From positions 1 to 64,000 of the forward strand of contig CAJNDT010000145.1 of NCBI GenBank assembly GCA_905221615.1: 64,000 nt of DNA. The letters run 5' to 3'. The notes under the pieces were generated by a model. That model was not told the origin of the DNA and made no database searches. It saw nothing but the letters and a program-made list of their open reading frames with translations. This DNA is from Symbiodinium sp. CCMP2592. Taxonomy: Eukaryota > Sar > Dinophyceae > Suessiales > Symbiodiniaceae. The position numbers were made by a program, and so were the translations under genes. Positions 1-64,000 of this stretch are shown here, piece by piece; the first letter of the stretch is position 1, and each line of letters opens with the position of its first letter.

Positions 1-742
1 CGAGTCGTCACGGCCACAAAATCCTTGCCTCATGTGCCGAGAGGGTGGTCCATTGGAACACGAATCGTCAGCCCACCACCGGGCCAGCGCAATTTCACGT
101 GACCCATCACGCTGGTATCAGGAAAGCGCGATCTTACGATGGTCGGCGATTCCCACCAGTCTTGCACAGTGCTCTGGCAGATAGTACAAATTAAGGCAAC
201 CTCACGAGAACCAACGCCATGCAACGTCACGACAACCTGACCTCCAAGAGACATGTTCACATCAACAGCAACCCATCATGCCGTGCAAACAACCTTTGTG
301 GAGAAAACCTTCGCCACGCTGTTGGGAGCAAGTGTGCCGCTGTTCAACACAGGACAACTTGAGGCTCGAGTCCTAGACTTCTCGGGCTTCCGAGTGCCTT
401 CCAGGCTTACGACAAACTCCACATAAGATGGGTGATCAGGCCTTAAGACTTAAGGTCTTGCAAATGTCAAGTTCCCAGGAATTGGCTGGTACATAAGTGA
501 GCCCTCGAGACACACGAGAAAGTGTTGTGCGATCCTTGTGGCATGGAAGCATTGTGCCCATGCTTTTCGCACTACTTCCCGCGCCGCACTTCGGCTGTGG
601 GTGGGTGAAACATGAGTTGCAGGAGCACAAGACTCGCGAGTCTGCGAGTCTAATGGCATTCCAGCTACTTGCCAATATTGTGCAAATTACAGTAGTACCA
701 ATAGTGTGAACAGTACTAGTGGTACTGATTGCACTGGTGATA
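1..742. other. Unassigned DNA, no supported gene
   Basis: Six-frame reading shows only short open frames (under about 80 codons) without recognisable motifs. The last 60 bases drift into TAG/AGT-rich sequence. I see no gene, RNA or mobile-element end here. Confidence 0.5.
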
Positions 743-1317
743 CTGGTAAACTAATTAGAAGAGCTGCTCATAAAACTCGTACGAATAGGACCAGCAGTCG
801 CACTAGCAGCAGCCGTACTTTCGGTGGTAATTAATCGCAGTAGTGGTAGCAGATCGCAGCTGTAGCAGCAGTCTTCGTCGTCATCACCGCATAGTCATCG
901 CCACAGTCGTAGTCGCAGTCGCTGTGGTAGTGGCTTAGCTGTAGCGATAGCGGTAGGGTATAGCGGTGGTCGTAGTTGTGGTCGTAATCGTAGTCGGAGT
1001 AATGGTAGTGGTAAACAGCTATAGTGGTTCTGGTAAACTAATTGGAAGAGCTGCTCATAAAACTCGTACGTATAGGACCAGCAGTCGCACTAGCAGCAGC
1101 CGTACTTTCGGTGGTAGTTAATCGCAGTAGTGGTAGCAGATCGCAGCTGTAGCAGCAGTCTTCGTCGTCATCGCCGCATAGTCATCGCCACAGTCGTAAT
1201 CGCAGTAGCTGTGGTAGTGGCTTAGCTGTAGCGGTAGCGGTAGGGGTATAGCGGTGGTCGTAGTTGTGGTCGTAATCGTAGTCGGAGTAATGGTAGCGGT
1301 AAACAGCTATAATGGTT
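743..1317. repeat. Two-unit tandem duplication, period about 287 bp
   Basis: The block beginning CTGGTAAACTAATT at 743 recurs nearly unchanged at 1030, and a third start (CTGGTAC) is seen at 1318. The two units differ by only a few substitutions. The inside of the unit is itself TAG/GTA/GTC-rich, so this looks like a recent duplication inside an old microsatellite. Confidence 0.85.
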
Positions 1318-1419
1318 CTGGTACTTGTGGTACCAGTAGTACCAGTAGTAATAGTACTAGTACTAGTACTAGTGCTAATACTAGTAGTAGTCGTCGTAGT
1401 GGTAGTGGTAGTGGTAGTG

Positions 1420-1453
<34 letters not shown>

Positions 1454-1835
1454 CAGTAGTAGTAGTAGAAGTGCTACGAGCAGTAAAAGTAGCAAGACTA
1501 GTAAGAATAGCAAGAGTAAGACGCGTAGTAGGAGCAGTAAGAGTAATAACACGTAGCAAGAATAGAAAGAAAAGGAAGAGTAGTATGAGTAGGAAGAATA
1601 GTAAGAGTTGTATAAGAATAGTAAGAGTAGCATCAGTAGCAAGAGTAGTAAGAGCAGTAAGACTAGTAAGAGTAGTAAGAGTGGTAAGAGTAGTAAGAGT
1701 GACAAGAATAGTAAGAGCAGTAAGAGTAGTAGGAGCAGTAGTTGTGGTAGTAGTAGTAGTCATAGCAGTAGCAGTAGTAGCGGTAGCAGTAGTAGTAGCA
1801 GAACAAATAGTAGTAGCAGCAGCAGGAGTAGCGGT
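1318..1835. repeat. Degenerate (TAG/GTA)n tract upstream of copy A
   Basis: Nearly pure triplet-type sequence (AGT, AGC, AAG, GGT variants of TAG). It includes a purer core around 1415-1470 and runs directly into the truncated end of copy A. It makes a run of valine codons that is open into the RT frame; I regard that N-terminal extension as accidental. Confidence 0.85.
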
Positions 1836-4608
1836 AGGCATCACCTTTGCACTTGACCTGTCACAGGCATTCGATACTGTCTCCCGTAGCGAAATCTTGT
1901 CTCTGCTAGATGAACTAGGCGCGGATCCACCCCTGCAAAAACTGATACACGGCCTACATCATCGATCCAAGTACAGGCTCCATTCTCAAGGGGCATACAA
2001 GGATGTGGAAACTACCACGGGCATCAAACAAGGCTGCAAGCTGGCCCCCACGTTGTTTTCAGTGCTCACAGGCCGCCTCCTGCACAGGCTGATAGGCACA
2101 TTTGGCTGGGACAATGTCCGCAAATACTTCACAGGGTACGCGGATGACTTCACCATGCATCGCACCATCCGCAACAAAGCGGACGTGGACGCAGCTCACA
2201 AGATGATCCTTGAGCTTTTGTCGGAGGTAGCGAAACTAGGCCTGCGAGTCAACCCGACCAAATGTGCCATTCTCGTCAAGCTCAGCGGCAGAGAGGCCGA
2301 GGCCACGCTCCAGAAGCACACCTGCTGGCTCCCTGACCAGGACGGAAAACTCCAGAGGCACTGGAGACTGGGCAAACACAAGTCCTTCCCCGCCTACAAG
2401 CTTGAGACGCAACTCAAGTACTTGGGCATTCAAATTTCCTATGGGAATTTTGAAATGCAGACGTTGCGATTCCGTATAGCGGAAGCAGCCAAAAAGCTCC
2501 AGCAGGTTAAGCGTTTTGTTTACAACCGCAGAACCGCGGGGCCAATGGCCAGACTGAAGGTCTGGTTCACTACTGTATGGGCCACCTTGGTCACGGGCCT
2601 TCCCGAAGTCGGCCTCACGGAGGAGACAGCCAGGCATCTCAGAGGTTGGTACGCGCACAAGCTACGATCCGTGCTAAATCAGCCTGTCCACGTCAGCCAC
2701 ATCTCAACAGCTGACCTGTACCAGCTATATTCGATTCAGGACCCGGTAGCTAAAATCCAAGCTCGGATGGCTTCTAGACTCAGACGGCTGTGCAAACGAA
2801 CCGACATCCCAACCCGCGAGGCCGCCACTTCCGCCCAGCCGGAGAGCACTCCCAGTGCACCTACGGTGCAGCATGGCCCATGGGCCAGGCTGCGCTCCTC
2901 AGCGTCGGACTCGGCTACAGGCCCACACCTTTCTGCAACAGCTGTGCAGGGTGATGTCACGCGCCTAAGCCATGTCATACAGGACTTACAAGACATGCTA
3001 CAAGAGGTGGCAAACCTTTCGGCGAGCACTGAAGCCTCGCAGCAGCGGCTACACACCTGCCCTCACTGCGAATCTGGCTTCGCCTCTGCCCATGGCTTAC
3101 ATATGCACATTACAAGGATGCATCGCGAACACGTACAGAGGTACATTCCTCCCTCCTTTGATCGAAGTCGGCACTCTAAGGACGGATTACCAGTATGTTC
3201 CGCATGCAACAAGGCTTTCCATCAATGGAAGGGCTTGCGCGACCATCTGTTATCGGGAGCCTGTACGCAACCCGATCGACTGCGTCAGCTATCTCTCACC
3301 ACTGAGGAACAGCTGCAAGGTCAAGCCCTCAGAAGCCTGGCGGCCCTTCGCGCCACGGTGCAAAGCTCGCGAAGAGATCAACTTAGCATCATCGCTGCCC
3401 GGCCGGAAGCTCAAGAACTCAAGCACAGGTGCATTCTGTGCGGTTTCTGGACCCCAGACCATACGAAGATGAAGAATCATCAACGTCAGGCTCATGCACA
3501 GGACTGGCAGCGAGACGGTCCGGCGGCACTCCAGCTCTGCCAGGCGTATACAGTGCAGATGATCAAAGGGCACCCCTGCCCCTTCTGCAAGCTGCCGGTT
3601 TATGACAAACGTAAGCACCCAGAACAGTGCATAGTTCTGTTTCAAGTCCTGCTTGGGTGGCACAAGGTGCAGGGAACGGACACGATGCGGGAACAATGTT
3701 CCAGGCCTCAACCAAAGACCGCGGTGACAATGTCCCTCAGTGGCTTTTTCGGGACAGCGGACTGGTCTGTTCCCTCCGCTGCATCTACCCCGGTCGCCAC
3801 GGCGACAACGAGCGCCGCCAGTGGAACTCTCCCACCAGGCCTGTACTCTCGCATGAGGCACATGGTAAACTCAGGCAACACCTGCTATGTCAATGCGACC
3901 ATACAAGCCCTACTAGCCGCAAGCAATCATGTGTCCAATGTAGCGGAACTGGGACCACTGGTCGAACATTGCATCAGTTCGGAGGCGGATCCAATGGACA
4001 CAAGGCCCATAAACCCTCCGAGCCTTTTTGCCCTTCGGTCACTAGTGCCTAGATGGCGATTCGATGGCCGCCAACATGATGCCTCCGAATTTGTCACAAG
4101 CCTGCTAGAGCATAACACAGGGACCCTACAACCCGTGCGTTGGGAGGGTCGCACTAATGGACTCCCAGAAAGCGAGGATGACGGCCTTACGCCGCTGCTG
4201 CTGCCTCTTTCCTCGGACTGTCGTACACTGCAGCAGGCCTGCACGGCATGGTACAACCACATGTTCCAACGCGCCCTGGCATGGGCCCCAGACATCCTAC
4301 CAGTCACAGTTGCCCGATGGATGGAAGGAACCAAACGACGCACCCCGCTCGACCTGCGCAGGCAAATCTCATTGCCGTCTTGGACGGAGGGACAGGACCG
4401 CCAATGGCACCAATACTCCGTCATTTCGGGAGTTTTTCATGTAGGAGCAGAAATACACTCCGGTCACTACCGGTCTTTCTGGATCCACCCGCATGGAGGC
4501 GCGCTATACGTCGGTGATGATGCCACCCGCCCACACCCAGCCTCGGCCTCAGATCGCAAACATGTTCTGGAAGATTGCTACCTCCTTTTCTTGAGAAAAC
4601 AGGAGTGA
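1836..4608 (+). CDS. Reverse transcriptase-zinc finger-USP polyprotein, 5'-truncated (copy A)
   Basis: This is the C-terminal two thirds of a LINE polyprotein, open to the stop at 4606-4608. The start is missing because the copy is truncated. The RT palm is visible: ALDLSQAFDTVS with a catalytic Asp at the very start, GIKQGCKLAPTLFS, then GYADD at about 2138-2152. Three or four Cys2His2-type fingers follow (for example CPHCESGF with a paired His block near 3052-3125, and CSACNKAF near 3200). The C terminus is a ubiquitin-specific-protease-like domain with a Cys box (NSGNTCYVN, Cys codon 3883-3885), GRQHDASEF, and a His box (SGHYRSFW, His codon 4465-4467), so the catalytic residues are retained. 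RT copies element RNA; a USP domain would remove ubiquitin from target proteins. The endonuclease is absent in this copy. The poly-valine frame upstream (from 1312) is microsatellite. Confidence 0.85.
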
Positions 4609-4613
4609 CTCTG

Positions 4614-4634
4614 ACTCACCCTCAAGGGGTGAGT
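4614..4634 (+). promoter_or_regulatory. Stem-loop just after the RT-USP stop (copy A)
   Basis: Perfect 8-bp stem (ACTCACCC with GGGTGAGT) and loop TCAAG, starting 6 nt after the stop codon. Copy B has a different stem-loop at the equivalent place. Confidence 0.6.
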
Positions 4635-4661
4635 GCTGGCCCTCCAAACCTCGGAATGCGT

Positions 4662-4712
4662 GCACCAATAGGGTGCCTGTGCATGGGAAGGCCGGACCCC
4701 ACAATAGGTGGG
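4662..4712 (+). repeat. Two mini-hairpins with loop AATAG (copy A)
   Basis: GCACC-AATAG-GGTGC at 4662-4676 and CCCAC-AATAG-GTGGG at 4698-4712, both with perfect 5-bp arms and the same loop, 36 bp apart. They lie between the RT-USP gene and the next ORF. Confidence 0.7.
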
Positions 4713-4790
4713 CATGGCCCCCCCCACGTCAAGGCCAAGCATGCTTTAAGCATGCGCAGGCTTACCCGCAGCTTTTCAGGCTGACCCAGC

Positions 4791-5473
4791 ATGGCTGACA
4801 AGATTCACAGCCCAGACCACAAACGTGGTCGAACCGCATCACCCCTAGCTTCAGATTCACTCATGGGAGAGCCTTCTGAGCCATTTGGGGTCGACACTCG
4901 ACGCCAGACAGCCGGTGGTGGCAAGCAGCGGCCAGGCAGAGCCCTGCATGCCCTCTCCAACGCCGAACTTACTCAAGGCTTTCTGCTGCATGAAGAACAG
5001 CTTGCTCTACTACAACTTCAAGCCTCGCTGGTGTTCAAGCTCCCCACGGATGCCCCCCTTGCACAGGCTCTCTCCAAGGCCGTAGCCGCGTGGCAGAAAG
5101 GCCACACGCCGGGGAAAGCGCACCCACTGGGTTCATGTGCACACTTTACAGCGCGGGAGCAATGCTCGTCCAGCTAGCCCAGTCTCAACAGAAACCACCC
5201 GGCATTGACACCGCTCACTTCAAGGCCTTCATCAAGCTCGTTGAGGACTTTGGCGAAGCGCCACATGAAGCCGTGGTGCATCTGGTCGCGCACTGCTCAG
5301 CTCGACAGAACGCACTCAAGACACACCTCATTCTTGACTTCCGACCGGTTCTACACTCCCCGCTTGAATACACCTCGCTGATCGCAGCCCTCCTGGACTC
5401 TTATGAGGGGGAGCGCCTCGGCAAGAAGGCGCCTGGTGGCCTGGCTCGGAAGGCGAGGGGTAAAGCGGGCTGA
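4791..5473 (+). pseudogene. Lys/Arg-rich ORF2 protein, frameshifted (copy A)
   Basis: Homologue of the 15417-16211 gene of copy B. The N terminus reads MADKIHSPDHKRGR from 4791. The frame runs to the block HPLGSC, after which the homologous reading continues in another frame (SAGAMLVQLAQ to KAPGGLARKARG, ending at 5473). One frameshift therefore lies between about 5135 and 5160. A CAATG mini-hairpin sits at 5157-5167, next to the break. Function is unknown. The basic tail and the position directly after the polyprotein would fit an RNA-binding, ORF1/Gag-like role, but that is only inference. Confidence 0.6.
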
Positions 5474-5481
5474 GGGAGTGG

Positions 5482-5552
5482 TGCCAATGGCAGCTGCTGG
5501 CGAAAGCCTGGCTCATATAGGATCTTTTCTAGCTGTCATAGGAGCAATGCTC
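5482..5552 (+). repeat. CAATG mini-hairpins after ORF2 (copy A)
   Basis: TGC-CAATG-GCA at 5482-5492, 9 nt after the ORF2 stop, and GAG-CAATG-CTC at 5542-5552. Confidence 0.65.
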
Positions 5553-5731
5553 GAAATCGCCCTGCTCCCGGAGTGTGCTGTCAGCCAAAAGCTGTACCAC
5601 TCCAGTGCACAATAGTAAACACCCAGGCAATCACGTCTGTGGAAAAAGGATCTGACCTACCGCCGTGCCTACATCATCACAACAGCCTGCCATCCTGTAT
5701 GGTATCGCTTAGCAGTGCCAAAAATACTGTC

Positions 5732-6040
5732 ATGCAGCCTTTCAACTTACCAGGTTTGCCTCCTGACTCCCTCCCAGCCTCACTGCCGCACAACATGCAA
5801 GGGCTGCAGTGCCAAATCGATCTCGACTACTACGCTGCTCAATGGGATATCATCAGAGAGCTGGGCCTAGACAAGCCTGCAACGACCACTGCGACCTCGG
5901 CAACTTCGACTGACAAGGAGCGGACCGCGACAACTAAGGAGCCAACCGCTACATCATTACCGTCTGGTCGTCAACGACCTCCGACGCCACCCCGCTCACC
6001 GAAGAAGCGCCAAAACACAGTGAATAAGATTCCCAGTTAG
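5732..6040 (+). CDS. Small Pro-rich ORF3 protein (copy A)
   Basis: I chose the ATG at 5732 because it aligns the product (MQPFNLPGLP...) with the 83-aa ORF3 of copy B (MDLTRFADLPG...). The shared end is LPSG followed by a RPPTPP block and a basic tail. About 102 aa, Thr/Ser/Pro-rich in the middle, probably disordered. No known domain. Its presence at the same place in both copies is the main reason to call it a gene. Confidence 0.5.
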   Translation: MQPFNLPGLPPDSLPASLPHNMQGLQCQIDLDYYAAQWDIIRELGLDKPATTTATSATSTDKERTATTKEPTATSLPSGRQRPPTPPRSPKKRQNTVNKIPS

Positions 6041-6094
6041 CAACAATGCCATTTCTGAGTCTCGGGTGCGCACAATGAGCGGCCCTAACACTGA

Positions 6095-6113
6095 AGGAGG
6101 TCAATGACCTCCT
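6095..6113 (+). repeat. CAATG hairpin with 7-bp arms, after ORF3 (copy A)
   Basis: AGGAGGT-CAATG-ACCTCCT, a perfect 7-bp stem and the longest of the family, 55 nt downstream of the ORF3 stop and upstream of the kinase-like gene. Confidence 0.8.
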
Positions 6114-6170
6114 GCACCACGCTGCCAGGACTTGAAAAAGCTCCGGAACCTAAAAGCCCTCTGCTAGCTC

Positions 6171-8102
6171 ATGCCATCCCGCAGGTTGTCCAGCTGTCAG
6201 GCCCTCTACACTGTGCCTGCGCTTTCCATGCGGTTGGACACAGAAGGATCAAGCCTCAGGTCCAGCCTTTCCTTGCTCTGGATCGGACATGCGGCTAGTT
6301 CTGACACCGCGGCCCTGGACAGCCTTCACATCCGATTGGGACTCGACCAGGACCCACATCGCATGGCAACGGCGATTGTGGCAGCAATGACGGACCATGC
6401 ACAAACTGTGCAGCGAGTCCCCACTCCCTGCACCCTGGCGGGGCCCACATCGGCAGCATGCCTCAGCCTCTTGAAAGGCACGGTCGGCAAGACCGTTGGG
6501 CGAGGCTACACGAGCACGGTCTACCTGTCCCACGACGACCCAAACTTTGTGATCAAACAGGTCAAGGCGGAGCACGAGGCGGACTTTCGCAAGGAATTGC
6601 ATCGTGTCACACGACTCCCGCCTCTCTCCGTAATCAACACCATCTACGTGGCTGACGGCCCTCGTGCACTCATGCCGCGCCTGTGGTCAGCTCCCCGCTC
6701 TCTCACCGGGGACACAGTCCAGCGGCTCAAATTCGACATCGCGGCTGCACTGCAGATGCTGCACTCTGCCCAGATAGTACATGGGGACGTGCACGCAGGC
6801 AACATCATGGTTCGGCACCAGCCGGCCAGTTTCGTGCTGATTGACTATGGCGGCTGTTCTGGTGAGGCCATCTACCCCCTGAGCCATGGCTACGGTGCCA
6901 TGGGCTATGGCGGTGACCTGCATCGGCCACCGAACCCAAGCCGGTCAGGACGGCGAATGGAGATTTCTACCGGCTGAGCCAAACGATCCTCAAACAATTC
7001 ATGTCGGACGAAGAGCCCGCCAAGCGCCGCAAAGGCAGCGGCGTCAATGACGGAGTCAGCCGGGGCATTCCTAGTCACATGAAGCGCGAATTGCAGCTAT
7101 GGCTGGAGCGGGACCAATGGCCGCAGCCCATCTACCCCAGCTCCCCCTTCCCTGCTGGTTCTTGGACAGATACCTCCTTCAACCCCACCGTCACCGTGCA
7201 CGCTGGTTTGTGGCGAGCCAATGGTGAGCTCCGGACGGATACAGCCATCCATGCCCGCTCAGATGACAAGTTTGGAAATAACAATGGCTCCCTGGTCCCA
7301 GAACAGGCAGACCCATCGGATCCCTTCCCTGGCCTTGGGTCCTGGGAAAAGTCTGCTGTGTGGGCCAAGTTCTACCTTTCTACCGAATTGAGGACATGCG
7401 GCCGCCATCTCAGGTACGTCTACCAGGAAATCTTCCCCTGGGAATCCTACTCCAACCAGGACGGCTACTTGGTGCTTGACAAGCCCCCTCCTCCACCTCC
7501 GATTAAGACTACTGATCCGAAGGAGGAGGCGGTGTCAATGACAACTCCAGCATCCCAGCGTGGGAGCAAGGCTCACTCTACCCCGGAACCGGTGCCACCT
7601 TCATCTCCTACTACCCAAGCTGACATGGGGTCAGGTACTTCATAGCAGGAGCGACAAGGAGCATCCGCCAAGCTTCCAGGCATCTGGGGTGACCCACCAG
7701 CCAGCCCGGTGGAGGACCAGGACCAACTGCCGGCGATTCCCGCTCCATGCCAGCCCCAGCCTCAGCCCATACTGACTTCGGCTGAACCACCAGACTCAAT
7801 CAGCCCTCTTACCAGTAGGCCAGGGATATGACCCGAACGCCAGATTCCGCGCGATGGCAGCTTCAGGAGGCAGCGACGTCCCCTTCGACACCAAGGGCCA
7901 CATGCTTCAGTCGGGGGATGACTTTGTGGCTCGCGATCTGGCACGGCCTACCAAACCAGGATCTCGAAAAACTACCATCGAAGATTGGACCCGCAGCCTT
8001 CACACTGCCGCGGACTTGCTGCGCGGGGTCGCGGGGGATATGCAGGCCTACCCAGAACGCTTTCTCGAGGACTGCCCGTTCCCGAGGCCCCCGCCGCCTT
8101 AA
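6171..8102 (+). pseudogene. Kinase-fold protein, disrupted (copy A)
   Basis: The first open segment (6171-6977) holds the kinase-like core: a glycine-rich turn (VGRGYTSTVY), a lysine strand (NFVIKQV), a catalytic loop HGDVHAGNIM and a metal-binding LIDYGG. This pattern resembles small atypical kinases of the Bud32/RIO/APH type. Compared with copy B there is a frameshift near 6935-6945. Reading continues in 7001-7645 (GSWTDTSFNPTVTVHAG, then YSNQDGYL and a Pro run). A TAG at 7643-7645 then interrupts the frame, which afterwards continues with a GIW block matching the B C terminus (GIWAEMD). A further frame change near 7775-7815 would add the last open stretch (7854-8102). A hairpin pair follows the final stop by 9 nt, supporting 8102 as the ancestral gene end. 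Confidence 0.65.
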
Positions 8103-8110
8103 AGCAGCTG

Positions 8111-8151
8111 GGACAATGTCCGCCACTGTCATCACGATGGCGACAATGTCG
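8111..8151 (+). repeat. CAATG mini-hairpin pair (copy A)
   Basis: GGA-CAATG-TCC at 8111-8121 and CGA-CAATG-TCG at 8141-8151, loops 30 bp apart, 9 nt downstream of a stop codon. The spacing is like the pairs in copy B. Confidence 0.75.
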
Positions 8152-8468
8152 TCCTGGCGCTGTCTCGGCCGGCACTCAAATTTTAATTCTCCATGAGCCT
8201 GCAGGCTAGCACGCCGTTGTTCTTTAACATGGCCCCTTTCTTTTCGGACGACGCTGCCATGCAAATTGCAGTCACGGTACGAAATCACCGGTCAGTAGGC
8301 AAGTGCTAAACTAGTCGTCGTGCAGAACCAGGCGAGATTTGGCACCCAGACACTCAGCTCCTACATCTATCTGCAGCAACTAAACATGACTGTGCTTATC
8401 GGCTCTCAGACCCAGATAGCCGGTCTGGACGTCCCTGACCCAGCATCGCCACGAAGCGAGCACAAGCG

Positions 8469-9410
8469 ATGTGGCGGCTCCGTAGTAGCTCGGGATGCAT
8501 TCCCATGGACCTGGATGGGTCTGATGAGGAGGCCCCGGAGCCGGCGCAGAAGTGTCGCCGCCCGACACTAACAACACCAACAGTTCAGAAACCTCTTCAG
8601 TCGGCCTTCCTGACGGCTCCAGAGGAAGCGGCACAAGAAGAGGAACGACAAGGCTCTGTCTGCTCAGGGCTGTGTTTGTACGCCCCACAGGCTCAGGCGC
8701 CAGGCATATGTCTCCATTCCCCTCCTGACATGGACGAAATGGAGCACAAGTTCACTCTGTGTGCCGTGGAACAGGCTGCTGCGGACTACCTACATCGCCG
8801 CTGGGTCACCTTTGAGCAACTGGATGCCCTGCTGGACATTATGCCCACCACCTCGGCCTGTCGCAATGCATCGGTGGCACTGCCACAGTCTACGGACCAA
8901 CACATGGTCACATTCGGAGCATACCAGCAGGGGCCAATGGCCGGCCTGAGGACACCGACTCACCGTTTTCCGATGGCGACGTGTCTCCTCAACACGGTCG
9001 TGCACACTGTGGCTGGACGCCATCCACGCACGACCCTCTTCCTGGCGCGTAACATGGCCTCTGGATTGCACACAGACAATAACCAAAAAGGGGTGAACAA
9101 CCTCCTGATCCCACTTTCCAACTTCGAGGGTGGCCACCTCTTTGTGGAGGACGACGCCGGGGATTACTCACTGGACTCCGTTGGACCCAGAGGTCACGTT
9201 CTCCCCGTGACCCTGCCCTACCTTAGCTTTGACGCCTCACGACGACATCTGGTACTGCCGTGGACGGGACGCCGTCTCATACTCGGCACTTATCACATTC
9301 GAGAGGCGGACAAGCTCTCCGCACATTCCGCTGTACACCTGAAGTATTTAGGTTTTGAGGTGCGTCGCACAGATACCGGCTCCTCTAGCTCGCAGCGGCA
9401 GCACAGCTGA
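8469..9410 (+). CDS. 2-oxoglutarate/Fe(II)-oxygenase-like protein (copy A)
   Basis: Open frame of 313 aa; the ATG at 8505 (MDLDGSDEEAPEP) is an equally plausible start. The C-terminal half shows the double-stranded beta-helix signature: an HxD iron motif in SGLHTDNNQ, followed by NLLIPLSNFEGGHLFVED, and a distal His/Arg pair in RRHLVLPWTGRRLILGTYH. This family oxidises protein, nucleic-acid or small-molecule substrates with 2-oxoglutarate as co-substrate; the substrate here cannot be told. Copy B has its counterpart at 18364-19323 in the same relative position, with the same HxD...GG...H...R order but low overall similarity. The gene is the last one before the 3' end in this copy. Confidence 0.7.
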   Translation: MWRLRSSSGCIPMDLDGSDEEAPEPAQKCRRPTLTTPTVQKPLQSAFLTAPEEAAQEEERQGSVCSGLCLYAPQAQAPGICLHSPPDMDEMEHKFTLCAVEQAAADYLHRRWVTFEQLDALLDIMPTTSACRNASVALPQSTDQHMVTFGAYQQGPMAGLRTPTHRFPMATCLLNTVVHTVAGRHPRTTLFLARNMASGLHTDNNQKGVNNLLIPLSNFEGGHLFVEDDAGDYSLDSVGPRGHVLPVTLPYLSFDASRRHLVLPWTGRRLILGTYHIREADKLSAHSAVHLKYLGFEVRRTDTGSSSSQRQHS

Positions 9411-9959
9411 TATGTAGCCGCGAGCTGGCGTGGGGGGGGCAATGCCCGACAAATTTTTATTTAGCTCAAGTTCTGGAGGCAGCTGCCTATCCCTCCCAGC
9501 AGGACAAGAGCATGTCCATAGGTTCTTTCAATTTTGACCCACAGCCTAGGCTGACGTCATCTGCCCAGGAATGTTAGGTGATCTGAAATGCATGCAGATG
9601 CACACTGCACATGCGCCTGCGAGAGCCACAACGACTAACACATGCCTACGCTTGCCAATGCTGGCAAACTGTCTCTGAGGTCAGACGACACTCTCCCGGC
9701 TGTCTCCGCTGGTGCCGATCTTCTGGCATGGCCGGACCAGTACATGCAACAATCTGAAGCTTGATGATGCTTGGCAACCTGCAAACTCGCTTTGGCTGAT
9801 TACTGCCAGTTAGTTCAAAGCCTGTAGGCCGCCACATCTAAAGGTCTTTGACCTGGGCTGATCAGCTATAGGGTCTGAGTCAGTTTCACACCAAGTGAGG
9901 GCACCGCGGCAATCGCCCGCTATGTGCAGAGCCCGCTCGCACAGCGTTCAATTGAAAAA
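9411..9959 (+). other. 3' untranslated region and conserved 3' end of copy A
   Basis: No ORF. The final stretch (about 9928-9959) is almost identical to the end of copy B: GCAGAGC, then CGCT-CGCAC-AGCG (a 4-bp stem), then the palindrome TTCAATTGAA, an A run and the TAG tail. Upstream, a CAGTTTCAC block is also shared. This is the expected place for an RT template-recognition signal. Confidence 0.75.
9437..9447 (+). repeat. CAATG mini-hairpin after the oxygenase gene (copy A)
   Basis: GGG-CAATG-CCC, 27 nt after the stop at 9410. Confidence 0.6.

Positions 9960-10049
<90 letters not shown>
9960..10049 (+). repeat. Perfect (TAG)30 tail of copy A
   Basis: Thirty uninterrupted TAG units between the 3' end of copy A and the 5' end of copy B. 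Confidence 0.97.
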
Positions 10050-10341
10050 CCGCCACAAGTGCTCAAGCGGCCGCGCTGAATGAGAGGTTTCGAACAGGCT
10101 TGGGGCGCAACTGCTGTGCTAGAGGTTTCAACCGGGCCCTTTTCTGAACAGTAAAGGTTTGTGTCTCCTTCTACGCCATGGTCCTCTCCCTTTTCTCACA
10201 GGAGCTGCTTTGAGCCGCCAGGTCCCAATTCCTGGGCCCAGACTCTGTTTAAAACATTGCAACACTGGGTAGGCGGTAGGGTTTCCACCTCCGCGCGGTG
10301 GAGGGAGTCATTAGGCTTCTGTCTCTTGACGAAAGTAGCGG
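10050..10341 (+). other. 5' leader of copy B
   Basis: No ORF of note. It contains two similar blocks, AGAGGTTTCGAAC and AGAGGTTTCAAC, 40-50 bp apart. No promoter could be assigned. Confidence 0.4.
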
Positions 10342-13300
10342 ATGGCGCAATTGCCAGTGCACTCACAAAACTTTGCATCTCTTCGTAAGAATTCGTTCAA
10401 GACAGCATGTAGAAGGACAGTCCGTAGTGACGGGCCCGTACCATACCGAGGGCAGGTTCTGACACCTACCCTGGTTGATCGTCTGGGGGTGCGCCCCCCA
10501 CCCACTCGAAGAGAGCTTCAGTCACAGACTGCTGACTCCCCTGCATATGGCACAGCCTCCCGCAGGGCAGGAAGGTTGGAAAGATCCATTCGAGTTCTTT
10601 CGTGGAACGCGGGCCACCTAGGCCAACAGCAATGGGGCGAACTCAAAACGTGGCTAGCAGCTGAAGCCTCTCATCACTGCGACGTCCTCATATTGCAGGA
10701 AACGCACTGGACTGAGACCAGTGAATTCAGCGTTTCTGGGTGGTACTGTATCTCCTCAGCCTCGGAGTCTACCAAACCCAACACCCGGCCTAAACAAGCA
10801 GCGAAGCGAAACACTCGGCAAGAACCGCGAGCTCCATCCACGACTCGCGCTGATGGAGTCATGATCCTATTCTCTCCCAAGTTCGTCCCCAAGAGCTTAC
10901 GCTGGAAGGAGTGGAGCCCGGGTAGGGTCTTAGAAGCTCGTGCAGACATTGCAGGTACTCGGCTGGTTGTCCTCGCGGTGTACCAACACGCTTGGTCTTC
11001 AGCCAAGACCATCCAGTCCAATAAGGATGACCGTGCTAAGGTACTATCAGTCATGTCCAAGGTGATCAAGCAGGTGCCTAAGAGGGACTCCCTTATTGTA
11101 GCAGGCGATTTTAACACTTCCCTGCGTCCGAGCTCTCCATTGGTGGGAATGCACGTGAAGCCACCCACTGAGGACCGCCCTGACGAATCCAACTTGTTTA
11201 ATCTGCTGCTCAGGCTGCGTTTGGTTGCCCTTAACACCTGGCAATGTGACCATATAGCTACCTTCTCACAAGGAGGCGTGGAGTCGCAAATTGACTTCAT
11301 TCTAACCAAAGAATCTACGGCGGGAGGCAAAGCCAAACGGTCAGCCCCTTGGGTGGACTGTCCGTTGGGCAGCTGGAAGAAAGGAGGGCATTACCCACTC
11401 AAAGCTGACGTACCCCTCCAACACCACTGGCTGCTCCCATCCCACAAGCCCAGCACGCGCCGGTATGATTCACTAGCTCTACAGGCCTCAGTCAGGGAGG
11501 AGGACGATACGGCCAAGGCCCTGCACAACTGGATCGCTTCCAGAATTGACACCTGCCAGGACCCCAAGGCATGGAATGCGTTGCTTTTGGAAGGTGCAGA
11601 ACGCTTTTTCCCAAAAATTCCCAAAAGAAGACCGATCCCGCTGGAATCGGAAACCCGTCGCATGTGGCGGGCCCGCACCCATGACAGGGCTGCGAACACC
11701 ACTCCCTCAGCACAGCTGATCGAGTCACCTAAAGCAATGGCACAGCCTCCTAATCAGAACACGCCACGTCCGCCGGAAACCGAAGCTGAGCTGGCACAAG
11801 TGGCACACCGCCAGGCTGTGAAACAAGCAAAGAAAGATCGAATTGCGAGTTTCATATCGGAGGTGGACGCGTGTCTAGCTGAAGGTGATCAACATATCTC
11901 CTTCCAGACCCTCAAAAAGCTGCAGCCTTGGCAGCCTGCGCGCAGAGCTCAGCTAAAGGACAACACAGGACATTTACTAGGTCCAGCGCAGGAACTAGCA
12001 GCCCTCAGGGACTATGCCAATCAGGTATTTGCGGCCCACCCTCCGTTACGGACAATGCATGGAGCTTTCCCTGCTTTGGAGCCGCCCAAACTAGCAGCTC
12101 ACATACATTCCATCAAGCCTAATAAAGCTGTTCCTGACGGAGCGGCACCTGCGGCTGTATGGAGACTGTGTAGCGATCTCGTTGCACCGGTCCTCTCCGA
12201 ACACGTAGCATCCAAGCAGGCCGAGGACAGTCTAGAATCCGACCTCGTAGACGCTGATCTCTGCTTAATTCCCAAGCCGGGCAAGCCCTCTGACAAACCC
12301 GCAAACCTGAGACCCCTGGGCATCCTTAGACCTGACGCTAAGGGACTGGCGGGAGCGGCCAGAGAAGCGCTTCAACCACTGACACTCTCGTTCCTCAAGC
12401 ACATGCCACAGTTCGCTTATCTACCAGGTCGGGGGCTGTCAGACGCGCTAGAACGCGTGGTGCATCACTTGCGAGAGGCTCGATCCCTGTTAGAACAGGC
12501 CCACCCCACGAGACATGCCTTGCAACAAGGCACACAGGCCCCAGCCTTAGTCGGCGGCCTCACCTTTGCTCTTGACCTCAGCCAAGCGTTTGACACTGTC
12601 TCTCGCCAAGAGATCATCGACCTTCTTCAGAGAGAAGGGGCCGATCAGGACACAGTCCATCTCGTTCAGGCTCTACATGATGGGTCTCGTTACGTCCTTC
12701 ACGCGCAGGGAGATTCCACCTCTGTTGAAACCACAGCAGGCATTAAACAAGGATGTAAGCTCGCCCCCACACTCTTCTCGTTCCTTACAGGTGACCTTTT
12801 CCGCTCTTTGGTTGACCTTTTCGGTGCTGAGCAGGTCTTGAAATTCCTGACAGGATATGCCGATGATCTCACGCTCCATCGGACTATCCGCTCTGACAAG
12901 GACCTCAGGGCCATTCATGCGCTCATCGCAGCGCTACTTGAGGAGGTCCGCAAACACCGCCTACGCGTCAACATTAGCAAGTGCGTCATCTTGGTGAAGT
13001 TAGCGGGTAGAGAATCCCAAAACGTGATGAACAAACACGGCTGCTGGATCACCAACTCCAAGGGCGAGCAGGTTCGCGGATGGCGCATAGGGCCCAATAA
13101 ATCGTTCCCCGCCTTCCAGTGGGTCTCCTGTAGCAAGTACCTGGGGGTTATGATCTCCTACAACCACTTCGAGCTGCAGTCCTTACATTACCGCATAGGG
13201 GAAGCAAAGCAAAAGCTGCATCAAGTCCGCCAGTTTGTCTACAATCGCCGGCACGCGAGCACCATGTCGAGACTTAAGGTTTGGCAAAGCACAGTCCTGA

Positions 13301-15192
13301 GCACACTGACGACAGGCCTCTCAGACGTCGGACTCAGCGAGGAGTCGGCCAAGCAGCTACGCAGTTGGCATGCTTACAAGGTGCGATCAGTGCTGAACTT
13401 GCCAGCACACACCAGCCGCATCACCACTAAGGATCTCTTCCAGCTTTATAGCATTCAGGACCCAGTTCAAGCGATGCAGGTCAAGCTCAGGAAGCGACTC
13501 CGCAAACTTGAGCGACGTGCAGCCAGAAGCCCAGATATCACAACCGATCCTTCTGTCTTGCAAGTCATCCGGGACAAGCTGCATTTCATGTCACAGCTCC
13601 CTGAAACAGTTGAGCACCCTGTAGCCCTACATGCATGCACACTCTGCGATGCCTCTTTCGAGACAGCAAACGGGTTACACTTACACAAGTCGAGAGTGCA
13701 TCCAGCCAGCATTGACCGATTTGTGCCATCAAGCTTCGATCGACAACTCCACGCGGTGGATGGGATGCCGCAATGTGCCGCTTGCATGCGCAAATTTCAT
13801 CAATGGAAAGGTCTTCGTGACCACTTGTTGTCAGGAGCATGTCCGGAACCCCAGAAGCTTCGAACTCTGAACGTGACTGACAAACACTCAAGTCACCCTG
13901 AGGTAAGGACCCTGTCCCAGCTGCGACAGGACATTGCCCAACTCCCACAACATCGAATAGCGGTGATCTCAAAGACAGCGGAGGCCCGGGTCCTGATCCA
14001 TAGGTGCCTCACGTGTGACTTCTGGACTTTCGATCACACTAAAGTCAAGTCACACTTCCGTCAGGCGCATCCTAAGGACTGGTCACGGCTGCACAAGCGT
14101 GCAGTCTCTATATGTCAGGGTTTCTCGCCTCACCTTGCCAAGGGACACCCGTGTTCATTCTGCGGTTACAAGGTCTATGATCGTAGACTGCACCCGGAAC
14201 AATGCCCCGTACTTTATCAGGTGAGCACACAGTGGCTGCGAGGGCAACCGGAGGTAGAGGAAGCCGTTACTGCTCCCCCCTCCAAGCCCCAAGAACGGTC
14301 ACTGACCCACTTCTTTAAGTCACGGTCGAATGGCACAGCCTCCAATCAGTCGAGCACAGCTCGTCACACCCCGGCAGACAAGCAGGCGTCCGATCCGCAG
14401 TCCTCAGGACAAGCGGAAATTAGACCCGAAGGAGTGCACAAACGCGCTCTGACTAACACGTCCAACTCGTGTTACGCCAATGCCCTATTCCAGGCTCTGC
14501 ATCAGATCTCGAGCTTTGGGTATGATCTAGGTGCTTTCCAGTCCGTCCTATCCCATCTAGGCGACGAGCGAGCCCCCAGATTACTGAACCTGTTCGGCTT
14601 GTTTGAATTTCGCCATGCAATCTCAGGCTGGCGACTTGACGGCAGACAGCATGATGTTTCAGAGCTGCTTCTGCATATGCAGTCCAAGCCTTTCGGCTCC
14701 CTTCAACAAACCCAGTGGCAGGGTCGTACAGATGGTGAGGTTGAGGATTCAGATGTGGGAGTCAGCCCACTCCTTCTTCCCCTCCCGCCTGGCCCTTTGT
14801 CACTCTCGACTTGCTTACGGCTGTGGGAGTCCCAGATCTTCTCCCGCGCGCTAGTCTGGTCACCTGAACTCCTAGCAATTGTGATTTGCCGCTGGCAGGA
14901 TGGAGTCAAGAACACTCAGCCGTGTCTTTGGTCAGGCCGCACCACGGTGCCTGTATGGACCTCAAGTGATGCTCGAACTCAGCGTCACTATCAGGTCATA
15001 GCAGGAGTTGCCCATTTTGGGGACTCCCTATCTTCTGGGCACTACCGCGCTTTTTGGCCAGAGGACCCAGCGGATACCACCTCTCAGGTTTGGATCTCTG
15101 ACGATTACAGGTTTCCGGAAAAGGCCTCAGCGGCCTTGAACCTGTCCATCTCCAGGAATGTCTACATGCTCTTCTTGCAACGAATTCGCTAG
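10342..15192 (+). CDS. Endonuclease-reverse transcriptase-zinc finger-USP polyprotein (copy B)
   Basis: A 1616-aa ORF; the ATG at 10342 is the first in frame and precedes the endonuclease by about 80 residues. Domain order: (1) apurinic-type endonuclease at about 82-355, with SWNAG, LILQETHW, GDFN (Asp 256), QIDFIL (Asp 318) and GGHYPL (His 350); (2) reverse transcriptase at about 560-1000, with ALDLSQAFD (Asp 745), GIKQGCKLAPT and GYADD (Tyr 839, Asp 841/842); (3) three to four Cys2His2-type fingers at about 1097-1290 (for example CTLCDASF and CAACMRKF blocks); (4) a USP-like deubiquitinase at about 1367-1610, with a Cys box NTSNSCYAN (Cys 1377), GRQHDVSE, and a His box SGHYRAFW (His 1567). 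All catalytic residues are present. The endonuclease would nick the target and the RT copy the RNA there. The USP could protect element proteins from ubiquitin-dependent turnover or process a fusion (inference). Confidence 0.9.
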   Translation: MAQLPVHSQNFASLRKNSFKTACRRTVRSDGPVPYRGQVLTPTLVDRLGVRPPPTRRELQSQTADSPAYGTASRRAGRLERSIRVLSWNAGHLGQQQWGELKTWLAAEASHHCDVLILQETHWTETSEFSVSGWYCISSASESTKPNTRPKQAAKRNTRQEPRAPSTTRADGVMILFSPKFVPKSLRWKEWSPGRVLEARADIAGTRLVVLAVYQHAWSSAKTIQSNKDDRAKVLSVMSKVIKQVPKRDSLIVAGDFNTSLRPSSPLVGMHVKPPTEDRPDESNLFNLLLRLRLVALNTWQCDHIATFSQGGVESQIDFILTKESTAGGKAKRSAPWVDCPLGSWKKGGHYPLKADVPLQHHWLLPSHKPSTRRYDSLALQASVREEDDTAKALHNWIASRIDTCQDPKAWNALLLEGAERFFPKIPKRRPIPLESETRRMWRARTHDRAANTTPSAQLIESPKAMAQPPNQNTPRPPETEAELAQVAHRQAVKQAKKDRIASFISEVDACLAEGDQHISFQTLKKLQPWQPARRAQLKDNTGHLLGPAQELAALRDYANQVFAAHPPLRTMHGAFPALEPPKLAAHIHSIKPNKAVPDGAAPAAVWRLCSDLVAPVLSEHVASKQAEDSLESDLVDADLCLIPKPGKPSDKPANLRPLGILRPDAKGLAGAAREALQPLTLSFLKHMPQFAYLPGRGLSDALERVVHHLREARSLLEQAHPTRHALQQGTQAPALVGGLTFALDLSQAFDTVSRQEIIDLLQREGADQDTVHLVQALHDGSRYVLHAQGDSTSVETTAGIKQGCKLAPTLFSFLTGDLFRSLVDLFGAEQVLKFLTGYADDLTLHRTIRSDKDLRAIHALIAALLEEVRKHRLRVNISKCVILVKLAGRESQNVMNKHGCWITNSKGEQVRGWRIGPNKSFPAFQWVSCSKYLGVMISYNHFELQSLHYRIGEAKQKLHQVRQFVYNRRHASTMSRLKVWQSTVLSTLTTGLSDVGLSEESAKQLRSWHAYKVRSVLNLPAHTSRITTKDLFQLYSIQDPVQAMQVKLRKRLRKLERRAARSPDITTDPSVLQVIRDKLHFMSQLPETVEHPVALHACTLCDASFETANGLHLHKSRVHPASIDRFVPSSFDRQLHAVDGMPQCAACMRKFHQWKGLRDHLLSGACPEPQKLRTLNVTDKHSSHPEVRTLSQLRQDIAQLPQHRIAVISKTAEARVLIHRCLTCDFWTFDHTKVKSHFRQAHPKDWSRLHKRAVSICQGFSPHLAKGHPCSFCGYKVYDRRLHPEQCPVLYQVSTQWLRGQPEVEEAVTAPPSKPQERSLTHFFKSRSNGTASNQSSTARHTPADKQASDPQSSGQAEIRPEGVHKRALTNTSNSCYANALFQALHQISSFGYDLGAFQSVLSHLGDERAPRLLNLFGLFEFRHAISGWRLDGRQHDVSELLLHMQSKPFGSLQQTQWQGRTDGEVEDSDVGVSPLLLPLPPGPLSLSTCLRLWESQIFSRALVWSPELLAIVICRWQDGVKNTQPCLWSGRTTVPVWTSSDARTQRHYQVIAGVAHFGDSLSSGHYRAFWPEDPADTTSQVWISDDYRFPEKASAALNLSISRNVYMLFLQRIR
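10519..10557 (+). repeat. CACAG mini-hairpin pair 1 (copy B)
   Basis: CAGT-CACAG-ACTG at 10519-10531 and GG-CACAG-CC at 10549-10557, loops 28 bp apart, inside the N-terminal coding region just before the endonuclease domain. Confidence 0.75.
11707..11747 (+). repeat. CACAG mini-hairpin pair 2 (copy B)
   Basis: TCAG-CACAG-CTGA at 11707-11719 and GG-CACAG-CC at 11739-11747, loops 30 bp apart. It lies in the endonuclease-RT linker. Confidence 0.75.
14332..14363 (+). repeat. CACAG mini-hairpin pair 3 (copy B)
   Basis: GG-CACAG-CC at 14332-14340 and CGAG-CACAG-CTCG at 14351-14363, loops 21 bp apart. It lies in the finger-USP linker, which is longer than in copy A. Confidence 0.75.
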
Positions 15193-15211
15193 CATCATCG
15201 CTAGGTGATGC
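15192..15211 (+). promoter_or_regulatory. Stem-loop at the RT-USP stop (copy B)
   Basis: GCATCA pairs with TGATGC around an 8-nt loop, starting at the last base of the stop codon. It is at the same position as the copy A stem-loop at 4614-4634 but has unrelated sequence. Confidence 0.5.
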
Positions 15212-15279
15212 ATTCCGGCCCAGCTTCGTCCTCAAGGGCACTGCGGGGCGCCCGTGCGTGAGAAGCCTATAGTCAATTG

Positions 15280-15322
15280 AAAGTTGGCATAGGCCACCTC
15301 ACGTCAAGGCCAAGTGCGTCAT
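15280..15322 (+). promoter_or_regulatory. Conserved intercistronic block before ORF2
   Basis: TTGGCATAGGCC followed by CACGTCAAGGCCAAG is shared with copy A (GGGCATGGCC then CACGTCAAGGCCAAG, 4711-4740), although the surrounding spacers have diverged. This suggests a signal for expressing the next gene. Confidence 0.5.
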
Positions 15323-15416
15323 GCGCGCACGCGGACATGCACATACCGCAATACTTTTTCCTCTCAATCAGCTCGCCCTCTTTTTGTATAGCTTCCGCTC
15401 CGACTACTCGGCCGGC

Positions 15417-16211
15417 ATGACCGCTTCCCCTGTCGCCGTCAAGAGTCCGGAGCACAAACGCTCCAGAAACGGTACAGACAATGAGGACGCATCGGGAATG
15501 GATTTTTCTGAAGAGCCTCCACTCGAGTCACTCTCGCCTGCGGCCAAGGCCGCTGCCCTGCCGAGGCAGCAAGACCAGCCTCGCCGCAAATCAGTCCCGA
15601 GGCAGAAAGGACCTGGTGCGATCCAAGGGTTTGGGCAAGGCACCCAGCCTCGAGCGCAATCGGGTGCCATCCAGGCGCTGAGCCCGGAAGAGCTCACCAA
15701 AGCCTTCCTTGTGCACGACGACCAAATGAGCCTGCTGCAACACCAGCTATCACTGGTGTACAAACTACCTCAAGACCATCAACTTTCGAAGGCATTAGTT
15801 GCGTCTGTGAAATCCTGGCAGGGAGGTTTGAAGAAGCTGCGCCAAGGAGAACCTCACCCCGAGGGATCATGCTCGAATGCGGTCTCCCTAGTTCTCCTCC
15901 ACGAACTGACCAAGGGCAACCCTCCAGAACACGTGGACAAGACGGAGTACGGCAAGCTCCTGAAGGTGGTGGACTCCATGATCAACATCACTACCGACAA
16001 GACCAAGCTGGCACAGGAAATAGTGCACTGCTCTGCTAAGCCGAACAAGCTCAAGACGCACGTTATCCTCGACTTCAGGGTAGCCATCTACTCTGACCTC
16101 ATGCCCTACCTCTCCCTCCTCGCCTCCCTCTTTGACTCCCATGATGGCTTTGAACGCCTGGGTCGCAAGGCGCCGGGAGGACTGGCTCGCAAGGCTCGAG
16201 GCCGTCCGTGA
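15417..16211 (+). CDS. Lys/Arg-rich ORF2 protein of unknown function (copy B)
   Basis: I chose the ATG at 15417 (MTASPVAVKSPEHKRSRNG) because it aligns with the start of the copy A homologue. About 264 aa. The N-terminal third is charged and low-complexity. The middle (about 85-235) looks helical (SPEELTKAFLVHDDQMSLL, LAQEIVHCSAKPNKLKTHV). The C terminus is the strongly conserved basic block RLGRKAPGGLARKARG. It directly follows the polyprotein gene. A nucleic-acid-binding, Gag/ORF1-like role would fit the position and basic tail but no family is recognised. Confidence 0.65.
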   Translation: MTASPVAVKSPEHKRSRNGTDNEDASGMDFSEEPPLESLSPAAKAAALPRQQDQPRRKSVPRQKGPGAIQGFGQGTQPRAQSGAIQALSPEELTKAFLVHDDQMSLLQHQLSLVYKLPQDHQLSKALVASVKSWQGGLKKLRQGEPHPEGSCSNAVSLVLLHELTKGNPPEHVDKTEYGKLLKVVDSMINITTDKTKLAQEIVHCSAKPNKLKTHVILDFRVAIYSDLMPYLSLLASLFDSHDGFERLGRKAPGGLARKARGRP

Positions 16212-16227
16212 GCTTGGCCTAGTTGAA

Positions 16228-16261
16228 GCACACAGTGCACTAACTTCCTCAGCACAGCTGA
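16228..16261 (+). repeat. CACAG mini-hairpin pair 4 (copy B)
   Basis: GCA-CACAG-TGC at 16228-16238 and TCAG-CACAG-CTGA at 16249-16261, loops 22 bp apart, starting 17 nt after the ORF2 stop. Confidence 0.8.
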
Positions 16262-16433
16262 TGTTCTGATCCGTCTTGCACTCTTCACTCTCGTACAGCG
16301 TGACTAGCAAGGCTGCTGATTCTTTCAACAAAGTTCCAGCTGCGCATCAAAACGCAGGGAGCCTTTCGTGAGCAGATCACTTCGTTCCACTTGATTTCCT
16401 GAGCGTGCCAGCCTGGCTCGAGCCCTTAGCACT

Positions 16434-16685
16434 ATGGATCTCACACGGTTTGCGGACCTACCGGGCCCTGACCAAGTCCCACATTTCCTGAATCTGGTAC
16501 ATCAGCTGGACGAGATTCTCAAGCGCAAGGCCTCGCAACTCTATACAGACCCTGGCTCGGCGTCTTCTACCAGCTCTCAGACTGCTGAACGATGCACTTT
16601 GCCCTCTGGCAAGGCCCGTCCTCCAACACCGCCAGCTCCTAAACATCGACGAACTGACGCGGCTCCAGAACAGGACGCTACGTAA
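16434..16685 (+). CDS. Small Pro-rich ORF3 protein (copy B)
   Basis: 83 aa, starting MDLTRFADLPGPDQV, with a short amphipathic segment (LVHQLDEILKRK), a Ser/Thr-rich middle and an LPSGKARPPTPPAP end shared with the copy A ORF at 5732-6040. No known domain. Probably a short disordered or adaptor-like protein; real mainly because it is kept in both copies. Confidence 0.5.
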   Translation: MDLTRFADLPGPDQVPHFLNLVHQLDEILKRKASQLYTDPGSASSTSSQTAERCTLPSGKARPPTPPAPKHRRTDAAPEQDAT

Positions 16686-16819
16686 GCTCTTCAGCGAACT
16701 AGGCACAGTCGGCGGAGCCGGCTACCAGCGAGCAAAACTCACTGCCATGCGTTTTTCCTGCTCTTGCACTCAACTGCTTTGCAACTAGGTCACAGGGCTC
16801 AAGCTACCAGTGGCAGGTA

Positions 16820-16852
16820 GCACACAGTGCAGCACGGATTCGTCACAGACGA
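16820..16852 (+). repeat. CACAG mini-hairpin pair 5 (copy B)
   Basis: GCA-CACAG-TGC at 16820-16830 and TCGT-CACAG-ACGA at 16840-16852, loops 21 bp apart, ending 20 nt before the kinase-like start. Confidence 0.8.
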
Positions 16853-16872
16853 TATCTCCCACTCACGCTGGG

Positions 16873-18093
16873 ATGGATCGTGCTCCATATCCTGATGGAG
16901 TGCATGAGGCTCTTGGTCGGAGCCATATGCCTGGACTTCGACGACCGGTTGACCCCCAAGTGACTTCCGCCATCTCACCAGAGCTCTTAGGCGTGAAGAT
17001 CGCAAAGGGATACGCCAGCGCGGTCTTCAATTCCAGTGCTGCAAACTTTGTGCTCAAGAAAGTCACGAGGCCTCAGGAAGAGTACATGGCCAGAAGAGAG
17101 TTTAGCAGATTATCGAGATTCCCGCCGATCAACACCATCATCGAGGCTTTCTGGCAGCAAGGCCCAACGCTGTTACTGCCACGTCTGTACCCTGCCCATA
17201 TCCCCTCCATGACAACGGACCATGTCGTCAATCTCGTCGCTGACATCCGGTCTGCCCTCAATGCAGTGCATTCCAGCCAACTGGTCCACGCGGACATCCA
17301 CATGGGCAACATCATGGTGCGCTACGACCCTCCCACCTATGTCCTGATTGATTTCGGCGGCACAGCGGGGGAAAGTGTTTATCCTCTCAGCTTGGGCTAC
17401 GGTGCCCTTGGCCAGGGAGGAATGCTTCATCGTCCACCTCACGAACTCATGGAGCGACCCACCAGGACCGTCAGAGGCGACTACTACAGGCTCAGCAAGA
17501 CGATCTCCGTCGAAGTCGTGGGCAACAAGTGCTGGCGCGACACTGCGTCGGGTTTCCCGATGCCCCCGAAACTCCCCAAGCACCTTCGCGTCGAGCTGGC
17601 AGAATGGGAGAATCTCGCTGGCCTCACTCCACCCAAATGGCCAGAATCTGCCTTTCCCGGAGGAAGCTGGTACGAGACTGCCATCGATCCCTCGATCACC
17701 GTGCAAGCCGGCTTGTATGATGAAACCGGCAACGTCCGACTGGCCACCGCCGTTTTCTCCTACTCCAAGCAGCAAAAATCCAATGTATCCGGGCTCTTCG
17801 GGCCAGAAGATCCCACACGGGCCTCTCTGGACTCCGGAAGCTGGGAGGAATCTGCTGCTTACGCTAGGTTCTTCCTATCTTGCAGGCTCAGGACCATGGG
17901 CAGCCACATCCGGACCATGTACACGGAGGTCCTGCCGTACCAAAAGTACAGCAACCAGGATGGCTACCTCATGCTGGAGAATGCTCTCGAGCACCCTCCA
18001 CCTCCACCACCTCCTCCGGCTGCCAGCTCGAACGAGCCAGCGCCCTCGACACCGGCTACTGAGCTGCAGGGCATTTGGGCGGAAATGGACTAG
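16873..18093 (+). CDS. Kinase-fold protein with conserved C-terminal extension (copy B)
   Basis: The ATG at 16873 (MDRAPYPDGVHEALG) is the first in-frame ATG; the frame is open further upstream without one. 406 aa. The N-terminal half carries a minimal kinase core: KGYASAVF turn, FVLKKV lysine, catalytic loop HADIHMGNIMV (Asp and Asn kept), and LIDFGG. The spacing resembles Bud32/RIO/APH-type small kinases rather than canonical Ser/Thr kinases. The C-terminal half (GSWYETAIDPSITVQAG, GSWEESAAYARFF, YSNQDGYLML) is conserved with copy A but unrecognised, and ends in a run of prolines and GIWAEMD. It would phosphorylate an unknown substrate. No signal peptide or membrane segment seen. Confidence 0.7.
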   Translation: MDRAPYPDGVHEALGRSHMPGLRRPVDPQVTSAISPELLGVKIAKGYASAVFNSSAANFVLKKVTRPQEEYMARREFSRLSRFPPINTIIEAFWQQGPTLLLPRLYPAHIPSMTTDHVVNLVADIRSALNAVHSSQLVHADIHMGNIMVRYDPPTYVLIDFGGTAGESVYPLSLGYGALGQGGMLHRPPHELMERPTRTVRGDYYRLSKTISVEVVGNKCWRDTASGFPMPPKLPKHLRVELAEWENLAGLTPPKWPESAFPGGSWYETAIDPSITVQAGLYDETGNVRLATAVFSYSKQQKSNVSGLFGPEDPTRASLDSGSWEESAAYARFFLSCRLRTMGSHIRTMYTEVLPYQKYSNQDGYLMLENALEHPPPPPPPPAASSNEPAPSTPATELQGIWAEMD

Positions 18094-18105
18094 GCTTCAA
18101 TCGCA

Positions 18106-18139
18106 GGACACAGTCCACTCAGCGGCATATGGCACAGCC
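18106..18139 (+). repeat. CACAG mini-hairpin pair 6 (copy B)
   Basis: GGA-CACAG-TCC at 18106-18116 and GG-CACAG-CC at 18131-18139, loops 24 bp apart, 13 nt after the kinase-like stop. Confidence 0.8.
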
Positions 18140-18179
18140 TCCGCCACGCGGTTACTGTAACCAATTTGTCGCGGGAATA

Positions 18180-18213
18180 GGACACAGTCCAAATCAACCT
18201 GAGTCACAGACTC
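18180..18213 (+). repeat. CACAG mini-hairpin pair 7 (copy B)
   Basis: GGA-CACAG-TCC at 18180-18190 and GAGT-CACAG-ACTC at 18201-18213, loops 22 bp apart; a second pair in the same intergenic spacer as pair 6. Confidence 0.8.
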
Positions 18214-18363
18214 TGTTCCAACGCCTACTGCCTACAGCACTGGCCTCAGCCCGAGAAAACACCTGCGCATCTGTCTTGAGCGCAGTTGTCTGCACTTTTC
18301 AGCTCCCGTTTGCTTGAGCTCAGCTTAATCTCGGCTACTGGCTCCCCACTTGCGCGGGCGCAC

Positions 18364-19323
18364 ATGGCTGGCGAAGATGACTGCCCAATCCGGGCCATTT
18401 CCTTTCCCGCCGGGATCTTCGCAGACTACATGGAGGACTACCTCACCCTTTCGGCGCTGAAGTTGTACTGTGCGGAGGCCCACGTGTCTCTGCCGCCGGC
18501 AGCGGGAACATGGCCATCGAATGACATCACGGCATGGGCACACACAGCTCTCCCACCCCTACAGTGGCAGCAATTCGAGAAGTATCTCGAGTCCATGACT
18601 ACCATGCCCTGCTCCGGGATGGAGGAAGGCTGCTTGGTCAATCCCATCCCACACGGAGGACTACTACACATGGTGCCAAAGGCAGAGCAGATAGCTAGCA
18701 ACTGTCTCACTTCTCGCTGTCTCTCCATCTGGTCCTCGGTCCGCCAGGTTCTGCAGCACCTACCTTTCGAGGCCCACGACAGATGGGAGCACTCTCCCAG
18801 TGCGGCTGGCTCCTCATGTGGCCAGCGCTTTCGGGTTGGGGCCTATTGCCGAGTTCTCCCTGGCCTGCTCAAGGAGACGGTCTCCCATCCCAACGTCACT
18901 CGTCTCTTCAACGCATTCGTGTGCTCATGTCATCCAGGTCACCAGTGGACTTCGCTTGAAATCTTAGTGGATGTGCAGTCCCCACCGCACAAAGATGCTC
19001 GCAATGCTGCCTTGGGCACTCTGCTCATCCCGATTTCGATTTGCGACCAGGGCGGCCTATGGATCGAAGACCCCGACGGCTGCGACTACCAGGAGATCCC
19101 GCACCAGCAGGGGATGACCCGGGGAAGCTGTTTTGACCTACGAGGTCTCAGCCTTCTCTTTCGGGCGGATGAGCTGTGGCATGCAACTCTACCATGGGAA
19201 ACCTATACTCGTGTCGTTTTGGCGGCCTACACGGTAAGAGGCGTCTCTCGTTTCTCACCAACGCTGCAACAGCGCCTGACAGAGCTGGGTTTTCGTCTTC
19301 CGCTAGGCACAGCAGATGATTAG
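18364..19323 (+). CDS. 2-oxoglutarate/Fe(II)-oxygenase-like protein (copy B)
   Basis: The ATG at 18364 (MAGEDDCPIRAISFP) starts a 319-aa product; an upstream in-frame ATG at 18286 is less likely. The N-terminal half is unrecognised. The C-terminal half has HPGHQWTSLEILVDVQSPPH, an iron-binding HxD (HKDARN), LLIPISICDQGGLWIED, then a distal His (ELWHATLPW) and a basic residue in the next strand (TRVVLAAYTVRG). This matches a 2OG/Fe(II) dioxygenase-like fold common in dinoflagellate ORFs. Substrate unknown; demethylation or hydroxylation of nucleic acid or protein is possible. It is positional counterpart of 8469-9410 in copy A. Confidence 0.7.
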   Translation: MAGEDDCPIRAISFPAGIFADYMEDYLTLSALKLYCAEAHVSLPPAAGTWPSNDITAWAHTALPPLQWQQFEKYLESMTTMPCSGMEEGCLVNPIPHGGLLHMVPKAEQIASNCLTSRCLSIWSSVRQVLQHLPFEAHDRWEHSPSAAGSSCGQRFRVGAYCRVLPGLLKETVSHPNVTRLFNAFVCSCHPGHQWTSLEILVDVQSPPHKDARNAALGTLLIPISICDQGGLWIEDPDGCDYQEIPHQQGMTRGSCFDLRGLSLLFRADELWHATLPWETYTRVVLAAYTVRGVSRFSPTLQQRLTELGFRLPLGTADD

Positions 19324-19330
19324 TTCGAAT

Positions 19331-19361
19331 GGCACAGCCTCCTGAGCTGAGACACAGTCTC
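19331..19361 (+). repeat. CACAG mini-hairpin pair 8 (copy B)
   Basis: GG-CACAG-CC at 19331-19339 and GAGA-CACAG-TCTC at 19349-19361, loops 20 bp apart, 8 nt after the oxygenase stop. Confidence 0.8.
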
Positions 19362-19506
19362 CGACCATCTCTGCTTGTCGGTTAAAGTTATAGCAGGAAC
19401 TACAGCACACGTGCTTCTACGCATCGCAGTAACAAAGTCACTGCAATTCTTCAGTCCTTTTAGGCTCTCAAGTTTGGCTCTGCCCTCCATTCGCTAGCCT
19501 GCAACG

Positions 19507-20166
19507 ATGGAAGACGCATTCGTTCAGCGAATCTTCCACTTCCTGACGCCGATGCTTCTAAGCCTCGACTTCTACCTGCGGCTGACAGACCTGGATCGCA
19601 CAGCCATCGACGGCTCGAGCAGCCAGTCCAGCCTCACAGGACCAGGCCTCACCCCAACCGAGGACGCGTTTCGTACGGACAGATCGACAGCAGCCAGAAC
19701 AGGTCTCCTGAAACTTCTCCAAGAGTGCTTTAACCACTGGCCGGCCCTCTCCATCAATTACGTCCCCCCCTCTGCGCCGGACACACTGGACCCGACTGGC
19801 ATGCATCTTATCTACGAGGTCACGCAGCCGCGTCTAAAACAGGTCCGACGACTTGCCACTGTCAACCGAGTATGGCATGACCTCATATCAGCCATGATCT
19901 CTGGTCAAGCCCGCATCAATACAGTGGAACTTTTGGTGGCGATGTCACGCCTGCGCAAGACAGGCTCAGTGTCGATTCGGGAAGGCCAGGATATTTTCTG
20001 CCTCCCGGTCTCGATGGCGTTCAGACTGCCGGTTGAGACCCTCACTTCACCTCTGGCACGCACAGCTCCCGCCGCTGCCTACCGAGCCTCGGGCTTCAAT
20101 GCCTGGCATGCGCTCCTCTTTGACAGCTACGATGACCTGCAGAATGAGAACGCGCCCCAGGACTGA
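19507..20166 (+). CDS. F-box-like paralogue 1 (copy B)
   Basis: 219 aa, starting MEDAFVQRIFHFLTPMLLSLDFYL. A central block RLATVNRVWHDLISAMISG resembles the second half of an F-box (leucines, V..VW). The two neighbouring genes have the same layout: a hydrophobic start with LxxDxY/FY, then a variable arm, then a LA(S/T/A)V..(V/S/A)W block, then a basic C-terminal half. F-box proteins recruit substrates to SCF ubiquitin ligases; if correct, this links to the USP domain encoded upstream. The first half of a classical F-box (LP.E) is not evident, so the assignment is tentative. Confidence 0.55.
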   Translation: MEDAFVQRIFHFLTPMLLSLDFYLRLTDLDRTAIDGSSSQSSLTGPGLTPTEDAFRTDRSTAARTGLLKLLQECFNHWPALSINYVPPSAPDTLDPTGMHLIYEVTQPRLKQVRRLATVNRVWHDLISAMISGQARINTVELLVAMSRLRKTGSVSIREGQDIFCLPVSMAFRLPVETLTSPLARTAPAAAYRASGFNAWHALLFDSYDDLQNENAPQD

Positions 20167-20200
20167 TCAGCAGGTGAGGACTAAAGTGTAGCTCTCAGAA

Positions 20201-20238
20201 GCGCACAGCGCACCTATGCTGGCATTAGGGCACAGCCC
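20201..20238 (+). repeat. CACAG mini-hairpin pair 9 (copy B)
   Basis: GCG-CACAG-CGC at 20201-20211 and GGG-CACAG-CCC at 20228-20238, loops 27 bp apart, 35 nt after the stop of F-box-like 1. Confidence 0.8.
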
Positions 20239-20470
20239 ACGGCCGAGAACCGAGACATTGGCTTGTGAGACGGCCGAGCAACAGGCCTAACTGAGCCATT
20301 AAGGATTCTAACTTTTTGAAGCTAGCACCTCTGCTCTCGGCTTGAAAACTGGGCATCCTCCGCACCAGCCAGAGTTAGTAGTGCGTGCACTTTGAGTTGA
20401 GCTACCTCTCGGCACGTCCCCTGCTGCCTGCCAGTTTCTGTCAGCTAGCTCCAAGAGTCCCCTAACTGCC

Positions 20471-20983
20471 ATGGACGAGCTCTCTCTGCGCCAAGCTATG
20501 AAATACCTGCTCCCAGGGGTACTAACACTTGACTCCTACGACGCCTCGCCCTATCCCGCCTCCTACTGGAACGATCTGGACCTGCTTCATGATGAAGCTC
20601 GTGCCACTCGGGATCGCCTACGTGACCTACTTCTACGTTGGGCTCGTACGGGTCCCTTCTCGCAGTACTCCATTATCGGCGACACACTCAGGATTGACCA
20701 CAATGGAGTGCATGCTCAGCTCGGCATCGTCAATCTCAATCTGCTACAAGCAATACCGCTTGCGGCGGTTTGCCGTGCGTGGTACTCCGAAACTGCCCGC
20801 CTCATCGACGGCAAACCCTGGATAGGAGTGTGGAGAGCCTACATCCAACTGCGGAAGCAAGGAGCAGGAGTTTTCATTGAAGTACTGCCAGATCAAGCCG
20901 GCACCCTTTCGAGAGAGGCCATCAGCGTCCACTATGAGCAGGTGCACTTCATTCCGACCTCAGTCTTGCGACGTCCTCTATAG
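20471..20983 (+). CDS. F-box-like paralogue 2 (copy B)
   Basis: 170 aa, starting MDELSLRQAMKYLLPGVLTLDSY. It shares the layout of its neighbours, including VHAQLGIVNLNLLQAI followed by PLAAVCRAWYSETARL, the F-box-like W block. It is the shortest of the three and lacks the C-terminal tail of paralogue 1. Tandem position and shared motif pattern suggest local duplication followed by strong divergence. Function inferred only weakly (substrate adaptor for ubiquitin ligase). Confidence 0.55.
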   Translation: MDELSLRQAMKYLLPGVLTLDSYDASPYPASYWNDLDLLHDEARATRDRLRDLLLRWARTGPFSQYSIIGDTLRIDHNGVHAQLGIVNLNLLQAIPLAAVCRAWYSETARLIDGKPWIGVWRAYIQLRKQGAGVFIEVLPDQAGTLSREAISVHYEQVHFIPTSVLRRPL

Positions 20984-20990
20984 GGCAGAG

Positions 20991-21022
20991 GGCACAGCCT
21001 CCAGACAATTGGTCACAGACCA
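20991..21022 (+). repeat. CACAG mini-hairpin pair 10 (copy B)
   Basis: GG-CACAG-CC at 20991-20999 and TGGT-CACAG-ACCA at 21010-21022, loops 21 bp apart, 8 nt after the stop of F-box-like 2. Confidence 0.8.
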
Positions 21023-21167
21023 TGCGACGCGCCGGGCTTCTCTACTTTGGAAAAGGCAAATCCGATCAGCGTTGCCCCTTAGCGTTGCAGCTCACTGTTG
21101 CGCTTTTAAGTAAGTTTCTCCGCAGTTTTTTCTAGGTTGCTCTCAGCTGCCCTGCCAACCATAGAGG

Positions 21168-21800
21168 ATGTCATCCCCTCTCTGCACCGAATCATGTCGC
21201 CGCGCTCTCTCCTTCATCATTCCTGCAGTGGTGGTTGTGGATTTCTATTCGGACTACGGTTTGGACAGGGACATGCTGGAAACTGAAATCGCTGCATACA
21301 GACCCCCCAGCACTCTCGTTCCCATACTGCTGCTCCGGAACGAGATCCAGGACCAAGCACGCCTCTGGGCCTTTCGCCGTTTACATAAAGGCCTAGCTGT
21401 CTTTGCGCAACGGTACGTAGACACTGACTATGACCAGCAGGGCGTCCATGTCAGACTAGCGATACCGCAGCCAGACTTGCTGACAGCCCTTTCACTGGCG
21501 TCGGTTAGCAAATCCTGGTGCGCCGCAGTGCTCTCCCAGGTCGAGCATAAGCTCTTTGTAAGTCCACACCGCACTGCCAGGGCAGCTATGTTTCTCGGCC
21601 TACGTGTCATGGTCCAGTCCTTTGACACGCCCCAGTGGCACCTCGCGTCCGAAGAGCTCACCATCCACATTCAGCACAGCCAACAGGTCGTGGTGCAGAA
21701 GTTCCGGAACCCCCTTAACCCGGACGGGCCAACGGCAACCATCAGCCGAGAAGCAGAGGAATCCAGTGCTCTCTACGACCACTACTACAGACTTTTCTGA
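21168..21800 (+). CDS. F-box-like paralogue 3 (copy B)
   Basis: 210 aa, starting MSSPLCTESCRRALSFIIPAV, then VVVDFYSDYG. The block LLTALSLASVSKSWCAAVLSQ is the clearest F-box-like segment of the three paralogues, preceded by GVHVRLAIPQPD, which parallels GVHAQLGIVNLN in paralogue 2. The C terminus (ELTIHIQHSQQVVVQKFR) is strand-rich. No membrane segment is certain, although the N-terminal hydrophobic stretch is notable. Same caveat as its neighbours: similarity to F-box is by motif only. Confidence 0.55.
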   Translation: MSSPLCTESCRRALSFIIPAVVVVDFYSDYGLDRDMLETEIAAYRPPSTLVPILLLRNEIQDQARLWAFRRLHKGLAVFAQRYVDTDYDQQGVHVRLAIPQPDLLTALSLASVSKSWCAAVLSQVEHKLFVSPHRTARAAMFLGLRVMVQSFDTPQWHLASEELTIHIQHSQQVVVQKFRNPLNPDGPTATISREAEESSALYDHYYRLF

Positions 21801-21844
21801 GCACTTTGGGCCATAGGCAGTTCACTGACTCACGCAAGGAAAGT

Positions 21845-21877
21845 GGCACAGCCTCCGATCAGGTGTGGCACAGCCAC
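21845..21877 (+). repeat. CACAG mini-hairpin pair 11 (copy B)
   Basis: GG-CACAG-CC at 21845-21853 and GTGG-CACAG-CCAC at 21865-21877, loops 22 bp apart. A third CACAG at 21887 lacks matching arms. Confidence 0.8.
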
Positions 21878-22232
21878 CCAACTAGTCACAGTCAGAGATG
21901 AGAGGCCCACCTGCCCAGAGAAATCGACGTTGCAGCATGCCAACACTCAGTTACTTGCATCATCGTTTGCTCTTTCCTGCGATCTGAGGTCTCAGCTACC
22001 ACATGGCACCAGCTATCCAGCCCGAGTGCCCTCTGCTGGTGTTCTTTGCCTATAGTCGTCCTGCGTTGCTTGAGCTTCGTGCTTGGTCTTGAGACTCTGC
22101 AAAGCATTACATGTATACCGCAGCTGTCAGATCGAACTGTTGCTACCGGAAACAGCGGCAGGAGTATCGCAACATGCATTACAGACACGCCTTGCAGAAG
22201 CTAAATTTCGTAACAAACTGCGTCTTTGCGAA

Positions 22233-22267
22233 GAGCACAGCTCACCACTTGGCCGCGTGTCACAGAC
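22233..22267 (+). repeat. CACAG mini-hairpin pair 12 (copy B)
   Basis: GAG-CACAG-CTC at 22233-22243 and GT-CACAG-AC at 22259-22267, loops 25 bp apart, in the leader of the glycosyltransferase-like gene. Confidence 0.75.
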
Positions 22268-22294
22268 TCTGGCCCATCAGCTACAGCTGAGACC

Positions 22295-25200
22295 ATGGAC
22301 AAACCTCCCAGTCTGGGTCCCTTTCTGGTGCTCAGCGATAGCACCTTGCAGCACATGCTGCGGGGACACACTTACGGAGTGTTCCCGCTGCTGACGGGAC
22401 AGGTCTTAAGCTGTCCAGGCGCCGCCCTCAACATCTCTGCCGGCAGCGTCCCCTCCATCTTGGAGCTCCTCCACTGGCAATTTGGGCTCTTTGGGCCGCA
22501 CAAATTCACAGCGGCAGTGCAGAGTCCGCCGGTGGCCTCCATCTTGGAGAACCACCTCGACGGACAAATCAACGTTCGCTTCATTCCGCTGTCCCGAAGC
22601 CTGCGCCCGGAGAAGCAAATCAATTATGACTACCTGATCGATGGCAGGGTCCAATATGGATTTGCGGACAAGAACCTGCACAACCAGGAAATCATGGACC
22701 TGGCCCAGATGCCTGGTGTAGGAGGGGTAGAATGGCTCTACAACTCCAAGAATCTCCATTTCCGCCCCGACGTCGCGGACATTGTCATCCCGGCGCTTGT
22801 AACCAGAGCCATCGAGGAAATGCGCAACACCCCAGGACTGCCTGTCCTCGTGGTAGCTGGTTGGAACGCTCGCGAGCAGGACATGCATGTCGAAATGCTC
22901 GCTGCCCAGGCTCTGTCACAATGCCGAACTGTCCGTGATCTTTCGGAGGTAGCCATGCAATACGGACATGGCCCCTGGGGAATGCGCTTCACACATCTCC
23001 CAGAATGGGAAGCCGCCCCTGTCCCGGCCCTCCTCTTCCAGACCTACGTTCACGACGAAAAGCCGGAACCGGCCCAAGTTGCGGCCAAAATGTTTGCTGG
23101 CTTCACCCGCAGATTCTGTGATGATGATGTTCTTCGGGCTACCCTGCGGCAACTCGCAGGAAAGTACGGCTCCAATCTGCTAGATCGCCTCAGCCAACCT
23201 GCTCATCGAGCAGACGTGTTCCGCTATGTCTACCACTACCAGCACGGCGGCCTCTACGTTGACATCAAATGTGGCTTCGTGGTACCTTGGGAACAGGTAC
23301 TCGCGTATCTCGCAGCAGATTGGAGCACAGCTCACTCAAAGAAGGCAGGTGAAGTGGGTCACAGACCCTCCCCACCTGGCCAACTCCCACAGGAGTTCAT
23401 GGTCATGGCCATAGGAGTCAAAGGAGATCATATTTTTCAAGGCATCATCTATGGCAAGCCCAGACACCCCTTGATGAGGGAAGCCATACAGCACGCCTTC
23501 AGCCGTCAGGTTATGACAGCGAAGGCAAACTTGGAATACATGACCTTCTGCAAATATCTTTGGCAGATCTTGGGTCGTGACCTTGGTCACTCCCCTCAGC
23601 CGGGATGGAATGTTTCCACCAAATTTGGCCCCATATACCTGTTCTCGGAGCGCTGGGACAAGCGAGTGAAGAACAAGAAGTACGACAATGATGGCCACTA
23701 TTTCGTGACTACCAACAACACGACCGTTGCATATACCCGGTGCTGGAAGTGGCTGAAGGGATTTCAGGGAGACCCAACCACCAAAGAACGCACAGACCGC
23801 ATGCTGCAGAGCCAACTCCCTGACATCTCCCTTGAAATCCAGTCTGACAGACCTGAAGAGCACAGCTCACCACAGCCACCTAGGTCACAGACCATGGCAA
23901 CCGCCTCATCGGCTCCCCCTCCTCCCACTCAGGAGGATATTGAAGCCTATGTGGCCGACAGCATCCAGCACAACTCCTTTGCAGAGATCATGGCTACGGT
24001 CCGTGAAACCCACCACTACAACCAAGACCTTACAGAGCAGGATGTGCTGGAGCTTATCCCTCGAGGATTAGGGCAAGTGAAAGTTTCGGGGGACATGTGG
24101 TTATGCTGCTTGCACTGCCGGAAGCACAACAGGCAGGTGCAATTCAGCACTAGCCACGGCCTTAAAAACCACTTTGTCACTCAGAAGCACAACCCGGCAC
24201 TCAGTGCCACGCCGGACCCCCACACTCCTCCCCCTCCTCCTCCCCCCAAGCTCCCACAGGAAATTCCTCTTCCCCCCAGCAGTACCAGGACCAAAGGTAT
24301 AGACAAAGCAGCCGGCTTCGAGCCGCCACCCTCCCCCCCGTGCCCTTTCACTTCCTCAGCAGCTGAAAAGGCGGCTTTCAAAGCAGGCCAAGCAGAGACA
24401 CCGAAGGCGGCCCCGGCGCTTCCGGTTAAGGCCCCACCGCCCATGGTGGCCACCCAATGCCCCCCGCCCTCTTCATCCTCGGCAGCACCAGCTCCCCCTC
24501 CGGCGATTCCAGTTTCCCCGATCCTTCCGCACCCCCCCAAGTCCGTCTCTCCCCCAACCCCCGCCACCCAGGCCGCTCCGCGCTCCCACACGCCCCCTCC
24601 TCCCTCTTCCCGTCCCCCGTCAGCATATGAGCCTCCGGAATCCAATGCGGAACTCGTCGGCTATGTCCCACAGCCGGCTCCACGGCTGACAGTACGTTAC
24701 ACGCGGCAGGAGCTGGCTCAGCTGCTGAGCTCCCAGTCCCATCAGGACTGGATTCGGGCCTTGGCTTCCATCAACATCCTGGTGGCTCCGGTCATTCTTG
24801 GCGGCCTCACCAACCAGGAACAACAGACCCTTTGGTCTACCAGGATGGAAGCACTCCGAGAAGTTCCGCCGCTGTTCTCTGCCATCAAGTCCGTAAGGAC
24901 GCAAACCGGCCTCACATGGGACACCGCCATGTCGGTGAGGCGGGTCCTCACAAGCGATGGGAAGGTCACCATCGCCACAGGCGCGGGTGACGCCTACCGT
25001 GAGCTGGACGCACCAACAAAGGTGCATGGCCTTATCCATGCCTGCTTCAACAAGATGTGGGACGAAAAGGCCTTTCGGCAGCACTTCCCCTCGTGGGTCG
25101 AGTTCAATATGATCGCCACCACCATAGTGGCAGTCTACAATGAGACGGCCAAATCAGCCGGACTCCCAGCTCGTGTTTTCCGGGTCAAACCCGACAAAAA

Positions 25201-25501
25201 TGCCTACTCCATCATGAAGATGCGGATACAGCATGACAAGGGGAACGAAGAGGACAAGCGCATGGCCAAACTGGCTGCTGCTGCCCCTAACAAGCGCCCA
25301 CAGATGCAGGAGGCTGACACAGAGGGCAAGCGGCAGCGCGATGGCCCCTCCTCATCTTCCTCGTCCCAGTGGGCCAGACAGGCACGCTCATCTCAGGATG
25401 ACGACTGGGACTGGTGGCAGCAGTGGTCCTGGCATGGTACTCTCAGCAGTGGCCAAAAGGTCATGACCAGTGAGGGCGGTAATATGTCACAGACTCTATG
25501 A
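22295..25501 (+). CDS. Glycosyltransferase-like protein with zinc finger and Pro-rich linker (copy B)
   Basis: The ATG at 22295 (MDKPPSLGPFLVLSDSTL) is preferred; the frame is open slightly upstream. 1068 aa. Residues about 255-420 resemble the sugar-binding region of GT32-type transferases: RADVFRYVYHYQHGGLYVD (from about 305), where the usual DxD is DIK (Asp 323), so one metal ligand may be altered. A CLHC...HFVTQKH zinc-finger-like block lies at about 603-635. A long Pro/Ala-rich linker follows (about 645-800), then a helical C-terminal domain (about 810-990) and a Lys/Ser/Trp-rich tail. It is the last gene before the 3' end. It would transfer a sugar to an unknown acceptor; the finger suggests nucleic-acid contact. 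Two CACAG hairpin pairs fall inside the coding frame. Confidence 0.65.
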   Translation: MDKPPSLGPFLVLSDSTLQHMLRGHTYGVFPLLTGQVLSCPGAALNISAGSVPSILELLHWQFGLFGPHKFTAAVQSPPVASILENHLDGQINVRFIPLSRSLRPEKQINYDYLIDGRVQYGFADKNLHNQEIMDLAQMPGVGGVEWLYNSKNLHFRPDVADIVIPALVTRAIEEMRNTPGLPVLVVAGWNAREQDMHVEMLAAQALSQCRTVRDLSEVAMQYGHGPWGMRFTHLPEWEAAPVPALLFQTYVHDEKPEPAQVAAKMFAGFTRRFCDDDVLRATLRQLAGKYGSNLLDRLSQPAHRADVFRYVYHYQHGGLYVDIKCGFVVPWEQVLAYLAADWSTAHSKKAGEVGHRPSPPGQLPQEFMVMAIGVKGDHIFQGIIYGKPRHPLMREAIQHAFSRQVMTAKANLEYMTFCKYLWQILGRDLGHSPQPGWNVSTKFGPIYLFSERWDKRVKNKKYDNDGHYFVTTNNTTVAYTRCWKWLKGFQGDPTTKERTDRMLQSQLPDISLEIQSDRPEEHSSPQPPRSQTMATASSAPPPPTQEDIEAYVADSIQHNSFAEIMATVRETHHYNQDLTEQDVLELIPRGLGQVKVSGDMWLCCLHCRKHNRQVQFSTSHGLKNHFVTQKHNPALSATPDPHTPPPPPPPKLPQEIPLPPSSTRTKGIDKAAGFEPPPSPPCPFTSSAAEKAAFKAGQAETPKAAPALPVKAPPPMVATQCPPPSSSSAAPAPPPAIPVSPILPHPPKSVSPPTPATQAAPRSHTPPPPSSRPPSAYEPPESNAELVGYVPQPAPRLTVRYTRQELAQLLSSQSHQDWIRALASINILVAPVILGGLTNQEQQTLWSTRMEALREVPPLFSAIKSVRTQTGLTWDTAMSVRRVLTSDGKVTIATGAGDAYRELDAPTKVHGLIHACFNKMWDEKAFRQHFPSWVEFNMIATTIVAVYNETAKSAGLPARVFRVKPDKNAYSIMKMRIQHDKGNEEDKRMAKLAAAAPNKRPQMQEADTEGKRQRDGPSSSSSSQWARQARSSQDDDWDWWQQWSWHGTLSSGQKVMTSEGGNMSQTL
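23323..23368 (+). repeat. CACAG mini-hairpin pair 13 (copy B)
   Basis: GAG-CACAG-CTC at 23323-23333 and GGGT-CACAG-ACCC at 23356-23368, loops 34 bp apart, within the glycosyltransferase-like domain. Confidence 0.8.
23858..23893 (+). repeat. CACAG mini-hairpin pair 14 (copy B)
   Basis: GAG-CACAG-CTC at 23858-23868 and GGT-CACAG-ACC at 23883-23893, loops 25 bp apart, inside the coding frame. The sequence from GAAGAG through CTCACCAC repeats that at pair 12, and like pair 12 it leads into an ATGG. Confidence 0.8.
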
Positions 25502-25518
25502 TCCCTTATGTCACAGAC
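25486..25518 (+). repeat. CACAG mini-hairpin pair 15 (copy B)
   Basis: TATGTCACAGACTC occurs twice, with loops at 25488 and 25512, spanning the stop codon of the glycosyltransferase-like gene. Arms are only 2 bp. Confidence 0.65.
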
Positions 25519-25999
25519 TCAGGGAATTCGGCACTCTTCCGACGCCTAGCACATCTCTTCGGAAGAATGTGAACCGCGTGCTAGCCTCGCTTAAAACAGC
25601 ACTTTGCGCTTCAGCGAGTTGCCCACATCCAAGCTGCCCAAAGTCTCACGCCACCGGAGTTGCTTCAGGTACCAGCGGTCATCCGCACATGACCCTTACG
25701 GCCTTCTGTCTTCAACATGAGTAATCCGTGTGGGACGCCACGAGACGGATACTCCAGGTGGCGGCTTCGTCTGAGGTACGGCCTAATTGTTGAGACAGGT
25801 GCACAGATGGACGCGTCTGTTCACACCAAGGTGTCGGAGAAGGAAGCTTTTTGTAGCAGTAGCAGTTGCAGTAGTATGTCAAGTTCGAGCTGATTAGAGA
25901 GACCTGAGCGATGCATGCTAGAAGCAGTTTCACGAGTGCACGAGACCAAAGGCGCCCGCAAAGCGCAGAGCACGCTCGCGCAGCGTTCAATTGAAAAAA
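25502..25999 (+). other. 3' untranslated region and conserved 3' end of copy B
   Basis: No ORF. Ends with GCAGAGC, CGCT-CGCGC-AGCG, the palindrome TTCAATTGAA and an A run immediately before the TAG tail, matching the end of copy A. Confidence 0.75.
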
Positions 26000-26420
<421 letters not shown>

Positions 26421-29400
26421 CAACAGTGGCAGCAGCCGTCACAGGATGCCAGCACCCCGGAGTTGCCTGAGTTGTGGCTTGCCGTTGGCTTGGGAGAAAG
26501 TAGTAGGCTTGTCTCTTACCGGCTTTCAGGTTGAAAACATGATGAAGCCGAACCCTTCCGTGTCCGAGACAACCCCGGCCCAACAAGGCCAGACCCTGAA
26601 CCACTGACAAAAGAAAGCCGCAAATGGTAGAAGTATAAGCTCTGGGCACGATGCGAACAGTCATGATATCCTTCCCGCCTAGAAACTGGGGGTTGAGGAC
26701 TCTGGTTTAACTTCGAGTCTTGCATGGTCACTGGTTCCCGATAACGGATTCTGTGCGGCGCTGCGGTCAAGAAGCCGAGATGCCAGGGCTGCCAGGAGAT
26801 CTTGGGATCTCAGGGCGACCACCACTGTTTGCTTTTCGGAGCGTGCGTCTCGAGGGTTCTACGATGAGGCTTGGTCACAGACAACACGACTGCGAAAGGG
26901 CTATCAGCGCTTCAAGATTTGCGATCACCTTCGTCACCTTCAAGCACCACCTTCAATCCTATCGTATACCCTGCAAAACCTAGAAACTCTGAGGCCTAAA
27001 TCCAGCAGTGCCTTGCTTCTCCTCTCTAAATACTCAACAACTAAAATGACTAACAGCCGACTCCCGACCCCAAACCCCAGTATCCAACGCTTCAGCCCCA
27101 AGCTCTGAACTACGAGATTTGACCTCACAAGCAGCTGCGTCGCCTCTCATGCTTGCCTGGGCGCGGGCTGGACGGTGTGAGGCTTCCCGGCTTTACATGT
27201 ACAAAACACGTCGGCTCCTGAAAGTGGATGCGCCAAGTTGGGGTCCATGTGTCTTGTGTTCCAAATAAACACAAATCTCTTGCGTTCGCGACGGCGGCTC
27301 AGGAGGGTTCGGGAAACCCTATAGCCACTAGTAGCAATTACGCTGGCCCCTGAAGCTCGGTCCCGCAGCCAAACTCACGCAAATTCAATATGCAGCTCCC
27401 GAGTATTTCTTCGATGGCTCCTCAGCATGGGCTTCGGAAACCGCGACCTGAAAGGCGGCACCCAATCACCAACGCAGCCAGCTGAAGCAGGACAGCCCAA
27501 CCCACAACACAAAAGGTCACCAAGGCAGGATGCCAGGACGGCGGAGGGGGAATGCGGCTCTCCGCAATGATGGGCGGTGGGCCCAGTGGCAGAAAAGCCG
27601 GAGTCGGACCAGGGCCCTTAACAAGGCAGCTGAGAATGAGGTACAGCCAGCGCTGTTAGTTCGGCTTCGGTTTCGCTTCGTCACTGCATCCAGCGCTGCA
27701 ACATGCAGACCAAAACAAGTGAGCCTTAAGTTGAAGCCCTTGCCATCATCCAACCACTAGGCAAACCTCAACCAGCGGATGGGTTGAAAAGCACTGGACT
27801 CCAATGGCCATGCCGGGTCGCCTCCACACAAACAAAGAGGATCGGCCCAATATAAAAAGCACCTGTCGTCAATCTCAGATTCGCTGTTCGAGCAGTCTGG
27901 CAACATTCCTGCTCGAGCTGCTACAGTCAAGGCCAACTTGCGATGTGCTATGACCAAATCGAGGCTTTCTCAGGATTCAAGCCAGAAGCCGCAACAAGCC
28001 TTTGACGGGTCGCTGGTAGACAAAGTCCTGCATGCCGCAGGGAAGGGCTACGACATCCTAACACTCATGTGCCCTAACAACCTCACCTGAAAGCCCAGCA
28101 AACCACCAGGATTCCATACTCTAAGTTGGCAGGATCCAGCGTTCTAACAACCACGGGCGAGAAGCTTCCCTCGAACTGGCGAGACTCAAACGTTTCGAAG
28201 CCAAAATGAAGCCTGCACACTGGAATTTGCAATGAACCGCGCTTTCCGGAGGATTCGGTCGCACCGGGAACGCGCAAATTATGGAACATGGGGTGCAAAC
28301 TGTGCACCTGACAGCAGCGGGAGCGTGGAATATTTCGCCTATGCCTGCAGAGCCCCACGTCTCCCAACTTCGTAAGAACCCCCACCACACTACCATGTGG
28401 AGTTCAGGGTCTGTAGGGGTAGGTAGCGGGTTTAGAACCGCAAGGCTTTGGGGCTTGAGAGCTTGAAGGGCAAAAGCGCTGCTGCACATCTATTGCACGG
28501 CGCGTCCTGCAGGAAGGTCATGACCTTGCACCGTTACGGCCACCAGCACTCCACAGAACATTCTACACTTCCAAATCCACGTCGGGTTTCGGCAATCGGC
28601 TGCAGGATTTTGGGCGCGGGGGCTTCAGGGTAGGACTCAGAATGCGGCTGAACATCTTGAACTTCGCAGGCGTGACCCCCACACAACCACACAACCACTG
28701 AACCAATGGAAGCTGGCAAACCAGGCCCCAAAACCCCACAACCATCGAGCCCAAACGACCAAGGGAAGCCCGAAGTCCGCAGCCCGGCGTTTGTAAACCC
28801 GGAACATTAAAGCATGATGGCCCCAAGCCTCAAAATCGCATCCCTAGAACCAGAATCCGAAACCTTCACCTGCAAAGTAACAAACTTTCAGGCCCTGGAC
28901 ACTTCTTCCAGTCCGTCTTCGAATCGACGATCGGAAATTGGCAGCTCCTGCAGCAAAATAGGCCGTGTGACTGCAGAACATGCATGCTGTACGTCTCCGT
29001 GTCCCCACGCGCATCCCTTCCCACACCCTGCATCCCGCACCGTTCCTTCCGTCGTCGAACCGAGCGTCCCTCGTGCCCCATCCAGTCCTTTCCCGTGTTC
29101 GTCGCACGTCCCGGCCCGCTGTTACATAGGTTCTTGTGCTTTCTGTATCACCAGGTATTCTGTTACGCGGGGTCTTCTGATTCTGAACAGGGTGGTTTTC
29201 TGTTAGACAAGGTCTTCTGCTCGATTCGACAGGGTTTTCTTCCTCACAAGGAATTCCGATAGACAACGGCTGTAAATGTTCTGAGTTCAGGGTTGCATTC
29301 CATGGGTTGAGTTGGCTTGTATGCAAATGCAAATTGGCTGTATGTGTTAGGGGGCACGAAGCCAACTGTGGGGACCCCTTAAATGTCCAGGTTCCACTTT

Positions 29401-29485
29401 GGGACCACGCCATCCATGTTTGCCAAAGCTGCTAACCCATGGTCTAATGCTCTTGGGGACCAAATGAAAAGCATGTGTATAATTA
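26421..29485. other. Unassigned DNA, no supported gene
   Basis: Short overlapping ORFs on both strands with no conserved motif. Scattered CCCTAAA/TTTAGGG-like words occur (for example around 26,975-27,120). Confidence 0.5.
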
Positions 29486-29642
29486 TGTGTGTATGTGTGT
29501 ATATATGTGTGTATATATATATATATATTTATATATTTTTATTTATCTATTTATTTATTTATTTATTTATATACGTATTTGTTTATGCATCTGTATACGT
29601 AGTCTTGCATATACATATTTATAGGTACATTTATAGTTATGC

Positions 29643-29674
<32 letters not shown>

Positions 29675-29800
29675 GGACAGGTAGATAGATAGATAGATAG
29701 ATATATGTCTACATGTCTCTGAATATAACTGTGCGTGTGCATGCTTGTATGTGTATATATATATATATATACATGCATATATGTAATATCATATCTCTCT
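29486..29800. repeat. AT-rich microsatellite block
   Basis: Runs of TGTGTATATA, TATTTATTTATT, ATATATAT and TAGATAGATAGA, ending in TCTCTCTCTCTG. Local composition is far more AT-rich than the neighbours. Confidence 0.9.
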
Positions 29801-31910
29801 CTCTCTGTCTCTGTGTACCTCTGTAAGCTGTTCTGTTACACAAGCTCTTCTGCCTGCTAGACAAGGTCTCCTTTTAAACAAGGCTTTATCGTAGACAGGG
29901 TCTTATTGTAAGGGTTTGAAGAGCTCTGTGCCTGATTTTCTTTGGCTTGACTTGGTTTGTTTTGTGGGACGGCACTTGTAAGATGCCATGCCTGCGTGCA
30001 CTTTGTTTTTTTCACACGGTTTCGTAGATTTCAGTGGGCGTGATGGGGTGTGTTTGGGGTATGGGTCGCCACACAAATTTCGGCAGTGCCACCTTCACGA
30101 CAGAGAACATAGCCTGCGCAGTGCTGCACCTTCGCTCAAACCCGCTTTCCCGCGTTAGCAAATTCAGTCAAACCAAAACAATTTGAAAACCCAAGACAGC
30201 TTCCCTCAAAGAACCCTGAGCAGAATATTCCAACACCATGCAGACGCTTCGTATCTGCCACGGTCTTCAAAGGCTGCGACCCACGTGCAAAGCAACCTAA
30301 GTCCTTTTGAACTCCAACGTCTCCAATTTCTGTCGATGCCATATTTTGGCCCCTGTCTGTTGCACACCTTCGCTCTCCAAAGCATGACCCACGGACGTGC
30401 TCTTACAAAACGCATGTCGGAAAGAAGGACATGTTGGGCAGAGCGTGATTCTCTTCAAGTTTACACACTCTCGGAATGGCTGTGCCGGGTTTGCTTGTCT
30501 TCATACTCCTTGCCCGAAAACGGCTCCGAAACTTTAAAAGCGAAGACCCCATGTCCAAGAAAGCTACAAAAACAGTTTAAGCACACTGCAAATGCCATTT
30601 CCCGAAATTTTGCGATATCGGGTGGTGCTCTAGGCCTTCTCGAACCCCACCCTCGTGCACTGCCTTACTCGGGTTCTTGCCTTGGCTTAGCTTGGCGAAC
30701 CTGGTGATGTCCAGTCCTGTGCGCTTTAGGACCAGAGCAACCTTTTTTGGCAAACCTGGCGATGTCCATGGTCGACCATTCCTGTGCACAGCCCCATGTT
30801 GTTACGCCGCATTTCTCCCCGTTCTGCATATCCCCCGCGTCCCTCGCCCTCCCGGCATCGCGCTTTGTCGAGCCCCAAACGCACAACTTTCATGCTAAAA
30901 CCGCAAACCTAACCATGAAGCCCGACACTTGACCTCCCAAAGCTGCACCAACAGCTCTTTGGACACACATGCTGCAACCCAGACCCGAGACGCATGTCGC
31001 TCGATCCTCCAAATCCTGGACCTTAAACCCAGCGGCAGAAGCCCTATGCACCAAGCCCTTGACCTCAACTCCAGCTGACCTAAACCCTTGGAACCCACAG
31101 CCCACGGTTCTGGCATGAAGGGTTGCCGTTTCGGGTTTCACAGTGACTTGTGGGCTTCGGGCTTATACTGTTCGGGCTTTCGGCTTGCAGACTCAAGGTT
31201 GTGGTTTAGGAGTTGTAGCCTAAGCTACTGAGGGTTGAGGATATGAGATCCTGTTTCTGGGCATTGAGGTTCAAGGTGTTACGAGTGAAATTCAGAGCTT
31301 GCAGGTTGGGCTGTAAGACTTAAGGGTCCAGGGTTTAGGCTTCGCAGCAATGCGTGCAATTCGGGCTTAAGGGCCTCGGCTTTGGATGGGTTTTAGGGCT
31401 TGGGCTAAGGGTTTAAGGTCCGTGGTCTACCCCTCCCCCCTTCCCGTCGCTGCAGCTCGGCCGGCGCAAAGCGCTCGAGCACGAGCGCGCTGTCTCCCTG
31501 TCCTCATGCGATGGCTAACATGGCGAGAAGACCGATTATGTGTCAGGGCGTTCGAGCCGAGATGAGTCAGCGGATGAAGTTCAAATCATGGATCTTACCT
31601 AAGTCTTACTTCGGGCTCAGGGTTGAAAACGATCTGGGCCCAGCAACCCAGGATCCAAAACCCTTGAACAGCGAAAAGCGCCATGCCTAACGGCCAAAGC
31701 CAGAAGCACGAAAAAAGGGACTCAAGACATATTTTGCTTACCAACCCTAAACCGCAGCTGCCACGTATCCCAAGCCTTAGTTGTATATGTGGTTCCAATC
31801 AGTACTGCCCTGTGTCTAAACCCTCTGAACGCTTTCCAAGCCCACTCTCAACTGCCCAACAAAACCTAAGCCCTCCAAACCTCTTCCTAAGCAAAGCTCC
31901 TATGTGTGTA
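29801..31910. other. Unassigned DNA with telomere-like words
   Basis: No supported gene. 31,140-31,430 is rich in GGGCTT, GGTTTAGG and GGGTTT words. Confidence 0.45.
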
Positions 31911-32215
31911 AATACAAACAAGCAAACAAACACACATACATACATGTACGCTTGCATATGTACATGCATACATACATGCATACATGCATGCATCCATGCA
32001 TGCATCCATGTGTAAATTCATGCATACAATGCCCTACGTACATGCCTAGTTACATACACACACACATACATAGACATGGATACATACATACATACGTACA
32101 AACATACGTAAATACGTACATACGTGCATGCGCATACATGCATACACATGCATACCTGCATACTTGCATACGTGCACACATATGTCCATACAAAGGCACG
32201 CATGCACATTCATTC
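31911..32215. repeat. CATA/CATG microsatellite
   Basis: Degenerate TACATGCATACATACA-type repeats with ACACACAT sections. The ORFs here (Tyr/His/Met-rich) are repeat artefacts. Confidence 0.9.
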
Positions 32216-35200
32216 ATGCTTGGATGAGTGCAAGCAAGTGCAGATATTGGATATATTATGTAGGTGTGCATTTGGCAATAGTCACCATATGTACAGTTGA
32301 ACCCCCTCACTGCACTCTCTGTGATTACAGGTTCTGTTTCCCTTATCTCGAAGCTTGTTATAGAACAACAGCAGTTATACAACAATGGATGATCTTCAAA
32401 GGCCTTCCGTTTAAGTACATCACCATGTACTGCACTGAACATCACTGAACCACATTGTATCACACTACACAAAATTGTATACACTACGTTACATTGCATT
32501 GCAAGTAATTACACGTACCTTACATTAATCAACTTTTAGCCCATCCCTTTGACATAGAATCACATTACATGACTTACCTTTTAAATCCCGCTCAAAAAAC
32601 TTTCAAAGCATAATCTCTGAAGCAGCAAGGAAGATCTGGGCGCTCGGGTTCCGGCGACGCTTTGCCTTCGAAACTCCCGCTGCGATGTCGGCACAGGACG
32701 AACTTCGTCTGCACGAAAATGTTGGCTGTGGCCACGCACCTTCAAGGCTCAGGCACATGCCAGCATCACCACCGTATCGTCGAGTCCGAGCATCGTAGGC
32801 TGTAGGCCTACATGTGGTAGTAAGAAAGGTATGAAGCCTTTCACCTAAAAACTTGCGGCGAGAAAAGCCCCTTTAGGTTTTAGGGGGCTTAAAGTTTGAC
32901 CTGACCCCCTGACCCAAGAATGGGAAAGAAAAGACTGTACAGAAGGTCTGGTTGTGGGCATGAGGGACGATGAAAGCCCTAAACCACCAAAACCCTCTAA
33001 TTTTCCTATACCCTCTGTAAGCCTTCCGCTCCCAAAGCTCCACCAAAACCTCGGCTGTAAGCTTTGCCTGTCCCTCCGTTTCTGCCCTGCACCCAAACAT
33101 TCCGAATCCCCCTCGCCCAAAACCTATACTATCAAGGTATGGTACCAGCACACCTTCACCCGGCCCTCGTCATTGATGTCGTGGGTGCTTGGGGCCAGCA
33201 TGATTGGTTACAGGGAGGTTTTTACACCAGCGGTTGAAAAGCGTCGAGATTAAAACCCTCAAACCAAACCCAAAAGTGTGGGCTTGCGGAGGATTGACCA
33301 AAAAAGGACCCCTCTATAGCAGTGAGCCACCAATAGGATTCGCTGTCGAGGCCTTAGGGTTGAGGGCCTGTGAATTACGATCAATAGGAGACCGGCACAA
33401 ACCCTACATGTTCCTCCGGCAATAGATAGTCCAACACCTTCGATTACATGTCGGCACTCTTCTCTATGTTCTTTTGGGATGCTCCTTAAACCCTGAACCC
33501 TAGAAGAAGCGGCCTCACCCATGTGCTCAAGAGGAATGTCGTCGTCGGTCTTGAGCCAGAAGACCTGGGCAGGGGTAAAGAGGGGTCGTCAAGCAGTAGC
33601 ACACGCTCGCCGACTGGAGCTATTTGACATGCACACCCATCAATATTTGTAAAGCAACTTTTCTACTCTCACCCAAACCAATACCCCACATCTACTTCGA
33701 TGTTTCGAGTCTGTAGAGCCAGTGTCACGAGAGCTCGGGTCCTCATAGTTCCTGCCCAAAGCTCGGAGTTGCAGACGAACTCAAACCCTGGCACTTCTAC
33801 ACCCTGAATTCTTCCTGGCAGTTTTTTACTGGCGTCGAGAAGCTCAACGGGGACTGCCATGCCAGCTGCATGGAGTGCGGCGCGTGAGCTTGCCTGGAGT
33901 TCTCAAGACCCTTCTCTGGGATCTGATCATCCGAGGGACCGCTGTGTCCACATGTACCGTCTTCTGCCAGGGGTGAGGAGCACAAGGAGCAAGGATTTTC
34001 GAATCAACGAAGGCAACTTAAGACGAGCAGCTGTTGGTGTTCGGGAACGCGGGCACTCCGTCTTCATGAGACACCCCGTCTGCGGGTTTCGGATTGAAAG
34101 CGTGCGCCCACAAAGCGAGCGCCCACTGTGTAGGGCTCAAGACTTCAGAGGCTAGGGCCTGCTCTGATCCTGCGTCACGGGTTTGGGGCATTGGGCGTTG
34201 GGCATTGTTGCTCAGGAGCCTGCTAAGCTTTACATCGTGCATCTTCGTGAGACGTGAGACGCTTGAAGTGCTACAGGGTGAAAGTTTTTTGGGAGAGTTC
34301 AAGCGTCGTGCATTTAGGGCGCCACTGCGGTTAAGATGCTGGCTCACGGCCGAATGGCCGTCAAAAACACATTATTTTGTGGCTCAACAGCCAAAAGCCT
34401 TCACCGCAGGGGATAGATATGCTGATATGCTACAGAATCCCACCAAGCCTATTCCAATCGTTGGTGGCTCTTTCCTATGCTTACATTACATCTTTGCAGC
34501 CCTAGCAGCATGGCAGCAAGAGGCGGAACGGGGTGGGTACAATTTCAGCCACATGTTGCCGGGGCGCAGGCTCTTAAGCAGCTGTGTCTCAAACGTGGAC
34601 TGTGAACGGTTCGAGAAGCAAAACAGCTTCCCGGTGTCTCCACGTCTGCTGTATGGGAGCTTCCCGAACTGACATGCTGGCAGTTTAGACCCGAATAAGC
34701 ACAGTTCATACGAGCGGAAGGAGTGATCAGAAACGGATCCCTCATCTGCGTCGTCCCCATTCGCTACAGCCATCGATCTCCCGAAACACGCTCTTCTCAG
34801 GGTTTGGTGTTTGGGGTTCTGTCGTCCTTTCAACACAGTGTGAGGGCTTAGAGAGTCGGTAAAGCCTATTGCTAAAGTTCGCTTCGTCACTTGCATAGTG
34901 CCACTGTATTGTAGCAGATCTGTTGTAATTCTCCAAAGGAATAAATCGCCTCACATTCCACTACACTTCGGGCGTAAGTCCGAGTGCCGTGGTTTAGCGC
35001 GCCCGAGTTCACGGTGCTAGGCTTCGAACTTTGAGCTTGGGCTTGTTTGCAATCACGTAATGATTTTTGTAGGCCAAGCCCCGGGCGGGAGTGCATCATT
35101 GCCCAAAGAGGCACAGCGTGGACAACACTGCACGTCGTTGATGGCCTGTGCCAGAAAGGGACAAGTCAGGCACGGGAGAGGGCAGTCGCAGAACGTCGCG

Positions 35201-36685
35201 CAAGGCTGCACGATAAACGTCCATCGGAGCTGATGCTTTCGGCAAGACAGTCCCAGTCTTCAGCACTTTCAACGTGGGAGGGCATATGAGGCGGAACTTC
35301 CAATTAGCAACACACTGCGCTGAGGCCGGTGCTAAGTTGCTGCCGGCAAGCTTGAGAGACTTGTAGGGGCTTGGTTGCACCAGAACGGGATTTGCAAAGG
35401 TTTCATGGTCGGGCCAAGCTGTGCTTCCAGTTCTGCACTGGGAATGCCCCAATCCTCGCAGCGCAATGATAGGAAAGGGAAACTGCGTGGTAGCCATGCC
35501 CCGTATTTTGAGTACAGCAGCCGGCATGCGCCACTTTTGCAACTGTGCTGTCGAACGTCGAGCAAGCAACTGAGAGTTGCGACAGCGTGAACTGTCAAGA
35601 TTCAAAAAGCTCGCACTGGCAGTATGCACTGTCTTGCTGCTTTGACAACTTACTGCTTTGCCTGCTTGCGATGTTCCGAAAGCAATATGCAAAGCCCCTG
35701 ATCTCAACGATGTAAGAATCGAACCTTCGTCAACATCTTCTGCTACACGTGCTCGAATGCCGGATGCAGACAACTGTGGCGATCGGCACATGGTCGTTCG
35801 GAATTGTGAAGCTGAGATTGGTCAATCTTCAGAAACACCAGGAACAACATGTGCACGGATACTACGGATCACGTGATTGTCATGAGGAAGGCTGACTCCG
35901 AGACAAGAAACAAGCAGCTGGCAACAGTGTGTGCACCTTCGTTGCTTTCGTCCCGCACTTTTGTCGTCACTCGTCACCTGGGATCATGTTGCTTTTGTTA
36001 ACTCTAAATACTACTTGGGCTGAATCTCTAGGCCTTATGAATTCCTGCTCGGGGCGAACCTACTCCAGGAGGACTGTCCACACGGCACAAGAGGGGTCCC
36101 TGTAAGTTGTTGCTGAGGCGGATTGATCATTGCGAGTCATTGCTATGTCGAATTCATGTTTTCCAGCATCTCCAATCTACACGAGCGGTAGCAGTCCCAG
36201 GTACACCCCGCAGACCAACTAACTGCTCAGTCAGCAGAGACTGTGGCACAGCTAGATCCAGGTACTGGACAACCACATCCAGGAACCAGTCGGAAAGCAA
36301 TGGAAGCCGTGACTTACCCTTGTCACTGTAAACAGGATCCCTCGACAAGTGCCCATATCATCTTCAAGAACTCCTTCCCATACAAAAGCCTGGAGGGAGG
36401 GGGTCAGCGGAATCTGCAAAGCACGAAGTTCGCACCTGATCAGAAAAAGCTAGGGGCCAGATGCTTGCAATGTTGGCGTAAAGCTTCTTCACTGCCAAAG
36501 ACCTCCAACGACAAGCGACGTCCCAAGTTCAAACCCCCCAAAAAAAGAACCCTGGCCCTAATCGGCAAGCCGGGCATTTTCAAGCTATATATCATTGTGG
36601 TTGGGGCCTAGGGCAGCCTGAAGGCAGACGCTTGCGGTTAGGGGATGATGATGGTGACAACGGTGGGGCGGACAGTCAAAGATGT
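32216..36685. other. Unassigned DNA, no supported gene
   Basis: The largest frame is 231 codons on the minus strand (35,096-35,791) with no recognised motif. CCCTAAA-like words are present (for example TTAAACCCTGAACCCTAG near 33,488). Confidence 0.45.
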
Positions 36686-36890
36686 AGTATCATGTAGTGA
36701 TGCTCCGGGTACTGATGGTTACGGTCACGGAACAAAGAGGGCCGTGACGAGTATGATGATGACGACAACGATGAGGACCCAGACAGGACCATGACGACCA
36801 CCATGACGACCATCACGACAAACACAAGTGCCACCCAAGTCATGAACATCACGACCATCAAGACCATCACGACCACCTGAAATGTTCCCT
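36686..36890. repeat. GAT/GAC/CAC triplet-type repeat
   Basis: Degenerate ATGATGACGAC and CATCACGACCA units. Confidence 0.8.
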
Positions 36891-37124
36891 GCTGAGCATG
36901 ATCCTCAGAAACTGGCTGCAACTGCAGCAGGAGAATCAGTTTCTGGAACCTGATCTCGCGACTTCTGCAGGTGTGCAGGTCGGGACTTAGGGCAACATTA
37001 ATCGAATAGCAGCTCCCCTTTTTTGTGCTTGGGCCGAGATCGAGGTTGACTCGGTGTGCAGTCCTACCAGGCTTGAAGCACGCTTCCAAAGTCTCCAACC
37101 GATTGAATCTACAAGCCAATGCCC

Positions 37125-37125
<1 letters not shown>

Positions 37126-37155
<30 letters not shown>

Positions 37156-37156
37156 A
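37126..37156. repeat. Short (CTG)n tract
   Basis: About nine CTG units, giving poly-Ala/Gln/Leu in the overlapping frames. Confidence 0.9.
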
Positions 37157-37899
37157 AGCGGCTGGTTGGGGAGCAGGGCGTTCTCGACATCGGGTCCTGG
37201 CAGAGTCAGAGTTGATGCCATGACGCAAGATCCACACTGCGCTAAGGCCGAATCGGGATGTACTGTGTCCCAGCGCACACGCCTAAGCACAGCAGCCCGT
37301 GCACCGATGAAAAGTCCATGGCTTGCCTGACCCATCTCGATTGTCGGCTATGGCTCACTTAGACGATCAGCCTTCTCAATCTTCGTGTCTCCGGTGCTGC
37401 AGTCTCGCTCGGTTGAAAGGACATCTTTGGTGGGAGACTGCAGTCTCATCTAGGTGTACTGCACATGCCTTCGCTCTGAAGACGCACAATGCTGAGCCGA
37501 AAGCGTGCAAGAAACATCAAAGTCAGCGACAACTCATCGACTTACCTCGTCACGTGAAACATCACCACATCAGCACCGCATTCGTATGTGTTGTAGCCAT
37601 TGTCTCCGATGCTGCAGACCATGATCTGGAAGAAGGTCGTGGATACGGCCCTACAGACCTGCAGAGATGTTCTCGCTGAAGGTTTAACCCTGAACAGTGG
37701 CCTTCGAGGCATCATTAATTTGTGGAGACTGAAGGCAGCAAAATGAAAACTCTTAAGCTTGACGACTTTTGTGCAATGAGCAACAGTTAACATGGTCCAA
37801 GACGCCTGTCCAGAAGCGGCTGGAAGCGAAAACTTTGTCTTTCCAGACAGCAGAAATTTGCTAGAACGGAGGGCCGGCGTGGAACTCGTTTAGCAGCAC

Positions 37900-39785
37900 G
37901 AATGTGCCGTCGCACCCTGGTTGCAAAAATTGCTAGCACAGAGCACAGGTGTGCAAGTCTTTCAGCACCATGTGCACGTGGTCGCATCCTCGATGCAAAG
38001 ATTTGTTGGCACGGAGCACCGGTTCGTTTTAGCAGCGTGGGCGCGTGGTCCCACCCTCAATGCCAAAAAAGTTGCAAGCACAGACCACCGGTGTGGAAGT
38101 CTTTCAGCAAGGTGAGCAGCTGGTCGCACCCTCAACGGGAAAAGTTGCTAGAACAAAGTACCGGTTGATGAACGAGTGGCTGCAACCTGAATGCAGAAAA
38201 TGCAGCTGAGAAGACCAGACTGGAAGTATTTTTGGCGAATTCGCGGTCCTACCCTGCGTGCAAAAAAGTCTTGCACGGGGCACCGATGTGAAGTCATTAA
38301 TCAATGTGAGCGGGTGGCCCCACCCTCCATGCAAAAAGATGCCAGCGCAGAAAACCGGTATGGAAGTCTTCTAGTCGCGTGAGCATGTGGTCGCACCCTC
38401 AATGCAAAAATTGCTTGCACAGAGCACCGGCGTGCCAAACTCTGAACAACGTGAGCACGTGGATGCACCTTCAATGCAAAAAAACATGCAAAAACTTTCT
38501 GGAACAAAGCACCGGCGTGGAGCTTTGCAATTAGCAGCGTGAGAGTGTTGGTCGTACCCTCCATGCTGAAACTTACCACGCAGAGCACAGGTGTGCAAGT
38601 CTTTCAGAAGTGCCAGCGCATAATCGCACCCTGAATGCCAAAGCTTGCTAGCACCTAGCATTAAAGCACAAGTCTTCTTACTAATGCACCCTCCTCCATG
38701 CAACAGTTTGCTAGCGCAGCACACCGGATCGGAAGTCTTTTCGCAGCATGCGCATGTGGTCGCACACTCAATGCAACAACTAGCTAGCAGAGCGCACTGG
38801 TGTGCATTTCTTTCAGCATCGTGAGCCAATGGTCGCACTCTGAATGCAAAAAATCTTAGCACACATACCGGTGTGCAAGTCCTTTAGCAGTGTGAGCGCG
38901 GGATCCCACGTTCGATTCAAAAAATTGCTAGCACAAACCACCGGCGTGGAAGCCTTTCAGCACTGTGAGCTGCTGGTCGCACACTCCTTTCGAAAAGTTG
39001 CTCACACACACACACACACACAGACCTTGTGTGGAACTTTCTTGGCAGCCTGTGAAAGGTCTTGCACCCTCAATGCAGACATTTGCTAACACAGAGCACG
39101 GTTTTCAAGTGCTTTAGCAACGTGAATGCGTGGTCCGACGCTCATGCAGCAAGGTGCTGGTACCGGGCATCTGCGTGAAAAGTCCTTGAGCAGCGTGAGT
39201 GCGTGTTCGGACACTCAATGCAGAAAAAATGCTAGAAAAGAACACCGGCATGGAAGTCTTTCAAAGCCGTGCAGGCATGGTCGCACATGTAACATAATGC
39301 ACGAGAGTTTTTCTCACTGGGCACCGGTGTGAATCTCGTTGAGCAGCGTGAGCGCATTGTCCCACCAGCATGCAAAAATCTGCTCTTGACAAAGCACCGG
39401 CGTAGTAAGGCTTTGAGTACGGTGACCGAATGGTCGAAGCACCGGTGCGGAGTCTTTAATCAACATCAAGCAGCCTGTGCGTGTGGTCGCACCCTCAATG
39501 CGAAAGTTTGCTGGAACAGAAAGCCTGTGCACACTTTATTCAGTAGCCTCAGTGCGTGGTCCCACCCTCCATGCAAAGTAAGCTGCAAGCTCAACGAAGC
39601 GGTGCGCAAGGCTTTTAACAGAGTAAGCGCATGTTCACATGCTCAATTAATTGCTAGCACAATGCACCGGCGGGGAAGTGGTTTCGCGGCATCAGGGTGT
39701 AATCTCACCCTCAATGTAACAACTTGACAACACAGAGCTTCGGCTTGCAAGGTTTTTTACCAGCATGAGCATTGGCCCCACCCTT
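37900..39785. repeat. Degenerate satellite, left block
   Basis: Tandem units of about 70-80 bp with the common words TTGCTAGCACA, GCACCGGTGTGGAAGTC, TTTCAGCA, GTGAGCGCGTGGTCGCACC and CTCAATGCAAAA in that order. Units are strongly diverged. A CACACACA run interrupts at about 39,002. Confidence 0.88.
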
Positions 39786-41095
39786 AATGCAAGTTGTCGC
39801 GAGGGCCACTTTCGGTCGATTGCTGACGAATGCATGCTCAGATTTTGGACTCCCCGACAGCACGGCACTGGTGGATAGAGCTTCCTGAAAAGCCACAGCA
39901 CATGCCTCAGCACAGAATTGGCAAGAGAGTATGCTGCGCCATAGCATCAGTAAACCCCATGACCCAGCGACTGGCTGCTGAGATGCTGCCGCCCTGCGCA
40001 TGTTTCAGAGCGCTGGCAACGAACATGAACGCTGCTGGCGGACCAGACTGCAGCTGCCCACAAGTCCAGGAATCAATGTGCAGTTTGTCCACTAACTGCC
40101 GAAGAGAGCACCCCACCAGACTGTGGGACACCCTTCGTGTTGCATCAGGAGACCAGGAACAGGGCGTCAGCGCAATGCGTCACTCCAAACTGGTGCTCCT
40201 CAAGCCACGCATGCGAAATTGCAGGAGCAGACCTTGCAAAGCAGCAGCCCCTCACTGTGGTTTGCGTGATTTGCCGATACGTCTCCGTACCGGCAACCTC
40301 TGCCTCGTTGAGGGGGCATCTGCGAGATTGTCTTCGGATGGCGCGCAGAGCAGGCATGTCATGAAGTCACAAGCGAGGTTGTATGAGGCAATTTCGCGGA
40401 TTACTCCACGTCAGCTTGGTGCCGAAGTCCGTCCTCTTGTAACTAGCTGAAAACCGCTTTGGCATCTACCAAGATCACCAACTTCTTGTGGTGATGGGAT
40501 TGCACATTTTCCCGACCATTGTAAGTGCCAGCAACAAGCCATGCGCTTCCAGTACTCCTGAGTGCGTATCCCATTCTGCTCTTGCGAGAATAATTCTCCT
40601 GAGGGCTTGCCTCCGTTGCCCTTAGCAATGAGGCTTACCAAGGTGCGACACTTCTTCTTCGTCCCCAGGCCCCCCCTCTGTCTAGCCTGACATCTCCCAA
40701 TCTGTCCAACTGTCGCATTGTGGAAGAATCACAACTTGCACTGCGAAAGCAACAACCCTACTGTGGAGCTGCATCGCATGCCAACAACTTGCAGATATGG
40801 TAGATCAAGGCTAACCGATAACGGTGGCATCAACCCCAACGCCACGGCCAGCTCTTGCGTGACCTTGGTCGGCAAGAGCGCGACCTAAGTGGCGGGTTCG
40901 AGCTGAACGAAAGCATACATGTTGTCAAAGACTGCAAAAACAACTCACTGCAGCAAACTGAACCACTGAACCAGTCCCAAGAGAGCGTTGAGTGCTTTCA
41001 GGGAAGCGGCTCCTCTGTCCAGCACATCCAAGATGCCACCCGCACAAGCTTGTTCACCGAGGGCTCCACGAGGTGCGTTTGGCTGCTGTGGAAGT
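39786..41095. other. Non-repeat insertion inside the satellite
   Basis: About 1.3 kb without the satellite words. ORFs on both strands (for example 39,830-40,450 plus strand) have no motif I can assign. A minus-strand stretch near 40,450-40,480 reads KKLVILVDAKAVF, faintly reminiscent of a copia-type RNase H, but this is too weak to call. It may be an insertion into the array. Confidence 0.5.
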
Positions 41096-44000
41096 CTTTT
41101 GCGCGCATGGTCGCACCCTCAATGACAAGTCATCGCTAAAACAGAGCACCGGTGTGGAAGTCTGCTACCATCCTGCGTGCATGGTAGAAACTTCAGCGCA
41201 GAATTATGGATTCACAAATCTGTAGGCTATTCAGCAGTGCAGCGTGCGCGCGTGGTCACACCTATACTGCAAAAGTTGCGCTGGCAAAATTCACGACTGT
41301 GCAAATGTTTGTGCCGCCGGAGTGCAATGCGAAAATTGTCTAACATTGGGCACTGGTGTGCAAGTTTTCCAATACTTTCAACAACGTTAGCACACGGGCG
41401 CAGCCTCAATGCAAATGTTTGCCAGCAGAGATCACCGGTGTGGAAGTCTTTCAGCACTGAGCGTTGCACCAACTTTGCTAGCACAAAACACCGATGCGAA
41501 AGTCTGTCAGCAGCATGCGTGCGGGGTCGCACGTTCAGTGCGAACTTGTGTAGTCGCAAAACTGCATGTCTTTCAGCAGCATGAGCGCATGGTCCCATTC
41601 TCATTGCGCAAGCTTGCTAGCATTCAACACAGCTGTTTGCACGTGCTTCTGAAAAATCTGTGAACAAAGTAAGTGCATGGTGACGGCCTCAATGCAAATG
41701 CTTGCTAGCACAAGACACCAGTGTGAATGTCTTTCAGCACCGTGATCGCGTGGTCGCACCCTGAATGCATCAATTTTGCTAGCTCAGACACCGGTGCGGA
41801 AGTCTGTTAGCCGCTTGCATGCGTGGTAACAATTTCAGCGCAACATTATGTATTCACAAATCTGCAGGTCTTTCAGCTTTCATCAGTGTGAGGGCATGGT
41901 CCCACACTTAATGTGCCAAAAACACCCGCATGCACGTCTTTCAACAAACTTTCAACAAAGCAAGCGAGGGGTCGCAGACTCAGTGCAAATGTTTTGCTAG
42001 AGCAACGTGCCGGTGTGCAAAACTTCCAGCACCGTGCGTGCGTGGTCACACCTGCACTACAAAAATTGCGCTGGCAAAAGTCACCACTGTGCAACTTTTT
42101 GAGCAGCGTGAGTGCATGATTTCACCCTCAACGCGAAAAAAAACTAGCATAATGCACCGGTGTGCAAGTTTTCCAGTACTTTCAGCAACGTGAGCGCACT
42201 GGCGCCGCCTCAACGCAAATGTTGCTAGCACAAATGACCGGTGTGCAAGTCTTTCAACACCGTTCACGCATGGTGCACACCCTCAATGGAGTAGCAATTT
42301 CGCTAGCTCAGAACACCGGTGTGGAAGTCTGTTCGCAGCCTGCGTGTGTGGTGGAATCTTCAGCGCAAACATATGTATTGACAAATTTGCAGGTCTTTCA
42401 GAAGCGTGCGTGCATGGTCCCACGCGCAATGCGAACATTTCACGTCATAAGGCACCGTTTGCCAATCGTTCAATACTTTATAATACGTCCAACGTCATTC
42501 AACGAAATGAGCGTATGGTTGCAGCCTCAATGCAACGTTTGTGCTGGCAACAATCACCGGTGTGGAAATCTGTTCAGCACCGGGTGCTCATGATCGCACC
42601 CGTAATGCAAAATATGATAGCACTAAACACCGGTGCGGAAGTCTGTTCGCAGCCTGCGTGCGTGGTGGAATCTTCAGCGCAAACATGTATTGACCAATTT
42701 GCAGGTTTCTCAGAAGCGTGCGTGCATGGTCCCACCCGCAATGCGAACAGTTCACATCATAAGGCACCTTTGGCCAATCGTTCAATACTTTATAATACGT
42801 CCAACGTCATTCAACGAAATGAGCGTATGGTTGCAGCCTCAATGCAACATTTGTGTTGGCAACACGCACCGGTGTGGAAATCGTTTCAGCACATGATCGC
42901 ACCCTTATTGCAATATATGCTAGCACAGAACACGGGTGTGAAAGTCTGCTAGCAGCCTGTGTGTGTGTTAGCACCTTCAATGCAAAATTACATAGTCGCA
43001 GCACTTGACATTGTTCAGCAGTGCGAGCGCATGGTCCTGCACTTATTGCGAGAACGTGCTTGCAATAAACACCGTATGCACGTTTTTCAACAATTTTCGC
43101 CAAAGCGACCCATGGTCGCAGCCTCGATGCAAAAGTTTGCTAGCTCAGCGTGCCGGTGTGCACGTCGTTCAGCAATGTTCGCGCGTGGTAGCGACTTTAA
43201 TGCAGAAGTTGTGCTGACGAATTTGACCGTTGTACAACTTTTTGAGCAGCGTGTGGGCATGATCTCACATTCAAGGCGAAAAACTGCTAGCATAATGCAC
43301 CGGTGTGCAAGTTTTCCTATGCTTTCAGCAACGTGAGCGCACGGGCGCCGCCTCAATGCAATTGTTGCTAGCACAAATGACCGGTGTGCAAGTCTTTCGG
43401 CACCGTTCGCGCATGGTGCGTACCCTCGATGCAGTAACAATTTCGCTAGCTCAGAACACCGGTGCGGACGTCTGTTCGCACCTGCGTGCCTGGTGGAATC
43501 GTCCTAAGGCACCTTTCGCCAATCGTTCAATATTTTATAATACTTTCAACGTCATTCAACGAAATGAGCGTATGGTTGCAGCCTCAATGCAACATTTGTG
43601 CTGGCAACAAGCACCGGTGTGGAAATCGTCTCAGCACCGGGCGCGCATGATCGCACCCTTAATGCAAAATAATGCTAGCACAAAACACCGGTGTGAAAGT
43701 CTGCTAGCAGCCTGTGTGCGTGTTAGCACCCTCAACGCAAAATTACGTACTCACGGCACTTGCCGTTGTTCAGCAGTGCGAGCACATGGTCCTGCACTTA
43801 TTGCGAAAACGTGTTTGCAATAGACACCGGTGGGCACGTTTTTCAACAATTTTCACCAAAGCGACCCATGATCGCAGCCTCGATGCAAAACTGTGCTAGC
43901 CCATCGTGCCGGTTTTCACGTCGTTCAGCACCGTTCGCGCGTGGTAGCGCCTTTTATGCAAAAGTTGTGCTGGCAAATTTGACCGTTGTACAACTTTTTG

Positions 44001-47000
44001 GGCAGCGTGTACGCATGATCTCACACTTAACACGACAAACTGCTAGCATAATGGACTGGTGTGCAAGTTTTTCTATGCTTTCAGCAACGTGAGCGCACGG
44101 ACACCGCCTCAACGCAAATGTTGCTAGCACAAATGACCGGTGTGGAAGTCTTTCGGCACCGTTCGCGCATGGTGCATACCCCCAATGCAGTAACAATTTC
44201 GCTAGCTCAAAACACCAGTGTGGAAGTCTGTTCGCAGCCTGCGTGCCTGGTGGAATCTTCAGCGCAAACATATGCATTGACAAACTTGCATGTCCCTCAG
44301 AACCGTGCACGCATGCTCCCACCTGCAATGCGCACATTTCACATCATAAGGCACCTTTCGCCAATCGTTCAACACTTTATAATACGTCCAACGTCATTCA
44401 ACGAAATGAGCGTATGGTGGCAGCCTCAATGCAACATTTGTGCTGGCAACAATCACCGGTGTGGAAATCGTCTCAGCACCGGGCGCGCATGATCGCACCC
44501 TCAATGCAAAATATGCTAGCACAAAACACCGGTGTGAAAATCTGCTAGCAGCCTGTGTGCGTGTTATCACCCTCAATGCAAAATTACGTAGTCGCAGCAC
44601 TTGACGTTGTTCAGCAGTGCGAGCGAATGGTTCCGCACTCATTGCGAAAACTTGTTTGCAATAGGCACCGGTGTGCACGTCTTTCAACAATTTTTACCAA
44701 AGTTGCGGCCTCGATGCAAATGCTTTGCTAGCCCCTCGTGCCGGTGTGCACGTCGTTCAACACCGTTCGCGCGTGGTTGCGCCTTTCATGCAAAAGTTGT
44801 GCTGGCAAGTGTCACCGCTGTGCAATTTCTTGAGCAGCGTGAGTCCATGATCTCGCGCTCAACGCGATAACCTGCTAGCATATTGCATCGGTGTCCAAAT
44901 ATTCCAATACTTTCAACAAAATGAGCGCACGTGCGCCGCCTCAATGCATATGTTTACTAGCACAGATCACGGGTGTGGAAGTTTTTCGGCACCGTCCCCG
45001 CATGGTGCATACCCTCAATGGAGTAGCAATTTCGCTAGCTCAGAACACCGTCTGTTCGCAGCCTGCGTGCGTGGTGGAATCATCAGCGCAGACATATGTA
45101 TTCACAAATCTGCAGGTCTTTCAGAAGCGTGCGTGCCTGGTCCCACCCGCAATGCGAACATTTGACATCGTAAGGCACCGTTTGCCAATCGTTCAATACT
45201 TTCAGCGTCATTCAAAGAAATGAAAGTATGGTGGCAGCCTCAATGCAACATTTCTGCTGGCAACAAGCACCGGTGTGGAAATCGTTTCAGCACCGGGCGC
45301 GCATGATCGCACCCTTAATGCAAAATAATGCTAGCACAAAACACCGGTGTGAAATTCTGCTAGCAGCCTGTGTGCGTGTTAGCACCCTCAACGCAAAATT
45401 ACGTACTCACGGCACTTGCCGTTGTTCAGCAGTGCGAGCACATGGTCCTGCACTCATTGCGAAAACTTGTTTGCAATAGGTGTTTGCAATGGGCACCCGT
45501 GCGCACGTCATTCTGCAATTTTCACCAAAGCGACCGCATGGTCGCAGCCTCGATGCGAAGGTTTGCTAGCGCAGCGTGCCGGTGCACGTCGTTCAGCACC
45601 TTTCGCACGTGGTAGCGCCTTTAATGGAAAAGTTGTGCTGGCAAATGTCACCGCCGAGCTTTTTTTTGAACAGCATGAGTGCATGATCTCACACTCAACG
45701 CGATAAATTGCGAGCATAATGCACCGGTGTGCAAGTTTTCCAACGCTTTCAACAAAATGAGTGCACGGACACCGCGTCCATGCAAATGTTCGCTAGCACA
45801 AATGACCGGTGTGGAAGTTTTTCGGCACCGTTCGTGCATGGTGCAACCTGGTAACAAAACACCGGTGTGTAAGTCTGATAGCAGCCTGCATGTGGTTGCA
45901 CGTTCCGCGAAAAATCATGTTTTCGCGACGATGCAGGTGTTCCAGCAGCCTAGATGACATGAAGCAGCGGTGCACAAATCTGTCACCTAACTTTCAACAA
46001 AGCCAGTGCATGGTCCAGCGTCAATGCATATGCTTCCTAGCAAAGAGCACCGGTGCGGAAGTTTCTTAGCATCGTGCGTGTGTGGTCGCACCATCAACTT
46101 AAAGTTTGTGCTGGCAGAAGACACCGATCTGCACGATTTTCTACAGCACGAGCACATTGTCGCACCCTCAATGCAAAATTTTCTTGTGCAGACTGGCCGA
46201 GTGCAGGCCTTATGTAGCAGTGCGATTGTATGGTCGCACTATCAACGCCAAAATACTGCTCCTCTTTGCGAGCACAGACCACCGGTACGGAACTCTTTTG
46301 GCAACGACCACAAGTGGTCCGACCTTCATGCAAGAATTTCCTGGCACAGGCAACGGTGTGCAAGGCTTTTACCAGCGTGCGACTGTTGTCGCACCTTCCA
46401 TGCCAAAGCTTGCTACAGTAGCACGAAGCACCGGATTGGAGGTCTGCAAGCATTGTGCGTGCGTGGCCCCACCCATTCAAAACGTGCTAGCACAAAGCAT
46501 GTGCGTGCAACTGCCTTAACAACTTGTGTGCATGGTCGCCCTTTCCTTGCCAAAACTTGCTGGCAGACAGCACCGGCGTGCAAATCCTTCAGCGGCGTGA
46601 GCACATGGTCCACTTTCGATGCGAAATTTCGCTTGCACAACGCACCGGCAGTGGAAGTCCACTAACAGCGTGAGCGCGTGGTCGCACCTTGAAGGCATAA
46701 ACTGGCTTGCACAAACACCTGGTGCAATCTTTCAATAGCGTCAGTGCTCGGCCCCACCCCCAGTTCAAAAATCTGCGATAAGTCGAAGCACAGAATTTGC
46801 CAACACACAAAACCGGCGCGCATTTTTTTGCAGTGTGAACACGACGCTCCATTGTCGATGCAAAACTTGGCCAGCACAAAACACCGGTGGACAAGTCCTT
46901 CTGCACAATAAGCGCATGGTCGCACCCTCATGCAATGACCGTTTGCACAGAGCACCGTCGTGGAAGTCTTTCGGTAGTGCGAGCGAATGGAGGTTCATTC

Positions 47001-47030
47001 AATGCCGAGCATGGGAGTGAAAATCTTTGA
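41096..47030. repeat. Degenerate satellite, right block with higher-order repeats
   Basis: Same monomer as the left block. Between about 42,150 and 45,800 a larger unit repeats: the variant containing CAAGTTTTCC recurs near 42,160, 43,305, 44,065, 44,890 and 45,730, giving periods of about 1.14, 0.76, 0.83 and 0.84 kb. The sub-block with CAATCGTTCAATACTTTAT also recurs at about 42,460, 42,770, 43,520, 44,360 and 45,185. Confidence 0.88.
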
Positions 47031-47299
47031 GCGCCGTCTGAACGTGGTCGTTTGGTCGCTGCAAGCTTCTGTGGATATCTGTGGCGCGTTCCGGCTTGCA
47101 TGGTTTCGGGGCGAGCAAGGTGTCCGGATCGCAGGGGTTTGGAGCCAGGCAGTGGCATACGGAACAATGAAGCAGGAAGCCCACAATAGTCCCAAGCCTT
47201 TAAGTTGATGGGGAACACAATGCGATGTTCAGGGTGGGCGTGCCCTGCATGCAGCAAGGTGCCCCAAACATTTGGGTCGCTATACGGCGAAGAAGTCGG

Positions 47300-48060
47300 G
47301 CAGGACGTCATGAGAGTGCGGTGAACATGCGGTGAGCGTGCGGTGCTGCGACGAAACTGCGGGGGAGCACGTCAGGGAAGTCGAGCCTTTCCGCACCCCA
47401 GACGCAAACCCATCCCGGGATACCTTTGGGGAGGCGAGCCGAGGGGGTGGGCAAAGCAACGAACCCACGATGTGGGGGAAACCAGTCACCATAGCCCAGG
47501 CATGCGACCCCTGACGGAATCGTAGTTGAAGATGCAAATTTTACCCAGGTTGGCGAAAAAAGATGAAAAAAATCGGCTTGCGTCTCAACAACTCTTATGA
47601 CTGGCGGCTCGCGTGCGGGTTGGGTCTGGCAGGAGCGGGTACAAATCATCCAAGAAAACCATAAAGAATTTACCTGCCTCAGTTACGAGTCGCCTCATGC
47701 AGTGTTTCATGCTGATTGCAGGGGGCGAAAGGGTCGCCTGTTCGCACCCGTCTGTGGCGGACCCATCGTCGTCCCACCATTGGCGCTCCAACGGTTGACC
47801 GTATAGAGCATGCGGGCGATGGGCACGAAGGACGCACGACATCGCCAAATTTGTTCGCCCAAACGGCACAACACTACAACCGGGCAACGAACCGACGGTG
47901 GCCCGGGAATCGTTTTTCCAAGCGCATCTACCGCGCTCTCACCCCGAATCGGCACGCCTTGTACAAGTGGCTTCGTCGAAGACTGGCGTCCGATCGGCAG
48001 CCAGCAAGCGGGAAACGAGCCGAAGAAGCGCATCGCCCGTCGGAAGGTCTCATCGTCGTC
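47300..48060 (-). pseudogene. Decayed LINE-like reverse transcriptase fragment
   Basis: Minus-strand reading across frames gives GCEQATLSPP, MVFLDDLYPLLPDPTRTRAA (catalytic LDD box), FFANLGKICIFN and FVALPTPSARLPKG. This order (GEQ-type box, FLDD box, NLGK, later LG.P) is that of a reverse-transcriptase type common in dinoflagellate genomes. Several stops and frame changes break it, so it is a relic. No N or C terminus could be set. Confidence 0.5.
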
Positions 48061-48125
48061 CACCTCCTCTATGTCCTCGTCGTCGTAGTCGTTGTAGTGG
48101 TAGTGGTAGTAGCACTGGGAGCGTG
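48061..48125. repeat. GTC/GTA/GTG triplet tract
   Basis: CGTCGTCGTAGTCGTTGTAGTGG-type run (shown here only by its words GTC, GTA, GTG), related in type to the TAG tracts elsewhere. Confidence 0.75.
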
Positions 48126-48639
48126 GGAGTGTGGGAGTGTAGTGTGGGTGCAAAATTCAACAGTACAATCTAGGGGTTCCGAGCCACCAAGATCAATCAC
48201 CTACACTCAAGCAGACATTCCTTTGTGACGTCAAGCGAATCTGTCCAGTCTCGAGCCAATGCCATTCGGCATCGTAGCATGCATAAATGCATCGTACCAT
48301 CAGGTGCATCATTGGGCTTGAGTCATTTAACACAGTCCCTTGATCCTGCCTTCAGTCGAGGATCACTCAACCATTTAGCGAGCACAGGTGGTGGCATTCG
48401 CGATTCGATCCAGAAAACATTCGAAACAAAAGCAATGAAAGCTTCGAACGATCATCGGCCCCATTCCAGACATTAAGTCTCCACCCGGGATGACATTCGA
48501 GTCCTCGTGAGAAGCATTCGGAGGCCAGGTTGCACTGTACAAGGCAAGCTTGCAAACATTCGGCTCATGTGTCATTCACCTTGAGTCCGACAATTTCATT
48601 CTCTGCATTGTTTTCTGTGCATACTGCAACAGAGACAGC

Positions 48640-49240
48640 AATGCTTGAACAGCCAGAAGAACCTGTGAGCAAAAGACTCAGTTGCGACAGGCACGAGGCT
48701 TACGACAGACGAACAGGAGGTAACAAGACACCACAGATATTCGGCATAAAAACGAAACAAATTGAGGACAGGCAACAGCACATGTGGAACATCAGCACGC
48801 GGCAGCGAGCAAAAACAGAAAAAGGAGATGACAAGCAGGACCAAAGAAAGCTTGGAGATGCTGATGTCCGATTCAAAAAAAAACAGTGTCACCTATGATC
48901 AGGAACGGGGCTACTCTCAAAGGTTCACCATAACACCAAAATTGAAAACTTCTGCCAGTAGCCTGCGTGCAAGTATACCAGTAGCCTAGCGCGCGCCTGT
49001 GCGCGGGCGTGTGCACACAAACTTGCACGCGTGCTTGATCTGATATGCACACGGTTCCTGCAAGGACGGGTCTGCTACAAGTAGACTTTATCAATCAACA
49101 TCCCAAACATTCGATCACAAACAAAACCTCTGAAGTTTTGTTGGTGCACGAACCAGTCTTGGAATGTGCATTCAGTGAATGCTTCTCTGTTGGACTCTGT
49201 TGGCTTGCTCCTTTGCTAGCTGCTGCTGCTTCTGTATTGG
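48640..49240. repeat. Dispersed repeat, copy 1 of 3
   Basis: Shares AGAAGAACCTGTGAGCAAAA, GAAAGCTTGGAGAT, TGCCAGTAGCCTGCGTGC, GCGCGCCTGTGCGCGGGCGT, CACGGTTCCTGCAAGGACGG and GACTCTGTTGGCTTGCTCCT in order with 53,870-54,440 and partly with 57,605-57,870. Confidence 0.85.
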
Positions 49241-49565
49241 CCTCATCGCTTCTCCATTGGTCTCGTGTGGCTCTTCTGTTGTGTCTCCTGTTGCTCCTCC
49301 ATGGCTCCTATTGCATCTGCATTGGTCTCATGTTGCTCCTCTATTGGTCTTCTGTTGCTCGTCCGTGCCTCCTATATATTGCATCTGTAGTTGGTCTCCT
49401 GTTGCTTCTCAAATTGGTCTCCTGTCGCTCCTTTAGTGTCTTCTTTTGGTCTGATTTGTCTCTTGTTGCCTCTCCATTTTGGTCTTCTGTTGCTGCTCCG
49501 ATGGTGTTTTTTGCTTCTGCTGCTTTCTTGTTGGTGGTTGTCAGTTTGCTGGTTTGTTGTTGAAG
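49180..49565. repeat. Minisatellite of TTGCTCCT/GGTCTCCTGTTGC units
   Basis: Degenerate repeats of about 35-45 bp following dispersed-repeat copy 1. Confidence 0.75.
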
Positions 49566-49629
49566 TGGGCGCAGGGCAAGGCAAGGCGGAGCAGGGCAGG
49601 GCAGGCAGGGCAGTGGTTGATGTTGTTTT

Positions 49630-49765
49630 GAAGTTAGCTGATGTCGGTTGATGCAAGCTGATGTTGCTTGATGTTGGTTGATGTTGGTTTATGTTGGCTG
49701 ATGTTGGTTGATGCTGATTGATGTTGGCTGATGGTTGTTGTTGTCGTTGTTTGTTTGTTGTTGTC
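49630..49765. repeat. TGATGTTGGT minisatellite
   Basis: About ten near-perfect 10-bp units, ending in TTGTTGTCGTTG. Confidence 0.85.
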
Positions 49766-50063
49766 CCTTTGAACCAAAAAAGAAGCGGGTGGCAGGGCTT
49801 AAGGCAAAGGGAAAAGGGAAAATGCACCCAAAATCACAGCTTGCAGATATGACGAAAACTGAATGCAGTGCAAGCGCTTGGACAACCCTCGATCCTTTCG
49901 CGGATGTGTGTTGGGACCATCTCGAAGAATTCAGAGACAGCCTACAGGCAGCGGGAGTGGTGGTGCACTTACGGCAAGAAGAAGGGCTGCCGAAGCAACC
50001 AGTTTCACGGCCCCTCCCTTAGCTGAAACCGCTACGAGGTAGTCCCGCCACCCAAGAAACAAA

Positions 50064-50961
50064 TCACCAGCTCGTCTTGTCAAGAAGTTTCTGCCTCTTC
50101 GTGGCCTTCGGTTCGTGCCGCTTCAAGTTAGACAATCTGTTTTTCTCAGCCAAGAACTCAGCATGGGAAGAATGCAACATGTTGAACAATTCCGACAAAG
50201 CGATTGGTACTCGCAAGTCTTGTGCATAGTTGCCAGTGCGAAGATTCGTGAGATCATCGGCATCCTGGTTCTCCTCGCGCGGGCGCCAAGACAATCGGCA
50301 CACCCTGTTGGCATTCCTCAACGAAAATGGCTTATTGCTGATCCCTTTAGTAAGCACGGCAGGTGTAGCCGAATTGTCCGTGCCAGCATGAACCTGCAGT
50401 CGAAGAGAGTCCAGACCTCCCGAAGTTTCAAGATGCCTGAATGCGACCAAACCGGCGTAACAACTATGCCGGCAAGTTGCAAGGGAAGATCTCCAGCGCG
50501 AACCACGGTGCCCGGTGCGTGTCTAAACCATGGTCAAGTGACCATCCTCCCAGCACGATCCGCCCGGCCTCGCATTTGGCATCAGTCCTGAAGGCTTGCC
50601 TCTCGCATGACGGCCGAGCACCATTCGAAAACTGCCGTCTGTAAAACCTGAGGGCATGTATGACCATTCCTGGTGCCTGGGCCGCCGTGCTCCTGTTCAG
50701 AGCATTGCTCCAAGCGAAAAGCGGCGCAAGAAACGGATTTAGCCACGTGAAGAGCCGGGTCACGAAGCTCAGGCGTCCGGTGAACTCCGAAAGCGCCCGG
50801 CCAGTGACCACCCAGTTAGCCGCCTCAGCACGATCAACCCATTCGATGGTCCAGCTTGCTCGCTTTTCAGACATCCCAGCTGCCCATTCGTGGTAGCTTG
50901 TGTGGTAGCCAATGTAATCCACGCAGACGCCTCCCTTAAACTTACGGAATGATGAAAACAC
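50064..50961 (-). pseudogene. Reverse transcriptase thumb/RNase H fragment
   Basis: Two minus-strand frames. 50961-50464 reads VCVDYIGYHTSYHEWAAGMS, then GRLSFVTRLFTWLNPFLAPL and FRTDAKCEAGRIVLGGW, an RT-connection followed by the first RNase H Asp strand. 50450-50064 continues in a different frame with HAGTDNSATPAVL and LSWRPREENQDADDLTN, the later RNase H Asp motifs. One frameshift separates them near 50,455. This arrangement is typical of an abundant dinoflagellate retroelement type. The N-terminal RT (palm with catalytic box) is missing. Confidence 0.6.
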
Positions 50962-50999
50962 TTCTTTTCACGCGAACTCTGAGCCTGCAAGTTACGGTC

Positions 51000-51672
51000 G
51001 TAACATGGATATTCCATGCGTCAAAGCTACGGTCAAAAAACTACAAATTGTCTAGACAAAATACGGGTACGAATACGAAAGCAAAAGTTGATCACCCTGC
51101 GCAAATGCGTGTTGCACCTGGGCACTCGTATTTGCATCAACAACAGTACGAGTACAATCATCAGTAACGGACCTCCTTACAAGTAGCGTTTTGCTACAAA
51201 GCTAAGCTAGGCTCGTCTGTACAACTACCCTCATTCCATCGACAGACTCGGGCAGTCTGCGACGAAATGTTTCTTGACCGACGCAAGAGGACGCCTTAAG
51301 TGCTCAAGCAAATCAAGTCAAGATATTCATGCGGGCACACGAGCGAGTGCCCCCCTCACTATGCATGCGAAGTCTCTTCAAGAATGCACGCAAAAGGTAT
51401 TGGCATGGGCTAGTTCCCATGCGTGAGCTTCAACCACGCTCACCTTCGGAGTCATGACCGCTCCACGGTCAACGCATTCGGTGATTCAGACAACCGAGAT
51501 TGACACCAAAATGGTGTACAGCGTATGCAATGAAGTCAAGTAAAGCTGTCAAGTTCAATACGAAGCTATGTACAACAGTCGGTGGTCGTTAATGACATGC
51601 ACCCGTAGGGCTTGCCACTGACTTGGTACAGATGACCAATGCATCGCATCATTTCAAGACTTGGGCTTGCCG
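51000..51672. other. Unassigned DNA, no supported gene
   Basis: No frame of note; unique-looking sequence. Confidence 0.4.
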
Positions 51673-51999
51673 TCATTTTGCTTTCTTGTTGCCAACAAAG
51701 GAACGTCCACATGGCTTATTGCCTCTGGTCTTGGCTTCGTCCAATCCAAGACGTACAATCTCATCTGCATTGTTCAGACAAGTACATGCACGCTTCGAGT
51801 GGTACGACTTTCCACGCCTCAAGGTGCAATACACCTGTAGCTCAGCTGCATGGCCAATCACGTCAATGGGCAATGGCGATGGGCCTTTGCCGTGGTGCAG
51901 CTCCAGTGGCTGCAACCTGTGCTGGCGTTGTAGACGATGATGCTGACTGTTGGGCGCTGTGGTAGTCTGCCCAAGCCACACGAACATTGTCCAATTCAC
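51673..51999 (-). pseudogene. Small Cys/His-motif fragment
   Basis: A 108-codon minus-strand frame containing VYCTLRRGKSYHSKRACTCL, then EAKTRGNKPCGRSF. The pattern G..YH...C..L...PC is common at the ends of dinoflagellate ORFs and may be a small zinc-binding module of a retroelement. No start is convincing. Confidence 0.35.
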
Positions 52000-52453
52000 A
52001 GATCACACCGCTGCAACCTGTCATTCTCTTTGCGCTCTGCATGCATCATCAAGGATCTCAGCCGTCGAATCTGAATCATGAGCATCAGGCAAGGAACACC
52101 GCACAGATTAGCGATGATTACATTCCATCGCCCATCATGGCTCTGGCTCGGCAAGTTGGCTTCTGCACATCCGCACTCCCGCTGCTGCTATCTTGGCCCC
52201 ATGGCCGATCAAGCCCCAAAGACTTCCACAAAAGCCCAGCAAGAAAACTGCAATTGCAACCATGCTGCAAATGGTTTCATGAAACCACCTGAACTCTGTC
52301 ACTGTCGGAACAGATGCATCATGCCTTGTCACGTGGGCCTTAGCTCCATCGGCAAGCGACAACATCATCAATATCCTGGCACTTGTAATCCCGTTCAAGC
52401 CATTCACCTTCAAGGATTTGCTCACAAGCCTGCGCACGCGCGCTGTGTCACGC

Positions 52454-53310
52454 TCATTCTGCAACGACTGCAAAAGATGACCACACTCCGCACGGCCAAC
52501 CTCCTGGACAACACCCGATGCACTCAACGAAATCATGCATGCAAAGCAGGGCTTTCAAGCGGCTGCCTGACGCTGGCACCTTAGTGCCGAGCTCCGATGG
52601 GTTTCGGCGCCCATCGACCGCGCCCACACGCATCGTGCCATCAGCTGTCTTCTCCTGGGTCCAAAGGAAGCGTCCATCAAGATGCCTGACCTTCGAAACG
52701 CCTTGTTTCATGGCGATTTGACGACAGCTCTGGTTGTCTGTGCGCATGCACAGTTCGATTGCCTGCTCCAGCAAAAAATTGCAAGATTCTTGTCGGGTAG
52801 ATCGCATTGCAAGAGCCCGAAACCAGTGCGTAGTATTCACTCTCGGTGCTGCTCAGACTCACACAACGCTGGCTACGGCATGACGTGTGGATGCAGCTAC
52901 CGTTGATGCATGAAGAATGAGTTGCTGCTCATGGAACGCCGATTCTGCTTGTTGCCACTCCAAGTCGGCATCACAGAAGACTTCAAGCAAAACGCTGTCA
53001 TTCACATTATCATTATCCTCTGGCTCAAGAATGCTGAGAGCCTTCCTCCGTTGGCATGAACACAGCTTGCATGATTTGAAGTGCACATTATATACGCAGC
53101 CAATCTTTGTGCCGATTGCCAGCACCTCTCAGTCGGCTCCTTGAGCTTCTGTACAAGCATGAGTATCGTGAATGCAACATCAGCACGATCCTGCAAGACA
53201 TACATTCCGACCCCCACTGCACTGCGGTATTTGGAGCTCGCCCCGAAGAATCGCAGCCGCTTCGCGCCCGAGCTGATAAGCCGTGCGAATCCTTTTTTCC
53301 CCACTGCCAA
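52454..53310 (-). pseudogene. Ty1/copia-like RT end and RNase H, decayed
   Basis: Reading the minus strand from 53,310 gives KYRSAVGVGMYVLQDRADVA and PTERCWQSAQRLAAYI (end of the copia RT), then LLEVFCDADLEWQ (RNase H Asp), then SLSSTESEYYALVSG, then TDNQSCRQIAMKQG and VRHLDGRFLWTQE. This is the canonical copia RNase H order. It is split over at least four frames by indels, so it is a pseudogene. The gag, integrase and main RT palm are not seen. Confidence 0.75.
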
Positions 53311-53865
53311 GCCTAAGAGAATGAAGCCCTCGGCCCAATCGAAGAACCTCAGGAGGACAAGCAGCCGAGGAAGGCCTCCACGAGCGACTCGGTGCTGTTG
53401 CCGGGGCAGAAGACGAAGTAGTTGTTGCCCTAGAAGTAGCAGGAGCTTGGCTGCTGCTTGGTTGTTCGTTCACAATAATGTTGATGGTCAGGTTGCGGAG
53501 CTGGTTCTCAAGAAGCCGAATGTTCAAAGGATCAGGGATTTGGTCACTGCTCATGGACGGCCGGACGGTAGCAAGCCAGCCGGTGAATGCCTCCAGGTGC
53601 AGGAGGCTGAAGTTCACGAACCACAAAGCCCAAGAAACCGCCGACAATGTTGCGAGCCGAATTGGCTCAAAAGCAATAAAGTCAGGCAGATCCCGCAAAA
53701 GAGTCCCCCAATCCAGCGGAGCAAGCAGGCCAGCAAGAAGTCCGAGCTGCTATGGCTCGAGCAACCTAACCAACCTAGCAGCAATGGCCAGGCTCCTGGC
53801 CGCTCAAACATAGCCGAAAAGCTGCGGAATGCACGCATACAGCATGAATCCATGCTAGTCAAACA
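53311..53865. other. Unassigned DNA next to the copia fragment
   Basis: A 172-codon minus-strand frame (53,180-53,698) contains a Ser/Thr/Ala-rich linker and no recognised domain. Confidence 0.35.
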
Positions 53866-53869
53866 AACA

Positions 53870-54440
53870 AATGCTGCATGTCATTGTCAGAAGAACCTGT
53901 GAGCAAAATTTTCAGTTGCAACAGGTACAAGGCAACAACAGTGTGGACAGCAACAGCGCATATGGAATATCAGCATGCGCAGTGATGAGAAATAGAAAAA
54001 AGATAAGAAGCATGATCCGAGAAAGCTTTGAGATCCATTGAGATTCTATTCACCAACCCCGTGCGCAAATTGAAATCATTGAAATCTTCTGCCAGTAGCC
54101 TGCGCGCAAGTATACCACTAGCCTAATGCGCGCCTGTGCGCGGGCGTGTGCGCGCGCACTTGCGCGCATGCTTAGTTTATTGTGCACACGGTTACCGCAA
54201 GCACGGGTGCGCTTTGCATGTGGACTTTCTCAATTGACGTCTCAAACATTCGATCAGAAAGCAAAACATCTGAATTTCTGTTTGTGTTCAAAACGATCTA
54301 GGAATTTGCATTCAGTGAGGTATCTCATGATGCTTGCTTCTCTGTCAGACTCTGTTGGTTTGCTCCTCTGCTAGTCGCCTCTCCAGGGCCTCTGGTTGCA
54401 TCTGTGTTGATCTGCTGTTGCTCCACTGTTAATCTGCCAT
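53870..54440. repeat. Dispersed repeat, copy 2 of 3
   Basis: The same ordered words as copy 1 (AGAAGAACCTGTGAGCAAAA to GACTCTGTTGGTTTGCTCCT), about 570 bp. It ends shortly before the AAGCAGC block. Confidence 0.88.
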
Positions 54441-54494
54441 TTGTCAACACAGTCAACTGTGCTGGACTGCAACCAGTTCTCTGTTGTCTGTTAC

Positions 54495-56565
54495 CTCTGG
54501 CCGTTGAATAAGCAGCAGCAAGCAGCAACAAGTAGCAACAAGCAGCAACAAGCAGCAACAACAAGCAACAAGCAACAACAAGAATCAAGCAACAACAAGC
54601 AACAAGCAACAACAAGCAACAAGCAAGAACAAGCAACAAGCAACAACAAGCAACAAGCAACAAGCAACAAGCAACAGGCAACAACAAGAAGCAACAAGCA
54701 ACAACAAGCAACAAGCAGCAAGCAGAAAGCAGCAAGCAACAAGCAACAAGCAGCAAGCAGCAAGCAGCAAGCAGCAAGCAGCAAGCAGCAAGCAGCAGCA
54801 AGCAGCAACAAGCAGCAACAAGCAGCAACAAGCAGCACCAAGCATCAAGCATCAAGCAGCAGGCAGCAAGCAGCAAGCAGCTAGCAGCAGCAAGCAACAA
54901 GCATCAAGCAGCAGGCAGCAAGCAGCAAGCAGCAAGCAGCAAGCAGCAAGCAGCAAGCAGCAAGCAGCAAGCAGCAAGCAGCAAGCAGCAAGCAGCAAGC
55001 AGCAAGCAGCAAGCAGCAAGCAGCAGCAGCAAGCAGCAGCAGCAGCAAGCAAGCAGCAGCACAAGCAGCAACAAGCAGCAACAAGCAGCAACAAGCAGCA
55101 ACGCAGCAACAAGCAGCAAGAAGCAGCAACAAGCAGCAGCAGCAAGAAGCAGCAAGCAGCGGCAAGCAGCAGCAAGCAGCAGCAAGCAGCAGCAAGCAGC
55201 AGCAAGCAGCAGCAAGCAGCAGCAAGCAGCAGCAAGCAGCAGCAAGCAGCAAGCAGCAGCAAGCAGCAAGCATTTCCAAGCAGCAGCAAGCAGCAGCAAG
55301 CAGCAGCAAGCAGCAAGCAGCAGCAAGCAGCAGCAAGCAGCAGCAAGCAACAACAAACAACAAGCAACAACAAGCAACAAGCAGCAACAAGCAACAACAA
55401 GCAACAAGCAACAACAAGAATCAAGCAACAACAAGCAACAAGCAACAACAAGCAACAAGCAGCAACAAGCAACAACCAGCAACCAGCAACCACCAGCAAC
55501 CAGCAACAACCAGCAACAAGCAACCACCAGCAACCAGCAACAACCAGCAACAAGCAACCAGCAACAAGCAACAAGCAACAAGCAACAAGCAACAAGCAAC
55601 GAGCAAGAAGCAAGAAGCAAGAAGCAAGAAGCAAGAAGCAAGAAGCAAGAAGCAGGAAGCAAGAAGCGAGAAGCAAGCAACAACAAGCAACAAGAAGCAA
55701 CAAGAAGCAACAAGCAACAACAAGCAACAACAAGCAACAAGCAACAACAAGCAACAAGCAACAACAAGCAACAAGCAACAACAAGCAACAAGCAGCAACA
55801 AGCAACAACCAGCAACCAGCAATCACCAGCAACCAGCAACAACCAACAACAAGCAGCCACCAGCAACCAGCAACAACCAGCAACAAGCAACCAGCAACAA
55901 GCAACAAGCAACAAGCAACCAAGCAACCAAGCAACCAAGCAACCAAGCAACCAAGCACCAAGCACCAAGCACCAAGCACCAAGCAGCAAGCAGCAAGCAG
56001 CAAGCAGCAAGCAGCAAGCAGCAAGCAGCAAGCGGCAAGCAGCAAGCAGCAAGCAGCAAGCAGCAAGCAGCAAGCAGCAAGCAGCAGCAAACAGCAGCAA
56101 GCAGCAGCAAGCAGCAAGCAGCAAGCAGCAAGCAGCAAGCAGCAAGCAGCAAGCAGCAAGCAGCAAGCAGCAAGCAGCAAGCAGCAAGCAGCAAGCAGCA
56201 AGCAGCAAGCAGCAAGCAGCAAGCAGCAAGCAGCAAGCAGCAAGCAGCAAGCAGCAGCAAGCAGCAGCAAGCAGCAGCAAGCAGCAGCAAGCAGCAGCAA
56301 GCAGCAGCAAGCAGCAGCAAGCAGCAACAAGCAGCAACAAGCAGCGACAAGCAGCAACGAACAGCAACGAACAGCAACAAGCAGCAAGAAGCAGCAAGAA
56401 GCAGCAAGCAGCAAGCAGCGGCAAGCAGCAGCAAGCAGCAGCAAGCAGCAGCAAGCAGCAGCAAGCAGCAACAAGCAGCAACAAGCAACAACAAGCAGCA
56501 ACAAGCAGCAACAAGCAACAACAAGCAACATGCAACAAGCAACAAGCCACAAGCAACAAGCAACC
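54495..56565. repeat. AAGCAGC/AAGCAAC minisatellite, left arm of inverted array
   Basis: About 2 kb of nested AAGCARC, AGCAACA and CAACCAGCAAC units. It generates minus-strand Leu/Cys/Ala-rich ORFs of several hundred codons, which are artefacts. Confidence 0.95.
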
Positions 56566-57064
56566 AGTTTATATGTATACATGTATATATGTATATATGT
56601 ATATATGTATATATGTATATTATGTATGTATGTATATATGTAGTATATATGTATATATGTAGTATATATGTATATATGTAGTATATATGTATATATGTAG
56701 TATATATGTATATATGTAGTATATATGTATATATGTATATATGTAGTATATATGTAGTATATATGTATATATGTAGTATATATGTATATATGTAGTATAT
56801 ATGTATATATGTAGTATATATGTATATATGTAGTATATATGTATATATGTATATATGTAGTATATATGTAGTATATATGTATATATGTAGTATATATGTA
56901 TATATGTAGTATATATGTATATATGTAGTATATATGTATATATGTAGTATATATGTATATATGTATATATGTAGTATATATGTATATATGTATATATGTA
57001 TATATGTATATATGTATACATGTATATATGTATATATGTATATATGTATATATGTATATATGTA
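56566..57064. repeat. TATATGTA/TAGTATATATG array
   Basis: About 500 bp of TATATGTATA and GTAGTATATATGTAT units. Confidence 0.95.
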
Positions 57065-57220
57065 CAAGCAACAAGCAACAAGCAACAAGCAAGAAGCAAG
57101 AAGCAAGAAGGAATAAGCAAGAAGCAAGAAGCAAGAAGGAAGAAGCAAGAAGCAAGAAGCAAGAAGGACAAGAAGCAAGAAGGAAGAAGCAAGAATCAAG
57201 AAGCAACAAGCAACAAGCAA
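57065..57220. repeat. AAGCAAC/AAGCAAGAAG tract
   Basis: Purine-rich AAGAAGC and AAGGAAGAAG units between the TATATGTA and CACCAGG blocks. Confidence 0.9.
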
Positions 57221-57560
57221 CAGGCACCAGGCACGAGGTAAGAGACTCGAGACCAGGCACTAGATACCAGACGACCAGGCATCAGACATCAGGCATCAGG
57301 CACCAGGCACCAGGCACCAGGCACCAGGCCAGGCACCAGGCAGCAGACCAGGCAGGCACCAGACACGAGGCACCAGGCATCAAAGTACCAGGTACCATGC
57401 ACCGTGCATAGGCACAGAGCATCACGTAGGTGACAGAGCCAGCACGCACCAGGCACCAGACCAAGCAGGCACCAGACACGAGGCACCAGGCATCAGAGTA
57501 CCAGGTACTATGCACCGTGCATAAGCACAGAGCAACACGTAGGTGACAGAGCCAGATAGA
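57221..57560. repeat. CACCAGG minisatellite with a duplicated unit of about 115 bp
   Basis: CAGGCACCAGGCACC-type repeats. A longer unit (CACCAGACACGAGGCACC to AGGTGACAGAGCCA) occurs twice, its end at 57,428 and 57,541. Confidence 0.9.
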
Positions 57561-57604
57561 GAGAAAAATCTGAAACAGGTGACAGTCGACTGCCTCTCAC
57601 TGAC

Positions 57605-57870
57605 CTAATCCAAACAAACAAATGCTGCATGTATTGTCAGGTTAGGAAGATTTTTAAGTTGCAACAGTGGTCCGAGAAAGCTTTGAGATCCATTGACCAC
57701 CCTGTGCGCAAATTGAAATCTTCTACCAGTAGCCTGCGTGCAAGTATACCACTAGCCTAATGCGCGCCTGTGCGCAGGCGTGTGCGCGCGCACTTGCGCG
57801 CATGCTTAGTTTATTGTGCATACGGTTACCGCAAGCACGGGTCCGCTTTGCATGTGGATTTTCTCACCTC
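57605..57870. repeat. Dispersed repeat, copy 3 of 3 (partial)
   Basis: CCGAGAAAGCTTTGAGATCC, ACCAGTAGCCTGCGTGC, ACCACTAGCCTAATGCGCG and TTACCGCAAGCACGGGT match copy 2 closely. The outer parts are missing. It lies at the centre of the inverted array. Confidence 0.85.
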
Positions 57871-58114
57871 TGTCAGACGCCAGTTTGCTTCTTTGCAAGT
57901 CTGTTCGACTCTTCCACGTTTGCTTTGATGCTGGCAAGTTTGAATTGGCTTTTGCAGATCTCTTTTGTCTGCAAGAAAGCAGTTATCCACTTCTGAACGA
58001 GATTTTCCTTGTGTCTGACACCTGTGTCAATGTCCCTGATGCCTGAAAATGCATGCAAGCTGCATGCCAACGTATCAGATGTGCGGCAGCTCTGTCAACT
58101 ACGTAATGCTCAGT

Positions 58115-58345
58115 GCCTGATGGTGTCAAGTACCTGCCTGGTCTGATGCCTGATGCCTGATGCCTGGTGTCTGATCTGGTACCTGGTGTCTTGTGTCAAG
58201 TGCTGCCTGGTCTGGTGCCTGGTGCCTGGTCGGGTGTGGTGTGGTTTCAAGTGCCTGGTCTCGTGTCTGGTGCCTGCCTGATGCCTGGTCTGGTGCCTGG
58301 TTTCGTGTCTGGTGCCTGGTGCCTGGTGCCTGGTACCTGTTGCTT
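58115..58345. repeat. GGTGCCTGGTGCC minisatellite, right arm of inverted array
   Basis: Reverse complement in type of the CACCAGG block at 57,221-57,560. Confidence 0.92.
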
Positions 58346-58384
58346 GCTTGTTGCTTCTTGCTTCTTGCTTGTTGCAAGTTGCAT
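58346..58384. repeat. TTGCTTCTTGC tract
   Basis: Short counterpart of the AAGCAAGAAGC tract on the other arm. Confidence 0.85.
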
Positions 58385-58450
58385 CATGTACATATACACA
58401 TACATACATATATACATATATACATATTCACACATATATATCTACATACA

Positions 58451-58482
<32 letters not shown>

Positions 58483-58640
58483 CATATATATATACACATA
58501 TACACATATACACATATACACATATACACATATACATATATAGATATATACATATATAGTTATATACATGAATAGATATATACATATATACATATATACA
58601 TATATACATATATACATATATACATGTATACGTATATACT
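58385..58640. repeat. TATACATA array
   Basis: TATACATATA and CACATATACA units, counterpart of 56,566-57,064 on the other arm. Confidence 0.92.
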
Positions 58641-59240
58641 GGTTGCTTGTTGCTTGTAGCTTGTTGCTTGTTGCTTGTTGCTTATTGTTGCTTGTTGTTG
58701 CTTGTTGTTGCTTGTTGCTGCTTGTTGCTGCTTATTGCTGCTTGTTGCTGGTTGTTGCTGGTTGCTGGTGGTTGCTGGTTGCTGGTTGTTGCTTGTTGCT
58801 GCTTATTGCTTGTTGTTGCTTGTTGCTTGCTTGTTGCTTGTTGCTTGTTGCTCGTTGCTTGTTGCTTGTTGCTCGTTGCTTGTTGCTTGTTGCTTGTTGC
58901 TTGTTGTTGCTTGTTGCTGTTCGTTGCTGCTTGTTGCTGCTTGTTGCTGCTTGTTGCTGCTTGTTGCTGCTTGTTGCTGCTTGTTGCTGCTTGTTGCTGC
59001 TTGTTGCTGCTTGTTGCTGCTTGTTGCTGCTTGTTGCTTCTTGTTGCTTGTTGCTTGTTGCTTGCTGCTTGTCGCTGCTTGTTGCTGCTTGTTGCTGCTT
59101 GCTGCTGCTTGCTGCTGCTTGCTGCTGCTTGCTGCTGCTTGCTGCTGCTTGCTGCTTGTTGTTGCTTGTTGCCTGTTGCTTCTTGTTGCCTGTTGCTTCT
59201 TGTTGCCTGTTGCTTCTTGTTGCCTGTTGCTTCTTGTGAC
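58641..59240. repeat. TTGCTGCTTG/TTGTTGC minisatellite, right arm
   Basis: Counterpart of the AAGCAGC block, ending in four TTGCCTGTTGCTTCT units. Confidence 0.95.
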
Positions 59241-59490
59241 AGCGTTGGTTTATGTCGTTTCGTTGTGTTGATGTCAATGATTTTGCTCGATGCTGGGCCC
59301 ACAAAAAGAGATTGGGCAGTCAGGAGCATAGATGTGGCTAGAGGGATGTGCTAGACAGCGTTCTTAGTCACTGAAGCTCTTGCTTCAGCCAGTATTGGTG
59401 CCAGTGGATGGCAGTGAGGGAAGTTCGACACAACAGGGTCGGCAGCGCGAGCTTTTCCCACTGCCACCGGCTAAAGCGTAGACACCAGGA

Positions 59491-61380
59491 GTGAAGCGCT
59501 TGCCATGTACCATTGAGACTGCCGTGATGCTTCTGAACACTTGCATCGCTTTGTTGAATTTGCTTGCAGGCTGCCGCAGCAGCCCAACTGCCGCACAGCA
59601 ACAGGCCCTTGACCATGTAGCTCAGCGAGGGCTTTTCACAGAATCGAAAGCCCGGGTGGGGTTAAGTACCCCAAGTTGCAAGCCGAGGCGGTGGACTTGC
59701 CTGACCGAGCTGGCAGTTGTGATCCCACGACACTTCTGCCTGCCTGGTGCTATTTTCCAATCCGCTGAGCAAGGACATGCCCCGGCCGTTGCGCCGACTG
59801 GAAAAGAGCGCGGAGAGTGTTTGAAGCTCGTTCATCGGCAGCTGCCGTGTGGAAACTGGTGCTGCTGGCCCGCGTTCGTCAGGTCGGCGATGTCTTCTGC
59901 GCCCCGAGGACCCTTCGAAACAGCGTGAGATTTGGAATGGCGCGGCTGTCTCGGGTATGGCCGTAAAGGTTCCGACGCCTATGATGCTGGCAAACCCAAG
60001 CTGCTTTGTGGACTTGCTTTTCAGAGAAGGAGAAAACATATACATGTCCAAGCGGGACGTGCACACGTGTTTTGACGTCCTTCAAGCACCTGGTCTGCAA
60101 GAATGGTTCGGACGCCCGCTAATAACCCTTGCTGAGCTCAGCCGGGTTAGCGGTGCTGAAGTTGACGAGTTGCGAAAGTACCTCTCGGGGGACCTTCATG
60201 ATGCTGTGCAGCCCGAGCAGTTGGTTTACCCAGCCAGGGCTGTCTGGCCCAAGGGTTTCAGCTGGAGTTCTTGCGTGGCGCAGGCATGCACTGTGGCGTG
60301 TTGCCTGCCAAGAGGCCGGGGTCGCAGCAGCCAACTTCATGGCCATGGAGCAAGCAATGCCTACAGGTCCGGAAGTTCGTGGGGTCGCCATGGATGACAC
60401 GTTCTTCGTTCACAAAGATAAGGCAGTTGGGGCTCAGCGTTTGTGCCGCTTGGATGCGGCACTTGCCGGCCACGGCATGCCCAAGAATAAGTCGAAGGAT
60501 GTGACTTTGGAAACCAAAATGACTGCCTTGGGTTGCAAGCTGACTGTTCAGCCACCTGCAGTGGAGCCCGACTCTGGTAAGCTAACTTTGGCCTTCAAAG
60601 CTCTTTTGGACGTGCTGGCGCAGCGTACACCGACTCCGGCTCGTTTGTCTCGGTTGCTCGGAGTTGAGCAGTGGCTCTGCCTACTCAACAGGCCCATGTT
60701 CAACATCTTCGACAAGGTCTATGACTTCGTCAGGAAGGAACCTCAGGCATGTTTGTTTTTTATTCCAGACGCCGTGTGGACATAGCTTGCAGTGGCAGCG
60801 TTGCTAATGACTAATGCCTTTGCTTGTGGCTGACTTGAGCAGAGACTTCCTGCCGCAACTCATTGCTTGTGATGCAGCTCCGCAGTTCGGTTCTGGAGTC
60901 AGTTTCTTTCGTTGCTCTAGTAAGCTTACCGAAAAGGTGGGGTCTCTTCCGGGGTGACTACATCAAGGTTTTTCCCGAGCCAGGTGCCCTAAAGCAAAAG
61001 ACCGGTTACGGACTCCACATACTTTGCCACCACGACCGTTAAGGTTTCGCACAGCCATCATCGCAAAAGCAAAATGGAAGGCACACTCAGGTGTCTTTGA
61101 GGCACGTGGACTTCTGCTAGCTGTCAAGTGGGCCCTGAGGAGCAAGCGAAACTTTAACCGGCGCATCGTGGTGCTCATTGATGCGACGGCAGTCCTGGGC
61201 GCAGCCACGAAAGGACGCACGTCAGCTCCAGTCATCCGAGGAGTGCTGCACAAGCTTGCTGCCCGCTACTTTCCACCAACAGCTTGCTACGCCTGGTTTA
61301 CGTGCCGACAGAGCACAACCGGGCAGATGCACCATCGCGAGGACGCCGACGTCGTCCAAACACTACCCATGCAACGGGGC
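59491..61380 (+). pseudogene. Broken RT-RNase H gene of a retroelement
   Basis: Coding-like sequence in at least four plus-strand frames. 59491-59928 is an upstream region. 59849-60397 holds MSKRDVHTCFDVLQAPGLQE and VWPKGFSWSSCVAQA, the RT palm with its first Asp and a P.GFSWS box. 60129-60785 continues with VRGVAMDDTFFVHKDK, the DD catalytic box, and KNKSKDVTLETKMTALGCKL. 61024-61548 begins an RNase H-like part (EARGLLLAVKWALRSK, LIDATAVLGAATKGRTS), and the end (YVPTEHNRADAPSRG, 61,284 onwards) is in another frame. The motif order recalls DIRS-like or related dinoflagellate RT-RNase H elements. Frameshifts lie near 60,290 and 61,280, with a further break between 60,785 and 61,024. It abuts the minus-strand LINE. 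Confidence 0.65.
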
Positions 61381-61386
61381 TTTTTT

Positions 61387-64000
61387 TTAGGGAGGCCCTG
61401 CGCGCGAACTGCGTGCGTGCTTTGGCGCCATCTCAAAAGACGATTTCCGCAACTCCTTTTTTATGACTACGTACTTATGGTGGGGGTTAGTTGCGGTGTG
61501 GTCCGGCTTCCAGAGGTCAGGGTGTGTTCTTTTGGTTGTTACTTCTAACCAATATGGGAACTGCATTCCTCTTCTTCTACCCTGATTGATAATTCTGTCC
61601 TTATAAGCTGACGTAAAGACTACAGAGTGCATTGGCATATTGGGATCGGCTTGAAATACTTCTACCATGGTTTTGTATTGCTGACGTTGCAGTATGGTTG
61701 AGGGTTTTTCAGGCTTACCTGCTACCCGATAGACTTTTTCATTTGGTACCCGGACAACCCGACGCAGGAATCTAAACCAACAGCCATCGATTCTGTGTAG
61801 GTCTTTATCCGTGAGGGTAAGGGCTTCGAGACCGTATGTGAGGATGGAGACGAAGGTATTGCGGAAGATGCGTAATTTGGATTTCTGGGGCATGCGGGAG
61901 TTCCACACCAAGCGTAGCTTCTTATACGCTTCTTCTGCGAAACTAGCACGATGCATTAGAGCCATATGAAAGGGTTGATGCCAGGTTACCATGGACCCTA
62001 AGTACTTAATCTGCGGTGTGGTCTGGACCTTATCCCCGTTACTAAACTTTAAGTTGTGCTTGTCATCGAGGTCTTTTATCAGCAATTCCGTTTTGCTGTT
62101 GTTGAGCTTCATCCCGTATTCTGTTGCTATGTTCTCAACTGCCGTCAAGAAGGCTTGCAATTGTGGAATGGTTCTAGAAATTAGGAGTGTATCATCAGCA
62201 TACTCTAAATCAAATGTCGGGTGTAGTGATGACCATGTGTTGGTAGCGGTACCTTGCTGTAAAAGGGTCTGGTCTATATCAACGAAAATTACCGTCAGGA
62301 CTATTACAAACAAGTAGGGACTTAACGGGCAACCTTGACGGATTCCAGCCGCCACTGCGCCCTCTGCGGTGTGGTCTGAAGGTCCTTTAGTATAAAATTG
62401 AGGCTGCTCATATATGGCCTGAATAGCCTTTATCATTAGAGGGGGGAGTCCAAAACGTTTCAATGCTATGAGCATTGCGGTGTGGTCCAAGGAATCGAAC
62501 GCCTGCTTCCAATCTAACGAGAGGATGTGTAGCGGTGTGGCTGTCATCAAGGACCACTCCATTGCGCGCCTTAGGATGAATAACGGCTGCTTAGTACCTT
62601 TTTTTGCCCTAAAGCCGAATTGTGTGTTTCTTAATCTAGGTTCGATTTGTGTACTCAAGCGCGTCTGTAGCATGGCTGCGTATATCTTATAGATGGTGTT
62701 TAACAAGGAAATGGGTCGGTAGTTGGCCGGGTCTGTGTCGGCCCCTTTGCCTTTATAGATAGAGACAACTATTGCCTTAGCCCCTTCTGGCGGTATGGTC
62801 CCGGAGTTCCACGAATGGTTGTACAATTCCAAAAGTGTGCGGAGATTTTCATCATCAAGGAGTAACCATATTTCGTTAGGAACCTCATCGGGTCCTGCTG
62901 CCTTCTTCTTTTTAAGCTTCTGTAGGGCGGCTTCCAGGTCCAGCATGGTAAAGAGTGGCTCGTTATCCAGTTGACTGTGGAGGGGTGGTCTGGAATCTCT
63001 GGTTCGAGCTGTTTCCGGTGGTATGTCTGGCGCCGCCCATTGTTTTTGTTCTAAGTGGTTTTTAAATGCCTCGTGCGTTTTGGACCATGGTTGTGGAACG
63101 CCGTCCACTACTAAGTGCTTTTTCGCTCCCACGAATCCCTTCTTCTGGTTTTTGATTGTATTCCACGCGCTGCGTTGTGCCGAAGGGTCCTCTTGCAGCT
63201 GGTCGTGTATCCACTTGATCCTGTCTTTTCGGGCTGCTCTTTTCGCCTGGTTGCGCAGTGTTTTGGAATCCTGCTCTTGCGCGGCCTCCGATCTGCGTGC
63301 TTTGTCAAGGAGATTGAGCGTGTGATCTGTAATCCACGGTTTTTTGTTTCTGCGGCGGTGTGGTTCAAAGGTAGATTTCGCTGCATTTAAAGCTGCTTGC
63401 GCCAAGCAAGTTTGCGGTTGCGCCGGAAGGTTGGTGGGCGCGGCGTACGGTAGCAAAGGTTGCGTGCGGCCACCGGTGGCCTCATCACTGTGTTTTCCCT
63501 GTTCCGCCAGACGGTCTGCTTTTTCGTTCCCTTCGGTACCGACGTGTGCCTTGGTCCATTCAATTGTGAAGGTCATGCCTGGTGTTTTGAGAAGTCGCTT
63601 GGCGATATAGATCAGCATTTTGTGTGTCTTGGGGCGCCACTTTCCCAAAATTACATTTCGAGCCCACGAGCTATCCGTATATATATATGTACTTGCTGAT
63701 ACTCCATTTCTATGGAGAAAAGAAGGGCTTCTATAATTGCCGTGACTTCGGCGGTATTGTTGGATCCTACATTAGCCCCTAAATATGCGGTGTGGTCTGA
63801 GGAAGTGATTACCGGTCCGCAAGCTTCCAGCCAATACTCCCCCTGTGGCGAGCATCAACCCCATCCTGCAGGAGTGTTCCTGCTACAACGTCCCCTAGAC
63901 CGAGCCGTCGGTGTAGAAACAGATCTTGGCTGTTGGGGGTGGCTGCGGTGTGGTCTGCATTGTACCCCCAAGTATGTCCCTCAACGCTTCGTTAAAGGAG
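61387..64000 (-). pseudogene. LINE with RNase H upstream of the reverse transcriptase (partial)
   Basis: The main minus-strand frame runs from the window interior (no ATG; first in-frame alternative at 63,648) to a stop at 61,387, followed by an A run. The N-terminal part is the end of RNase H: TYIYTDSSWARNVILGKW and KAHVGTEGNEKADRLAEQG. The RT follows: NYRPISLLNTIYKI, LDWKQAFDSLDH, GIRQGCPLSPYLF and LEYADDTLL (62,191-62,202), then a C-terminal R.PNEKVYRVAGKPE region. Upstream of 63,700 the first RNase H strands (FYTDGS at about 63,902-63,919 and NTAEVTAIIEALLF) are still readable but in other frames with stops, so the copy is broken. The 5' part, including any endonuclease, lies outside the window. 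RNase H before RT is the reverse of the usual LINE order. Confidence 0.75.
61492..63955 (-). repeat. Six exact copies of a 12-mer within the LINE
   Basis: GACCACACCGCA on the minus (coding) strand at 61,492-61,503, 62,012-62,023, 62,365-62,376, 62,476-62,487, 63,786-63,797 and 63,944-63,955. Close variants lie at about 62,531 and 63,355. Encoded as DHTA, QTTPQ or PHR depending on frame. Confidence 0.9.

Follow-up and report, generated by a model that had tools for sequence, protein, structure and literature searches.

Putative protein-binding hairpins with lineage-specific loops along giant LINEs of a dinoflagellate

It is an open question how the protein of a LINE recognizes the RNA of its own element ('cis preference'). 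Two multi-ORF LINEs, copies A and B, lie in a 64,000-nucleotide stretch of DNA (the window) from the 1.1 Gb genome of a dinoflagellate, and each is strewn with short hairpins. Both copies have the reverse transcriptase (RT) domain of a non-LTR retrotransposon (LINE) with an apurinic-type endonuclease (Pfam RVT_1, E 1.6e-18 in copy A and 3.6e-22 in copy B), and copy B has the endonuclease before the RT, as such LINEs do (Exo_endo_phos, E 4.6e-6); copy A starts inside the RT. Copy A also has a UCH domain (Pfam), and both elements end in simple (TAG)n tails (TRF). Rfam 15 at gathering score gave no match in window positions 1-27000, tblastn against viral_contigs, genome_contigs and plasmids gave no relatives outside the host genome, and the titles and abstracts of a partially covered literature contained no description of hairpins of this kind or of the element itself.

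We define a hairpin as a loop word flanked by complementary arms of at least 3 bp, and give its loop the position of the first loop base (a preliminary description used arm starts, which are 3-7 lower). The + strand of the window contains 117 CAATG words; 13 of them have such arms, and all 13 lie inside copy A. Within copy A (1840-9480), 13 of 27 CAATG words are hairpins against 0.5 expected (binomial p 5e-16), counts that agree with the 13 of about 27 given in the preliminary description. CAATG ranks first in copy A when all loops 3-8 nt long with four or more matches are compared, and the enrichment of arms stands far above that in 300 dinucleotide shuffles, where CAATG hairpins averaged 0.17 and reached a maximum of 2 and every 5-nt loop stayed at 4 or below. 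On the minus strand of the window, arms of at least 3 bp flank 2 of 59 CAATG and 1 of 88 CACAG words. Copy A has four further hairpins with a CACTG loop and, where two or three arm-matched CACAG sites had been claimed, two 3-bp CACAG hairpins (loops at 6713 and 9402), both conserved in the relative L045. In copy B the hairpins are formed by CACAG (22 of 58 words), and CAATG hairpins are indeed absent from it, none of its 19 CAATG words having arms of even 2 bp. The hairpins of copy B are clearly arranged in pairs; for copy A pairing is unsupported, its four distances of 40 nt or less falling within the random range (mean 1.7, maximum 7). Every site of an element lies on the same strand as its ORFs (Table 1).

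Table 1. Elements and hairpin sites, with window positions; hairpins are written arm-loop-arm.
Copy	Feature	Positions	Strand	Context
A	LINE	1840..10049	+	5' start within RT domain; 3' tail (TAG)30 at 9960-10049 (TRF)
A	GGA-CAATG-TCC	2109..2119	+	ORF1; loop 2112
A	GGC-CAATG-GCC	2540..2550	+	ORF1; loop 2543; lineage C counterpart GGC-CGCTG-GCC
A	GGAA-CAATG-TTCC	3690..3702	+	ORF1; loop 3694, 4 bp; lineage C counterpart GAG-CGCCG-CTC
A	GAC-CACTG-GTC	3953..3963	+	ORF1
A	ACC-CACTG-GGT	5122..5132	+	ORF2
A	GAG-CAATG-CTC	5157..5167	+	ORF2; loop 5160; lineage C counterpart GAG-CGCTG-CTC
A	TGC-CAATG-GCA	5482..5492	+	directly past ORF2 stop (5473); loop 5485
A	GAG-CAATG-CTC	5542..5552	+	ORF2-ORF3 gap; loop 5545
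A	AGGAGGT-CAATG-ACCTCCT	6095..6113	+	upstream of ORF3; loop 6102, 7 bp; 3 bp in L045
A	GGA-CACAG-TCC	6710..6720	+	ORF3; loop 6713, loop-type exception; CAATG in L059
A	CTG-CACTG-CAG	6745..6755	+	ORF3
A	CGT-CAATG-ACG	7042..7052	+	ORF3; loop 7045
A	TGT-CAATG-ACA	7533..7543	+	ORF3; loop 7536; CACTG in L045
A	pair GGA-CAATG-TCC and CGA-CAATG-TCG	8111..8151	+	past stop 8102; loops 8114 and 8144; kept in L045, lost from L043 through deletion
A	GTGG-CACTG-CCAC	8874..8886	+	ORF4
A	GGC-CAATG-GCC	8932..8942	+	ORF4; loop 8935
A	CAG-CACAG-CTG	9399..9409	+	spans ORF4 stop; loop 9402, loop-type exception
A	GGG-CAATG-CCC	9437..9447	+	3' of ORF4 stop; loop 9440
B	LINE, ~16 kb	10050..26158	+	eight ORFs; (TAG)n tail 26000-26158 (ORF list, Pfam, TRF)
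B	CACAG hairpin pair	10519..10557	+	ORF1
B	CACAG hairpin pair	11707..11747	+	ORF1
B	GGA-CACAG-TCC	12648..12658	+	RT domain
B	CACAG hairpin pair	14332..14363	+	ORF1
B	CACAG hairpin pair	16228..16261	+	3' of ORF2 stop (16211)
B	CACAG hairpin pair	16820..16852	+	upstream of ORF3; second stem T-A to G-C in L041
B	two CACAG hairpin pairs	18106..18213	+	3' of ORF3 stop (18093)
B	CACAG hairpin pair	19331..19361	+	3' of stop 19323
B	CACAG hairpin pair	20201..20238	+	3' of stop 20166
B	CACAG hairpin pair	20991..21022	+	3' of stop 20983
B	CACAG hairpin pair	21845..21877	+	3' of stop 21800
B	CACAG hairpin pair	22233..22267	+	5' of first ORF8 ATG
B	CACAG hairpin pair	23323..23368	+	ORF8
B	CACAG hairpin pair	23858..23893	+	ORF8
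B	CGC-CACAG-GCG	24973..24983	+	ORF8
B	pair of 2-bp CACAG sites	25486..25518	+	flanking ORF8 stop (25501)

Comparison with relatives at 77-83% nucleotide identity reveals that the hairpin cores, unlike those of chance hairpins, are near-invariant: cores are identical at 17 of 19 sites between copy A and L045 (chance hairpins, 27 of 124), 4 of 4 between copy A and L044 (20 of 54), 11 of 13 between copy B and L041 (16 of 138) and 3 of 3 between copy B and L042 (7 of 64). About half of the hairpins lie inside ORFs (22 hairpins of the window), as could be the case if they reflected amino-acid constraint, base composition or chance. However, the loop C of the in-ORF hairpins is found in all three codon positions, so the loop is not an amino-acid motif, and sites outside coding sequence are conserved to the same degree as those within it; with the shuffles and the conserved cores these observations refute such an origin, to which we assign a negligible probability.

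Fungal mitochondrial double-hairpin elements, thought to be mobile, consist of neighbouring short hairpins with variable stems. Compared by description, the hairpins studied here resemble them, being adjacent, short and different in their stems, with pairs in copy B, and might likewise be mobile mini-elements or the scars of such. Unlike the fungal elements, they give no instance of presence and absence at otherwise identical sites between copy A and L045, in which all 19 copy A sites are present (0/19 gains or losses); L043 lacks two of them because of a single larger deletion. Moreover, alignment with relatives shows no gap at the coding sites 2112 and 2543, and conservation is higher in the cores than in the sequence around them, unlike in decaying insertions. 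We therefore reject mobile insertions or scars as a very improbable explanation.

Having counted hairpins by loop type, we observed that A-, B- and C-type loops number 17, 2 and 0 in copy A, 1, 22 and 3 in copy B, and 1, 1 and 10 in a third lineage of the same genome, lineage C, represented by one copy, whose loop CGC[C/T]G is enriched over shuffles. Three hairpins of lineage C stand at sites that are homologous to copy A hairpins and have the lineage C loop there. In the same genome, all 30 of the 30 loci sampled around A-type RTs have CAATG as their top 5-nt loop, and the hairpins of lineage A are kept in a 33-sequence alignment and in L059. CACAG is the commonest 5-nt hairpin loop in five relatives of copy B with identity down to ~67%, one of which, L061, has its stems replaced and the CACAG loop kept. 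As the preliminary description proposed, loop type tracks lineage, among lineages that all come from one genome and with lineage C as one copy; one type dominates each lineage, and random mixing within single elements was not seen. The description's claim that loop identity is element-specific holds insofar as the loop follows the family, but the code is looser than proposed: lineage A accepts CACTG and, at two sites, CACAG, and since both of these CACAG hairpins are conserved, loop specificity is not absolute.

L042 is not a mixed-loop element, as its CAATG hairpins sit in an A-like stretch downstream; in its B-like part 3 of 21 CACAG words are in hairpins. The hairpin set was not seen in the fragment L060. 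In other LINEs (eight 3.6-kb stretches plus the terminal RT-RNase H LINE of the window), 4 of 81 A-type, 2 of 76 B-type and 0 of 50 C-type words are in hairpins, a control that is weak for B-type loops because over the corresponding 3.6 kb just 2 of 9 such words of copy B itself are in hairpins, against 4 of 10 CAATG words of copy A. The window has other enriched loops, namely AT words as well as CGGT and others at 38-46 kb; these are part of a diverged repeat or of simple sequence.

Near 10 of the 12 ORF stops a hairpin loop begins, at -8 to +47 nt from the stop, the chance of this being 0.13 per stop in copy A and 0.10 in copy B; the exceptions are both ORF1 stops. In copy B, 18 of 32 hairpins fall within the inter-ORF 15% of the sequence, and in L061, L062 and L063 a hairpin follows the ORF2 stop at +4, +23 and +20, respectively. 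Because the hairpins favour stop codons, the main rival explanation is that they function when a polycistronic RNA is translated or processed, through protein-aided termination-reinitiation or as marks for cleavage or trans-splicing, and eight ORFs in one element require some such device. It is at odds, however, with the hairpins inside ORFs, with the ORF1 stops, which have none, and with an ORF1-only subfamily (a second complete ORF was not seen), which keeps its hairpins. In addition, cleavage at these sites would wreck ORF1 and reinitiation has no need of a lineage-private loop, and we consider this explanation unlikely.

If the sites instead acted in DNA, as cruciforms, as directional sites for chromatin proteins or in the cDNA during insertion, their constant orientation relative to the ORFs would be harder to understand, since a cruciform involves both strands and the orientation fits RNA; stems of 3-4 bp are also short for cruciforms. 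Nevertheless, the data are DNA alone, and the support for RNA from a G-U pair at one of 13 sites in L041 (18205) is thin. One stem in L041 has a compensating exchange from T-A to G-C; most exchanges that would distinguish RNA from DNA are missing because the cores hardly change. In context, pairing is predicted to be moderate: the mean is 0.42, compared with 0.21 in other hairpins and 0.30 in other loops that have C and G ends. Action in DNA seems to us improbable.

From these observations, we hypothesize, at somewhat better than even odds, that in the sense RNA of a giant LINE family the hairpins are cis-acting protein-binding sites, with the triloop as lineage mark. The preferred reading of the loop is a triloop above a closing C-G pair, with A[A/C]U for lineage A, ACA for lineage B and GC[C/U] for lineage C. 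Each site would thus be a short stem, usually 3-4 bp plus the closing C-G pair, topped by the triloop; the stem would supply shape and the triloop lineage identity. We infer action at the RNA level, reading by a protein of the element and, as the result, selective RNP assembly: with some 10-30 sites strung along the RNA, a protein encoded by the element could assemble there and ignore the RNAs of sister lineages in the shared genome. A plausible candidate for the binder is encoded in ORF1, either in its zinc fingers or in the endonuclease-RT linker; ORF1 is favoured because the ORF1-only subfamily keeps the hairpins. The second candidate is ORF2, whose AlphaFold model has a pLDDT of 53 and for which a solved relative was not found (best E 0.99).

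More tentatively, and with slightly less than an even chance, the co-resident lineages may each carry a private, element-wide RNA code, read by their own protein in a packaging-like assembly. On such a code, the triloop would have changed in concert across the whole element when lineages split, and the protein might be loaded at its place of synthesis by the sites close to stop codons. We note separately that a stop-codon preference is superfluous for assembly and hints at translation. With three related lineages in one genome, each element offering many replicate sites, and with three loop letters that switch with the lineage while the hairpin persists, a protein-RNA recognition code becomes directly testable, and could yield related proteins with different loop specificities.

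Two known systems resemble parts of this arrangement. Dispersed packaging signals of RNA viruses such as phage MS2, as outlined in one account (PMC6281560), are many stem-loops to which coat protein binds as the capsid is built; both there and here, stem-loops with a common loop motif and differing stems are spread over coding and non-coding RNA. The viral signals serve coat proteins and capsids; in the LINEs, Pfam recognized no capsid family among the ORFs, although several of these ORFs have no known family. In stringent-type LINEs of the L2 clade (ZfL2-1, ZfL2-2), the protein recognizes the cognate stem-loop in the 3' tail of its own RNA through the loop, the stem being required but exchangeable, and loops differ among related LINEs (PMC4176376). 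The present hairpins, known from sequence, share the lineage-specific loops and have varying stems; unlike the single 3'-tail stem-loop of the ZfL2 LINEs, they are many and element-wide, and a 47-nt stretch at the 3' end is similar (89%) between lineages A and B. For loop-specific recognition by the protein of a LINE, the ZfL2 LINEs provide the precedent (PMC4176376).

Taking arms of at least 3 bp as the criterion for a hairpin, we found that 13 of the 117 CAATG words on the plus strand of the window qualify and that all 13 lie in copy A, the first of two adjacent LINEs, which reproduces the list of sites in the preliminary description. That description had copy A using CAATG loops where copy B, the second LINE, uses CACAG; when all loops of 3 to 8 nt with at least 4 hits were ranked, each word indeed came first in its own copy (Table). 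The described enrichment of complementary arms also held against 300 dinucleotide shuffles, which gave at most 2 CAATG hairpins (13 observed) and 4 CACAG hairpins, and a maximum for any 5-nt loop of 4 in copy A and 6 in copy B. On the minus strand, such arms flank 2 of 59 CAATG and 1 of 88 CACAG words. Nine other LINE stretches have hairpins at 4 of 81 A-type words (CAATG or CACTG), 2 of 76 B-type words (CACAG; a weak control) and 0 of 50 C-type words (CGCCG or CGCTG). With 60 nt included on either side, predicted stem pairing averages 0.42 over 41 sites, compared with 0.21 over 372 other hairpins (p = 0.002); for 25 other hairpins with C and G as loop ends the mean is 0.30. The hairpin observation is real, and stronger than was first claimed.

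Features of the window
Feature	Positions	Strand	Observation
Copy A, ranked span	1840-9480	+	CAATG first-ranked loop; 13/27 words, 0.5 expected, p = 5e-16
Copy A, tail	9960-10049	+	(TAG)n
Copy B	10050-26158	+	LINE of about 16 kb with eight ORFs on one strand
Copy B, ranked span	10340-25600	+	CACAG first-ranked loop; 22/58 words, 1.0 expected, p = 1e-23
Copy B, tail	26000-26158	+	(TAG)n
Palindromes	38089-45863		nineteen of CAC-CGGT-GTG type, inside a diverged repeat
Simple-repeat arrays	54510-59240		long arrays of AAGCAGC, TATATGTA, AAGCAAG, ACCAGGC and reverse forms; mirror order about ~57.8 kb, resembling a large imperfect palindrome
Different LINE	61387-63648	-	RT and RNase H match; control without such hairpins

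Copies A and B are LINEs, arranged head to tail and each terminated by its (TAG)n tail. Copy A starts inside the RT domain, and its ORF2 and ORF3 are each split over two frames; relatives with open frames exist. Copy B is an unusual LINE in its size, its ORF number and its ORF content. ORF1 fuses an endonuclease, a reverse transcriptase and a UCH peptidase domain (Pfam) and contains C2H2-like fingers, read by eye. Downstream of it lie ORF2, without a family assignment; ORF3, which is kinase-like; ORF4; three ORFs each about 200 aa long; and a last ORF with a weak glycosyltransferase match (Pfam). What comes 3' of the copy A tail is found again behind the tail of L044, a lineage A locus from the same genome, as if the elements inserted into (TAG)n and built up tandem rows. 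In the genome searched (G000; 1.1 Gb in 5383 contigs), the dinoflagellate spliced leader occurs in 429 exact copies and the reversed control in none, which makes a dinoflagellate host very probable. Rfam gave no matches in positions 1-27000 of the window.

A search of this genome with the RT of copy A returned at least 118 matches of 56-100% identity (117 scored of 2984 candidates). From these relatives we cut out 30 loci of about 4 kb, among them the window copy itself and one locus whose RT matches it at 100% identity. CAATG (or, where a locus is reversed, its complement) ranks first among 5-nt loops in every one of the 30. Defining a hairpin column as one with a hairpin in at least 4 of 33 aligned sequences, we observed nine, each conserved in 21 to 33 of the 33; the first five are non-homologous in three sequences, and one column has CAATG in some sequences and CACTG in others. 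Between copy A and L045 (83% identity), 17 of 19 hairpin cores are unchanged and all 19 retain three pairs; among hairpins with other loops, 27 of 124 are identical (p = 1.6e-8). Positions -5 to +8 of the loop show conservation of 0.89-1.0, which drops downstream to 0.63-0.79 at +9 to +12; upstream the drop is more gradual, with 0.88-0.94 at -9 to -6 and 0.68-0.74 at -11 and -10. L059 (~70-79% identical in matching pieces) has A-type hairpins at 6 of 15 words, and carries CAATG at 6713, the site of copy A's exceptional CACAG. In an ORF1-only subfamily (L044 1000-4700, with L054 and L055 assigned by their 3' parts) the lineage A 3' end is present and the later ORFs are absent; the subfamily retains hairpins, in L044 at 11 of 28 A-type words.

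Lineage B behaves similarly. In L041 (77% identity), 13 of 35 CACAG words form hairpins. Compared with copy B, 11 of 13 cores are identical, as are 16 of 138 chance hairpins (p = 5e-8); the two changed cores show a T-A to G-C exchange (16844) and a change to a G-U pair (18205). CACAG is likewise the top loop in L062 (7/11 words), L063 (4/5) and L061 (~67% identity; 5/12, top 5-nt loop), and in L061 the pair 3' of the ORF2 stop has stems that differ from those of copy B, yet are complementary again. The B-like part of L042 has hairpins at 3 of 21 CACAG words, and all 3 share the copy B core. When 2-bp arms are admitted, copy B has 33 CACAG sites, which are paired: 15 of the 32 successive distances are 20-34 nt, while in 2000 random placements the number of distances of up to 40 nt averaged 2.6 and never exceeded 9, and random subsets of the 58 CACAG words gave at most 12 short distances. 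At eleven of these 33 sites the arms reach no more than 2 bp, and most of the eleven sit in the frame ATG[G/T]-CACAG-[A/C]CTC. The same distance analysis did not demonstrate pairing of the sites in copy A.

A third lineage, C, was located on contig C5086 (L058) with the lineage A ORF2 protein (66% identity). Searches with its RT-finger region (103 of 2314 candidates scored) and with its ORF2 (150 of 296) yielded no second copy among the scored candidates. The RT-finger region shows ~57-60% identity to most copies of lineage A and 49-51% to those of B. In lineage C the leading loop is CGCCG (6 of 8 words), followed by CGCTG (4 of 14); the 10 hairpins that these two form compare with 0.27 on average, and 3 at most, in 1000 shuffles. 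Three hairpins align with copy A: GGC-CAATG-GCC with GGC-CGCTG-GCC, GAA-CAATG-TTC with GAG-CGCCG-CTC, and GAG-CAATG-CTC with GAG-CGCTG-CTC; the others have no copy A counterpart or lie in unaligned sequence. A GG at -5/-4 is common to lineages A (14/19) and C (8/10), against 0/22 in B and 4/28 non-hairpin CA[AC]TG words of copy A. Copy A has 17 A-type, 2 B-type and 0 C-type hairpins; the corresponding numbers are 1, 22 and 3 for copy B and 1, 1 and 10 for lineage C. A chi-square test gives p = 2e-14, an approximate value as some counts are small. All three types share a C-G pair that closes the loop, so a triloop is the best description of each site: A[A/C]U, ACA and GC[C/U]. The lineage-specific loop code that the preliminary description proposed is supported at the level of sequence for three lineages of one genome, lineage C being represented by one copy.

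Members of a lineage share their loop even where stem letters vary; across lineages it is the hairpin design that is shared, and the loops that differ throughout. Such a pattern would be left by a protein that recognises the letters of the loop and accepts any stem, and we favour a role in which the hairpins would let RNP assembly select the RNA of the element itself. The main rival, because the hairpins prefer the surroundings of stop codons, is that they serve translation or processing. A hairpin loop starts within -10 to +50 nt of 3 of 4 ORF stops in copy A (chance per stop 0.13; p = 0.008) and 7 of 8 in copy B (0.10; p = 6e-7), the exceptions being both ORF1 stops, and 18 of 32 copy B hairpins lie in inter-ORF sequence (2314 of 15160 bases; p = 1e-7). 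Of the hairpins of at least 3 bp, 13 of copy A and 9 of copy B lie inside ORFs; their loop C falls at codon positions 1, 2 and 3 in 2, 7 and 4 cases (A) and 2, 3 and 4 cases (B).

The closest case with experiments that we found is that of zebrafish L2-type LINEs, where the cognate protein requires its own loop in the 3' tail and accepts another stem (PMC4176376). The mark there lies in the 3' tail, whereas here it is spread across the whole element; in this dispersal it is like the packaging signals of RNA viruses (PMC6281560).
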